Positions 1-64,000 of a stretch of 64,000 bases of DNA are shown piece by piece. A program made the translations under genes and the position numbers. The stretch spans positions 744,001-808,000 of the forward strand of contig QPFY01000005.1 in NCBI GenBank assembly GCA_003665825.1, written 5' to 3'. This DNA comes from Microbotryum silenes-acaulis. Lineage: Eukaryota > Basidiomycota > Microbotryomycetes > Microbotryales > Microbotryaceae. How positions within the stretch are numbered: position 1 is the stretch's first letter; each line of letters begins with the position of its first letter. The notes beneath the pieces were generated by a model. The model made no database searches and had not been told where the DNA came from. It worked only from the letters and a program-made list of their open reading frames with translations.

Positions 1-456
1 TGCTGCCTCCCTCACTCGCGGACATACGTCCGTCTTGAAGCTTGAAGCTTGAAGGACCGGATCATTAAGGCTGCCTCTACGTAGCGTCCCGCGTCATCAG
101 CCTGCCGAGTCGCGTGGGGCGCACGTCTCACGTCTCACCTTCCACTCTCCCGCTGACTCCGTCTTGCCCAGGACGAGTGAACGGTACCTTCGGGAATAAC
201 AGTTCGGTCTGAAGCCAGGACTTGGCCGTCATGTAAGCATGACTACCCTCGAGACAATGGCTAGTCTTGCGGTCGCAGCCCCCCACGCTGGCTCGGAGGC
301 TGATCCCACGATGATCCCGCCCCTGACTCGCACCGCCAATGACTTCGTCTCTCTATTACAGGGGCCGTCCAATACCTATTGATGGTGAGCTTCACTCTCG
401 AGAAGAAAAATCTCGCCTGCGCCTCGGTGGATGCTAACCATCCCTGGCCTCTCCAG

Positions 457-2528
457 TGGCAGCCGTCGATCTCCGACAGCCGCCGTCAGCCAACTCCGAA
501 GCGAGCCTGCTGCAGCCGGAGCCACAACTGCGATCTCCGGCCTCGCCGAGGCCCGCACCTCGTTCTCGACCAGCCATGCCCACCGTATCTGCATTTGCAT
601 CCGCACTGTTCGACGAGAATCGAAACGCCAACCTCGCCGAGAGTGTCAGTTTACCCCGTCTGCCCGAGACGAGCTCCACGAGTCCAACCACCGGGGCCGT
701 TTCACGCATCTCCGAGTCGTCCCATGCGTTCGCTCTCGAACCCATCTATACACCGGGCACGGAGCCGTCTTCATCTCGGTGGTCAGGCCCTCGTATGAGA
801 ACGCTCGAGACCCCTTCGCTACGGCCCCTTCACCTCGGTGCTCGACCTTTGCGTTCCCTGTCTTCGCAAATTGCGAGTTCAACGGACGCTGTTGGAACCA
901 TCGACCCCCGAGTTGCTCGGTCCTCCTCTATGCACCCAAGCAGCCGATCTTCCGACGGTCCCGCGATCTATCCGAGTATATCTGGAAATAATGTGTTCAC
1001 CAATGAGGAGCCCAATGCAATTCCGTCCTCCGTCACCCTGCTCCGACGAGCGCCTACGCCGGCATTACCGATGGCTACCACTTCGACGGGAGACGAGCTG
1101 CTCTTCAACCTCGGCAATACGGCCGCAACGTCGTCAACGCATTACGACTCGTCAGAGCTCTTGATGTCCACGGTCACGCCCTGGCGAGAATTCTCGGCGT
1201 TTCGTTCGTCCGTTCAGAGCGCGAGGGAGGCGGTCGAGCCTCTGACCACGATCGGTCGGCCTGCCAATACTTCCGACCCATTCAGTGCGAGGCTCGCAGG
1301 CCACAACGAAACGGGGACGTCGACAATGGATACCTCTCGCCTCAGTGACACGCAGAGGGTCCTCAGAGGTGCACAGCAAGCACTCAGAACAGCGGTAGCT
1401 TTTGCAGAGCGGTAGGTCTCCGAAACTCAAGGTGTTTGCGCACGGGCATCGCTGACTATCTCGAGCTATTGTTGCACACGAACTAGACTCGAGCAAGTGA
1501 CTCAAAGCATCTCGTCCGCCGATCAGCATGGGTATATCGGTGGACCCGAGTTACCGACAACACGGACCGACCGATGGACACCAGCACGACTTTCGGATGG
1601 TGCCCCGACCACGACCACCAGCCTGCGTTCTAGTAGCATCATGGCGCGACCGGCAATGTTGTCATTGCAAAGGTCCATCGTCCAGCTTCGAGCTGCATCG
1701 CTGCGGATCGACATTCTTTTGCAGGAATTCCCTGATTTCGTTCGTGCTGCTGCTCACGACGAAGCGTCGCCTTCACCATCAGACGCATTCAACGTCGGTG
1801 CCGAAGTCTCGCCGGAGGAGCATCGAGCTCGCTTCTACCACCATTACAATACGACTCCTTCTACCTCCTCGACTTCCGTATCCAGTCTTGCGCCCACCGG
1901 TGATACGAGGACATTGGCGAGCTCAAGTTCCGATAATATCGATAGCCGGTTAGAGCTCGCTCGCTCGAGGCTTCGACACGCGCAAATGACGCTCGATTCC
2001 ATGTCTCGCATCCGAGATCAACAAGATCGATACGTGCAACAGCAAATGCAGCCTGGATCATCGAGCGGAGATGTTCCGACTTTGATGCCCGCTTCAGCTT
2101 CTCAGGAATTCCCTTCGTGGGAAGAAGCGCGAAGGGCACGACCCGAATGGCAGTTCGTTCCCACAACGTCGACGCTCGCACAAGAGCAGAACCCACCCCA
2201 AACAGCCACGGAGATCGCGGCTATAACGCCTGGACCCACACCCGCACCGATGAACCCTTCCTTGCTCGCGAGGTGGAGAATGTCCTCGCAACGCTCACCC
2301 CTGACGAGAGGTACACAGGCGAGCAATACAGGAAGGGCAACGAGAAGAGCTTTCCCGATCAAGTTGGATCGGAATGGAGTGGAGATTCAAGATGAAAGTG
2401 GTGACGAACAATCCGATCAAGAGGATGACGTGGGACCGAGGCAGTTCATTGGGGGTTTGTTCGGGGGGAGGGAGGAGAGGCGGCCTCCTTTGAGGAGGAA
2501 GTGGAGTAGGGAGTTGTGTGGGAGGTGA
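457..2528 (+). CDS. Unrecognised Ser/Thr-rich protein, 5' end uncertain
   Basis: Two exons are clear: one ending at 1411 and one at 1487-2528, joined by a 75-nt intron (donor GTAGGT, acceptor CTAG) that keeps the frame and gives a continuous RLEQV helix across the junction. A splice acceptor (CTCCAG) ends at 456, so coding probably continues into an upstream exon that I could not define; the first in-frame ATG inside the exon is at 576, giving 625 aa. The product is Ser/Thr/Pro-rich and mostly low complexity. It has two short helical, Gln/Arg-rich stretches near the middle and an acidic patch (ESGDEQSDQEDD) just before a Gly/Arg-rich C-terminus. I do not recognise a family, and no transmembrane segment or catalytic motif is visible. 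Confidence 0.55.
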
Positions 2529-2829
2529 AAAGGGCGGGGGAGTGGAAGTTGAGATGGCGTCCGTTCCCCTTTGCATACTCTCGTTTTGTGTCCACTTGTT
2601 GCATTTGTTATATCATCGTCTCTCGTTTTGCAAGCACGGTTTTGGCGCGAGGATTTCACGCGTCCTGAGTGGCGAACTATGCGACGACCACTAGCAGGGC
2701 CCCTGCATGGTTGGCATGGGATGATTTGTTTAATACTTCATTTTAATACCACGACAACAACACCACTTTTGCAAAATGCGATGGGGTTGATACAGGGAAC
2801 GAGACGATGAGGAGCGCCACACGCGTTCT

Positions 2830-3408
2830 TCAAAAGTCGGTCGCACGGCCTCCATACGACCAATCGCCTGAGGTACGAAGAGAGGTGAACGTATTAATGG
2901 TGGAATGTAGGCACACTCGGGCACATTGCATCTACTGACTATGCACCAAAGGCTCTCGCTTAGGCCCCCCAACCTCGCCCGTCTCGGGGTTGGTATCGCC
3001 TTGGAACGTCGGTTCCGGTGTCTTCCGATAATCAGGATGCATCGTCAAGTCCTCCTCTGTGCCCGTGACCGTTTGCGCGAGTTCAGCTTGAGCTTCGAGG
3101 TCCTGTTGGGCTTGTTGAGATGCGGGAGCGTTGACTCGACGTTGTAGGTCCTCAAATTCCTTTTGGTCCGCTCTTGGAAGAAGGGGTGGGGACGGCCTTG
3201 AGAAGGAGTTGGGTGGGGTGTGAGATGTGCTGAAGTGGCGTGGCTCGAAGGTGACACTCTGTATCGAGGTCCATCGAAATGGGAGCGAGGACGATGACAA
3301 TGAGGACGAAGCTAAGCCTCGGGCGAGAGAGAAGGCTGAGGATCGCAATGTCATGGTCATGTCGAAGTCGGGATGGAGGCCTCGGAAGGTCAGACGAGGG
3401 TGGTGCAA
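2830..3408 (-). CDS. SDHAF4: Succinate dehydrogenase assembly factor 4 (SDHAF4/Sdh8)
   Basis: Mitochondrial chaperone that binds flavinylated Sdh1 and helps assemble complex II. There are two exons, 3408-2940 and 2867-2830, separated by a 72-nt intron (donor GTCAGT). Splicing creates the family's C-terminal signature: NPETGEVGGPK, then EPLVHS, then GDWSYGGRATDF and a stop. Unspliced, the frame stops before the diagnostic GDW...GR.TDF motif, so the intron is certain. The N-terminus is rich in Arg, Ser, Leu and Phe and ends RHFSTSH, a typical mitochondrial presequence. ATG 3360 (MTMTLRSSAF) is as likely a start as 3408. The family assignment rests on the DUF1674 C-terminal motif. Nothing is abnormal apart from the long spacer between presequence and motif. 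Confidence 0.88.
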
Positions 3409-4541
3409 GTGAGTTGTGGAGCGCGAAAAGTCGGGTTTACCGAGTCTTACCGAGCCGAGGAAGATTTGACACTGCTCGCCGAGTCTCTAATCTCTAGTGC
3501 AGATGACGAAGTGTCGATGGAAGATCCGTCGATGGTCGCACGCTCGCTACGGCGAGCCGCGCCAAACTCGCTCTAACAGGCTCTAACTAGCTCTAATTCG
3601 CTTTCAGGATTTAAGTCATAAATTCCAGCTAGTCTTATTCAAAGACAATGAGTAATGTCCCCTTTGGGCAAGTCTCCTAATCATAGTAGTAAGTCTCCTC
3701 AACATCGCCTGAGTGGTCGCTGAGCATGGCGAGTGATATTCGAGTCATCGACTCAAAGGACCATCGATCAAAGCGATCACCGAGCTCGACAACTACCCCA
3801 TTACATCTCCGATCTTCTGAACCCATTTGATGGGGTACACGCCCTCTCCTTGCTTCAAGTAAGCACCGGCGTACTGACACGCCGACCCTAATTCACTCGG
3901 CCCCACCCCCACTCGGTCTACTGGCGCGCCTGTTTCTCTGTTTCTTTTGTCCATGGTTCTCTATTTGTCGTATAATTTATGAAGCTGTTTGGGAGCTTTC
4001 CCCGTACGGGTTGTAAGATTTAGTACCTTGCCCTGTGCGCGCTGAGCGCTGAGTACAAAGTCACGCCTAGGCATCGATCGAGCGACGGGGAAGCCGGCGG
4101 GAAGTGGCCAAGGTAAAAGTCCGTCGATCTCCGAGTCCGGCCGTTCTGCATCTTCAAGTCGACATCTGCCCCCCTCAGCATACACTCTACGACAGGTGTT
4201 GTTGCATAGACTTACGGCACCTATTGAGAAACACAGACTTTCTAAGATTCTTGATTATCCTATCCAGGCTTTCCCGAAAAGCAAAGGCAGCCGCCGAGGG
4301 GATCACAGGCCAAATTGGACAATCCGTGAAGCTACGGGTAATTCGCTCCAGCGGCGCTCTGATCTCGAAGGGACACGCGTGGTGCTTGATTCCGAGTCAT
4401 CGAGAGGCATCGACCGGGCTGGAGCACGGGGATCGGGTCTTTATAGTTGTTTGCCAACGTCCGTACTACTCCGTGTATATTCGGAAACTTGGGCGAGCCA
4501 CGCGACCTTTATCCCTCAATGCCTGTCGGTGGCGCGCGATT
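3409..4541. other. Intergenic, no gene seen
   Basis: Between the SDHAF4 start and the MITE. Only short overlapping open frames with no family resemblance, no tRNA-like arms and no exon chain. It presumably holds the SDHAF4 promoter near 3409-3600. The repeated phrase GCTCTAAC/GCTCTAATTCG near 3570-3600 is the only local pattern noticed. Confidence 0.4.
4533..4541. repeat. Target-site duplication, left, MITE copy A
   Basis: CGCGCGATT directly abuts the left terminal repeat and recurs directly after the right terminal repeat at 4692-4700. Confidence 0.85.
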
Positions 4542-4691
4542 CCCTACGGGAAATCCGCGCAACCGCAGTTAACCGGCGTCGACTTGGGCGCGACAATTGA
4601 GCAACCGCGGGCACGCAGGTCCGACTTTGGCTTGATCGTCAAGCCAAAGTTGACCGCGGTGTAACTGCGGTTGCGCGGATTTCCCGTAGGG
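4542..4691. mobile_element. MITE-like element, copy A (150 bp)
   Basis: A 150-bp element with perfect 30-bp terminal inverted repeats (4542-4571 and 4662-4691) beginning CCCTACGGGAAATCC. It is flanked by a 9-bp direct repeat CGCGCGATT (4533-4541 and 4692-4700), read as a target-site duplication. An inner hairpin has 12-bp arms at 4624-4635 and 4639-4650 around a TCG loop. A second copy at 61664-61813 is the same length and differs at two positions (4577 and 4649). It has no coding capacity; open frames across it are accidental. TIR plus TSD mark a non-autonomous DNA transposon; a 9-bp TSD would suit a Mutator-type helper, but copy B shows only 7 bp, so the superfamily is open. Confidence 0.88.
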
Positions 4692-4700
4692 CGCGCGATT
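4692..4700. repeat. Target-site duplication, right, MITE copy A
   Basis: Second copy of CGCGCGATT, immediately after the GTAGGG end of the element. A G precedes both copies, so the duplication could be read as 10 bp. Confidence 0.85.
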
Positions 4701-5070
4701 AGCTGAGCCTGCGCTCGACCCATCTAGTACCACCTCAAAATGTGCACTACGACGGGTATCTTGGGGCTGAGTAAAGGTAACAATACAAATTATTTTACTC
4801 AAAATATCCGAAGCTCTCTGGAGCTGAAGGTTTCCTGTCGAAAATTGGGGAGGTCCCAACCCTAAAATCCATCAGTTCGTAGGGCCTAGATCGACTGGGA
4901 GCGAGATCGTTGGAAGCCTCGTCCTGACATCGACCCGAGGCCATTGCGAGCGGAACGGGGACCGCTAGCCTCCCACTACTGGGGCAGTCACTTCGTCGTC
5001 CTTCACGGGGCGATACATTGCACATACTCTGGACCAGGTTTGCGTGCATCGACTCGGTGGAGGGCCCGCA
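4701..5070 (+). promoter_or_regulatory. Upstream region of frq
   Basis: The 370 bp between the MITE and the frq start codon. It contains two GATCG motifs 16 bp apart (4889 and 4905), resembling the paired GATC cores of White Collar light-response elements. GATC is short and the match is only suggestive. No TATA box is obvious. Confidence 0.3.
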
Positions 5071-8000
5071 ATGAGTGAGACGAACGGTGGCGGCCGAGTC
5101 GTCGTCGGGGGTGGCCAAGCGCTCAACGGTGGAGGCAAGCAACAAGCCGTAGACGTCTACGATGACTCCGCTATACCATTAGATGTGAGTTCAGCAAGAA
5201 GATGAATCAGGGCGTGTGCATTCCATGTAGCCGATGCTGACGGGCGGTCTGTCCACCGCATTCTCACTCGCCTCCGTCGTCCACCTGTGCCAGCAGACGA
5301 GCCCGGGATCGCCGGCCTCAGCATCTTCGGCCTCTCGCGAATCGCTGGTATCCATCACGAAATCACACCTCCTACGTGTAGGCGCGCTTGGGATTCCTCT
5401 TTCGGATGACGAGGACTTTGCCGATGATGATGCCGAGCTCCACTCACGCCCCTCAACTCGTTCCGACCTCGGGTCCGTACTCGTCAATCCGGCCTCGCCT
5501 GGGCCGCCACCTCGAGTGACTCCCGATCATGGCCACGACGGTACTATGAGACTTCAAGAAGTAAACCATTTGGCGTCCGGCTCGGCGTATAGCGGCAAGG
5601 AAGCCATGAGCGCGATAGGAAAGGAGCAGGAACGATTATCCCATGCCGGAGCCAATTCGGCACTGTCCGAAGAAAGCTTCCGGGGCATTGTACGTGTACG
5701 GACTACTGATAGTGTCGACCAGTGTCCGAGCTCCACCGCTCACACTATCCTCCTTCGTGTACAGGTCGATGACTTGACCATCGAGAGTGCGTCCGAGTGA
5801 AAATTTGGGAGTTGACCTCCATTGCGACTGACTTCAATTGCGGTCTGGCTGCACAGATCGGAAACTGAAGGGTCGATTGCGACGATTCGAGGCATCGAGC
5901 GTACCTGCAAGTATGGAACAGGACCGCTTATTCGAAGTTCGGTTCTTTGACGGTTTTCCTGCGTAAGTAGTGTCACGCAGACTGCTTTCACAACGAGGAA
6001 TCCGAAAAACGTGGCTGACAGGACCTCTAATCCATTCTATCGTCTACAAAGTTCGAGACGGCAAGAAATCGAGTCATTCCTCACACACTATGTGCAGCAA
6101 ATTCAATCCGAAGATGGCGAAGGGTTCCAGGGCCCACCGCCAATGACGAGCGGCGCGAAACCTTCTCGCGCTCCTCGAGCCGATCAAGAATCCGCAACAT
6201 TGGGAACCGACACGACTTCTTCGATCGGTGTGACGCTTCGGTCCCTGCGTTCGTCCGAAAAAGAAGAGCTGAGCAAGCGATTGAACGCGGGCGGGCCCGA
6301 GGAGGGCAGTGGTAGCGGGAGTGCCAGCGGGAGCGCTGACCGTCTTTCCAAGGAGAGCGGTCCACCGCCCTTGTCGACTGAGAACGTCGAACGCGTCAAG
6401 TCGGAATCTGTCATCGCTGGTCCTCCGTCCCTCCCCGCTAAGGTCCGCGAAGGCTCGCACGAACGCGCCATGGTCGAACCGCCGCAAGGGGAACCATCCG
6501 CCGAAGCTCAGGACGTCGTCCACCCGTACGACGGCGAGCAGAGTTGGCTCGCAGCGCCTTCGTTCTCTGGTATCGAGCCTCAATCTGCGAGCGGAACCGG
6601 AACGGGGATGCGTATTTCGAACCCCCAGCGACGCGAAGCACGCAACAGACCAGTCGCGAAAATCGCTTTCCCGTCCATCTCACGGCGACAGTCGCATTCG
6701 GCGATCGCTGCCGCCAACGCTGCAGAGGAAGTCAAGGGCGAGAGCTCGGCGGAAGAGTCGGAGGAATCTCCGCCACCGCACAACGTCGGTGCTGCAGGCT
6801 CAGATGATTCCGGCTCGGACGAGATGACGACATCACTCACGACTGCCGAGCCTTTGGCCAAGATTGTGGTCGAACTCGTAGAGCGGCTGTTTGCTGGCGC
6901 TTGGTTGAGCTCGCCGGTGGATGACCCGTTGCTCAACCCGCTCCTATCCGAGCCGTCGCCGCTTCCGCCGACTTCGTCGAGCAACACACGGTATCTTCGA
7001 ACGATGCTCGACTCGGACGAGACCAAGCGAGGTGGCGGTTGGGTCTATCTGAACCTGATCCTCACCATGGCGGGAGTCCACCGACTCAACCTGAGTATCG
7101 ATTTCCTTCGCTGGTCGCTCAAGCGCCGCAGTCACCGCATTGAGGTGAGCAAGGATGGGAGCAAGGTGCGGTGGCGCGGAGAGGCACGCAAGCGCAACGA
7201 GGTCGAATCGGCCATTGCCAGGGCGGAGGGCGTTGACGCCAACGATGCGACGATGGACGATGGCGCAGTCGAAGCCGTCGAGCAACGCCGCCAGACCAAC
7301 AACCTCGCCGTGTCGACAAGCCTGCGCGCCCCGGCACCCGACTCTAATATCTACCTGCCGCGGGAAGCCGACACTGCCTCGTCCGACAGTCGCCTGCGGC
7401 GCGTTGCTGCCACCGAGGACGACATGCAGAGCGGCTCGGTGCCCACTACCCTGTCCTCGATCAAAAATTCGAATACCAACTCGAAGAACTCAAACTCGAC
7501 CGGTGCAACCTCAATTCCAACCGGTGGTTCGGGCTCGGGCCGGTCCAAGAACGACAGTAACAGTTTGCGCGACGAGTCGGGTCGATCGACGCGGTCGGGT
7601 GTCAGCCGGGCGAGCATCAGCGGCACGGCGACGAACAGTCTTACCAACAGCCAGCCCTCGGATGCGCTGCGTAAAGCCTTGCAAAAGGAGCTGTTGGATG
7701 CGAGGGGCGTGCCGGACTATACGCTGCACGACGGAACCCTCTTTGTGGCCCCTTTGGGTGGCGACGACGACTCCACGGGCACGGATACAGAGGACATTAC
7801 GCGTCGCAACCCATCTGTGGCACCTTATAGGCCGATGTTTGCCAAACGTCAGTTCGAGGATGATGAAAGCGATTACTTTGCCCCATCCGTTGACGAGCCG
7901 TCGAGCGGCCACGGCGAAGATTCGATGCTGCACTCGACAGAGGGCGGCGCACATTCCACGGAGGCAAGAGGCAGAGCACCTGCTCGCAAGCGCAGAAGGC

Positions 8001-8674
8001 GGCATGGTGCACCCGACGGTGGCCTCGTCTTTTTCCGGTCCGACGTCTTCTGTTCGGACTTTGCAGGCAACGCCCATGTCCGGGATCGGCTCGAGAGATC
8101 CCCTTCTGCCGACTCGGACGCTGTCGACCGCGCGCGCATCTCTCGTAGCGATGGCGAAGACGACGGTGGCGTCAACTCTCCGAACGCATCTATCTTCGTT
8201 TCCACGCCATCCTCACCTACGCACGAGTCCGAAGCTTCGGGGCAAGTCGTCGAATTGAGCGACACGACGTCGAAAGCGTTGGTGTGGCCGTCTTGGGAAA
8301 CTGAAACGTTCTCGCAGATGGACGTGGAGAGCGAGACGTCGGGACTGCCCTCTCTATCGCTATCGGGAATGACCAACGTCGTGCCTATGGACCACTTTAC
8401 TATCCGCATCAAGTCGGAGTTGGTCTGCGATCCATTGGTCACTCCTCGGCCGCAACTGCGTCACGCACGCGCGGTCATCACTTCCCTTGCCTCGTTCTTG
8501 CCGTCGAGGCCAACAAGTAGTGCTCCACCGAAACCTTTGCATTCGACTAGGGTATTGGAGGAACGCATTGTGACGCACTTGCCGTCGTCACAGGTGCGGT
8601 TCCCGCGGTTAAGGATGCGTCGCCAAGGTAGTGACTCGGACGACGACTCGTCGGACGAAGAGGTGTCAATCTGA
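5071..8674 (+). CDS. frq: FREQUENCY circadian clock protein (FRQ)
   Basis: Negative element of the fungal circadian feedback loop: FRQ dimerises, binds FRH and CK1, and inhibits the White Collar complex. Five exons: 5071-5184, 5231-5689, 5765-5786, 5857-5962 and 6022-8674, 1117 aa (Neurospora FRQ is about 990). Spliced exons 2-4 give the FRQ N-terminal signature: VDDLTIENRKLKGRLRR (residues 192-208, coiled-coil dimerisation helix) then DRLFEVRFFDG (221-231). A central block at 571-620 has GGGWVYLNLILTM and ends DGSKVRWRG, matching the conserved FRQ core. A basic stretch ARKRRRR near 888 is a candidate NLS, and VFFRSDVFCSDFAGN near 903 matches the conserved C-terminal FRQ block. Ser-rich, PEST-like linkers fill the rest. 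Intron 5690-5764 is 75 nt, in frame and stop-free, so a longer isoform is possible. The first ATG is supported by a good phase-0 donor GTGAGT. Confidence 0.9.
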
Positions 8675-9903
8675 TTATTATTATTTCATAAATGGATACA
8701 AGCGCTCAGAAAATCTGAGCGACTAAATAAGGATGATACTGATTGACCTGCTCGGGCTGCTCCAATTTATCTTGGCCCTTCTGGCGCCGAGCTTTGGTCG
8801 AACCGCCTGCGGATTATCTGCTGTCGCTTGGGATCCCGTTCCACGGATGGGCACCCGAAACACGTCGTGATGGCGGTAGTGAGGCCGTGGCTTCCCGCTT
8901 TGATCCGGACAACGAACCGATCTCACTCGATTGATGTCTCGTATGATTGTGCCACGCGTTTGTAACCCCGTGTATCCGGTTTTCCTTCCCTCTTTCATAT
9001 CTGTGCCGGTATCTACGTATATGCTATCAGTTGGGGGTCCTTCGAGATGTGTTTTTGTCCGTATTTGAGATGTGTTTCGCATTCTTTTCGCTCGCGCATG
9101 TACATACATTTTCTCCGGCTGACTTGGTCGGCGAAGTTTCCTTCGGATTAGTACTTGAACAAAAGTCTTTTGAATTACCTGGTTGTGTACTTGTTTGCCT
9201 GTTTTGCAAGCGAACTGAGTGAGCGGATGTTCCCAGGCAGAGAAGCTGTCTTGCGTAAAGTCAAGCGACCCGCTCGTGCTGGGCTGGCGGCTGCTGGCGC
9301 AGGCTGACGCGCTGACGGTCGGGACGTCTCTGTCGCGCCGAGTGAACGGTGCTGCCCTCGTCATCCTCCCGCTCTCAACAGTTTCATCCCATCGCCAACA
9401 CGTAGCCGACTACCCGCTCGCACCAGGTGAGCCAGACCCTGTGATCTCTACTTCAACCATGCGGATCGACCCGATGGCTCGTACGAGCGTCTGGCGCTGC
9501 ATGGCTCACCGGACACTGACTTGGCGAGACAAAGGATCAGCGGCAGCGGCGTCACCTGCTGTACAGGACTCTGAGCGCTGATCACCTGCGTTGGACCTTT
9601 ACAGCTCCAAGGCCGGAACAAGCACCCTCTCCGTAGTCTCCGTGAAGATCTCAATCCATTGGAAATACACGTAGGTCCTTTTACGTAGCTCTGGCGTTCA
9701 GAGCATGCGTTGCAGTTGCTGCAAGTGAGGCTGACGTTGGGCGCCATCACCCCTCCCCCCCCCGCACTGCCTCCCCACCGCCTCTATCGGAATTCGGCCT
9801 CGCTCTACTCACCATCCCAAACACGACAACCGTGGGCGACGACCCGTACGATTTGTAGTCATAGACCCTCCGCATCGCACCGCCTAAGGAAGCTTAGCAC
9901 ATC
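8675..9903. other. Intergenic, no gene seen
   Basis: The 1.2 kb between the frq stop and the Hob3 start. Open frames on both strands are short, overlapping and without family resemblance. A run of ten C residues lies near 9757. Presumably frq 3' UTR and terminator followed by the Hob3 promoter. Confidence 0.4.
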
Positions 9904-11177
9904 ATGTCGTGGGCAGGATTGAAGAAGGCCACCGCTCGGGCCACGACCTCGGTCATGATGAAGACCGGCCAGGTCGAGAAGACGAACGACGCCGAGTTCC
10001 AGAGGGAGGATCAGATGTATCGCACGTGAGTCATCATCTTTGGTTGTGGAAGTACGCGGTCTGGGCTCATCGTTTTTGGAGAATGAGCGTCGGCATCCCG
10101 TGGGGGGCATTGCTGCGCCTGGCTGCAAGGCCGGCATACTAATCAGGCCCGCTGCATGCCACCCACAGACTGGAAAAGAACTCGAACGCCTTGCAAAAGG
10201 AAGCCAAGGCCTACCTCGACAGCGTACGACAGGTCTCAGCCTCGTCGACCCGAATCGCCGGCACGCTCGACCTCTTCTTCGGCTCGGATGCGGGAGAATC
10301 CGCCATGTCCGCCAACGCGTACAAGAGGGCCACGGAAGAAATGGAGGGAGCCGTCGCGAGGGAGATTGATGCACCGTACCGCGCGACCGTGATGGACCCG
10401 ATAGGCAAACTGTGCTCCCATTGGCCCGAGGTGAACAAGACGATCGAGAAGCGGAACAAGAAGGTCAGGCTCGAGTCTCGAGTCGAGGATGGTCCCCATT
10501 ACCAGTGGAGTGTAGCACTGACAGTGTTTGTTCGGCTCAATCGACTCGTCACAGTTGATTGACTATGACGCTGCGAGGTCGAAAGCCAAGAAACTCTCCG
10601 ACAAGCCATCGGATGATCCGACAAAGTTGCGAATCGTACGTTCGGGCGAGCCTAGGCATGCGCTCTGTACGCGTCGAGTGCACAGCCACTGACTCCTTGC
10701 TTTTCTCCACTCTCCGCAGGCCGAGCAGGAAGCCGAGACAGCAAAAGAGATTTTCGAGGTGCTTGACCAACAGGTCCGAAACGATCTGCCCCAGCTTCTT
10801 GACCTGCGTGTGCCTTATCTCGATCCGTCTTTCGAATGCATGGTGGGTTGAGCTGAGATGTAGCATGTTCATACGTCTTCGATTGCGCTAATGTATTCGA
10901 TCTCGACGACACAGGTTCGAGTGCAAGCTCACTTTGCATCGGACGGTTATGAGAAGCTCGGGGGCGTGCAGCGATATTTTGCCGACACCGTGCGAGACGA
11001 CTATGCCTCTGGTCAATTGGACGCACAGGTCAGCATTTCGCATATAATCTTACTCCTCAGACCCGCCGGAATGTGTGTGTGTGTGTTGACCCCGCTCTCG
11101 CGTCCATTTCAATCCAACAGGTCGAAGGGTGTTTGCAGGAAATGCGAGAGCTTTCGATCTGCGGTCTCAACGCCTAG
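9904..11177 (+). CDS. hob3: BAR-domain protein Rvs161/Hob3 (amphiphysin family)
   Basis: N-BAR membrane-curvature protein that acts with actin and Cdc42 at endocytic sites and the division site. Six exons: 9904-10025, 10169-10463, 10555-10635, 10720-10842, 10915-11028 and 11121-11177; 263 aa, the usual length for Rvs161/Hob3, which is BAR only with no SH3 domain. It starts with the conserved MSWAGLKKA amphipathic helix, followed by VMMKTGQVEKT. Later recognisable blocks are MDPIGKLCSHWPEVN, LIDYDAARSKAKK and QVEGCLQEMRELSICGLNA. Every junction keeps phase with GTNNGN donors and CAG acceptors. Five introns split a small gene, two of them longer than average (143 nt and 92 nt). Nothing is missing from the family pattern. 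Confidence 0.95.
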
Positions 11178-11295
11178 CTTTTCTAGTTTTGATTGTCATG
11201 CCATTGTGTATGGAATATTGTACAACCTTAGACCCTTGCTATATGATTCTCCAGAAGTTTCCGCCTCTTAGCCCGCATACACGCAGCCGCGCAAG

Positions 11296-12157
11296 CTAAA
11301 AGCTTTCGGATGTCCATGCCTTGCTCGCTCTTGGGTGGATCTTGACCGGCTCCTCCTGAGCTTCCTCGGCATCGTTTCTTTCGTCGGCTCGGGCATCTCT
11401 CCCTTCTCCTCCGACGAGCCACCCCTGCCGGAAGTGATTGCCGCGATGTCTCCAGCCGAACTGCCGAGGAGGAACCTCATTCGAGGGATCAGCTCAAAGT
11501 CACTTGCTTGCCATGCAACCCCAAAACCCGAGGGAAGTCCGAATCTCGCATTTGCTTTCCAACTTACCTTAAAAACGGCCGTTCCGAGTCCCATCGCGGC
11601 AGCTATTGAACGACGAATGCAATACCCTATCAGCGGGCCTCGTCCCCTCTCACTCACGTCGAAGAAGTCGATCTCCCCCTCAGCTCAGACTGACCGACAG
11701 GGATGCTCGGTACAAGCAGAGCACCAGCGACGGGAACCATGGACCCGATCGCTGTTCCGGCCAATGCTGCTGTTCCCGCAGCTATCAGAGTGTACTTGAC
11801 TGTGTGGTTGGGTGAGTCATTTCACGGTCAGCTGAGTCGTGGGGTGAAACGACGTCATCGGCCTCCGTCACGATCGAAACGACAAGAAGGTATCGCCCGG
11901 CCCGACGGTGTATCTTCTCAAGTGGGGACCCTTAGCTCACAGTATCTTAAAAGTCTCCAGAAAACGAACTTGAGGACATATCGAGTAGATCGAAGCGCCG
12001 TTCGCAGCGTCAAACTCGCCGGACGAGCTCCACCCGCTTGCGGACCTCGAACGAGGTAAGACAGGTTCGTCTTGGCTGTCTGCAGCGACGTCTTGGAACT
12101 CGGGGAAGGGATGGGGTGCGATGAGGTGGCTGATGGTGGAACTGTTGTAGATGCCAT
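11296..12157 (-). CDS. Small two-transmembrane protein, unknown function
   Basis: Four exons on the minus strand: 12157-11941, 11799-11695, 11626-11568 and 11424-11296, giving 169 aa with consistent phases (introns 141, 68 and 143 nt). The N-terminal 45 residues are Ser/Thr/Pro-rich. A basic RSTRYVLKFVFWRLLRY stretch follows, then two hydrophobic Gly/Ala-rich segments (TLIAAGTAALAGTAIGS and the region ending AAAMGLGTAVFK) that look like membrane spans with small-residue packing. The C-terminus is acidic (ERNDAEEAQEEP). I do not recognise the family; the arginine-rich N-terminal half and Gly-rich spans would fit a mitochondrial inner-membrane protein, but that is a guess. Exon 3 is only 59 nt. 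Confidence 0.6.
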
Positions 12158-12235
12158 TTCTTCTGCTTTTTGTGCGTCAATCCACGGATGCAGTCTTGCG
12201 AAGCCTAGTCGTAGAAGTGACCTGAGGCTTGCGCG

Positions 12236-12277
12236 GCGATCAGACTGGCTCGATCGACATCGAGCCAGTCTGATCGC
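12236..12277. repeat. Perfect 19-bp inverted repeat with 4-nt loop
   Basis: Arms 12236-12254 and 12259-12277 (GCGATCAGACTGGCTCGAT and its exact reverse complement) around CGAC. It lies 79-120 bp upstream of the start codon of the two-TM gene, in its promoter or 5' UTR. Confidence 0.9.
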
Positions 12278-12451
12278 TCGGCGATTAGCGAGAAACTCTA
12301 GCAGAAGAACAGAAGCGGTGTTCATGACAAGCATAACCCAAATGCGTGAGAAATTCGAGAGGAGAAAACCTATGAGATGACCTAAATTTTGACCTAAATG
12401 TTGACAACAGATCGCGCAGTGAGACCAAAGCGTCGGCAGGTGATCGACAAA

Positions 12452-14900
12452 CTACACGGGAGCAGCACATCCGAACGAGGAAGCTGCACCGGCCTTGATC
12501 GTTTGAGCAAGAGCCGTTCCCGTACCCCACATGCCGAGACCTCCGGTACCGAGGGCGCCAATGAAGAAGACGATGTTGAAAAGTCTGTTTGGCGCGATGC
12601 GGCGTCGATCAGTCTCTAAGCCTGGGGTCGAAGCAAAAGGTGTCACTGATTGTGAGACTCACTTGAAGATGAGACGCTTGTTGCCACCGGCGAGCAAACC
12701 ACGCTTCCAGCGAGACTGTAGAGAGAGAGATGCCAAGCAATGTCGGCCCAGCACTCTTCATAAATGAGCAAAGCTTTGCTTGCGACGGTTTGGACAACTC
12801 ACAAAGTTGCTCCAGCTGTCGATGCGCTTGGGGGCGACGCCAGGAGTCGTGAAAGGCTCATCGGCCAGAGAGGCGTCGATACTCATCGTGAGACCGAGGA
12901 TTAGGAACGGAGGGAACGTGTACGTAAATTGGAAGATCGCGACGGCACCGACGAGACCAGTCAGGGCACCGAGACCCGGCAATCCCGTTCCGATTACCCA
13001 AGCCAGGGTCCACCAAACGATGAGCATGGGGATCCAAATCATTTGGCCCTTCCTCGTCATGAGCGAAGGACCCTTGAAGAGACCCTCGACGATGTTGGAA
13101 TAGACGACCTTGAGACCGACATTTGCGTAAAGTCCAGCGGCAACGGTTACGGTGGCGAGAGCGATTCCATTGCCGATGCATTGCCAAGCGTACTTGGAAA
13201 CACCTTGGTAGGCAAGCGGCAAGGTATATTGGCCCTGGAAGCAGTAGATGAAGAGTCCGTAGAAGAGGTAGACGGTGAAGATGAAGATTTGGGCGCACGC
13301 AATACCTTTGATGGCGTCGTAGGGTCGTCGCATCTCGGCGATGATCTCGGGAAAAATCATGCTACCTCCATAGGCGAAGACCATGTTGAACGCGCCGTTG
13401 ATCTGGTTGAAGAGGGAGCCACCTACGATGGCCTTGATAGCGACGGGTCCGGTGCCGATCGAATCGCCGTACGCCGCGATCGCACCAGCGATGTTGGGAG
13501 GCGAGTGGGCGACAAAAGCCATCGACAAGATCATGATCAAGACGTTGAGCCACACGGAAAAGTTTGCAAACACCGAGAACATGTGCAGTTCTCGGACCAT
13601 GCTGATGGCAGCACCGACGACAGCCCAGATCAAAATTGTGATCGTGAAGCAGAGCTTTCCTTGAACGATTTGGGACAGTCCGCCTCCGTTACCGAGAATG
13701 ACGATGGCGCAGTTGAAAAGAAGCTGGACGGTAACAAGCACGTTACAGACATGGCGAGCCCAGGGACCGTACTGAGTGAAGGTGAAGAATCCTCAGGAGT
13801 TTGTTACAGACGGGTGAGACCGCGGCAACGGAAAGACTCACGATGCGCTCAGCAAGATCGCCATAGTGCTTCACCGGGAATCGCACAGAATCGAGCTGGC
13901 AGAACGTCTTCCAGATCATGAACCCAGTAAAGCCAGCTGCAAGACCGAACAGTGTATCTGCGAGGTCCCCAGCCCACTCAGAATCAGCAACGCCGCCGGT
14001 GGAACACAATTGCGCAGTTGAACCTCTCCTCGTTCTCGACCTCTTTCCCTTGTTACTCACAGAGACAGATTCCGGGAGCCAAACCAATTGTACTAATCGC
14101 AAAAGGTGAATTGAAGGGTCCAAGTATATCCGCTGTAATGAGAAAGAAAACGGTGGCCCATCCTGCTTGTCGAAGCAAACGACGTGCGTTTGAGAGCTCC
14201 TATTTTGATCGCACGCGCGATGGGGATCCGAGAGTCGCTAGCGTTAGCAATCTAGTCTAATGGCGCCAGTGGAAACGCCGGGATCAAATGCATAGTAGAC
14301 AGTGTATCTGACTCACGGTTTGATGTTCAGAGAGGCCTTGCATTTGTTCCCATTCGGCTTCCATTCGGCGATGCGCCTCGTCATCGATTCCTGGTGCGTC
14401 ACCCTTCTTTTCCATTTGCTTGGCGATGACTTTTCCTAGAGGTCCGAGACCACCAGTCTTGACCGGGCTAAATGAATTCGAGGGTGTAGTCGAGTAGATC
14501 ATGGCCCGGTCAGCGAAGCGGCATTTGTAAACCTAACGAATCCCGAGCCGAGTCGCGCTCGCGATATCCCCGACATGCATGCGACTACGGCACAGCGCGC
14601 CGTTTGCCGCGCGAGTCGCAAGCCCGGGCTGCCCTGACTCTGCAAACGAGTCGCGATAACACGCCGGTTGCCTGCAGTAGGCATGACGGGTTTGGTACGC
14701 CTACCAGCCCGGTGAAAGAAGAGTTTCAAGATATAGAAGGATACTCACGTCGTATCCCGAGCTTCGATCTCGCGTTGGATCTTGGCCCAGTGGAGGTATT
14801 CAACGAGTGAGACAGGGTGCGCGTCGGCGGGGGCGGCGATGTAGGCATTCACCGTGACATCTTTTTCGCCCATTGAACCGTTGTCGGATTTCTCGTGCAT
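12452..14900 (-). CDS. AAAP-family amino-acid permease (neutral amino-acid type)
   Basis: Proton-coupled amino-acid transporter of the AAAP family, closest in style to Neurospora Mtr. Seven exons on the minus strand: 14900-14749, 14467-14317, 14199-14061, 13957-13842, 13771-12803, 12715-12663 and 12584-12452; 570 aa. A soluble N-terminus of about 100 residues precedes the first span, which begins RQAGWATVFFLITADILG, the usual GW start of the Aa_trans domain. Further features: LILGNGGGLSQ-like loop, GGSLFNQINGAFNMVFAYGG (substrate-site helix) and MRRPYDA, followed by the remaining spans. The last two short exons supply the final hydrophobic segment (FFIGALGTGGLGMWG). All six introns keep phase; the first is the longest at 281 nt. 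Most of the hydrophobic core sits in one uninterrupted 969-nt exon. Confidence 0.9.
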
Positions 14901-15682
14901 GGTGTGAGGTGCTCCTTGAGTGGAAATCGAATAACGAGGAAGAAGAGCAGGTGAGAGGTGATGATGACTCGAGCAAAGCAAGCCTAAAGTCTGATGGTGA
15001 AGGGAAAGGGGCGACCGAGAAGGAGGAGAGTATCGGAGGTGGGCTTTGGGACTAGAAGACAACAGATAAGTGGGTTTCACGTGGGTACGCGCCTATAGAT
15101 AGCTATAGATCGGTCACTAGAAATCCGTCTTATCCAATCATGTACCGAGTCACCTTGAAGAAAAGTGTGGAGAGAACGCTATGATCGTCGGAGATTGCCA
15201 GCCAGAGAAGTCGATCGCGCACGACGTGAGCGCGCCGGCCCGTTTCTTTTGCCCATTTCCGCTCGCGATAAGAAGTGCCCCTGCAAGCGCCCGGCCAAAC
15301 ACCGTACGCCGTAACAATTATCTTTCGATCCATTCCAGTGTACCCACCGACGCAAGACGGGACATTGTTTTGAATAACTACAAGTAGACTAGGGATTGGC
15401 CAGAACTTGGCCGCACCCTCACTAGTAACATGTAACATGTAATGATCAGTGTAGTCGCCAAGTGGTGATGCTCGGACTCCCGTCCAACGCGACCCGCATG
15501 AGCTTCATGATGGACACTTACGAGCTCACTTTGGCGATCGGAACTGGCCCGACGCGAGCTCAGATAGTCCAGAACGTTGTCCGAAAAACATCTCGCAAAT
15601 GTCAAAAGGCGATCTGAACACACACAAAAATATAAAGAGAAACATCCATTCTTCATCTCTTCTACAGCTCCGAATTCTCGAC
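14901..15682. other. Intergenic, no gene seen
   Basis: Between the permease start and the 3' end of the clathrin light chain gene, both on the minus strand. It holds the permease promoter and the clathrin light chain 3' UTR. No exon chain, RNA gene or repeat was recognised. Confidence 0.4.
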
Positions 15683-16884
15683 CTAATAGCCGGCAGCACC
15701 AGGAGCGTTCTCTCCCTCCCTCTTGAGCGAAAGGAGCACCTCCTTGAACCGGGTCAGGTCGTTCTTGCTCTTGGTCGAAGTCTTTGATCGCGAGTCGTTG
15801 AGGTCTACGAGCGCGCAAACGCGTTCCCATGTCGTACCCTTGGCCAAAGCGTCCGTTTGAGCGGCGTTGAAAGCGGCTTCTTCCTCCCTGTTTTCGAAAC
15901 ATGAGGGGGGTCAAATTGCGGGATCTATCGCACAAAGGCCAACGCTCTCCCAACGCACTTGTTGGCGGCAATGTTCTTCTCCTTCTTCTGGTTGTACTCT
16001 TTGTAAAAGTTATCGATCGCGTGCTGGGCCTTGACGATGGTCTCCTCGCGCTTGGCTTTGGACGCCTCTTCCCTTCGCGCGATCTCCTCCTTTTGTTTCA
16101 CGCGCCAGGATCTGTGGACGCATACGTGTCGGCTACGGTTAGGAAGGGGGTTATTTCGTATCATGCGTTTTGAAGCGCGTGGAGCTGCTGACTGTATGAA
16201 TTCAGAGTCCTGCTCTGATGCTGGTGCGGCGGTGCCGGGTTGGAAGGCGGGTGTGGAAGGGGGTTGGGACGAATGGAAGAGGTTGTTGTTGTTTGAAGAA
16301 GAGTTGAAGCCGTTCAACTGTGAGCGGTCGGTGAGTTGTCGAGTTGGGATGAGATGGGTGGGGTTGGGTTGGGTTGGTTGTAGGGTGACACGCATGCCCG
16401 CATGCCCGCATGCACACACGCGCGCGAGCACGGAGACGGAAGCGATAAGAGAGAGGAGAGAGCCGGCGTCAGTGATCTACGATACAGCGATACAACGATC
16501 CAACTTGGAGCTTGGACTAACCTGCTGAGAAGGGAGCTCGATCTCGGGGTAATCCTGCTCGAACGCGGCCAACTCGGTATGGTTCGTCACGCTGACCGCA
16601 CTCGTCCCATTCGATGTCGGTGCCCCAACCGGTGCCGATGATGCACCTCCCAAGAAATCCAAATCATCGTCATCGTCATCCTCATCGTGCTGAGCACCAG
16701 GGGCATCCAAATCGGGGAAAGCGGAGGCGGATCGTTCATAGTCCTTGCCAGAGCTCGAGGCAGCAGCACCGGTCGTCGTCGCGTCACCAAAGCTTTCGCC
16801 CAACGCGGCCCTTTCACGAGCGAGGAAATCGGCGGTAGGGTCCGACGAACTCGATTCGGTAGGCGGGTTGAAAAAGTCGTCCAT
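15683..16884 (-). CDS. CLC1: Clathrin light chain
   Basis: Regulatory subunit of clathrin triskelia in endocytosis and Golgi traffic. Four exons: 16884-16522, 16317-16193, 16111-15959 and 15887-15683; 281 aa. The N-terminal third is acidic and Ser/Ala-rich, with a run of six Asp. The conserved core begins SWRVKQKEEIARREE and continues KREETIVKAQHAIDNFYKEYNQKK, the heavy-chain-binding helix, and the conserved tail includes TTWERVCALVDLND followed by RFKEVLLSLKRE. Introns are 204, 81 and 71 nt. The start MDDFFNPP is chosen because upstream in-frame sequence is Pro/His-rich non-coding. It is divergently transcribed from the 17190 gene, sharing about 300 bp. Confidence 0.93.
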
Positions 16885-16981
16885 GTTGGCCGGGTTGAAG
16901 TGTGGGATTGTGGGATGGGTGCGGGTTGAGGTCAAAGTGTAATCGTGGGGTGAGGCGGTGGCAGCGCGCGTGTCCGGCCCG

Positions 16982-17011
16982 TGAGCCAGCCTGAGCCAGC
17001 CTGAGCCAGCC
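16982..17011. repeat. Three tandem copies of TGAGCCAGCC
   Basis: An exact 10-bp unit repeated three times in the 305-bp divergent promoter between clathrin light chain and the gene starting at 17190. Confidence 0.85.
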
Positions 17012-17189
17012 TCAGTGTGGGCAGGTGCGGGCCCGCCCAGCCAGTCCAAGCCGAAAGCTGCCACAAGATGAGCGCGTGCACACGAGGCGGGGTGGCAGGT
17101 GGCGATCGTTCCTTCTGCTTCCCGGCCTCACCTGCTTCCCGGCCTCACCTCCTTTGACTCTGTGGCTCGCCCAGGTGGTCAACTTCGTC

Positions 17190-19605
17190 ATGGGTCAGTA
17201 CATCTTGCGTTCATAGCCCCTTCGCACCCTCCGTAAAACCGCGACTACCCGCTTTGTCCCCTTCCGCGGCACGCCCATCCGCTGTTCCAACACCCCCTGT
17301 ATGCGCGTCAACCGAGTGCATGTACTGACCCCTACGGGCTCTCCCTTCTTTTCCCTCCCTACAGGCATCTGGTCCCCAGCCGCCTACGATGCACTCCTGC
17401 TCGAAAAGATAAAAATGATGCTGTAAGAAGACACTGACCGCATTCACTGCACTGCACAATCACTCGCACAAGTCCCCGCGTGCCGTCCCACCTGATACTG
17501 ACGTCTCGCCTCCAAATGACGAACAGCTCGTCGCATCTCAACTCACCCAAACACGCTACTATTCGTACCACCTACGAACAGTTCGTCCTCGACCTCGACG
17601 TCCAGGACGAAGGCAGCAAGAATGCCGTAAAGTCACTCATCCGCGTAAGCCACGTCCCTCGCCAAATCCTCCACCTCTTCCCGCCCACCTCTGACCTGAT
17701 CCAATCACCCCATCACAGGAAACCGTCGTGAGGAGAAGGTTATTACCCCATAGTCAACCGAGCCATCCGACCGTCGCCGAACCAGCCCTGACATCCGATC
17801 CTCGATCCGGCTTACTCTTTGGCTCGAGCGCTCGGACCTCTGCTGCTGCATCAACTTCGAATGAACCGGCTCTTCAGTTGGAGGCTGCTTCTAGAGCAGC
17901 TTCGAACGCGTGGACTACCACCTCCGCTAGTAGTGGTCGAGAAACGAGGATTCATGCCCCCTCTGGTCCTATCATCAGCATTGCACCTCGTCGATCGACG
18001 ACGGGTGCAGAGGCAGCGACGTTGTCGACGACTCGCCTACCTCGTCCTGCCCGAGTGAACGACGCCACCGATTCGCGAACTACTTTGAACGACGATCCAC
18101 GCTTGTCCTGGCAACAGTTCTTGTCCGAGAGTACGGGCGGCGACCAATCGACGTTCGAAACCACCTTGGGCTCGTCCTCTTTCATCCCCATTCAAGTGCC
18201 GACCCCATCAACGAGGGAGAATGTCGATTTACCTAGACCAGGTGGTCACAACTACAACGGTTCCGCCAGTCCACCTTCCACAACATCGACCCTTCGAACG
18301 ATCGTCTCACTCCGACCTCGACCTCCCCCACCGCCTCGTGTAGCGACCCTTCGACCACCCCCAACGGCCGAACAAATTTGGTCCACGCTCTTCGATGACG
18401 TTCCCTTCCCCCTCGACGACCTCGTACACATCCCCTTTGAAGTCTTTCTCCTCTCCTTGAACGAAGTGATGAACCCTCCGATCGCGCACGCGACGACCTT
18501 CTCGAATTTATGCGATGAATTACAATGTCGTGATCCGGGCTTCAATACGCGCTTGAGGAGGATCCAAAGAGGGGAAAGTGCTTCGAGGTTGTTGTATCAA
18601 TTGAGGAATGTGGCGAATTTGGAGGGAGGGGGAATGGGTGAGCGTATTTCGGTTGAGGAAGCGACGAGAGAAGATAGGGAACGGGAGAGGGAGAGGGGGA
18701 GGGGTGTTGCGGAGGAGGCTGAAGCGGACGCGAGGGCTGATGATGCGAGGGAGAATGTGAGGAGGTTCATGAGGGAGACGGCAGGGAATGACGATGAGGA
18801 CGAAGAGGACGAGGAAGAGGAAGATAATACACTGAGGACTGGCCCGTTCTTGGATCCGGACTTCAACTACGATCAAGACATGTCCGATCCACTAGACGCC
18901 GAAGAGGAAGAGCAAGTGGCGAATGCGGAAGAGAACTTCAGGGAATATTCGAGTCGGTTGAGGAGCTTGTGGAGGAGTGGGGCGTACGAGTGGGTTCAAG
19001 AGGTATTGAGGGTCGAGGAGGTGGGGACTTCGAATACGGGTACGGAAGATTCGACACCTGTTTTGGAAGCGACGACGACGGCGGCAACGTCGACGAACGT
19101 TTCGCCGCCACCGATGGTAGCGACGACGAGGGAGTCGGAGTGCCCGACTGAAGGATCGAGTCCCAGAAGATCGACCTTGTCGACGCCGAGGAGCTCAGCA
19201 GAGATTGCAGAAGCCGCACAAAGAGCAAACCGGAGGATACGGCCCATCCCCTCACGAGCTCAAGCTATCCCAACTTTATCCTCCTATTTGGACACGACGA
19301 CAACGAGGAGGCCTATAGCACCTGCGACGGATGCGAATACCAGTGGTCCTGCGACGATGGGTGCGTTGAGGAGACGTTTGAGGCTGGACGGAGGGCCCGA
19401 GTTGGAAGGGGATGGTATGGGGGGCACGAGGTGGACTTGGAGTGATCGGGGTCGTAGGGAGGAAGGGGGTGAGGAGGGAGCCGATGTGTATCCCCGTTTT
19501 CGTACGAGGATGGTGACGATGACGGAGTCGGGGACGGGGAATGGGAGGGATGATGATGACGCGGGGGAGGATGTATATGAAGGCTCGAGGGTGTTCCATT
19601 TGTGA
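17190..19605 (+). CDS. Unrecognised acidic, low-complexity protein (688 aa)
   Basis: Four exons: 17190-17193 (only ATGG), 17365-17422, 17527-17644 and 17719-19605. The start is inferred from ATGG directly preceding a GTCAGT donor, with phases consistent through all junctions. The N-terminal 60 residues are compact and well ordered: MGIWSPAAYDALLLEK, then HLNSPKHATIRTTYEQF and VQDEGSKNAVKSLIRETV. After that comes a long Ser/Thr-rich region. A second ordered block, DDLVHIPFEVFLLSLNEVM to DPGFNTRLRRI, lies in the middle. It is followed by an Arg/Glu-rich helix, a run of Asp/Glu (DDEDEEDEEEED) and another Ser/Thr-rich tail. I do not know this family. The ordered N-terminus argues for a real gene rather than composition-driven open frame. 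Confidence 0.6.
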
Positions 19606-19864
19606 AGAGTGGGGACCGGACGGAGATCCGTTCGTGTGACTTATGTTGTGTTCTTCGTTCGTTTCATTTGATGTTAGAATGTGGTAATAGAGTGTTTAGA
19701 ACAGTCTTTACCAATTACGATTTGCTTTATGTTTATCTTATGTGTGTTTGTCATACAACATTTTACTTCAATTTTGCAGTTCGTACTCGAATAGGTTCGT
19801 ACTACAGGCTGATATCTAGTGAGTTCATCAGATGGCCTAACGCTGGCGGTCGCATCGATTTCCT

Positions 19865-21070
19865 TCACTGCGAATCAGCGGCCTCTTCTTCCTCCGGTAC
19901 CTCTATCGAATCAATCAAAATCCGATAGGCCGTCTCATTCGTTTTGGACTGGTGCATTGAATGGTCAAAGAAGCGCAGGTGTGAGCCTCGGAGACGAGAA
20001 TCCGCAAACTCTTATCCCTTGTCTTCGCTTTGAGTTTGCCACTCACCTTGACCTGTAAGAACCCTTGCCTGATTTCGTTGACCATGGTTGAAAGAGGTTG
20101 TTTGTATACTTCCAATGTTAGGTTGACGATGTAGGTGTACCCTGCTTGAGCCATACTTAGTAATCTAATCCAGGCGTTGGAACTCTTCCCGGACTGGTCC
20201 CACCGCAAACTAACCAGGAATCAACCACCTCCTAGGCCCTTTAACACCCCCTTCATCAACCTCTACGACTTGCCCCTCCCCCCCTTTCCCGCCTTGAGCT
20301 TCCCTCGTCACGACCAACCTAACAGCCTCTTTGAACCTTCTCCGACATCGATTCCTCACCACCGCCGAATTGTGCACCCCTTTCTTGGACGCCATGATCG
20401 TTAACTGGAGTTCGTACGGATCTAAGCGGTTTTTGCGGGGTACGACGAGGTGGTGGTAGAGAGGATGGTCTTTGGGGAGTTGGGAGGAGAGGGAAGGAAG
20501 TAGATGAAGAAGGGGCGGGGAGAGATGCGTGGCTTTGCCTTTAGGTTTGGGTGGGGAGGACTCGTCATTTGATCGGGGTGAAGAGGTGGGAGAATGTCGT
20601 GCCATCAGACGTGGTTGGGCGGGAAAGCAGCGGAGAGACCAGGCGCGGGAGGGTGGGGTGTAGACTTGTCTGGGCGCGCGGTTTGGGGGAAAGAGAAGGT
20701 TTGGTGGGGAGGAATAGGATAGGGAGGCGAACTGCGCGCATGTGAAGGGGAGGGAGGACGGTTAGGGACTGGGTAGGGGTGAGGCTGAGGGGCGCGGGTT
20801 GTGGGTGCTTACCGTGAGGGACGTTTGGGACGGTGGGAGGGTAGATAGTTGGGTGTGGCGCGGTCGGGGGGGAGGGGGCAGGGTTGGTTCGGAGGTGCCC
20901 AGGGAAGTGCCCGGAGAGGGGGACGAGGAGGTGGACGAGGAGGTGGACGAGTTGGACGAGTTGGTCGGGGTGGGAGAGGCCTTGGAACGCTCAGAGTAGT
21001 ATCGTGGATGGGGGTGGGGGATCGTAGTTCGCAAGAGGGAACAACATGTCCATGGTGATCGGACTCGCAT
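19865..21070 (-). CDS. Bacterial-type RNase P protein (RnpA fold), probably mitochondrial
   Basis: Four exons: 21070-20813, 20731-20215, 20141-20047 and 19948-19865; 317 aa. RnpA binds RNase P RNA and helps 5' processing of tRNA. Evidence: the RnpA motif KKGVHNSAVVRNRCRRRFKEAVR in the second exon (the RNR signature of the family), and, after splicing, LIPGYTYIVN followed by STMVNEIRQGFLQV, matching the LPG-Y-D-Y-V strand and C-terminal helix of RnpA. The first exon encodes a presequence-like N-terminus (MRVRSPWTCCSLLRTT, then RYYSERSK) typical of mitochondrial import, then a long Ser/Pro linker. Introns are 81, 73 and 98 nt with correct phases. ATG 20605 in exon 2 is an alternative start that would drop the presequence. 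The homology is by motif recognition and needs a profile search. Confidence 0.7.
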
Positions 21071-22906
21071 GCGCGTCGGTTGGGGTAGAAGGTGTGGAGG
21101 AGAAAGCAAGAAGCAGCTCGCGAATCTGCGGAGCCTGAGTGGTTTGAATCACGTGACAAGCGTTGATCATGATCGACAATCGAGCAACCTTTTTAACGGT
21201 GTGAGATGATGCATTGCACTTGTACTGCGGATTTGCCCCAGCAGAAACTAAAGATAGCTTTTCTGACGCGACCGACAAAAACAGAGAAACGAAACCCTGG
21301 AACATAACGGTGTAACGGTGTCCCCACGTCTCCGAGTCCGCCTCTCTCCTTTCCATCGGATTCCATCCGGCCATTGTTGCAAACGAGAACCCCTTCACGA
21401 AATTGGTTGGGGTTCTGGCCGGCAAGCCACATCATGGACTACATCACGGATTAGTACCAGGGTCGAGATAATAACCTAACATCGCACGCGCGGTCCGAGT
21501 CAGCGCTGGCAGCCTGCCGATGATGTAACGCGTCGCGCACTGGGTGGATCAGACTAATAAAGAGTAGGGTGGGAGTGGACTTACTCAGCCTCACTGCTGG
21601 CTTGGGACTTTTACACAAGTATTCGAAGAGCTTGACCCCTTTCAAGAAGCGCCGGAGTCTTCGAAGGGGTTTGGTGAGCAAAGACTCAGGGACGGAATGA
21701 GAGGTCGGCGCCCACTCCCGGCAGAATAGTCTTCGGCCCCTCCGGTGTCATCGCGGAGATCTCACTCCCCTTCAGTCGAGCCTCTAGATCGCTGTTCCCA
21801 TCTCGAAAAAAGCGACACTAAGCTCGCGAGGTGCATCACCCGCCACACCAACTTATGGGAGCGCCATCAGTGAGTCGAATTGCTCCCCTCGGGACCCACT
21901 CCGAGCGTGGATCGGAGATGCCATTCTCCCAGGCCGAGTTCCCAAGCATGGCAAACGGATATCACACCAAGCACGGATGATACGTATTACCTTCGGTTAA
22001 ATTCTTCTCTCTGTGCCCAGGGCAGCTGATGCCCCTCATGTTCTAGGCTATACTGTAGTTCGTGAATCGGCTCAGCTCGGATTCTGCCGGTTCGGCCATG
22101 AGATGTCGGCACAACCTGTCGGCACAACCTGTCGGGAGAATTTGATACATTTCGCATCGATTCGATCATTTCAAGGTGGTGTTCATCGAGTTTATCAACC
22201 ACGCTTCTCGGCATCCCGTTCCGTCTCGTCCGAATGACTCGTCAGCCTCAGCGTGGTCAAGCGAAGGCTGAACGAAGAATGACTCCTCTCCTTCTCGGCG
22301 ACGGGCCAATTGGGTCCGACGCGCTCACACTTGGATCCGGGAGGAAAAAAGTACTCCTATGGGCTTGTCAAACCGTGCAATGTCTTCTCTGGTAGAATTG
22401 GACGGTTTATCTGTACACATGATATCGTTGCACGTCGATACAACGCCGCGCACGGGCAGTTGACGGTGTCGCCTGCTCCGAGGTGTGTGGGTCAAACCAC
22501 GGGGTGGCACGCTCGGCAGCATCCGACATCACACTCGTTCTTGGGCATTTGGCGAGGCGCTTTCGTGGGCCTTTAACAATGCTACTCCCTCTCTGATGGT
22601 CACCAACCTGCCGAAACTCCAGAAATTGATCCTCGTCGCGATCGCCATCTCTCCGTTGGCTCAGAGGGCAACAAGAACATCTGGTCCGGGATCAAGTACG
22701 TTAAGGAATTATGACCGACCTATCTTGAGCTCAAGAATCGGGATGGTCGGGACTTTGCCCTCCCGGTGCGCTTGCACTCGCGCGACGGTTTCGCCGTGCC
22801 AGGAGACCACCGTCCGACCGCGCGCCGGCCGGTGGCCACCTAAGATGGCTCGCACTGCATCTGCACATGATATTACAGCCCCTATTACTCTATGAAGCTT
22901 TGGTCG
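21071..22906. other. Intergenic, 1.8 kb, no gene seen
   Basis: Unusually long for this gene-dense window. Only short shadow frames, no recognisable exon chain, no tRNA arms. A 13-bp tandem repeat sits at 22104-22135. Could hold a non-coding RNA or a decayed gene, but nothing positive supports either. Confidence 0.35.
22104..22135. repeat. 13-bp tandem repeat, 2.5 copies
   Basis: TGTCGGCACAACC occurs twice in a row, followed by a partial third unit TGTCGG. Confidence 0.85.
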
Positions 22907-22930
22907 TCACCAAGGTCTTGTTGTTGCTGC

Positions 22931-22971
<41 letters not shown>

Positions 22972-23603
22972 TCGTACGCCACCATGTCTCGGGGACCCTT
23001 TTCGCCAATGCCGTCCCGAACCAGAATCGTTTGTCCCCGAATCCGAACCATTGCCATCTCCCAAAGACTGAAGGGGAGCGGTTCAAACACGCTCGTCAGC
23101 TTCAGTGATCGACAAGAGTAAGGTCAAGATCGTTTTTGCTAAACTCAACTCCAATAAGCACATTTTCTGCCCGCCCATTTGGCAGCAAAAGGCAGCGCGA
23201 CGACGTTCCAGATCAATTGCAACTGTCGCATCGATGCTTGCCACTGTTGTTCGTCTTCGTACGCGATGCGCGAGGAAGTCCACGAGGATTCGGAGGAGAG
23301 GTCGGAGAGATCGTCTTCGTCTTCTGAGGAGGAGGGGGAGGCGAGACTTGAGCTGAATGAGGAAGAGGAGGTGAGGAACAGGTGGGGTGTTGGTGTGGGA
23401 TGGGATGTCGAGGCATAGGGTATGGGGTTGTAGGGCCATGCTGTTGCGACGGTGGAATTTGTAGGCTCTATGCGGGGATTGGTGGAGGTGGAGGTGGAGG
23501 CATTCGATGAAACGGTAGAGGCGGACGAGGTGGGGGTGTCAATTGCTGAGGGATCAGCGTCCAGTCTGAGGTACCCTGTTGTAGGGGAAGTGGGGTGGGC
23601 CAT
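22907..23603 (-). CDS. Small membrane protein, possibly Mim2-like
   Basis: Two exons, 23603-23150 and 23067-22907, joined by an 82-nt intron (weaker donor GTTGAG); 204 aa. The N-terminal 110 residues are Ser/Thr/Pro-rich and acidic (SSEDEDDLSDLSSESS). The ordered part is YEDEQQWQASMRQLQLIW, then NVVALPFAAKWAGRKCAYW, and after splicing IFGRWQWFGFGDKRFW. This resembles the single-span, aromatic-rich core of fungal Mim2 outer-membrane insertion factors, as I remember them, but the resemblance is loose. The C-terminal tail reads a CAA/CAG hexanucleotide tract as Thr-Ala repeats; the other frame would give poly-Gln. The chosen phase is the one that continues the aromatic membrane-proximal segment. 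The function is unproven. Confidence 0.5.
22925..22972. repeat. CAG/CAACAG microsatellite inside coding exon
   Basis: On the minus strand a CAACAG hexanucleotide tract ending in CAGCAGCAG, within exon 2 of the Mim2-like gene, read there as Thr-Ala repeats. A natural site for length polymorphism. Confidence 0.7.
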
Positions 23604-23889
23604 CCTCGTGCCGTATGTGAAAGGTATGTATACGAGGCTCGACGGTGGTTTACAAAAGAGTAGAACGCAGAGATGTGGTGAATTATGGCGTCGTAATTTG
23701 GCCGGTATGATGTGGGTCCTCGCCGGCCGGCCGCCGCGCTCTGCCGCGCTTCAATCAGCAGCACCTCAGGCAGAATCTGGCAGAATGGGCCGTCGGTCTG
23801 AGCGCTCGGGCGCGTCGCGTCGCCGGGGTTGGTTTTCATCCCACCCACACTCGCACTCGAACTCGCGGCAACAAGGGGAACGAGACGCG
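23604..23889. promoter_or_regulatory. Divergent promoter, Mim2-like gene / dynein heavy chain
   Basis: The 286 bp separating two divergent start codons. No specific element recognised; near 23730 there is a palindromic GCCGGCCGGC patch. Confidence 0.4.
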
Positions 23890-26800
23890 ATGGACACCCC
23901 GCCCACGGCCTCATCGTCCCATGGTCGTGCGATAGACGGTGACCATGAGTCTCCTCAACCCTCTACATCCACCACAACCCCCACGGGCTCCACGTTGGAC
24001 CTAGCTCCTCTCCGACTGTACCTCAACCAACTCGTACCCCTCATTCTGGGCGCACGGCCCTCGGAACTTGAACCCATGTACAAGGACCCTTCGTTCGAAG
24101 CGATCGTCACCAAGTGGGCGAATGAACCGAGTCAGGGGAGTGTGTACGTCGTCAAGTCGAGGATCGAACCTGACGACGATGAGGATCAGCTCGAGCAGTC
24201 ACCAGGTACGCGCCGGAGTCAGCCTGAACCACACCATTGTGTGCACGCTTCAACACGTAGAAAGGAACAAACATCTCTTCCACAAGTACTGAATTGAGGT
24301 TCCACTCCCCAGCAGACGCCTCGGATGCACCGACCTATTCGTTCCTGCTCGCTCCCGTGCTCTCCTATTCTAGCACCCAAGCTGCGACCTTGGCCCTGAT
24401 CAAGCACTCATCGACGCTCGACCCGAGTCTCCCCCTCTCGACCCAACTCCATTGCCTCAACCTTTTCGGTCCCGCAGCTTCGACCTCCTCCTCATCCAGT
24501 ACCTCGGCTCTGAACCCATCCTCAGAATCTTCAGCGACCAACGTCGGATCAACCGTCTACGAGGGTTTGCATCGCCTTGTCCACTACGGTGTCGCACCAG
24601 CTTTCGAGGCGTTCGTCGAGAGTAAAGCGATCAAGGAGAAGCAGTTGGAGTTGGCGAGTGGTAGGAGTCGAAGGCGGCAGGACGACAACAAGGAGAACGA
24701 CTCCAAGTTGGGCATCCCCATGACCAAGAAGAAGTTTGCCGAACTCGAATTGAGCTTGTTGCACCGTACGTCATCCGAGTTCGTCATAAAGGTTACGGGG
24801 GAGCAAGCAAAACTGAGCTCTCCATTGGAACACAAACAGTGCAACAAAATGTCGAGATACCCGACATCGTCTTGTCGATTCACCCGACCATCTCCGCCGC
24901 CATTGCTTCGGCGCAGGCAGCCGGGGTCCGACCCTCGGTCGACCTGATCGACGCCTCGATCCTCGAAGACTCGACTTTCCTCAACAAACTACAGTCCGAA
25001 GTCAACTCGTGGATCAAGGAGATTCAAAACGTTACCAAACTCTCACGCGACGTCGCTTCGGGTACGGCTTCGCAAGAGATTAATTTCTGGCTGGCGATGG
25101 AGAAGGCGTTGGAGAGCATCGAGGAACAACTCAGAAGCGACCCGATCGTGTTGACGTTGGATATCCTCAAGACTGCAAAGAGGTTCCATGCGACCGTTTC
25201 TTTCATGTCTGATACGGGGTTGAGGGGCGCGACAGAGATTGGTGGGTTTGCTCGGAAAGCTGGCTCACCCTACGGGAAGCTGATTCAACGCAGAGGAGTG
25301 CTCCCACAGTCACCAAGTACAACCAGTTGATGAAGGATTTTCCGTTGAACGAGTTGCTTGCTGCAACGGACCTCGCCAAGGTCCAGGACTCGTTACATCT
25401 GATTTTTGGTCATGTCAACAAGAAACTCAAGCTTTCGTGAGTGCCCGAGTGGTGACCCACTTAGACAGCGTTTCCTGACTGAGCCGATTTTGTCGTCCCC
25501 CGTCGCAGACCTTACCCGATTCGACGCGCCTTACCTCTCGTCGAAGCCATCTCCCAGGACCTTAATGACCAACTACTCAAAGTCCTCGGCTCGCAACGTC
25601 TGGCCTACCTCGACTACGCCGCTTTTGAACGTTCCATGTCGGCATGTTCGGCCGTCTTCCACGCGTGGGACGAAGGGCTTAAAGAGTTCACGACCGTTGC
25701 GCGTGACGTGACGAGGAAGAGGAACGAGAAATTCATTCCTATCAAGATCAATGCTCGACATGCGGCTTTGCAGGAGAGGGTTGGATATTTCAGACAGTTC
25801 AGGAAGCAGCATCATCAGTTGCAGGTCATGGTTGGACCGCTTGGGACTGAGGTCGGTGATGCCAAGAGGATGACGACCGGTGCGACGGCTGAGGGAGGTC
25901 AGGAAAGATACGCGAGCGTCTTGAACGATGTCGATATGGATGCCGAGGTCAAGCTTGCGTACGAGAACGTCAAGAACGTCGATGTGTTGGATGTCTCTTC
26001 TGGTGAGGTGCTACTGCGCGACCGTGGCTACAGCCGCTTTGTAGGCTGACGATTTGATTTTTCTAACAGAGGGAACCGAAATCTGGGTCACGGCCGAAAC
26101 GAGCTACAACGAACGCGTTGCGCGAGTCGAGAACCAAATCATCGCTCGACTGAGGGACCGTTTGGCGAGTGCGAGAAACGCGAACGAGATGTTCCGCGTG
26201 TTCAGCAAGTTCAACGCCCTCTTCGTACGACCCAAGATTCGAGGTGCGATCGCCGAGTACCAGTCCGAGTTGATCGATTCGGTCAAGGAGGATATTCGCG
26301 CCTTGCACGACAAGTTCAAGCGCTCGTACGCGCAGTCCGAGGCTTACCATATGTCGCAACTTCGTGACCACCCACCTGTGTCGGGCGCGATTGTTTGGGC
26401 CAAGCAGATCGAACGTCAGTTGTTGGCGTACATGAAGCGCGTCGAGGACGTATTGGGTAAAGGGTGGGAGTTGTATGCCGAAGGGACCAAGTTGCAAGCC
26501 GAGTCGCAGAGTTTCCGTCGCAAGCTCGACACTCGACCCATTTACGATGCTTGGTTGCACGACATTCAACGCCGCAACTTGCAAATCACGGGAAGGTTGT
26601 TCGACATCACCAAGAGTCGAGCGCAGGGTGGGCAATTGCAACTCGTCGTCAATTTCGATGCGCAGATCATCACACTCTTCAAGGAGGTTCGCAATCTCGT
26701 TTGGTTGGGCTTTTCGGTCCCTCATACAATCTCCAATATCGCCAAAGATGCTAAACGCGTATACCCGCACGCCGTGTCGTTGATGGAAACCGTCCGAACC

Positions 26801-29800
26801 TATTCGCAAACAATCGCCAAGCTCCAAGCCAATCCTGGCATCGCTGCGCTCGTCGCCGAGTTTCGAACGAACGCTCAGCAGCAGATCACCAAGGGAATGA
26901 ATGTGCGATGGGAACACGTCGTCAACTCGTTCGATTCGAGACATGCTCTATCGACGTACCTCCCTGGCTCGAGCTCGACGACGGGGACTTCGAACGACGT
27001 TGCGATCGGGGGCGGAAAACATGGCGTCTACGTGCGTGAATTCGCCAGTGTCGTCTCCGCGTTCCAAGACCGCACGGACGCGCTCATCGACATGTACGCC
27101 GAGTTGACGCGCACGATCGACAACCTCGCGACGTGCGCTTATGACCCGACTGCGTTTGCGGCTTTGCTCGAATCGGTGCAAAAGACGATTGATCAGCTCA
27201 ATCTGGAAGGGTACGCCAATTTGGACGCTTGGGTCGCCGAGTTGGATACCAAGATTGAGGCGATCTTGTTGACGCGTTTGAGGGCGGTCATCGATCGATG
27301 GTGCGTCGAGTTCCGACGAGACGCCGAGCAGGGACAGAGTGGTGGAGGGGAGGGGTCCGCCCCGAGGAAACGTGTCGCGACGAATGCGGGAGGCGTGGTC
27401 AAGGATGGTGTTGCCACCGCGACGACGGCTGGAGCGCCTGCTGTTGAAGGAGATGGTCTGCAGCTCGAATCCGTTGTCCATGAGATCCGCATCCAGAATC
27501 AAGTCATCTACCTCGACCCTCCGATCGAACGAGCTCGCCAGAGCTGGTACTCGCAACTTCATCGATGGCTCGGCGTCGTATGCGGTCTCAGGCGCATCCA
27601 ATCTTCGCGGTACGAGATCGGTCTCAAGTTGCGCTCCTCGGCCGCTCAACAACCCGCCAATTACATGGGCTTGTTGAGTCAATTAACGGATGGTACGCTC
27701 GAGAAACCCTTTGCGCTCGTCGAGGAGAAGTTGCGCGAGATCTTACAGTACGTCAACAAGTGGCTGCAGTTCCAATCGCTCTGGGACCTCGAGTCGGACT
27801 TTGTCTCTGCACGCCTGGGCGACTCGCTTGCTTCGTGGCAACAGTTGTTGCTTGAGATTCGCAAGACGCGTGGGACGTTTGACAATTCGGAGACACAGCG
27901 CTCGTTTGGTGTTGCCGTCATTGACTACGAACAGGTTCAGAGCAAGGTCAACGCCAAGTACGATACGTGGCAGCGCGACATTCTTGGTCGTTTCGGATCC
28001 AAGTTGGGTTCCACGATCAAGGAGACCCATGCGGCGATCCAGAAAGCTCGACATGACTTGGAGCACCATTCGATCGAGGGGTCTTCAACGGCTGCGACGG
28101 TGTCGTTCATCACGTACGTTCAGGACGTCAAGCGCAAGGTCAAGCAATGGGCGCCCATGGTCGAAATCTTCACGCAGGGGCAAAAGACGCTTGAACGCCA
28201 GCGCTACCAGTTCCCCAACGATTGGCTTCACGTCGATCAGATCGAAGGGGAATGGTCTTCGTTCAATGACATTTTGGCGCGCAAGAACGCGTCCATCCAG
28301 GACCAGTTGGCGGGTTTGCAGCTCAAGATCGTTGCGCAAGATCAGATCTTGCACAACCGCGTCAACGAGGTTGTCGTCGATTGGGAAGCAAACAAGCCGA
28401 TCCAAGGGTCGCTCAAGGCTGATGCGGCGATGACGGCGATCAACATTTTTGAACAACGCGTCGAACGCCTCAAGGATGAATTGGACGAAGTTGCACGCGC
28501 TAAGGAGGCGTTGGATCTTGATCTCGTAAAGGACGATCGACTCGAACCGGTTCGGGAAGAGATTCGAGACCTCAAGGCCGTATGGACGGCGTTGTCGGGC
28601 GTATGGGCCCAAATCGCCGAAGTGAGGGAGACATTATGGACCTCTGTGCAAGCTCGCAAATTAAGGCAGTTGCTTGATGGTCTCCTTGCGACGACGAGGG
28701 ACATGCCCTCCCGCATGCGCCAATACGCCGCTTTCGAATACGTGCAAGAGGCATTAAGGGCGTTGCTCAAGTCGAATGCTCTGATCGGGGACCTCAAGTC
28801 CGAGGCGCTGAGGGAGAGGCATTGGAGGCAGTTGTTCAAGTCCTTGAGGGTCGGGGCGACGTATTCCCCTAGTTCGATGACGTTGGGTACGGTGTGGGAT
28901 TTGGATCTGAAGAGGAACGAAAGCATCATCAAGGAGGTGATCGTGCAAGCCCAGGGGGAGATGGCCTTGGAGGAGTTCTTGAAACAGGTCAGTTGGCGAT
29001 CGATCATCCAAGGATTTGAGCTCGAGGACCTGAACTCATCCAAGGGGTTTCCCTCTCTTTTGATAGGTCAAGGAGACGTGGACCAACTACACGCTCGACC
29101 TCGTCAACTACCAGAACAAGACGCGCCTCATCCGCGGCTGGGATGACCTCTTCTCCAAGTGCGGCGAGAATCTCAACTCGCTCACGGCGATGAAACTCTC
29201 GCCTTACTACAAGGTCTTCGAAGAAGACGCGTCGTCGTGGGAGGATCGCTTGAACCGCATCCACGTGCTCTTCGACGTCTGGATCGACGTGCAACGCCAA
29301 TGGGTCTATCTTGAGGGCATCTTTTCCGGTAGTGCCGACATCAAGCACCTGCTGCCGATCGAGTCGCAGCGCTTCAACAACATCAACGCCGAGTTCCTGA
29401 CCGTGATGAAGAAGGTGTTCAAGTCGCCGTTCGTGCTAGACGTGCTCAATATCCAAGGCGTGCAGAAATCGCTCGAACGCTTGGCCGACCTCTTGTCCAA
29501 GATCCAAAAGGCGCTCGGTGAATACCTCGAACGCGAGCGTTCGTCCTTCCCCCGCTTTTACTTTGTCGGTGACGAGGATTTGCTGGAGATCATCGGCAAC
29601 AGCAAGGAGATTGTGCGCATCGGCAAATTTCTCAAAAAGATGTTTGCGGGGCTTTCGTCGATCAAGCTCGACGACGATATCACACGCATCGAAGGGATGG
29701 CCTCGAGGGAGGGTGAAGAGGTCATGTTCTCGACCCCGATCATCTTTGCCGAACACCCCAAGATCAACGACTGGCTCACGCGCCTCGAGTCCGAGATGAA

Positions 29801-32800
29801 GGTCTCGCTCGCCAAGCTTCTCGCGCGCGCTTATGCCGACCTCGAGGCGTTCTACGTCGCCGATTCGGGACTCGATACGGCCAAGTTCCTCGCTTGGATC
29901 AATGAGTACCCTGCTCAGCTCGTTGTTGTTGCGGTACAAATTGCTTGGACGCGCCTCGTCGAGTCTGCGATCGAAGGCCGCAAGTCGCTTACGGATGGCC
30001 CCCTCGCCACCACCTTGCGCGGTCTCGACGTCCTCGCCGACACGGTCTTGACCGAGCTGGCACCCATCCAACGACGCAAGTGCGAGCACCTCATCACCGA
30101 GCTCGTGCACGAACGTGACGTGCTTCGTCTGCTCGCGGCCAAGGGCGTTTCCTCGACCAAGGACTTCGAGTGGCTCTACCACATGCGCTTCTACCTCGAC
30201 GTCTCGCGCGAGAACCCGCTCGAGCAGTTGAGCGTCCACATGGCCTCGGCGACGTTCACTTACGGGTTCGAATACCTCGGCGTCCCCGATCGATTGGTCC
30301 AAACGCCGCTCACCGATCGTTGCTACCTGACCTTGACGCAAGCGCTCGACTCTCGACTTGGTGGATCGCCGTTCGGTCCTGCCGGTACGGGTAAGACCGA
30401 AAGTGTCAAAGCTCTTGGTGTCGCGCTCGGTCGATTCGTGCTCGTTTTCTGCTGTGACGAGACATTCGACTTCCAGGCCATGGGTCGCATCTTTGTCGGC
30501 CTGTGTCAGGTTGGAGCGTGGGGCTGCTTCGACGAGTTCAATCGACTGGAAGAACGCATCCTTTCTGCTGTGTCGCAGCAGATTCAGAGCATTCAACTCG
30601 GTCTCAGTGCGGGTTTGACCGACCCCAATGCCGAAGTCGAGCTCGTGGGCCGACACGTCAAACTCAGTCAGGACACGGGTATCTTCATTACAAGTAAGTG
30701 AAGCGACGCACTTCAAAGCTTTGCATCTCAAACGAAAACTCATGATTTTGTCGGCCGTCTTGACAGTGAATCCTGGCTACGCTGGTCGATCGAATCTCCC
30801 GGACAACTTGAAGAAGTTGTTCCGCAGCATTGCCATGACCCGACCCGACCGCGAGCTCATCGCGCAGGTCATGCTTTTCTCGCAAGGTTTCCGCACTGCT
30901 GAGACGCTCGCTTCCAAAGTCGTTCCCTTCTTCAATCTGTGCGCGGAACAGTTGTCGTCGCAACCGCATTACGACTTCGGTCTCCGGGCGCTCAAGGCCG
31001 TCCTCGTCAGCGCTGGTCACCTCAAGCGCGAACGATTGCAAGCCGCTGCAGCCGCCGCTGCAGGTGACGAGGACACGACAACCACGATCTCGAGCGTCGA
31101 CATCCAGGAACAAGAAATCTTGATCCAGAGTGTGACCGAGACGATCGTACCCAAGCTTATCGCGGACGACGTTCCACTCTTGACGAGTTTGCTCGCCGAC
31201 GTCTTCCCTGGCATCGATTACGTGCCCGTCAATCTCGACAAGCTCAAGGAACACGTCCTCGCGGTCAGCGCCGAGCGTCATCTTGTCGCCGACGAAGCAT
31301 GGCTCCAGAAAGTCATTCAGCTCTACCAGATCCAAAACATCCAGCATGGTCTGATGATGGTCGGTCCTTCGGCGACGGGAAAAACCTCGGCTTGGCGCGT
31401 GTTGCAAGCTGCGCTCGAGCGCTTGACCGGCGTCGAGGGTGTTTCATATGTTATTGACCCCAAGGCGATCTCCAAGGAAGCGCTGTACGGAACGCTCGAC
31501 TCGACGACCCGCGAATGGAACGACGGTCTGTTCACGCACATCTTGCGCAAGATTGTCGATGATGTTCGAGCCGAGAGCACCAAGCGCCATTGGATCGTGT
31601 TTGATGGTGATGTCGATCCCGAATGGGTCGAGAATCTGAACAGGTGAGCGCATGGATGTGCGCTGGAATTGCGAGTTTTGCTTTGCTGCCTCTTCTGATC
31701 TCTCGGCATCCTCAGTGTTCTCGACGACAACAAGTTATTGACGTTGCCAAATGGAGAGCGCCTCAATCTGCCCCCGAACGTTCGCATCATGTTTGAGGTC
31801 GAGTCCCTCAAGTACGCCACTTTGGCGACCGTGTCACGTTGCGGTATGGTCTGGTTCAGCGAGGATGCGGTGACCCCTTCGATGCTCTACCGCAACTACC
31901 TAAACTCGATTCGCGCCGTTGCGATCGACTCGGTCGAGGACGATGCCGCTATGTCTCGCCCCTCTGCGCGCGGCATCGGAGAAGATTCGTCAGAAGTCTC
32001 GTCCAACCTCGCGACCCAATGCCTCGTCGCCGATAAGCTTGAACCGCTGTTCCTCGATGCCGACGGTCTGGTACCGAAGGCGCTCGCCTTCGCCTCGCGC
32101 ATGGACCACATCATGGACTTCACAAGTATCCGTGCCATCACGACGCTCTTCTCGCTGCTCAATAAGACGATTCGCAATGTCGTCGAATACAATGCGCAGC
32201 ACTCAGACTTCCCGCTTAGCCCTGAGCAGGTCGAGTTGTACGTCATGAAGCGATTCCTGCTCGCGATCGTATGGTCGTTCACCGGTGACTCGAAGCTCGA
32301 CACGCGGGCGAGCCTCGGCGATTTTCTGCGAGAGAACTCGAGTCTTGACTTCCCTCCGCTCGGACCGGGGTCGTCGCTCATCGACTTCGACGTCCACGTT
32401 GGGTCCGGCGATTGGACGTCTTGGCAGAGCGCCGTGCCGACGATCGAGATCGAAACGCATGCTGTCTTGTCGGCCGATGTCGTCATTCCTACGATCGATA
32501 CGGCTCGTCACGAGGAGGTCCTATACTCATGGCTATCGGAGCACCGCCCCTTGATGCTCTGCGGTCCGCCCGGTTCGGGTAAGACGATGACGCTGTTCTC
32601 GGCGCTGCGCAAGCTTCCCGACCTCGAGGTCATCGGACTCAACTTCTCGAGCGCGACGACTCCCGATCTCATTCTCAAGACGTTCGAGCAACGCTGCGAG
32701 TATCGCAAAACGCCGAACGGGAACATCCTCGCCCCGGCCCAGATCGGTCGGTGGATCGTCTTGTTCTGCGACGAGATCAATTTGCCGACGACGGACAAGT

Positions 32801-35800
32801 ACGGCACACAAAAGGTCATCTCTTTTATGCGTCAACTCGTCGAGCAAGGTGGCTACTACCGCACCTCGGACAAGGCCTGGGTCAAGCTCGAGCGTATCCA
32901 GTTCGTTGGTGCCTGCAACCCTCCCACCGATCCCGGTCGAGTGCCGCTCAGTCATCGATTCTTGCGACACGCGCCTTTGGTCATGGTCGACTACCCGGGC
33001 GAAGCGTCGCTCAAGCAGATCTACGGCACGTTCGCGCGCGCCTTGCTCAAGGTTGTGCCGACGTTGCGAGCCTATGCCGAGCCCTTGACGGCCGCCATGG
33101 TCGACTTCTACCTCGCCTCCCAGCGTCGCTTCACCTCGGACACTCAAGCGCACTATGTCTACTCCCCTCGTGAATTGACGCGCTGGACCCGCGGTATCTA
33201 CGAGGCACTTCGCCCTCTCGACAGCCTGGCCGTCGAAGGTCTAGTGCGCGTCTGGGCTCACGAAGCTCTGCGCCTCTTCCAAGATCGTCTCGTCACGGAG
33301 GAGGAGCGTCGATGGACCGACGAAACGATCGATGCCCTGGCGCTCAAGCACTTCCCGACCATCAATCGCGAGGAAGCGCTCGCTCGCCCCATCTTGTACT
33401 CCAACTGGCTGTCGAAGCACTACGTCCCCGTTGACCGCGAGCAGTTGCGGGAATACACCAAGGCTCGACTGCGGGTTTTCTACGAAGAAGAGCTTGATGT
33501 GCCGCTCGTCCTCTTCAATGACGTGCTCGATCATGTCCTTCGCATCGATCGAGTCTTCCGTCAGGTCCAAGGGCATTTGCTCTTGATCGGGGTCAGCGGT
33601 AGTGGAAAGGTAAATTGCGACTGTCCAGGTCAACGCGCTTTGCGAGCTCAGAACTGACACTCAGTACGTACTTCTCAGACGACCTTGTCGCGCTTCGTGG
33701 CCTGGATGAACGGGCTGAGCGTGTTCCAGATCAAGGTGCACAACAAGTACTCCGCCGAAGACTTCGACGATGATCTCCGAAGCGTCCTGCGCCGCTCCGG
33801 TTGCAAGGGCGAGAAGATCGCCTTCATCATGGACGAATCGAATGTGCTCGACTCGGGCTTCCTCGAACGCATGAACACGCTGCTCGCCAACGCCGAGGTC
33901 CCTGGTCTGTTCGAAGGGGACGAGCACGCCGCGTTGATGACGGCGTGCAAGGAAGGCGCGCAACGTGATGGTCTCATGCTTGACTCGCCCGAAGAGCTGT
34001 ACCGCTGGTTCACGACCCAAGTCGCCCGCAATTTGCACGTCGTCTTCACGATGAACCCTCCCGCTGACGGGCTCGCGTCTCGTGCGGCGACCTCGCCCGC
34101 GTTGTTCAACCGATGTGTGCTCGACTGGTTCGGAGACTGGAGCGACCAAGCCTTCTTCCAGGTTGGCATGGAGTTCACTAACACGCTCGACCTCGACACG
34201 CCATCGTACGCGCCGCCCGCAGCTTTCCCCGTCGCGTATCGCCAGCTTTCCCTCCCGCCCGTGCACCGCTCGGCGATTATCAATGCGCTCGTCTACGTTC
34301 ACGCGTCGATGTACGAGACGAACAGGCGACTGTCACGCCGCCAAGGCCGGACGAACCACGTCACGCCGCGCCACTACCTCGACTTCATCAACCAGTACGT
34401 GCGCATCTTCAACGAGAAGCGCGACGAGCTCGAGGAGCAACAACGCCATCTCAACGTTGGACTCGACAAGCTGCACACGACGGTCGTGCAAGTCGAGGAG
34501 TTGCGCAAGAGCCTGGCGATCAAGCGAGGCCAACTCGAGGCCAAGAACGCTGAAGCCAACGACAAGCTCAAGCGCATGGTTGCCGATCAGCAGGACGCCG
34601 AGCAAAAGAAGGTTGCTTCGATCGAGATGCAGGCCGCGCTCGAGACGCAGAAGAAGGAGATTGCCGAGCGCAAATCGCTCGTCATGGGCGAACTTTCCGA
34701 TGCCGAACCGGCCGTCGAGGAGGCGCAGTCCGCTGTCAGCAACATCAAGAAGCAACAGCTAACCGAGGTGCGATCGATGGCAAATCCTCCCGAGGCAGTC
34801 AAGCTCGCGATGGAGTCGGTCTGCACGATCCTCGGGTTCCAGATCGACAGTTGGAAGACGGTGCAGAGCATCATCCGTCGTGACGACTTCATTGCGAGCA
34901 TCGTCAACTTTGACACGGCCAGCTCGATGACCCGTCAGCTGCGCGAGAAGATGCGCCGCGAGTACCTCAGCCGCCCGAACTTCAACTTCGAAACGGTAAA
35001 TCGCGCTTCCAAAGCCTGCGGTCCGTTGTGCAAATGGGTCATCGCGCAAGTCAACTACTCGGACATTCTCGACAAGGTCGGACCCCTCCGTGAAGAGGTC
35101 ATGGCGCTTGAGAACCGCGCCGAGACGACGAAGCACCAGGCATCTGCCATCATCACCATGATCGCCGAGCTGGAGGCTCGTATCGCATCGTACAAGGACG
35201 AGTACGCCCTTCTGATCAGCGAAACCCAAATGATCAAGACCGAGATGGAGCGCGTGCAGCAACGTGTCGATCGGTCCATCACGCTGCTCGACAGTCTTGG
35301 TTCGGAAAAGACCCGATGGGAGGCTGGAAGCAAGACCTTCGAGGTACAGATGAGCACCGTCGCTGGTGATGTGCTCCTGTCGGCCGCTTTCTTGGCGTAC
35401 GCCGGTTACTTCGATCAGCACTACCGCGAGTCGATGTGGTCTGGATGGACGGCCCATCTTGCCGAGGCCGGGATCAAGTTCAAGCCCGAGCTGTCGCTCT
35501 CCGAATACCTGTCGACAGCTGACGATCGCCTGTCCTGGCGTGCCAAGTCGCTGCCCGATGACGACCTCTGTACCGAGAACGCAATCATGCTCAAGCGCTT
35601 CGATCGATACCCGCTCATTATCGATCCCTCGGGCCAGGCCACGACCTTCTTGCTCAGCGAGTACAAGGACCGCAAGATCTCGGTCACGTCCTTCCTCGAC
35701 GAAGCTTTCCTCAAGAACCTCGAGTCCGCGCTACGATTCGGAACACCCCTACTGATTCAGGACGTCGAGCACCTCGACCCGATCCTCAATGCGGTGCTCA

Positions 35801-38800
35801 ACAAGGAGCTACGTCGTGCCGGTGGCCGTGTGCTCATTCGGCTCGGGAACCAAGACATTGATTTCTCGCCTGCCTTCACGTGAGTGACAATCCGCATGAG
35901 CGTCTGCTTCCTTGTTCATCTGACCAAACTGCGGTTCCTTGAATGCAGACTCTTCTTGTCGACGCGCGACCCTTCGACCGAGTTCCCCGCCGATCTTAAC
36001 TCCCGAGTGACGATGGTCAATTTCTCCGTAAGTGATCGTAGACAGGACGAAAGATTGCAGACTTCGATGACTAATATACCTCGCCCACCTGTCTCGCCAG
36101 ATCACTCGTGCGAGTCTTCAAGCCCAGTCGCTTAACCAGGTGCTGCGGGTTGAGCGGCCCGAGACGGATCGCAAGCGCTCCGACTTGCTGCGCCTGCAGG
36201 GCGAGTTCCGCGCCAGGCTGCACCACCTCGAAAAATCGCTCTTGTCCGCTCTCAACGAATCGCAAGGCAACATCCTCGATGACGACAAGTAAGTCATCTC
36301 ATTACCGGATACACTTGAGCAAAGGAAGCCCGCTGACTCTAGGAATGATCATACAGGGTCATCGAGACACTCGAAACACTCAAGCGCGAGGCGGCCGATG
36401 TCACGCGCAAGGTCGAAGAGACGGATGCGATCATGGCCGAGGTCGAGCAAGTCACGAGCGAGTACCTGCCCTTGGCGCAAGCGAGCAGCTCGATCTTCTT
36501 CATTCTCGATGAGCTCTACCTGCTCCACCACTTCTACCAATTCTCTCTGCGCTTCTACCTCGACATCTTCGACTATGTGCTCTTGCGCAATCCGTCGCTC
36601 AAGGGCGTGACCGATCCTCAGCAGCGACTCTCGATTCTCATCGGAGACTTGTTCCTGCACGTCTTCAAACGCACTTCGCGTGCTCTGCTTCACTCCGATC
36701 ACGTCGCCCTCGCCGTCCTGCTCGCGCAAGTCAAGCTGCGCAACTCGAACATCGCTTTTGACGAATACGAGTTCAGTTTCCTCCTCGAAGGTGGCGATGG
36801 CGCGCCGCCCGAGTCGGCACCGGAGGCGCGTTCGTCGCTCCTCGACTCGACTCAACAGCGTCGACTCCGATCGTTCGCCCGTCTGGCCTCTTTCAAGGAC
36901 CTGCGCGAGCATATCGAAGCCAACGAGGATGAATGGAAAGCCTTCTTTGTTTCAAGTACTCCGGAAATCGTTGTGCCGGAGATCTGGTCGGATGTGTCTC
37001 GTGAGTCCCGACAGGACATTAATGGTGCAAATGGGAGTGGCTTAGCTGACTCCCCATATCCCCCTCGATCAGCACTGGTTCTTGCCTTACGCCGAATTCT
37101 TATCGTCAAGTGCCTGCGGCCCGAACGGCTGCTGCCTGCGTTCGGGGCCTTCGTCAACCTCGTTTTCGAGCGCGACATGTTCGTCGAAGCGACTTACTCC
37201 CTCGAGAGCATGGTCTCGAACGAGGTCGATGCGGCGTCGCCCGTGTGCTTGTGCTCCGTTCCGGGCTACGATGCCAGTTACCGCGTCGACAACCTCGTCG
37301 CTACGACCAAAGTCAAGTGCGTTTCAGTTGCCATGGGATCGCAAGAAGGTTTCGCACTGGCCGACCAAGCCATCGCCGCCGCGGCTCGCACGGGCCACTG
37401 GGTCCTGCTCAAGAACGTGCATCTCGCCCCTTCGTGGCTCAGTCAACTCGAGAAGCGACTCCAGAGCTTGAATCCGAACAAGGCCTTCCGACTCTTCCTC
37501 ACCATGGAGACGAATCCGGCGATCCCGGTCAACATCCTGCGACAAGGACGAGTTCTGATGAACGAGCCCCCGCCCGGTATTCGAGCCAACATTCTCGAGT
37601 CGCTCAAGAGCATCTCGCCGGCCCGCCTATCGACTGGCCCTGCTGAGAAGACACGTCTGTACTTCTTGCTCGCTTGGTTCCACGCCGTCGTTCAAGAGCG
37701 TCTGCGCTATGCCCCGCTGGGTTGGAGTAAGGTCTACGAGTTCAACGACTCCGATCAAGAGGCGGCACTGGGAATGATCGACTCATGGCTTTCGGCCACC
37801 GCCAAGGGTCGCGCCAACGTTGACCCCGCTCTCATCCCGTGGGACGCAATCCGCAGCCTAATGCGCGAGTCCGTCTACGGTGGTAAGATCGACACCGAGT
37901 TCGACCAGATCCTGCTTGACAGCTTCGTTTCGTTCCTCTTCTCGCCGAGGGCTTACGACGTCAACTTCGAACTCGTGCCGAGCGGGCCTGGCGAAGCCGG
38001 CCTCGTCATGCCTGATGCGACTCGATTGGAGCAGTTTGTATCGTGGGCGAGCAGCTTGCCCGAGCAGGAGCCCCCCTCGTACCTCTCGCTGCCGCCTTCG
38101 GCCGAAAAGGTCATCGCGGTCGCTCAAGGGAAAGCCCTTCTTGCTCGACTGCTAAAGATGCGTTCGCTCGACGACGACGACGAAACGGTCGCTGTAGACG
38201 TCAAGAAAACCGCCGGCTCCGTGTCGCAGCCGGCATGGATGCGAGCCCTTCGAGACTCGTGCGCCGAATGGCTCGAGCTTTTGCCTAAGGTGAGCTATCT
38301 CGTCGCATTCAACTACTTCATTCGCTCTTACTGACATTTGAAGCGTTTACAGACTTCGGTGGCCCTCGCAGACCGCAATGTCGACTCGGTTCACGATCCA
38401 TTGGCTCGCTTCTTCGACCGCGAATGCGCCTTGGGCAAGAGTCTGCTCGCGAAGATCCGCCAAGACTTGACCATGATCATCCGCGTGTGCGATGGCGAGC
38501 AGAAGCAAACGAACGACATCCGATCGTTGCTGCAAGACTTGACGAAGGGAAGCGTGCCATCGCCCTGGCGCCGATACCGCTGTCGCGATCTGGCTGCCGG
38601 AGCTTGGATCGCAGACTTCGTTCAACGCCTCGCTCAACTCGCACGGATCGTGGAATCCGGCGGTAAACTCGGCTCGGCTCCGACTTCCCTTGGATTGTTG
38701 TTCCATCCGCATGGCTTCGTTACGGCCTCTCGCCAAGCAATCGCGCATGCAACGCACACCTCACTCGAGCAATTGAGTCTCCAACTCGACCTCGAGGAGA

Positions 38801-39174
38801 CCGGCGCGCCCAGAGCGTACACCGTCGAAGGTGAGTCGATGGTGCTTGTGGGACTCGGAAGTGTTTCAAATCGCCTTGACTGATTTCTATCCTCCCCATT
38901 TTCAGGCCTCGCGCTCATTGGTGCCGAGTGGACGTCCTCACGCCTCGTGCTCAACGATGGATCGACGACACGCCTTGCGCCATCACAAATTCGGTGGACG
39001 AAGGCCGAGGATGCCTCTGCTGTCTCGAAGAAGGGCTCGAATGTCGTGGGTATTCCCTGCTGGCTCGATGGCTCTCGCTCCGACGCGCTCTTCACCGTTC
39101 AACTTGACGCCGGTTCGACCGATCCTAGCGCCCTCAGTCAACGCGGAGTTTGCATCGTTGCGGCTCTGTACTAG
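23890..39174 (+). CDS. DYN1: Cytoplasmic dynein heavy chain
   Basis: Minus-end microtubule motor for nuclear positioning and endosome transport. Sixteen exons: 23890-24205, 24316-24765, 24840-25241, 25310-25436, 25509-26002, 26070-28987, 29067-30693, 30767-31643, 31716-33609, 33679-35879, 35949-36027, 36101-36288, 36357-37000, 37073-38289, 38353-38830 and 38906-39174; 4726 aa, at the long end for fungi. All phases close. The tail (about 1-1500) carries the dimerisation and linker regions. P-loops: AAA1 GPAGTGKT (2006) with Walker [13 protein letters not shown]2 GPSATGKT (2311), AAA3 GPPGSGKT (2687) and AAA4 GVSGSGKT (3029). The stalk coiled coil begins near 3292, and the microtubule-binding domain includes [18 protein letters not shown] (about 3404). 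AAA5, AAA6 and the C-terminal domain follow. Introns are 63-110 nt. The intron at 33610-33678 splits the AAA4 P-loop between Lys and Thr; the intron at 37001-37072 is in frame and stop-free. Confidence 0.97.
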
Positions 39175-40369
39175 AGTTACGCTAGTCTTTCTTATGTTTA
39201 TTCCATTATTTCAGTAATTTTGAGTCTCTCCCTTTTTCTCAGTTAGTTTTTTCACCCAGCACATGCAATTTCGATCTTTCGGTCCGGTCACTCTAACGTA
39301 ACGGCTACGAATATGGCAATCATTTCTTGCTGTCCGAGATGGTCTTGGCCTGTGCATGCAGTGACTTTCAAAGCATTAGCACATGTGTGTACTTGGATAG
39401 GAGTAGTAATAGCTCACATTCATTGTGGGAAGTCCCGGGACAGACTTGGGAAGTCCAGGGACATGCTTAGGGAGTCCAGGGACGGTACCGGTCTTCGTCG
39501 GAGAGACTTCGACTTTCTTAACTTTTGCTTGACCATTGGTGCCTTGAATCAGCGACGAGCTCGAGCGACGAACTTGTTCCAGACCTGTATCCGTCGAATG
39601 AACCTTCAGCTTCGTTGAACAAACCTTAAGATGTTGAAAGCTTACCATACTCGATATCCTGCACACACATCAAGCGGGCCAAACCTCGTAAGCTGGTGGC
39701 CCCTGTCGCTCGGTGCCGTGACTGACAGCGACCTCACCTCCATGTAGTCTTTCTTGGCCCATTTGGGAGCCTCGCTGGAGAAACCCTCGTCTATGATCGG
39801 GTTTTATTGCATACTTTGGTTGAACAGGGTAGGGCTTCGCCTCAGCAAGCTGGGCCTAAGGCGCGACTCACCCTCCATTTCATCGCCGACAGCGTAGGCT
39901 GTTTTCTGCGTGCGGCCCCTGTGATGTGATGAACGAGGACGTTAGCAAGCAAGTCATTCGCCTGAGAGGAAAACAGTTGAGTTTCCCCACATCTCAGCTG
40001 GATGACTTGAATACCAATAAATCGACGACTAGAACGACAGAGAGCGCACAGAAAGCGGCTACAAGAAAGAGGGCCCTGTGCGGCAGCTGATCGTTGTCAT
40101 GAGGGCTCCACGGTGCAACGGGCAAATACAATAGCCAAAAGTAGCGCAAAGAGCCCATTCCAGCCTACTGCTCTCGGTCTGCGTTCCGGCTAACGAGGGA
40201 CCGGGCGTGGGGGCTAAGCAGGTGACCCCTATCTCTCGACACTCTTTCAAAGCGAAAGGGGTGTCGAAGTAAGAAATGTAGGGGTATGATGAATATAAAC
40301 ATGCCCACACACCAGAAAATGCGGGAATACTACTCCAAAAATGCAAAATGTAAGCCATCCTTCAAAGCA
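39175..40369. other. Convergent intergenic region, no gene seen
   Basis: Lies between the 3' ends of dynein (+) and the Myb gene (-). Only short shadow frames. Contains an imperfect tandem repeat at 39427-39486. Both terminators are presumably here but no motif was decisive. Confidence 0.4.
39427..39486. repeat. Imperfect ~21-bp tandem repeat, three units
   Basis: Three successive units built on GGGAAGTCC(C/A)GGGACA, the third shortened to GGGAGTCCAGGGACG, in the dynein 3' flank. Confidence 0.75.
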
Positions 40370-43143
40370 TCATGCCAATTCATCTTCATCTTCCTCCTCG
40401 TCTTTCTCGGACTCAGACTCAGATTCGGTGTCATCGTCACTCGAATCGACGAAGGCTTGACTCAGAGGTTGTTTCTTAGAAGGGGTCCGCCTAGGCTTTT
40501 TGGTGTTCGCCTTGATCCTTGACTTTGCGGCGATCCCTTCCTTCGTCTTGAGCCATTCTCTGTGGCGGAGGTGGACTCCTGGCTCGGGGTAGCGGTTGAG
40601 CAACCACTTGAGCTTGTCTGCACGGTGAGGAGGAAAGTTCAGGGGGGATGAGTCACAAGTGACTGTAAAGATACGAACTAGAGTATCGACTAACCCGCAT
40701 ACGAGTAATCCTTTCTATCATCCTCCTTTTTCAGTGCCTTCAATGCCCGCTTGAGCAATCGGGTCCATCTATCATGCAACGTCTTTGCACTGTGATGCTT
40801 GAGCGTCGGGTCGTCAAAATCCCACGACTGGATCTCACTCTCGTCCTTGACTTTGAGATCTTTGAGGCTGTTCGTAAAAATCTCAATCATTGGCACCTTT
40901 GTGGGTTCACAGTGTTAATGGATGCGGTTGGACTTACGCGTGGACGAGGTTGGATCGATGTTCAGGGAGGGTGAGGCGCCTTTCCAGCTTGGGAGAGGCA
41001 TTGAGCAGAGCAACGGCGTCATGCCTAGTCAGATGTACAAGCGAGATATTAGCATGGCTGTAAAAATCTCGCCAGATATTCCGGTGAACTGACCACTTGT
41101 TCCTGCACTGCGCCGGCGTGCGTTGCCCGACGATCTTGGCCACCACGGACCAATTGTTCGAGCCATGCTTTGCAACGGCTTGTCGTAGACGGTCAGTCTC
41201 GTTGTCCGTCCAAGCTCCCGTCTTACGTTCGCTCTTCATCAAAAGTTGCTTCTGGTACCGATCTTGACAGTCGAAAGCCGCACGTCCGACCTCATCGCCA
41301 ACCTGTTGCCAATTCGAACCATGTTCCTGATACGCGCGCCGCAGCGCCGCGTCTTGTTCCTCCGTCCAAGGACCCGCTCGCGCAAGAGGGTTGTACTTCC
41401 TCTTGACGTAGTTATAGATCGAAAGAAGGGAACGTCGATCGACCGATGCGGCGATCTCGGGCCAGAATTCTTCGTGGCCTTCGAGGAGTTCCCTGATGTT
41501 GACGTCGGTTTGTTTCTTGTTCCTAGGGGTGGTGATGATGATGATCATCTCGGCCTCGGTCAAGCCATGCGCAGACCGGTACTTTTCAACGGCTTGACGA
41601 ATCTGCTCTTCCTCGGTACGGGTGAAACGACCCGAGTTGTACCAGAACCCTGTAGCATGTCAAGGCGCATGAGCGAAACCCCACCAGTAATGCCGAACAT
41701 GCGTTCAACTCGCCAGGATTCGCCTTCTTGACAAGCTCAAGCTGCGGGGCCGTCAACCATTTCGATCGAAGCAGCTCCATGGGCTCCATGCCCTCAAAAG
41801 CAGCAATACTAGCCTCCTTGTCATCGCCATCGCGTCCTGGTGAGGACCTTGGGACGGCCTTCTGCTTGCCCTTGTCTTTCTGCACCTTGCGTCCCTCCTC
41901 ACCGCCGGTCGGAGTCGATTTCGGTGCCTTGTCGGATGTTGCGGCCTTGGCTTTGGAGTTGGACTTGGGACGCGCGACCATGAGGCTTTGGATGAGGGTT
42001 TCGACGTCAATATCGGCATCGCTATCTGAGCCGTCAACGTCGACCTCATGTGCCTTGCGTGCTTTGGCGGGAGCTGCAGCTTGTTTCGATGTTGTAGCTT
42101 CCTGACTCGTCCCCTTTTTCTTGGAGCGAGAAGAATTCGGTCGAGTCTCGGACGCTGTGGTGACCGATGCTCTCGACCTGCCTGCGGTTTCGCTCGGGTT
42201 CTCTTCGACGGCTTTGGCGATCCCCTTGCCCTTCTTCTTCGTCTGCTCGCCGTCCTTCTTGCTTTGCTTATCGACGGAAGATTCCTCTTCAATGGCATCT
42301 TCCTCTAGTTGTTGTTGCTGATCCGCCTCTTGCAAAGCTTGACGAGTCTGCGGCTCAGCCGCCGCGACGCGCTTTCGTTCCTTCTCGGCCTTTTTCAACG
42401 CCTTCTTCCTCGCTTTGGGATCGTCATCGTCTTCTTCAGCTGGTGCGTCTTCAATGGCCTCCGAAAAAGTACTTTCGGCAGTTTTGCCACTCTTCTTGTC
42501 CTTCTTGCGACGCTTGGACTCGCTCTCCTCCGTTTGATGCTCCTCATTGACATCACGGTCGAGGTCCATCCCGTTCGACTCCGCGTTCGCACTAGTCGTC
42601 GGCTGGTTAGCCAAGGAACTGATTGAGTCAATCATCTGCATACTTTTTGGAATGAAGAGCTGCCGGTCGGACTCACGTCTGGTGCAGCAGCATGAGGCTC
42701 CTCCCGAACTTTGTCCTTGTGAGCTCGGTTGACGTCGTTGCTCGTACGACCGACGGGTTCTTGTTCGTCCTCTGGTTGATCGATACCCTCCTACGATGAG
42801 TATGAGGATCATTAGTCATAGCACTCGCATCATCCACACCACCAACGCCCATTTCGAGCCCCGAACTGACCTCCCCCCTCTTCCTCTTCTTGCCCTTGTC
42901 CTCCTTCATCTTGTTCCCCTCCTTCCCGACCTCAACATCCATAATCCCCTGCCCATCCTTCATCGTATCCTCCCTTATCATCGACCCCGATTCCGACGCG
43001 CCAGCAACATCGTCAACCTGCCCGTCCTCCGGGTCTCGTCGTTGAAGCTTCTTCAACCGCTTCATCTCCTTCTTCGATGCCTTGCTCGACATCTCCGGAC
43101 TCGAGTCCGTCGGAAGGGAGTGTTTGGCCTTACCTTTGGCCAT
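40370..43143 (-). CDS. Myb/SANT DNA-binding protein, Reb1/TTF1-like
   Basis: Probable nucleolar DNA-binding factor of the Reb1/Nsi1/TTF1 group (rDNA transcription termination or replication fork barrier). Seven exons: 43143-42871, 42790-42677, 42602-41714, 41649-41094, 41024-40938, 40867-40695 and 40617-40370; 779 aa. The N-terminal 420 residues are Lys/Glu/Ser-rich with many NLS-like clusters. The DNA-binding half has a FWYNSGRFTRTEEEQI segment (about 427), then Myb repeats at about 518-562 (GPWTEEQDAALRRAY) and 572-612 (GAWTDNETDRLRQAV), ending CRNKW. A third divergent region (WDFDDPTLKHHSAKTLHDRW) follows, and the tail is acidic. The 41025-41093 intron is in frame and removes residues that would break the CRNKW repeat. 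The 41650-41713 intron uses a GC donor. For exon 3 an ATG-containing alternative acceptor at 42636 would leave a 41-nt intron, so 42602 is preferred. Confidence 0.85.
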
Positions 43144-43485
43144 GATGGAGCAGGGAGGGGTGAAGCTCTTGGGCTTGGGTGGAAGGGCGAGGTTGAAAGT
43201 GAAAGAGAGGAGGGACGGGACAAGCGCGTTGGTTGATCGCTTTGATTGGGCGATTGGGCAATTTCGCGACGCGCCTCATCACGTGATCGTCGGTTCGAGT
43301 GTAGAGCCGGCAGTGACTTGACTCTCCCAGGCCACAAAAAGAGTACACCACTTTGATGGATAACAAAAAGAAAAAGAACGACCCTATATTGCGATGAACT
43401 TTTTTCCGAAGAACAATCTCGTCCAACACCTGCTGCCCAGCGTTCTTCATGCCGTCTCTTCTCTCTCCCAATCTTCGTTTTGCGT

Positions 43486-45460
43486 CTAAGCCAACCCAGC
43501 CTTGACCATAGCCTATTTCGCACCCAACATACCCCCCCTCAAAAAAAAGCGTCAGTACCAATCCAAATTCTGCCCACCACCAACCGAGCTCCCGATTCAG
43601 TCGTAACTTACCTCCTTGAGCAAAGCGCCCAACTTGGCCGGCGAATCGGTGACGATCACGCCGGCCTGTTCCAGCGCCTTGACCTTGTCTTCGGCACCAC
43701 CTTTGCCACCGGAGATGATCGCGCCGGCGTGGCCCTGAAGCAGTAACGTTTGGAGAGGAGGTCAGTTCGGTGGCCTGGTGGGGTTAGAGGCTATTCGCGA
43801 CCGAGGCACTTGCCATACGACGACCCGGGGGAGCGGTTCGGCCACTGTAGAGAGTCGAATACAAAACAACGCGTCAGCATCCTATATTCCATACTGTGTG
43901 GGTGAACAAAGGGGAGGACGTACGCGATGAATCCAACGACGGGCTTCTTCTCGACGTTGTACTTTTGCAGGTACTCGGCCGCCTCCTCCTCCATCGTGCC
44001 ACCGATCTCACCGATCAAGACAATACCTGAAAGTCACCCCCGATCAGCAGTCAGCTACATGCACCCTCACCGCCATCTTCGCTCTCCTCCTCCAAGGACC
44101 GAACCCCAACGCACCTTTTGTCGCCTTATCCTCCATAAACACCTTGAGCACATCGATATGCTGCGAGCCTGGGAAAGGATCACCTCCAATACCGACGCAG
44201 AGGGATTGGCCCAAACCGACTTTGGTCGTTTGGTCGACGGCTTCATAGGTGAGCGTTCCCGAACGCGAGACGACACCTGGGAGATGGACGCGGGAGTAGG
44301 CGGCAAGCTTTTGTCAGCGAACTTGATCCGGAACCAGGATCGCGGCTTATTTTCCCCCTGACTCACCGACTGATCCAGCCTTGAAGATGTTTCCTGATGA
44401 TGAGAAACCACAAGATGCACAAACGAACGATCAACACCTCCGAGCTGCGTCCCTCTCACCGAAAAGCCAGCCAACCCACCAGGCATGATTCCAATCTTGC
44501 AACCGCCATTCACACCAGGTGCAATGATACCCGGGCAATTAGGTCCCACCAAACGGGACTTGGTCTGACGACGCAACACCTGGGCCACGCGAACCTCATC
44601 GGATTGCGGGATCCCTTCGGTGATGCAGACGATGAGAGGGATTTCGGCTTCGATCGCTTCGATGATGGCGTCCGCGGCGAAGGGGGGAGGGACGTAGATC
44701 ACCGTCGCGTGAGGTTTGGTTTGGTCGTTGGCCTGCGACGAGGGTGGGATCAAGTTACTGGATCAGCGTTCGGGGATCACCTCAGCCGGGGTTTGATCCC
44801 TCAACGGACCTCTCGAACGGAACCAAAGACGGGCAAGCCGAGGTGTTCTGTTCCAGCCTTCTTGGGGCTGACACCGCCGACGATTTTTGTACCAAACTGC
44901 AGCGCTTCACGGCAATGGAACGTGGCCTGATTCGGAGATGTGTACGGGAGTGGCAGAGTGGCGGAGGATGTAGGGATGGGGGACGGCACGTTTCAGGTTA
45001 GCTTTCCTTCTTGAGTTGCGGGGGTCTTCGAGAATAGGTCGTAGAACGTACCGTCTTGCCGCTGTACGATAACGGGAAAGATCACAATCCTCAGCTTTCT
45101 GGACTGCCTCCTCACAGAAGAAGCACCACGCGGCGGAGAGGGAGAGAGAGACACGAGGACCACGGAATGGACCACCCTCACGTAGTGTCTCACCGCTCTC
45201 CCCGCGGACAACACGCCGCAGAGTGACTCACGTGAATCCCTGGCAAATGACCTTGGAATCCTCGGTGATGCGCAAGTGGGGGATGGTCTGGTTGTACAGC
45301 TCGAGCGACGACGCGACCGCGCGCGAGGTGCTGAACGCTCGGCGAGACGCTGCAGGAGAACCGGTAGGACGTGGTCAGTGGTCTGTAGGGTGAATGAGCT
45401 CTTCGAGTCCTTTCGTTGAAACGCACCTTGACGCAAAGGAGCAGCAGCGACGGAGAACAT
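43486..45460 (-). CDS. LSC1: Succinate-CoA ligase alpha subunit (mitochondrial)
   Basis: TCA-cycle enzyme converting succinyl-CoA to succinate with NTP formation; the alpha subunit carries the CoA site and the phosphohistidine. Eleven exons: 45460-45427, 45349-45232, 45061-45052, 44926-44810, 44732-44480, 44393-44367, 44276-44115, 44026-43924, 43844-43814, 43734-43612 and 43512-43486; 334 aa, the normal length. A mitochondrial presequence ([11 protein letters not shown], then [10 protein letters not shown]) is followed by VICQGFTGKT, NPKKAG-type [16 protein letters not shown] and [12 protein letters not shown]. Next come [16 protein letters not shown] [29 protein letters not shown] and the phosphohistidine loop [12 protein letters not shown]. 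Exon 3 is only 10 nt and encodes the GKT of the CoA loop. The intron at 43735-43813 has a GCAAGT donor. Confidence 0.95.
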
Positions 45461-45779
45461 GGTGGTGGTGCTTGGCGGGAAGAGCGAAGGACCGTGGGGG
45501 GAAACGGAGCGCGCCGTGAGGCCGTGAGCAGCCGTGCGGCGCAAGTCGGAAAGTCCCGCACCGCGCCAGAGCTCGACCCCCTTTTCTTGGCCGGGAAGTA
45601 TTACGCGCCGTGCACCTCGGTCCGGTCGAGGCCAGGAAGACACGTGTCGAAGTGGACGAATTTCAGTCATCTATCCCAGAGACCATCTCGAGTGGAGGCA
45701 AACATGTCGACTTGGTGTTAACGCAAAAGATTTACAACAAACCAACTCCAAACGCCGAACAAAAGCCACAAGCCCCCCC

Positions 45780-47362
45780 TCACAGATCCATCGCGTCCGC
45801 GTCCCTCCCCTCCGCGCCCTCGCCTTGCTCCCTCAGCAAATCATGAAACGACCACTTGGGATAATCCACGTTCCGCTCATTCAACAAGGTCTCCCCCCAG
45901 ACCAACATCTTCATCAACCCCGGCAGTTTAGGATCCTTACTATGAGATTGACTGGTTAGGATCGCTGCGTTAAGTTCGCTGGCTGTTTCGAGGCGTCGGG
46001 ATTGGTCCAGCAGGGACGAGATACTGGAGGGCATGGCGATGGAGGTATCTTCGGTCGTGAGGCCTGATCCTTCCCCTCCTGCACCACTCTTGTGACTCTT
46101 CTTTCCAGCACCGCCGCTCGAAGCGCGAGGAGCGGATGCAGCCGGAGCCGAATTCGTGGAAGGCTCCGTCGCAGCGAGCAGGGAAGGCATCTCGAAGGCC
46201 AGCAACGCCATGGTCCGTTCGAGCTCTTTGAGGAACTGCGGTGATTCCTCACCTCGAGGTGCGAGTTCGGATTGGGCAAAGGTGAGCGCCTCCTCGATCT
46301 CGCCTTGTCGGATCAACTCGATCAGCTGCAGTTGCAGTAGGTGGAAGTGCAGCGCAGGGTTCGTGTCGAGGAGCTGAGAAGAACCCGTACGGTACGAGTA
46401 GGGACAATCCCAAGTCAGCACTCGTGTTCTCAAGCAAGCAGAGCGATCCGTTGTGGTGCCGGTGGGGTGAACAGCAATCGAGTGAGCTCATTGTTGACGT
46501 TTTGGTTTGGTTGTCCTATTATCATCCTCGAGCGTGATCCGAGGGTCATTACAACCTGCGGACCTACTCTGAGAGTGGTGCATAGTACAGTATAATCTTT
46601 GCTCGACGACGAATCTGGTGGTGGGCCCCGCCCTCCGCGACGGAACGGGAACAGGAAAAAGGGGAATCGGAGCTCACCTCTGGATCCAAGTTGTTGACCA
46701 ACTCGGTCGCTTCTCTCACATCGCCCCTCTGCACGGCACGACGTATCTCCATGCGCGATTCGATACTGTCGAGGTCGATCGGAGGGGAGATGTTGGCCTC
46801 GCGAGAAAAGTGCGCGGCCGCATCGAGGTACCCTTCGGTGAAGAGGTAGTCGGAAATGATCGAGTTGAGATCACTGAGAAACGGTTCGTGAAGCGGTACA
46901 TGAGGCAAAAGGGGATGCTACAGGGTCAGTGCGTGAACGCTGAGGTCAAGACCACCGGCGGGGCCAGTCCAGGTTGCGAAGGAGGCAGCCGTGCGGCGCG
47001 AGGGTCGAGTCGGTGATCAGAGGTGTGTTATGTATAGTTTCCTCGTGGACGTGTAATTAGCACGCTAGGAGAGATTCCCACAGAAGTTCTCATCATGCCA
47101 AAGACAAGCGTCGGTAGTCGGGGCCATGGAGCGAGTCGAGGAGGGGTGTGGGAGGAAGTTCTTTTCGTTTGCGAGAGGAAAGGAAGGAACTCACTCTTTG
47201 GAAACGTCGAAGGCGGCGAGACGGTTGTTCCATTCTTCAAGAGTGGTGGCGGGCCTTTTCGAGCTCGAGGAAGAAGCCTGTCGAGGGGTCACAGAGTGGA
47301 TGCGTTGGATGCGCCGTCATGGACGAGGTATGGACGGGGTGCCCGGAGCGAGTACTGACCAT
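45780..47362 (-). CDS. GID8: GID/CTLH E3 ligase subunit Gid8
   Basis: Scaffold subunit of the GID/CTLH ubiquitin ligase, which targets gluconeogenic enzymes in yeast. Four exons: 47362-47360 (the start codon alone), 47277-47195, 46873-46678 and 46373-45780; 291 aa. Early residues include [17 protein letters not shown], followed by the LisH motif [20 protein letters not shown] and the CTLH region ([19 protein letters not shown]). [20 protein letters not shown] then leads into the CRA domain with a Ser/Ala/Gly-rich insert before the final helices ([19 protein letters not shown]). Introns of 321 and 304 nt are long for this window. The single-codon first exon is inferred from ATG directly on a GTCAGT donor, with no in-frame ATG in exon 2. 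Confidence 0.88.
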
Positions 47363-48350
47363 GGCCGGAGACCAAGGGCGCGGGCAGCGGGCGCGCGCCA
47401 GGCAACTCGATGGCGCTCAGCACGGGCGGGCGAACGACCGGCGAGCACGGACCTGGTGGAGGGAGTGTCGACCTTGCACCTACCACGACAAAGTACGCGA
47501 CTTTGAGAATCGGATATGCACGACTTGAACGTGCAAAGTAACGCTCTGTAGATACGGTCCAATGAGCTCGATGAACCGGTCGATGACGAGTGCTAGTGCG
47601 TGTGCGTGTGGAACGGATGATGCGCCGTTGCGTAGGTGGTGCAATCCCAATTCGGAGACAAGAGGAATCGAGCCGGACGATCAGAAGCGATTCAGCTAAG
47701 AGGTGGTGTCTCGAGAGCGGAGGTTGGTGCAATGGAAAGAGTCGGCCAATGCGAGGTGGTGGTCGAAGCGAGTGGGGCGGCACGCCTGCCAGCGCCTGCA
47801 CGCGTTGCACCGACCGATGGACGGACGGCGGCCAATCTCACGCCTCACTGCTCGAAATGCACTACGTCAACGTGTCCCTTTTACTTTTCATTCACTTTCA
47901 GCCACTTTCTGTAGTCTGTGAGCTAACCAGAAATCATAACGGTGCTTCAACTTGTTCTGCATTTGATCGGAAAACTGATCCTTGGTCTAAGTCGAAGACC
48001 CGACTCGATGGGGTAATAGCCTGCCGCGCCTTCTGCCCGCCGACACTACTGCAACTTCCTGGCATGTGTTTCTTGCCTAGCGAAGCTGTATCTGGAAGGT
48101 TTTGTTCATACTGATCTGATCAACATGGGGCGTCTGCGCGCCGATGATCTGCCCAAGTGTGATTTGTCCCGGCATTACTCAAGCGCAGACTCTTTCCAAA
48201 TTGTGCTAGTCTGTGCTAGTTGTTCAGGAGGCCTCAGCGCGGGAGCACGGCCCCTCTTTCTCGGGATCACCGCGCGCTTAGTTCGAGGATCGTCGCTTTT
48301 CTCTTGGGGAGCAGCACTATCATCAGCACCGTCACTGATTATTGGATGAT
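47363..48350. other. Divergent intergenic region, no gene seen
   Basis: About 1 kb between Gid8 (-) and the patatin-like gene (+). Shadow frames only. Presumably both promoters plus 5' UTRs. Confidence 0.4.
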
Positions 48351-51300
48351 ATGACCAGTCTGAGCTACCATACCCATGGTCTCAGTAGTGGTGGATCAGG
48401 TCCAGGCTCGTCAATGAGCGGCAGTGGTGGCTCCCCTTCCAACAGCGGCTCCTCCCCCGCGAGACCGACCTCTCCTTCGCTCGGCTCATCCAGCGCTTCA
48501 ACCGCTACCGCTACCGCTACCGCTACCGCTACCGTCACCCACCCCGCACCACCCGACACCGTCCTCACCGCCCTGAACTTCACGCCCTTCAAGACCAAAA
48601 ATACCCGACGTGATCTGACAACCTCGTACCGCGCCTTTAAGCAAGCCTGGTCCGCGATCGAACGAACGACGGTCCTCCAACACTCTGCTCGAAGGTTAGG
48701 CGAACGAGCGGCCAATGTGCTGTTGGTGACGACCGACAAGTTGCAGGCTTATGAACCCAAGGATGAGAAGGACAAGATCTTGGGCAAAGTGCCCACTTAT
48801 GAGTTCCAGGCCGAGGCGAACCCGCAAGAGACCATGTTCAAGCTGCAGTCGTGAGTTCGCAGGTGGGATGCGGCGTGGCCTCGTTCACCTCCTTTCCTGC
48901 GAGTCGCGCGGGTGGGAACGGGTCGAGGCGGAGGCAGCATATCTCGCGCGGGATGTCCCTCACTCGCTCAGGTACTGACAGCGCTGTCTTATCTCCCTCT
49001 ATCAGCATCATGATCGACCTCCAAACAGCCATGACCCTCCTCGCCTCCCCTCGTCAAGACCAACAGGTGCTTCTCGTGCGCGACCTCTCCTCGACCGTCC
49101 GTTCGCTCGAAAAACTCAACACCCAACTCACCAGCGCTGTCGAGATGTACGAGCTCTTCATCTCGACCGAACCGTGGGCCCTCGAGAACGAACATGATCT
49201 GGCCGCCGACTATGCGACCTTGCCTCGTCTTTTTCAACTCGCTTTTGCATTGAGGGGTCCTCTTTATACTGGTTTCCTCAAAGATCATCCCGCACCACCT
49301 GGGGAGATCGCTTCCATCTCCAAACGAAGGGACAATTATCTCGCTTGGTGTCTCGAGACGAATCCGCTGCTGAGACAAGATCCCTCGACACCCACGTCGG
49401 CGAGGAAGAGATGGGTACCGGTCACTCCTAGCCCCGAAGCGTCACCCGTGTCGCCGCTTTTCCCCAAGGGGGTTGCGGGAACAGTACCCGTTCTAGCACG
49501 ATCACGAGTACCATCGTCGCCAACTGCAGCTGCTCCCGCCGGTGGCTCGAGACGATTGAGAAGCTCAACCATGGTCAACGAAGTCAGCGGCTCGCCGCCC
49601 TCGATCAAAGCCGGAACCGTAGTAGAGACCAAAGATATCCCATCGAGTCCCACCACCAGTCCAGAAACGTCTCCAACAATCCCAGGCACTTCCCCCTGGA
49701 CGGCTTCTCTCCTAAACTCTCCCAAAGAACTCAGCGCCGATACCCCGGACTCGACCCCTCCCACGACACCCCAAATTGTGACCTCGATCTACCCCAACAC
49801 AGTCGCCGATCGTGCCTCTCGCCTTTCCACCGACCCCGACGAACACTCTTTCCTCTCCATCGGAGACCATCCCAGCGTAAGCTCTGACTCCTCGGGTGCA
49901 TCGGACGATGAACCCGATTCACCGACGTCGGGTACCCCTCGTCAACTTCCTCGTCTGCTCGAGAACGGGTCAGCCAAAACAAGTCCGGCTTCCGAAGTAC
50001 CCCCTGCCAAAGGTCTCGGGATCCTCGATTCGCTCAATGCAGCGGTCCCTATCGAACCCGATGCGACTCCAAATTCCCCCGTGGAGGAGAAGAAATCGAA
50101 CTTGCTTAGCTCACCCAGATCACCCCGACGCGTCCCTTCGATCCCTACCCTTCCCGCGATCCCAGAGGACGAACTCTACCGACCCGAACCGCCGACCCCG
50201 ATCCCCTCTTTCATCGTTCGACCGGCGACACCTCAGCGCGAATCCCTCCAAGCGGGGGAAATGGGATCAACACCTCAAACCACAAGTTTGCGTATCCTCT
50301 CACTCGACGGAGGAGGAATCCGTGGCTTGACGCTCCTATACACCCTGCGCTCCAAACTCCCTAAAGACTCTCCACCACCATATCAAGTTTTTGATCTCAT
50401 CACGGGATGTGGAACCGGAGGATTGGTCGCGATCTTGTTGGGTCGATTGAGGATGACGCTTGATGAGGCGATCAACACCTATTTGTCGATCGCGAGGCAG
50501 GCATTCATCTCCAAGGAGCTCGTGCGCAAGAAAGGTCGCTGGAGTCGACTGTTCGGAGGTCCAGGTTCAACAGCTGACCGAACCGAAGTCGGCAAACTCC
50601 TTCCCGGAACCCGCGACCACGGGCTCGAAGAAGCCCTTCTCGAACACCTCGACGACGTCCCCATGCTCGAAGAATCCTCTGCTCTCGAAGCGAAGCGATG
50701 CAAAGTCGCCATCCTGGCGTACGAACAAAGTTCCTACGGAGGCGACGGTGCCCCCGTCTGGTTCCGTTCTTACCTCGACGATAATGACGAGAACCTCGAT
50801 TCACCTTGCATCCGAACCGTCGTTCGAGCGACCATGGCTTCGAGCGCTTTCTTCAGACCTTTCAAAATCACCGAAGAGCGAGCATCTTTCATCGTCGCTC
50901 CTGAATCACTCAATCCCGCCGACCTAACGCTAGACGAAGCGCACCGCATCTCCGAGACCCTCGGACCGGAAGCAACCGAACTTCCCAAACTAGAGATCAT
51001 CCACTTCCTCTCCCTCGGCGTAGGTCAAATCCCTTCCGGCATCCGTCTTTCCTCCAAAACCAAGATGCGCTCTCTCAAACTCGTTACTCGGATAGTAGAA
51101 GAGAACCAAAGTGCTTATGAACGGGTTTTGAGAAGGGCGAGGAGGGAGGGGTGGTCGGAAAGGATCGAGAGGATTGATGTGGATTTGGTGGGGAGGGATG
51201 ATAAAGGGATTGATGAGTGGTTTTATCATATTCTTTTGAGGGACGCTATTGAACGGTTCGTGAATGGTGGGGACCTGAGTACCACTACTTCGGGGGCTGC

Positions 51301-51679
51301 GGATAGAGTGGGGAGTGGGGATTTCGAATTTCCTTCGCCGACCCGGACGGAAACGGTAAAGTCGACAAATCCAAGACGTGAGTATCCCGGTCTCTCTCTC
51401 TCCGGTCCTCCAAATCACTCACCTTCTTCTCCAATCCCAGCCACTTCAATGCTAAGCACCTTCACGTTCCGCCGCTCCTCAATCCAGCGCTTATCCCTCC
51501 GGCCCGAAAGCTCCTCAAGCTCCTCAGCAACCTCCCCCCTGCGTCGATCAGTTTCGCTGACGAACCTCCGTACAAGTCTTAATCCCATGTATCTACAGCG
51601 TGACACGTCAACGGCTTCCCTCGACGCGGATGTCGCGAGGGATTCTCTCACGAGTTCAGGGACGAATACTGGTTTGTGA
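48351..51679 (+). CDS. Patatin-like protein lacking the catalytic serine
   Basis: Exons 48351-48850 and 49006-51679; a further 63-nt in-frame intron at 51378-51440 (GTGAGT...CCCAG) is likely, giving 1036 aa (1057 if retained). After a Ser/Gly-rich start with Thr-Ala repeats comes an ordered domain (NFTPFKTKNTRRDL to TNPLLRQD, about 80-340), unknown to me. A Ser/Pro/Thr-rich linker of about 250 residues follows, then a patatin-like domain. The oxyanion loop DGGGIRGL (about 601) is intact, but the elbow reads GCGTGG (634-639) where active enzymes have GTSTGG. Gly636 (GGA) thus replaces the nucleophile Ser, and no DGG/DGA catalytic Asp motif is evident. Family patatins hydrolyse phospholipids or acylglycerols; this one is probably a non-catalytic relative or a sensor. 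Confidence 0.8.
48500..48534. repeat. ACCGCT hexanucleotide microsatellite
   Basis: About six tandem copies of ACCGCT in the coding region of the patatin-like gene, encoding Thr-Ala repeats. Confidence 0.8.
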
Positions 51680-51889
51680 GAAGGGGGTGTCCGGCAAGGG
51701 ATATTTATTCGGTCGGATTTCCGAGAGGGGTTGCTAGCCTGAAGTTTGTGGGGTAGCTTTCGGCTTATGCGAGGAAAATGTACAAGCAGTTTTTTCCTGA
51801 AAAACTGCGGCCTCTGTTCTATATCAAGAAGAGCAGTGAGAAAAAAGTATACACATCACCCAACTTCCACCTTTCTAGCCCTCCCCCCT

Positions 51890-54412
51890 TCAATATGCCG
51901 AATCATAAGCCGTCGAATCCCCCCCATTCGCACACTCCGCCGTCACCCAACTCATAATCTGATCAAACGCCTGGCCATGCCCGACCATACTTTCCCCATG
52001 TTTCATCGCATGATGAACCTTGAGTCCTCCCCTAGTCGGCCCTACATTCTCCCCCCGTTTCACTTCCTTGATTCCTGAACGTTTCAGATAAGTCCGTACC
52101 CTTTCGGCGTTGAGGATCGCATCCCTTCCCGCAAGATAGAAAGCCGCGTGATAAGGCGATGTGACACGCGGGATTTGACTCGGGAACAACAAGTTGGACG
52201 ACCAATCGAACGTCCGTTGAAGCATGAACGCGACCCCTAATTCCCTCGAAACGAAGTACCTCATGAGGTATTCCAACGGTTCACGTGGTTTCGAATAGAG
52301 GAAATTGTAGCAGACCCAGGGTTCCCAAAGGGAGAAACAAACGGGGTCGACGAAGCAGGAACGCACGACGAGGTCGGGAAGTTCTTTGAGTATCCAGCCA
52401 TGGACAATCGAGCCGTTCGAATGGGAGAGGATCGTCAGACCCGTGAGATCGAACTTCCATTTTTGAGCGATCGCGACGATCCCGAGCCCGATGGATTTTT
52501 GCGTAGGTGGGGAGAGGTAGTCTCGTGAGAAGAAGGCCATCGAGATGTGAGGTTGGATCAAAACGATGATGGGTCGATCGGCGAGGAGTTTGTTCGTCGC
52601 GAAATAGGACAACATCGCACCGTACTGTGGTAGTCCGCAGCCTAAGCCGTGCAGGACCAAGAGGGGACGACTCGCTTCCGTGCAGTTTGCCGTGGGTTTC
52701 CACCCGGCGGGCATCCGAACGAGGTACCGTAGTCCACCATCTTCACACGTGACGAAGCCGCGAGCCCGGAGCTTGAACCCGACGTATTGTTGCAAACACC
52801 CGACGATAGCTGTACGCGATACAACCATCGCTCGATGCGCTGAGTTCGGTGCACATTCGGCATGAAACGAGCCACAAACACGTACAGTACAAGAGGATGG
52901 GTCTCTGCGTAACTCTGACGGGGTCCAAGGTCAACCGAATAACTTTGCACCGAGGATTCCTCCCTTCCCTAAGCGACCCGCCAGCTCGGAACTCGACCAA
53001 ATCCAAGCAGTGTTCCAAGAGGCCCAACTTATCCTGTTCCAATTCCAGGCCGCCTTGATCGACGTCTAATTCGCCATCGAGATGTAGCGGCGGTTTTCCT
53101 GCCGCGACCCAGGCTTGCCGTTCCTCTTCGAGTTCTTCGAGGGTCGACGAGTAGAGGCACCATGCGAGCCAGTCCGCCATATTGAGCCGATATATCTCCT
53201 TGTAGTCTGGGCGTCCATGGCTCGAGGTGTTTGTCAGTACTTCTTTAGGGGTGTAGACCTTCAAGGGAAGACGCCTGCTCACCACATCCATTGAACCACA
53301 ACCGAATAAAATCGCGAAAATCCTCAGCTCGTGGATCCTCCGCGTCTAGCTTGTCCATGAACGAGGGCGTGTAACTCGAGCTCCTCGGTCGAACGCTGTG
53401 TTGCCCACCTCCGCTCCTTATACTCGGTCCGTACCCTTCGTCGTCCTCGACTTCATCATCCTCATTGTCATCATCCGTATTTCTCGGTGGCGCAGGTGGA
53501 GAATCCTCGACCTTGGGGCCATTCTTGTCGAGCTGTGGCAGATCCGCGACGCTCCCATTCGGTACGGGCGTCATCTCAAACTCGATCGAAGGCCTCTCCA
53601 TCTCCGGTGTCCTCGCCCCATCTCCCAACCGAACCTGATTCAAACTCCGACTCCTCAACACCCCCTCCACACTCGCCAAACCAGGGATAGCTCCCCTCAA
53701 TCCTCCGGACATAGGATTGGCCCTCCTCGATCTGCTTCGTTCGAGCTCAGCACCCCCACTAACGATCTGTTCGCCGTCCTCGTCGTTCTGCAACCCATTC
53801 TCCAAAGCCCTCTTGATGATATTTCTCAAGAACCTCCTCGAAGCTTGAGGCGCTTTCTTTCGCTTGTTGGCTCGAATGGCGAGGTAGCGGTAGTAGAGGG
53901 AGAAGGGGATCTCGACGGCGCAGTAGGACAACGTCATATAGTGAAACACCGTGAGGACGATGTGCGAAGGTGCTGGTCGTCCGGCGTGTAATGATGGGAT
54001 CAGAGTCAGGAGGGTCCAGAGGACGTAGAGCCATGATAGAGGCGTTATGATCCAGACCAAACCGATGGCTAGCCCTGTTGGATGATCATCAACGCGGGCA
54101 CGGCTTCATCAGCCAGAGGATTCAGGCGCTCAGCCCCACGTCGCCAAAGTGACGGGCACGAGGTCCAAGCGCGTCCAGGTCCCCACCGCACCGTAACGGC
54201 GAGCACTCACAAACCGCAGCGAGGGTGAGGTGAAACATGACTCGAAAGCCATTGTACTGTTTCCGTGGTCTCCCCGACGTAGGTGAGGTAGGGGATGTCG
54301 CATCGTTGGACCGAGAACGCCTGAGACCGGCGCCATTTGTGCTCGAGGTTGACGTCGTTGCCTTGCCGTGCGCCGTGGGGCGCGCCGGAGGGGTCGTACG
54401 AGGGAGGGACAT
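51890..54412 (-). CDS. Membrane-anchored alpha/beta hydrolase
   Basis: Four exons: 54412-54211, 54074-53283, 53206-52886 and 52809-51890; 744 aa. The N-terminal 45 residues are Ser/Thr/Arg-rich. Hydrophobic spans follow at about 58-85 (FHLTLAAVWLAIGLVW on to ITPLSWLYVLWTLLTL) and about 105-125. A long charged, disordered middle carries an acidic run (DDDNEDDEVEDDE). The C-terminal hydrolase fold has the oxyanion segment LLVLHGLGCG, the nucleophile elbow LSHSNGS, and a late His region (KVHHAMKHGESMVGHG), so a Ser-Asp-His triad is plausible. Introns 136, 76 and 76 nt close in phase and join three frames that would otherwise look like separate genes. ATG 54442 is a possible earlier start. The substrate is unknown; a lipid or ester hydrolase at a membrane is my inference. 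It converges with the patatin-like gene. Confidence 0.82.
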
Positions 54413-55102
54413 GATGCGTCGGAGTCTACGTCGTCCTACCAAGAAACCAGTACGAATAAGAACCCGAGACTGGACCTAAAGTATGACTGCCGGTCACTAG
54501 TGAAGGGTAGGACGTCAACCCAGCCCACGGAGCGAAGCACAGGAGATTGCCGACCGCTGTCATCGAGTGGCGACCGAGTGGCGCGTGCAATCTGCCCAGC
54601 CAGGGCCAGCCCATCTGCTCCAAGACACCACGCTGCAAGCTCCAAGCGCTCCACGCACAAGTGATCGGCGGCCCGTTGGACGTTCCTGGCGCCTTCAAGT
54701 GAAAAATCAGCGCTTGGCAAGGCTCGGTTCGATTAAGCTGGTACGGAAGCGAATCTCGTCACAGTAAACAAGTCATTTCGTTCCACCATCACACTCACAC
54801 AAGACTACCGTTATCAGCAGGCGAGTCGAATATTCGGGGTTACGTCGCACCAATCGAGCTCGCAGGACTCTCATTCCCCTTTCCATTCCAGCGGACCGTC
54901 CATCGAATGCTTCACCCTCCAAAGGAACTCTTATTACACATCTTTCTTGAAACCAAGCCTTTCTAATCCGTCTCATCTCCCTCTCCAGGGTCGCAATCCT
55001 CCCGCACACCAGCTTGTGATCAGGTTTCGTCGTTCGTCCTCGCTTCTTGAGCTATTCCTCCAGCCCACCAACCCACTCCCACTTGTTCCCTCCAGGAAAA
55101 TT
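54413..55102. other. Intergenic, no gene seen
   Basis: Between the hydrolase start and the 3' end of NDUFA8, both on the minus strand. No exon chain or RNA gene recognised. Confidence 0.4.
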
Positions 55103-56294
55103 CTACTTTTGGATCGGTCCATAGATCGGCCATGTCTTGTCGTGGATCTGCGGCTTGTCCTCGGGCGATCCGGGGATGTTCTTGGCCAATTTCTGTCTCG
55201 GCGGTAGATCGCAGGGTGGGAGGGAAGTGGGGGTAGAGGGGCATATCACGGCGTGGAGTCGCATCGGTGTATTCAATTGTTGGCATGGACGAGTCGGAGA
55301 GCGAATGAAGTTGAATCCAAGTCAAGGAGAGACGAACCCTCAGTAAGCGCCCAAAGCAACCTGGACCAATGCCCAAAATGTCCACGCACCAGTTTCTCGA
55401 ATACGCAAGAGTTGAACACTCGTTCCGGTTTGCGACACAGGTAGAATTCCTGTACAAAAACCCCATCTCTGAGATCAATCTCGGCCCTTGCTCTCGACGG
55501 GGGGGAGGGCAACCCGATCTTACTGACCTGGTTGTTCCGCTCCAAGCACTCCCAATGGGCGTTGAATTCTGCCAGACACGTCGATCGCACCTTGGTGATC
55601 CTGTGCACAGCATGCAAAGCATGTTAGAGGTGTCGTCTGAGTCGCAGTCGACGATGAGGATGGGAGCGCTCACAAGTCCTGAGCACATCTCGTGACCTTG
55701 CGGCCTTCCTTCAAGCAATGTTCCGGGTTCCTGTCCTCGGCTTTGCACAGCATGAAATCCTCTGTGGTAAGAAGGGAGAGTCGGAGGTCAGTCGTGAAGT
55801 TCTACGATCGTCCAAGTGGTGAGCCCGTCGTGAGGTGCGGAGTCGCCCTCGCCTCGCCTCGCCTCGCCTTGAACCCCTCCCGATATCCATCTCCACCTAG
55901 CCAGTTCCCAAACTGACCGTTGTACTTTTGGCAGTGTTCGCCGATGAAGAAGGACGCGGATTTGAGGGGAGCCGAAGTGACGCCGAGTTCGTCGACGTGT
56001 GGGATCGACGACGGCATCGGAGTTGGCCTGTTGAAGGTCATGCACGAGATCAGCTGGTGATTCTAGTGGAGGCGAGTGGTTGAGACTGGTTGACTTACTC
56101 GACATAGTCCTTGTCGGGGAATCTGAAGAGGGGGGAAGCAGTGCAGTGTCAGTCAATGCGGGATGAGCGGAGCGGGAGGGCGACGAGGGGGAGGAGGAGG
56201 ACCGACTTGGCTTCACGATGCGTCGACTGTGCGTAGAACAAGCATGCTGTCAGCTCGGATGAATGATAAGGGTACTGCGGCGTGTACTGACCAT
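55103..56294 (-). CDS. NDUFA8: Complex I accessory subunit NDUFA8 (CHCH protein)
   Basis: Twin-CX9C accessory subunit of NADH:ubiquinone oxidoreductase, imported by Mia40 into the intermembrane space. Eight exons: 56294-56292 (start codon only), 56226-56207, 56122-56099, 56027-55918, 55761-55674, 55600-55528, 55449-55390 and 55192-55103; 155 aa. The conserved path is PTPMPSSIPHVDELG, SAPLKSASFFIGEHC, DFMLCKAEDRNPEHCLKEG, VTRCAQDLITKV, CLAEFNAHWECLERNNQ and FYLCRKPERVFNSCVFEKL. It ends with the fungal extension KNIPGSPEDKPQIHDK. Exons 2 and 3 are microexons of 20 and 24 nt. All phases close. Presence of complex I excludes a Saccharomyces-type yeast. Confidence 0.92.
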
Positions 56295-56485
56295 GCTGGA
56301 TGAGGTGTGCCAAACGGGTGTGCGGGCCTAAGAGAGGCTCGCTTGTCGATCAGCCCGGCATCAAGCTCTGAGCGAAGCGCGCTGACGCTCGGACCGCTTT
56401 CGATGGATGGAGGCCACTCTGGCCCGGTCGCAGCTTGCGCTCGTCCTCATCTCTCCGACACGCACTTCCATCCTTCGTCTACGTC
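56295..56485. promoter_or_regulatory. Short bidirectional promoter
   Basis: Only 191 bp separate the divergent start codons of NDUFA8 and the 120-aa gene, both of which are spliced directly after ATG. The 5' UTRs must also fit here, so the promoter is compact and shared. Confidence 0.6.
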
Positions 56486-57259
56486 ATGGTCAGTTTGAAC
56501 ACATCAACTATACCCGTATTCACCTGCATCATCCACCTAACGCGTTCAGTGATGTTGCCCGTGATCCACAGCCGCCTCGAAAGCACCCTCTGACAGTGTT
56601 TCGACTCAAGCTCAACAAGAGTGCGTTCGATCTATACACTCCTCTATGCGCACTTGGCTGACAATATGTACTTCACACCACAGCCACCGTATTCCTCCCC
56701 GTATCCTCCTCCACGACGCTCTCCTCCTTACGTACGGACCTGATCCAAGCCCTCAAGCACGGACGTGACACCGAGGTCGATCCTTTACCCGCTTCACCCA
56801 ACGAAATCGCTCTGTGGAGATCGTCTGGGGCGGAAGGGGAAGAAACATGGATCCGATTGACAGATGAGAAGAGTACGGCTGACAAGTGGGGACTGTGAGT
56901 TGCAAGTCTCGCTTCAGAGTGAACGAAAGTTCGGATCATTCCTCAATTGTGGCACTCGGCTGATGGTTGACGTCCGACCTGAGAGAGCGCCCTGGATCGT
57001 TTTCATCATCCTTGTATGAAGTATTCGAAGTCCCTTTGAGCATGTCCTGACTGACCCAACCGCCCTTTTGGTACAATCCAGTCAAGAAGCCGCCGAGATT
57101 GGAGTGTCGGTCAAATCCTCTGATGGTCAGTCTTACGATCGTTTTCTTCGAAAGCGGGTCTGGTAAAGTTCAAGCTCTAAATCAAAACGATGCTTCTCAG
57201 CAGGAACATTCCCCGAACCGGCAGTGGAGCGACCGGTCGATTCTGACGATGAGGAGTAG
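56486..57259 (+). CDS. Unrecognised 120-aa protein, possibly beta-grasp
   Basis: Five exons: 56486-56488 (start codon only), 56572-56620, 56684-56894, 57082-57125 and 57204-57259. All phases are consistent, giving 120 aa. It begins PPRKHPLTVFRLKLNKTTVFLP-like: two short beta strands, then a helix (LSSLRTDLIQALKHG), then EIALWRS, then an acidic tail ending PVDSDDEE. The strand-strand-helix-strand order resembles a ubiquitin-like beta-grasp, but I recognise no family. The start comes from an ATG on a GTCAGT donor that brings the next exon into frame. Pairing with NDUFA8 across a shared promoter may hint at co-expression. Confidence 0.65.
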
Positions 57260-57828
57260 TCCCCTTTGAACGAGCTCAGTCCACAAAAGGTCCGAGCGCT
57301 TCAGCGTTTCACGCCGACAAATCCAATATGATGCTCTGGACCACGAATGCACGGACTGACCGAAATCACGCTGCAGTTTCTACATACCTGTACCATGTTG
57401 TCATACACTCCACTCTTTGCGGTCCCGCGGCCGCCGGCTCTGCGGAGCGCTGCGGAGACTCGCAGTATGCCGTCGTCGACCCAAGTCACGACGAAATCCG
57501 CTCCAGACCGCTGCGAGTCATTTACGTCTTAAGGCCCAGTACAGGCTGTCCTCCTAGTCATAGGAAGAGACGAGCGTTTTTATCTGGCCATCTGAACCAA
57601 ACCTACCATGACTTGAGGTGATGAGAGAGCAGTAGCAATCGCGGGGCCTCGTTTCGGGCAAGTCGAGTCACTTTGGGCGCGAACGCCCAACTCCGAGTTG
57701 CTGGAGCGCGCTGCGCAAGTGACTCCGGTGCTGCGGATCCGGGTGACTCGAAATGATCCGTGTTCGCTCAAAAAGACGAGGCTTTCTTCGTTCCCTCTCT
57801 CCATCCTGATCCTCACATCTCTTCATCC
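57260..57828. other. Intergenic, no gene seen
   Basis: Between the 120-aa gene and the PB1 gene on the same strand; presumably the PB1 gene promoter. A GC-rich GCGGCCGCCGGC patch lies near 57430. Confidence 0.4.
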
Positions 57829-59208
57829 ATGCTCAACAACATGTCCTCCTCATCCTCCTCCAAGAACCCTTCCAAAGTCGAACTCAAGCTCACGCTACCT
57901 TCGGTCGGCCCTGCGCACCACACCACCACCCGTTTCCTCTCGGTGCCGGCGACCCCTTGCCCGACTTGGGACGAGTTCCTTGTTCTCTTGCGCGAGCGCT
58001 TCCAACTCGACGCTTCAACCCCCATCGTCGGTGTCACCTACCGTGATACCGAAGGTGACGAGATCCTTCTCTCTTCGGATGCCGAACTCCAAGATTGGTG
58101 GTCGACCTTGACCGCCGGATCGACTTCGACCGACTCCTCCACCATCACCGCCACCGTCACCACGGCTCGGATCCTCATCGATGAACAAGCCCAATCCGCC
58201 GCGCTGGATGAGGAACAAATTCAACTGCTCGGCGAAGTCAAGTCGATGATTCAAAAAGACCATTCGTTCGCTCATCGTGTCGGCAAGACCATCGGCGAAG
58301 CATTGCACCCCCCCCACCACCCCTTTGGCGGTCGCCGAGGAGGACCGGGAGGTCCCCCACCCCCCCCTTACGGCGCTGGCGCTGGCGGTCGCCACAGCCA
58401 CAGCCACAGCCACAGCCATGGCCCTCCTCCTCCTCCTTTGGGCGGTCCTGATCGTCACGCTCGTCACGCTCACGGCGCCCGTCATGGTGGTCGCGGCGGT
58501 CTCTTCAGCCATGGTCCTCGTTCTTCCGGTATTTTCGGACCCTCCGGTCTCTTCGGACACTCCGGCTTGTTCGGGCCTCCGGGCCCTCCCTCTTCGTCCT
58601 CGTCCTCCAGCTCGTCCGACTCTGAAACCGACGTTGAAGATGGTCGAAAGGAGAAGCACGGCAAGAAGAAGAAGTACCATTCCGGTGGTCGAAAGCACGG
58701 ACACGGTGACCACGGCAAGCACCCTCGTCATCGTAAGTCTCCCCTATTGGAGGCTTTATTGGGTTCCCATGACTCACTTTCCCCCGCTTTATTCGCTCGT
58801 CGATTGGCTCGTTCGAATGTAGCCCATGATCATCATCCTCGAGGACCTCCTTCCCTTCCTCATGCTCCTCCTCACGCACCTCATGGACCCCATGGTCCTC
58901 ACGCACCTCATGCTCCTCAACCTCCTTTCCCCTTCATGAATCACGGCGATCATCCTCGTTACGGTCACGGATACGGGCATGGACATGGACACGGCCACGG
59001 ACACGGCCACCACGCAGGCTCTTCTTCGCCCCTTCCTTTAGCCGGACACGACCACAGTCAACCAATGGGCGAGTTGGTCGATCTGGAATTCGAGATGCTC
59101 GATTTGGACGAACAAGAACGAGGACCACACGGCCGAGCTCGTCCTCATCATGGTCATGGACCTCATCGCCATCGTGGAGGTCGTCATGGACTGGGTGGTC
59201 CTCATTAG
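57829..59208 (+). CDS. PB1-domain protein with His/Gly/Pro-rich tail
   Basis: A single exon of 459 aa (ATG 57841 is an equally good start, 455 aa). Residues about 16-92 form a PB1 domain: VELKLTLPS strand, PTWDEFLVLLRERF helix and an acidic OPCA motif YRDTEGDEILLSSDAELQD (71-89). The domain could therefore offer its acidic face to a basic PB1 partner. A helical segment follows (LDEEQIQLLGEVKSMIQKDHSF, about 150). The rest is extremely rich in His, Gly and Pro, with SH repeats, poly-Pro runs and GHGHGHGH-like tracts, interrupted by a Ser/Asp patch. The His tail looks able to bind metal ions. No ZZ or kinase domain is attached. The function is unknown. It is one of the few intronless genes here. 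Confidence 0.75.
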   Translation: MLNNMSSSSSSKNPSKVELKLTLPSVGPAHHTTTRFLSVPATPCPTWDEFLVLLRERFQLDASTPIVGVTYRDTEGDEILLSSDAELQDWWSTLTAGSTSTDSSTITATVTTARILIDEQAQSAALDEEQIQLLGEVKSMIQKDHSFAHRVGKTIGEALHPPHHPFGGRRGGPGGPPPPPYGAGAGGRHSHSHSHSHGPPPPPLGGPDRHARHAHGARHGGRGGLFSHGPRSSGIFGPSGLFGHSGLFGPPGPPSSSSSSSSSDSETDVEDGRKEKHGKKKKYHSGGRKHGHGDHGKHPRHRKSPLLEALLGSHDSLSPALFARRLARSNVAHDHHPRGPPSLPHAPPHAPHGPHGPHAPHAPQPPFPFMNHGDHPRYGHGYGHGHGHGHGHGHHAGSSSPLPLAGHDHSQPMGELVDLEFEMLDLDEQERGPHGRARPHHGHGPHRHRGGRHGLGGPH

Positions 59209-59674
59209 CTAAATTGCCGGGCGATTGCCGGTTCTCAATTTGTTTCGGATTTGTAAAACTTTATTATCTGTGAAAAAAAGGGGGGGCTTGTGTGTGTGAT
59301 CCAATCTGTTTTGTGTACCACTCCAAGAGCCCTGATGGGGTGAGAGGGAGAGAGAGAAGAGAGAGAATAAATCGACCGAACAAGTGAGGCTTCGCACTCA
59401 AGCTACTCAAGTCTGAACTTGCACAGGTGGCGAGCGCCGGACGCCGTTAGTCAAACATCATGATCTCACCTTCTGAATTCTGTCTGTACTGAACGGATAG
59501 GGTGCATTCTTTCCAGCCGGGCGAAAAGAGCGCTGACAGTGAACATCATCCGAACAAGTTTGGGTAACTTCATAACCAGGACCATGACCTTTCGTGAGAG
59601 CGAGACTGACATTGCAAAAGACGGGTTATAAATGACTCCGGCGGAGTCGGCTGTAACGTGACACCGCAAGACCT
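59209..59674. other. Convergent intergenic region
   Basis: 3' flanks of the PB1 gene (+) and the kinase-like gene (-). Contains an A7G7 run near 59275 and a GA-rich stretch near 59345. No gene seen. Confidence 0.4.
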
Positions 59675-61144
59675 TCACTGAGGGCTCTCACCGCAGCGCC
59701 TTTTCCGTCTCGAAACAGGATCGCGCAAGTATCGCGGATCAAAGTCAAGTTGGGCGTGGTTCCAATCAATAATACAAACCGAGCCATCGCCCCGTAGCAA
59801 GATGTTTTGATACTCTGCGTCACCGTGTTGGATCCCTTGTTCGTAAAAGACCCGGAAGGCCGCCCTGCGCCAATCGGGTGAGGGGTTGCCGAAAACCCAA
59901 TAGGGAAGAGTTGCGTCTCAGGTCTTCGTTAGTGGTGGATTGGCGGTCGGAGGAAGATGACAACACCATCTATGATGGGCCAACACTCACGCCTTTTTTT
60001 CTTCGAGTTCGGCGGTCTGGTCTTCGGGCCGGACAAGACGACCGCCGTATCCCAAGACCAACATCATCGCCTTCCCGTCCGTCGAACGGAACGTGCCATA
60101 ATAACGAGGGAGAAGTGCTTGAGCTTCGGGAGACAAAAGCGGGAAAACGTGTTCGTAGAAGAGCGATTCGGCAATGATAGAGTCCCAATCGTTCATGCGG
60201 AAGGCTTTGATGACGACGGGATGATCCCAGGGCATTCGGCTCTTCGTCGTCTGTAGTCGCATCGTCACGCTTGGTGTTTGCCCGTCTTCGACCTTGACGT
60301 TGACTTGTTGGCCCACCAACTCCTTCTTGTCCGGAGTCGGAGAGGCGTCCAATCTGTGGGCGGATTGCGATCGAGCTCGCGACAGTTTGCCGCCATACAC
60401 CCACCCCGTCCCGCCAAGAGCAACCAATTTCAGAAAGTCGAGCACGGGCGCGTTACTCGCATTCTCCACACCGAGAGGCGATAAGCGAGCTAGATGTTTG
60501 ATCTGTTCACGGCGTTGAGCACCGCCACGTTCCAGATAGGCCACCAAAGACGGAGGAAGGACGCTCAGGCGACGACTCGGTCGGTGCGTACGCCTCGGCT
60601 CTTCAGTGGATGATTTCTCATACACCTTGAACTTGATTGCTTCCATCACGCTTGACTCCTCACCAAGGAATGGCTCCAAACGACCTCGGGTCCTGCAAAC
60701 GAACCGTTGCTGGTAATCAGGTGCACGGGACGCGTGCCAGTCAGTGGGGGAAGCGAGCCGGAACTGGAGCCAAGGCCGACTCGGAGCGAGCAGGTCGACG
60801 CTCACAGGTTGCTTGTTGCGGTCGAGCTGTCCCCGCACAGTGAAATACCGGCCATTCCACAGTTCAACCGACGGAGGGGGTGGCGCCCAACCCGATCCGT
60901 CTCGATAGGCCCGTTTCCGATCCTGCTTCGAAACGCTCCTCGGTTGTTGAATGTCGATTCTTGGAGTACCGAACAGCCGCGCGATTGTTTCGGGTGATGG
61001 CACTGGTGTATGGCCGAGATAGTCGACCAATGCCGCGAGAACGAGATGCGTGGGGGATCGAGTTTTGAAGGTGAAAGGCATAGGAAGATCTCGTTGTTTT
61101 TGGGCTACGTTGTCCCGCGGATCGAGAAGGATCGAAGAAAACAC
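59675..61144 (-). CDS. Protein kinase/APH-like protein
   Basis: Two exons, 61144-59991 and 59864-59675, with a 126-nt intron; 447 aa, or 426 aa if ATG 61081 (MPFTFKTR) is used. The N-terminal 250 residues are not recognised. A kinase-like domain follows: Gly-rich strand (LVALGGTGWVYGGKL), the Lys strand DHPVVIKAF and helix C-like WDSIIAESLFYEHVFP. After the splice come the catalytic loop QHGDAEYQNILL and metal-binding IIDWNHA. HGD....N with IDW rather than HRD and DFG is typical of aminoglycoside/choline-type and fungal-specific kinase-like proteins, so an ePK role is doubtful. The acceptor GCGCAG at 59865 was chosen because it alone keeps both blocks in frame. The C-terminus is short after IDW, with little of a C-lobe. 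Confidence 0.75.
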
Positions 61145-61656
61145 ATATCCGACTTCCTGAGCGTTTTGCGGGTTCTCGACTTCGGGGGAGCAAGCGTATG
61201 GAGGCGAGGTTCAGGATCCTCTTAGAACATATAGCTTGACAGTGAGGAATGATGCGTGATGTAGTGCTAGAGCTCACCCATTTCTGCTAGGATGCTCATA
61301 CGCGTTGACGGTAGGAGAGGCGGGTCAGATAGATCGAGTCGAGAGGTCTGAAGAGAAGACTTCATGATTGAAGCGTTATGAAAGCTCCCGTTCGCCGCTC
61401 AGTGGACGAGGATTTGAGAGCGAGTTGATCGATTTCAGAGCAAGGATCTGGAATCGCCAACTTATCACCAGCTGGTAGATCGCCGCAGATGGCGCGCTGG
61501 TGGCCAGGGTGGCCGGGCAACTGCACGACAGATTATTGCAAAGTCCCAAGATCAAGCAAGCAGGTGCACTCCAGTGGATACGGCCATGACCGAAGAGCAG
61601 AACACTTGTCACTCGGCGCTACCTCCACTTTTCACTTTTAACTCGGGATCTGCGCT
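61145..61656. other. Intergenic, no gene seen
   Basis: Upstream of the kinase-like gene and left of MITE copy B. No exon chain or RNA gene recognised. Confidence 0.4.
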
Positions 61657-61663
61657 TACAGCT
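61657..61663. repeat. Target-site duplication, left, MITE copy B
   Basis: TACAGCT abuts the left terminal repeat of copy B and recurs directly after the right terminal repeat at 61814-61820. Confidence 0.75.
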
Positions 61664-61813
61664 CCCTACGGGAAATCCGCGCAACCGCAGTTAACCGGGG
61701 TCGACTTGGGCGCGACAATTGAGCAACCGCGGGCACGCAGGTCCGACTTTGGCTTGATCGTCAAGCCAAATTTGACCGCGGTGTAACTGCGGTTGCGCGG
61801 ATTTCCCGTAGGG
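61664..61813. mobile_element. MITE-like element, copy B (150 bp)
   Basis: Same 150-bp element as at 4542-4691, same orientation, 148 of 150 positions identical by hand alignment. The perfect 30-bp terminal inverted repeats are at 61664-61693 and 61784-61813. Flanks carry a 7-bp direct repeat TACAGCT (61657-61663 and 61814-61820), shorter than the 9 bp at copy A. One of the two differences sits in the inner hairpin and breaks a base pair. It ends 227 bp upstream of the aldo-keto reductase start codon. Confidence 0.88.
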
Positions 61814-61820
61814 TACAGCT
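61814..61820. repeat. Target-site duplication, right, MITE copy B
   Basis: Second copy of TACAGCT, immediately after the GTAGGG end of the element. Confidence 0.75.
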
Positions 61821-62040
61821 GCTTACAATGCTTAATCCGCCTATGGCAGCCCGTTGGGCATCGGGTTCGCGCTCGCTGGAGGTGCGCGATCGCTGTCGAT
61901 CACTGGGCTCCACATTAGCTCCACATCTTGGACGACTCGAAGCGACTCTCGGTCGGCCTTCCATTCCCACTCTCTTTCTTGTTCCTCCATCACACTCTCA
62001 CTCCACACCCTCAAACCTCCTACCACCTACCTCTGCTACC

Positions 62041-63646
62041 ATGCCCTCCCTGTCTCAACGTCGCAAGATCGCTGATGTGCTTGTCGGTCCTTTGGGATAC
62101 GGTCAGTCCCCTCGTACTGATCCGTCCCCTCACGTCATGTTTCCGAGCTCCGTCATCGTCAGCTATCTTCACTCAACTCAGGTGCAGCGAAACTGACCTC
62201 GTTCTTTCTCTCGCTCTATTCATATTACACAACCCACTCCATCATCCTCTCCTCGTCACTCGATGATCCTCTCCAACCTCTCCGCAGGCGCGATGAACAT
62301 GACGTGGAAACCCGAGGCTCAACACACCCCGGACGAGCAAGCGTTCGAGACGTTGAAGACCGCGATCGATGCCGTTCCCAAAGAGGCCAAGGCATTCATC
62401 AACTGTGAGCATTTCTGTTTTCAGATTGCACATCGAGCAGCAACGCTTACCTCTGTGCTGATTTTTTTTTTCCGCAGCCGGAGAATTTTACGGACAACCG
62501 AAGAGGGAGTTGAACCTCGAACTGCTGGCAAGTCGGTACCTCCTTTTATGAGGGGCTGCAAGAAATACAAAGTCTTACCCTCTCTCGTTATAACCAGGCC
62601 CGCTTCTTCAAGAAATTTCCCGATTACTCGGACCGAGTCTTTCTCTCGGTCAAGGCCGGTATGACGCTCGAGATGAAACCCGATTCGAGCCTCGAGGCGC
62701 TTCGTGAAAAGTGAGCTCTTCTTTGAGTCATTCCTCAGCTCACCTGATTCTGCGGACTTGAGGGGACTAAACTATCCCGAATTTTGGGTACAATTAGCTG
62801 TGAGAACATCAACAAGCATCTCGGTGGTCGCAAGATGGACTTGTTCGAGCCGGCTCGTGTGGACACCACCCGACCGATCGAGGAGGTCAGTGTTTGTCGA
62901 GGATCAAGTTTTCAAAGAAAGCCTTGATATGGTTCCCTAAGCTGATGTAACCCACACCACACCACAGACGATGGAAAACCTCAAAACTCTTCAAAAAGAA
63001 GGCCATTTTGCTTACATCGGTCTTTCCGAGACCGCTCCGGCGACCCTCCGTCGCGCCACCAAAGTCGGTCCTGTCGCAGCCGTCGAAGTCGAATACTCCC
63101 CCTGGTCAACCCAAGACATCGAAGGTCCCGACGGCATCATCGAAAGCTGTCGCGAACTAGGCATCACCATGATCGCTTATTCACCCCTTGGTCGAGGCTT
63201 CATCACGGGAACGATCAAGAGTCGTGCGGATCTCCCCGAAGGGGATTCGAGATTACATTTGGATCGTTTCTCGGAGGAAAACTTTGAAGGGAATTTGAAG
63301 TTGGTGGAAAAGTTGGAGAAGATCGCGCAGGAGAAGGGGTGTACGGTCACGCAGTTGGCGTTGGCGTGGAACTTGAGTCAGGCCAACTTTATTGTGCCTA
63401 TTCCGGGATCGGTGAGTTGGAGGCGTGCTTCAGGATGGAAAGAGTTGACAGGGGCCACTAGGAAACTCAAGCTCGTGATTCGTCATCATCACACAGACCC
63501 GACCCGAAGGCGTCAAAGAAGGTCTCGGAGCCCTCCAAGTCGACCTGAACTCACAAGACCTCGATGCGATTCGTGAAGTCGTCGATAGCGTCACCATCGT
63601 TGGAGGTCGCTACAACAAGCACATTGATGCTCATTCAATGAAGTAG
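62041..63646 (+). CDS. plr1: Aldo-keto reductase, pyridoxal reductase type (AKR8)
   Basis: NADPH-dependent reduction of pyridoxal to pyridoxine in vitamin B6 metabolism is the expected role. Seven exons: 62041-62101, 62288-62404, 62478-62527, 62598-62710, 62798-62885, 62968-63411 and 63497-63646; 340 aa, the usual AKR8 length. Motifs: VGPLGYGAMNMTWKP, the active-site region FINSGEFYG (the Tyr is the proton donor; this INxGEFYG form rather than DTAxxYG points to pyridoxal reductase), and ELLARFFKKFPD. Further on are FAYIGLSE, VEVEYSPW, IAYSPLGRGF and the NADP-binding FIVPIPGS. The intron at 62528-62597 needs a GCAAGT donor to keep LELLA-RFFKK in frame. A MITE lies in the promoter. Confidence 0.9.
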
Positions 63647-63895
63647 AGAGGTTGGGTAGTTGAGGTTGTGGCGTTGTGATTATATAAAAGCTGAAAATAC
63701 TGTAACTCGACCTTTTCCTTGTGAACGAAATGACAAGAATCGTGGGGTCACGTATTCGTTCGGGCCTCACTCTCACGTCTCTTATGAATGATGCCCTTCA
63801 CGCAAATAGATCTCACGGCTAATGCGTCTTGCAGAAGGGACCCACCCCACACGGGACTACTTCTTAACCACAACCAACTCTCTTACACATTGAAC

Positions 63896-64000
63896 TTAAG
63901 CAGCGGCCTTGACGGCGGCGGTGGCGGCCTCGTCCAGTCCGTCAAACGCAAAGATCTTCATCCCACTCTCCTTGATCAACCTGAAAAAAGCACGACCAAA
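63896..64000 (-). CDS. Last exon of probable succinate-CoA ligase beta subunit (partial)
   Basis: The final exon 63980-63896 follows a good acceptor (TTTTTTCAG) and encodes LIKESGMKIFAFDGLDEAA then TAAVKAAA and a stop; the gene runs off the right edge. The ESG(L/M)-x-I-x-x-x-D-x-LDEAA pattern resembles the C-terminus of succinyl-CoA ligase beta subunits. Only 28 residues are visible, so the identity is tentative. It converges with the aldo-keto reductase. Confidence 0.5.
   Translation of the reverse strand, partial: FGRAFFRLIKESGMKIFAFDGLDEAATAAVKAAA

What the first reader, a model, noticed from the sequence alone, without database searches (positions are those of the whole stretch)
5071..8674. 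A FREQUENCY clock gene in an apparent basidiomycete genome
Hand splicing gives a 1117-aa protein with the FRQ coiled-coil signature (DDLTIENRKLK), LFEVR, the central WVYLNL...DGSKVRWRG block and the C-terminal FCSDFAGN block. FRQ is known chiefly from filamentous ascomycetes; basidiomycete examples are few to my knowledge. It implies a canonical WCC-FRQ oscillator in this lineage or an unusual retention or transfer.
Basis: partly seen in the sequence, partly recalled or inferred. Interest (0 to 1): 0.85.

Follow-up and report, generated by a model that had tools for sequence, protein, structure and literature searches.

The report
Anther-smut fungus FREQUENCY clock gene
This is a genuine copy of the fungal clock gene frequency in a Microbotryum anther-smut fungus (a basidiomycete); the same genome carries a second, anciently diverged copy and several partner genes of the known mould clock, so such a clock can be tested in this group.

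The parts
5071..5184 (+). exon 1
   Evidence: GT donor at 5185
5297..5689 (+). exon 2 (intron end moved from 5230 to 5296 to match three Microbotryum proteins)
5765..5786 (+). exon 3 (22 nt, in the coiled coil); the 75-base intron before it is open and may be retained
5857..5962 (+). exon 4
6052..8674 (+). exon 5 (intron end moved from 6021 to 6051); runs to the stop that ends at 8674 if the last intron is not spliced
8779..8934 (+). probable last exon, 51 residues plus stop, with the C-terminal motif DY..SL..P...W; acceptor unresolved in this strain
   Evidence: 94-98% identity to P0001-P0003
5669..5900 (+). coiled-coil segment, residues 163-191, interrupted by two introns; L180 and L184 fit N. 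crassa L165/L169
   Evidence: N. crassa numbering from a PMC4592989 passage
6845..6904 (+). helix 477-496, counterpart of FRQ-CK1 interaction domain 1 (FCD1)
   Evidence: FCD1 position from PMC10963029; carried over by alignment
6974..7186 (+). La-type winged-helix core, residues 520-590; holds the FCD2 counterpart 547-554 (7055-7078)
8048..8071 (+). FCSDFAGN block (around N. crassa C658)
8390..8398 (+). DHF tripeptide 992-994, counterpart of N. crassa 774-776 in the FRH-binding region
   Evidence: PMC12796302 passage

Best explanation
The gene encodes FRQ-A, the orthologue of Neurospora FREQUENCY in a Microbotryum species, inherited vertically within Microbotryomycetes. It is a mostly disordered scaffold that probably dimerises through its coiled coil, holds casein kinase 1 on its ordered central core (FCD1 plus FCD2), binds the Mtr4/FRH helicase through the region with DHF, and represses the White Collar complex that drives its transcription: a delayed negative feedback loop. 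Shown here: family membership, conservation of each binding segment, WC-1, WC-2 and Mtr4/FRH genes in the same genome, and a second paralogue. Inferred: binding, phosphorylation, repression and rhythm. I think FRQ-A is the FRH-dependent clock repressor, and FRQ-B, which changed the middle residue of DHF in every row placed with it, has a diverged, possibly FRH-weak role.
For: PF09421 E 6.8e-21. Conserved blocks in the same order in 26 Microbotryomycete-type and 10 ascomycete-type rows, a few of them partial: E489 and F492 of the FCD1 helix in 35 of 36 rows, Y526 in 35 of 35 rows with a letter there, W542 and H555 in 36 of 36, coiled-coil leucines in 32 of 32 rows with letters. DHF in 13 of 13 FRQ-A rows and 9 of 10 ascomycete-type rows, 0 of 12 FRQ-B rows. 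Trees: the 26 against the 10 rows 100/100, FRQ-A 100/100, FRQ-B without P0031 90/92; FRQ-A 95/98 and FRQ-B 94/94 without six long or partial rows. Both FRQs share two intron positions. In the same genome: WC-1a (GRNCRFLQ, further PAS, GATA in frame after a GTGAGT...TTGCAG intron) and WC-1b (GKNCRFLQ, further PAS, GATA), 44.6% identical over a 576-column alignment; WC-2 with PAS and a GATA-type finger; an Mtr4/FRH type helicase.
Against: No expression, light-response or rhythm data. Outside the blocks FRQ is too diverged to align well (20-34% identity of P0001 to the rows outside Microbotryum in A1). CK1 and FWD-1 were not searched. The Mtr4/FRH candidate scores higher against yeast DOB1 (660 bits) than against FRH (598), as a general helicase would. 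No separate VVD was recognised. GATC-type motifs are not enriched upstream of frq-A. The last exon's acceptor is missing in this strain. FRQ with partners present does not guarantee a clock (V. dahliae, discussed in PMC9508176).
Confidence: 0.8

Rival explanations
1. FRQ is present but does not run a circadian clock: it and the White Collar proteins serve light adaptation or development, as claimed for Verticillium.
For: PMC9508176 discusses a Verticillium frq largely unresponsive to light (section read); PMC7493669 is titled to that effect (listing only). No rhythm data exist here.
Against: The segments that I could map as needed for the loop are kept in FRQ-A, as are WC-1, WC-2 and Mtr4/FRH genes.
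Confidence: 0.35
2. FRQ entered the ancestor of Microbotryomycetes by an ancient transfer from an ascomycete rather than by descent.
For: All named basidiomycete hits are from one class. My tree has no Mucoromycota and few ascomycete classes.
Against: The 26 rows stand apart from all 10 ascomycete-type rows, including the divergent unnamed P0012, with 100/100. Print reports FRQ in Zoopagomycota and Mucoromycotina (PMC7013081 passage citing Brody 2019), which fits descent with many losses.
Confidence: 0.12
3. Ascomycete contamination of the assembly.
For: None found.
Against: Orthologues sit in three other Microbotryum proteomes on contigs of 0.2-1.6 Mb; the second FRQ is on another contig.
Confidence: 0.01
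4. This strain's frq-A is slightly truncated: the last intron's acceptor is lost, the protein ends at EEVSI (1085 aa) and lacks the C-terminal motif.
For: No AG directly before TTC at 8779.
Against: The exon is still open and 94-98% identical; an AG at 8790-8791 exists, though it needs another donor.
Confidence: 0.3

Closest known systems
FREQUENCY of Neurospora crassa and other filamentous ascomycetes (PF09421)
   Same: Coiled coil, FCD1 and FCD2 counterparts, FCSD/FCTD block, DHF in the FRH-binding region, in the same order; N. crassa FRQ itself was not in hand
   Different: 20-24% overall identity to ascomycete-type rows; from the FCD1 phenylalanine to the tyrosine that opens the core 34-60 residues in 13 FRQ-A rows and 18-30 in 15 FRQ-B rows against 116-143 in 18 ascomycete-type rows; extra C-terminal motif
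MVLG_03865 and MVLG_02952 of Microbotryum lychnidis-dioicae (database entries)
   Same: 95.9% (last exon appended) and 93.8% identical to frq-A and frq-B of this genome; already labelled PF09421
   Different: Small differences; the last-exon acceptor differs or is lost in the window
Frq1/Frq2 of Beauveria bassiana
   Same: Two FRQ proteins with one FRH (PMC7140403 abstract)
   Different: Beauveria Frq2 is a 583-aa two-domain form without coiled coil or LAM (passage); here FRQ-B is full length (1266 aa) with coiled coil and core, and old
La motif (LaM) of La and LARP proteins
   Different: Pfam PF05383 does not match any of 47 FRQs at E up to 10; LARP chains were not among the 11 profile hits; RNA-binding residues as I recall them are mostly not kept

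Membership tests
FREQUENCY (FRQ, PF09421) | Match to the curated Pfam profile above its cut-off | tested here: met
   74.6 bits against 26.6; frq-B main exon 46.8 bits
FREQUENCY (FRQ, PF09421) | N-terminal coiled coil with the two leucines needed for FRQ-FRQ contact | tested here: met
   L180, L184; L in 32 of 32 rows with letters; modelled helix 163-191; role from PMC4592989 passage; contact itself not tested
FREQUENCY (FRQ, PF09421) | CK1-interaction segments FCD1 and FCD2 | tested here: met
   Conserved counterparts; position by alignment to ascomycete FRQs and PMC10963029 Tables 2-3; N. crassa FRQ itself was not in hand; binding not tested
FREQUENCY (FRQ, PF09421) | FRH-binding region with DHF | tested here: met
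   DHF 992-994, 13 of 13 FRQ-A rows; frq-B and its group: 0 of 12
FREQUENCY (FRQ, PF09421) | Progressive hyperphosphorylation and turnover | not testable with these tools
   needs a protein time course
FREQUENCY (FRQ, PF09421) | WCC-driven, rhythmic, light-induced transcription | not testable with these tools
   needs expression data; GATC motif counts upstream of frq-A are not unusual
WCC-FRQ oscillator | WC-1 (LOV cysteine, PAS, GATA), WC-2 (PAS, finger), FRH/Mtr4 in the same genome | tested here: met
WCC-FRQ oscillator | CK1 and FWD-1 | not tested
   no search was made
La motif (LaM) | Winged-helix La fold | tested here: met
La motif (LaM) | Match to PF05383 | tested here: not met
   0 of 47 FRQs and 0 of 15 FRQ-B segments; FRQ loci not among 4 matches in this genome. 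Print reports a match to cd07323 for ascomycete FRQs (PMC7140403 passage)
La motif (LaM) | RNA-contacting residues | not tested
   human La contact residues are recalled only; no RNA-binding test

The most novel reading that the evidence does not exclude
FRQ is a repurposed La-type RNA-binding protein: its ordered core is a La winged helix whose first helix became FCD1 and whose second half holds FCD2, so the CK1 platform of the fungal clock is one small domain, nearly contiguous in Microbotryomycetes (18-60 residues apart) and pulled apart by a roughly 100-residue insertion in ascomycetes. Microbotryomycetes kept two ancient FRQs, one with and one without the FRH-region DHF, beside two photoreceptor WC-1s, giving two partly separate feedback loops.
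Probability: 0.3. Interest if true: 0.75.

Novelty: new member of a known kind. Interest (0 to 1): 0.5.

Why it matters
It gives the fungal clock field a basidiomycete class, with culturable yeasts among its members (recalled), in which FRQ, WC-1, WC-2 and FRH can be tested together, and a natural FRQ pair that may separate FRH binding from the rest. The short FCD1-FCD2 spacing offers a compact construct for a structure of the FRQ-CK1 core, which the papers that I saw describe from models and spin labels.

Tried and rejected
GATC-type motifs (GATC, GATCGA, CGAT, GATCG) in 1000 bases upstream of frq-A: 18-40% of window stretches have as many or more; frq-B has 12 GATCG (3% of stretches) and 12 GATC (8%), too weak for a claim among four motifs tried.

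FRQ-B as one clade: with all rows the best tree leaves P0031 outside; holding them together is not rejected (AU p 0.418); without six long or partial rows it has 94/94, with a warning that two long branches meet inside it.

Contamination and recent transfer rejected. The second DSHCT helicase locus on C10 was not identified by a search.

Full report
What was checked. Pfam gives one family with E up to 1, FRQ, E 6.8e-21. The four quoted motifs are present.

Whose genome. The best protein matches are Microbotryum lychnidis-dioicae, M. saponariae and M. intermedium, then Phenoliferia, Rhodotorula, Sporobolomyces and Meredithblackwellia (13 hits, of which one is unnamed and one is a Fusarium). Phenoliferia, Meredithblackwellia and Sporobolomyces are Microbotryomycetes; for Microbotryum and Rhodotorula I rely on recall. 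The window lies in an assembly of 29.85 Mb in 88 contigs, on contig C5.

Gene model. Relatives show that two acceptors were chosen too early and that a last exon is missing. With the corrections the protein is 1085 aa to the stop at 8674, or 1134 aa with the last exon appended, and the longer form is 95.9, 93.6 and 86.0% identical to the three Microbotryum FRQs. The last acceptor could not be placed: the window has no AG directly before 8779. Intron 2 is open and a multiple of three; one of the three relatives' models reads through it.

A second FRQ. The FRQ profile finds one more place in the genome, C11:588511-588663. Its gene splices to 1266 aa in four exons and matches M. lychnidis-dioicae MVLG_02952 and an M. 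saponariae protein at 93.8 and 94.6%. It shares two intron positions with frq-A: within the AAT codon of the coiled coil and just after the LFE(V/I)R block. Phenoliferia sp. Uapishka_3 also has both types, each a partial entry.

Tree. I aligned 36 rows: 34 of 150 proteins in hand plus the two from this genome; P0007, P0014, P0021, P0027, P0030 and most ascomycete rows were left out. Twenty-six Microbotryomycete-type rows (five of them unnamed) separate from ten ascomycete-type rows (one unnamed) with 100/100; FRQ-A has 100/100, FRQ-B without P0031 90/92. Without six long or partial rows FRQ-A has 95/98 and FRQ-B 94/94. The nine named ascomycetes are, as I recall, all Sordariomycetes, so deep placement stays open.

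Partners. PAS, LOV, GATA and helicase families were searched in the same genome. WC-1a on C3 has GRNCRFLQ, further PAS matches and, after a GTGAGT...TTGCAG intron, an in-frame GATA finger. WC-1b on C12 has GKNCRFLQ rebuilt across an intron, PAS and GATA, and is 44.6% identical to WC-1a over a 576-column alignment. A preprint notes that WC-1 of several other basidiomycetes lacks the GATA finger (PMC12262267 passage); here both keep it. WC-2 on C1 has PAS and a finger completed by a GTATGT...GAGCAG intron. An Mtr4/FRH-type helicase is on C18; a second helicase of the wider family on C10 was not followed. A single-LOV protein on C10 has no VVD among the 60 best of 142 solved-structure matches, whereas VVD leads for WC-1a. 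CK1 and FWD-1 were not searched.

Function-bearing segments. In N. crassa CK1 binds 319-326 and 488-495 and FRH 695-778 (PMC10963029 tables in passages); the 6B2 mutant changes DHF 774-776 in the region needed for FRH binding (PMC12796302 passage). I did not have the N. crassa sequence; positions were carried over through ascomycete FRQs whose cysteines fit the published numbering, which is an inference. The counterparts are conserved. DHF stands in 13 of 13 FRQ-A rows, 9 of 10 ascomycete-type rows (P0012 has DNF) and the unplaced P0031; the 12 FRQ-B rows read DFF (4), DAF (3), DLF (3) and DCF (2). I read this as FRQ-A being the FRH-bound form and FRQ-B having changed that contact.

Print. Presence of FRQ in Basidiomycota is stated in PMC7013081 (citing Brody 2019, not seen itself), PMC10381341 and PMC9508176. 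A search joining Rhodotorula, FRQ and circadian found no paper, and of the 10 listed papers for Microbotryum and circadian none has a title about a clock in these fungi. I found no report of the paralogue pair in these searches; the library lacks most subscription journals.

Verdict.

Noticed in passing
window 4542-4692 and 61663-61813: A palindromic element of about 150 bases (ends CCCTACGGGAAATCC / GGATTTCCCGTAGGG) lies some 380 bases upstream of the frq-A ATG, between direct repeats CGCGCGATT; ten copies of 150 bases or more at 90-100% identity in this genome, itself included (a lower bound), so it looks like a recently mobile MITE in the frq-A promoter region.
   Followed up: partly
L033 (C3) and L034 (C12) of this genome: Two WC-1 paralogues, both with the LOV cysteine motif and a GATA finger.
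   Followed up: partly
L037 (C10:1118000-1126500): Single-LOV protein (GRNCRFLQ) next to a long open frame without Pfam match; not a clear VVD.
   Followed up: partly
window 26045-38334: Long open frames that read like a cytoplasmic dynein heavy chain (several P-loops); identity recalled, not searched.
   Followed up: no
window 48803-51679: 958-aa open frame with a patatin-like GGGIRG region; recalled, not searched.
   Followed up: no
window 57757-59208: Open frame with a PB1-like start and a very histidine/glycine-rich tail; recalled, not searched.
   Followed up: no
P0031, P0012: Unnamed FRQs on long branches that may mark further fungal lineages with FRQ.
   Followed up: no
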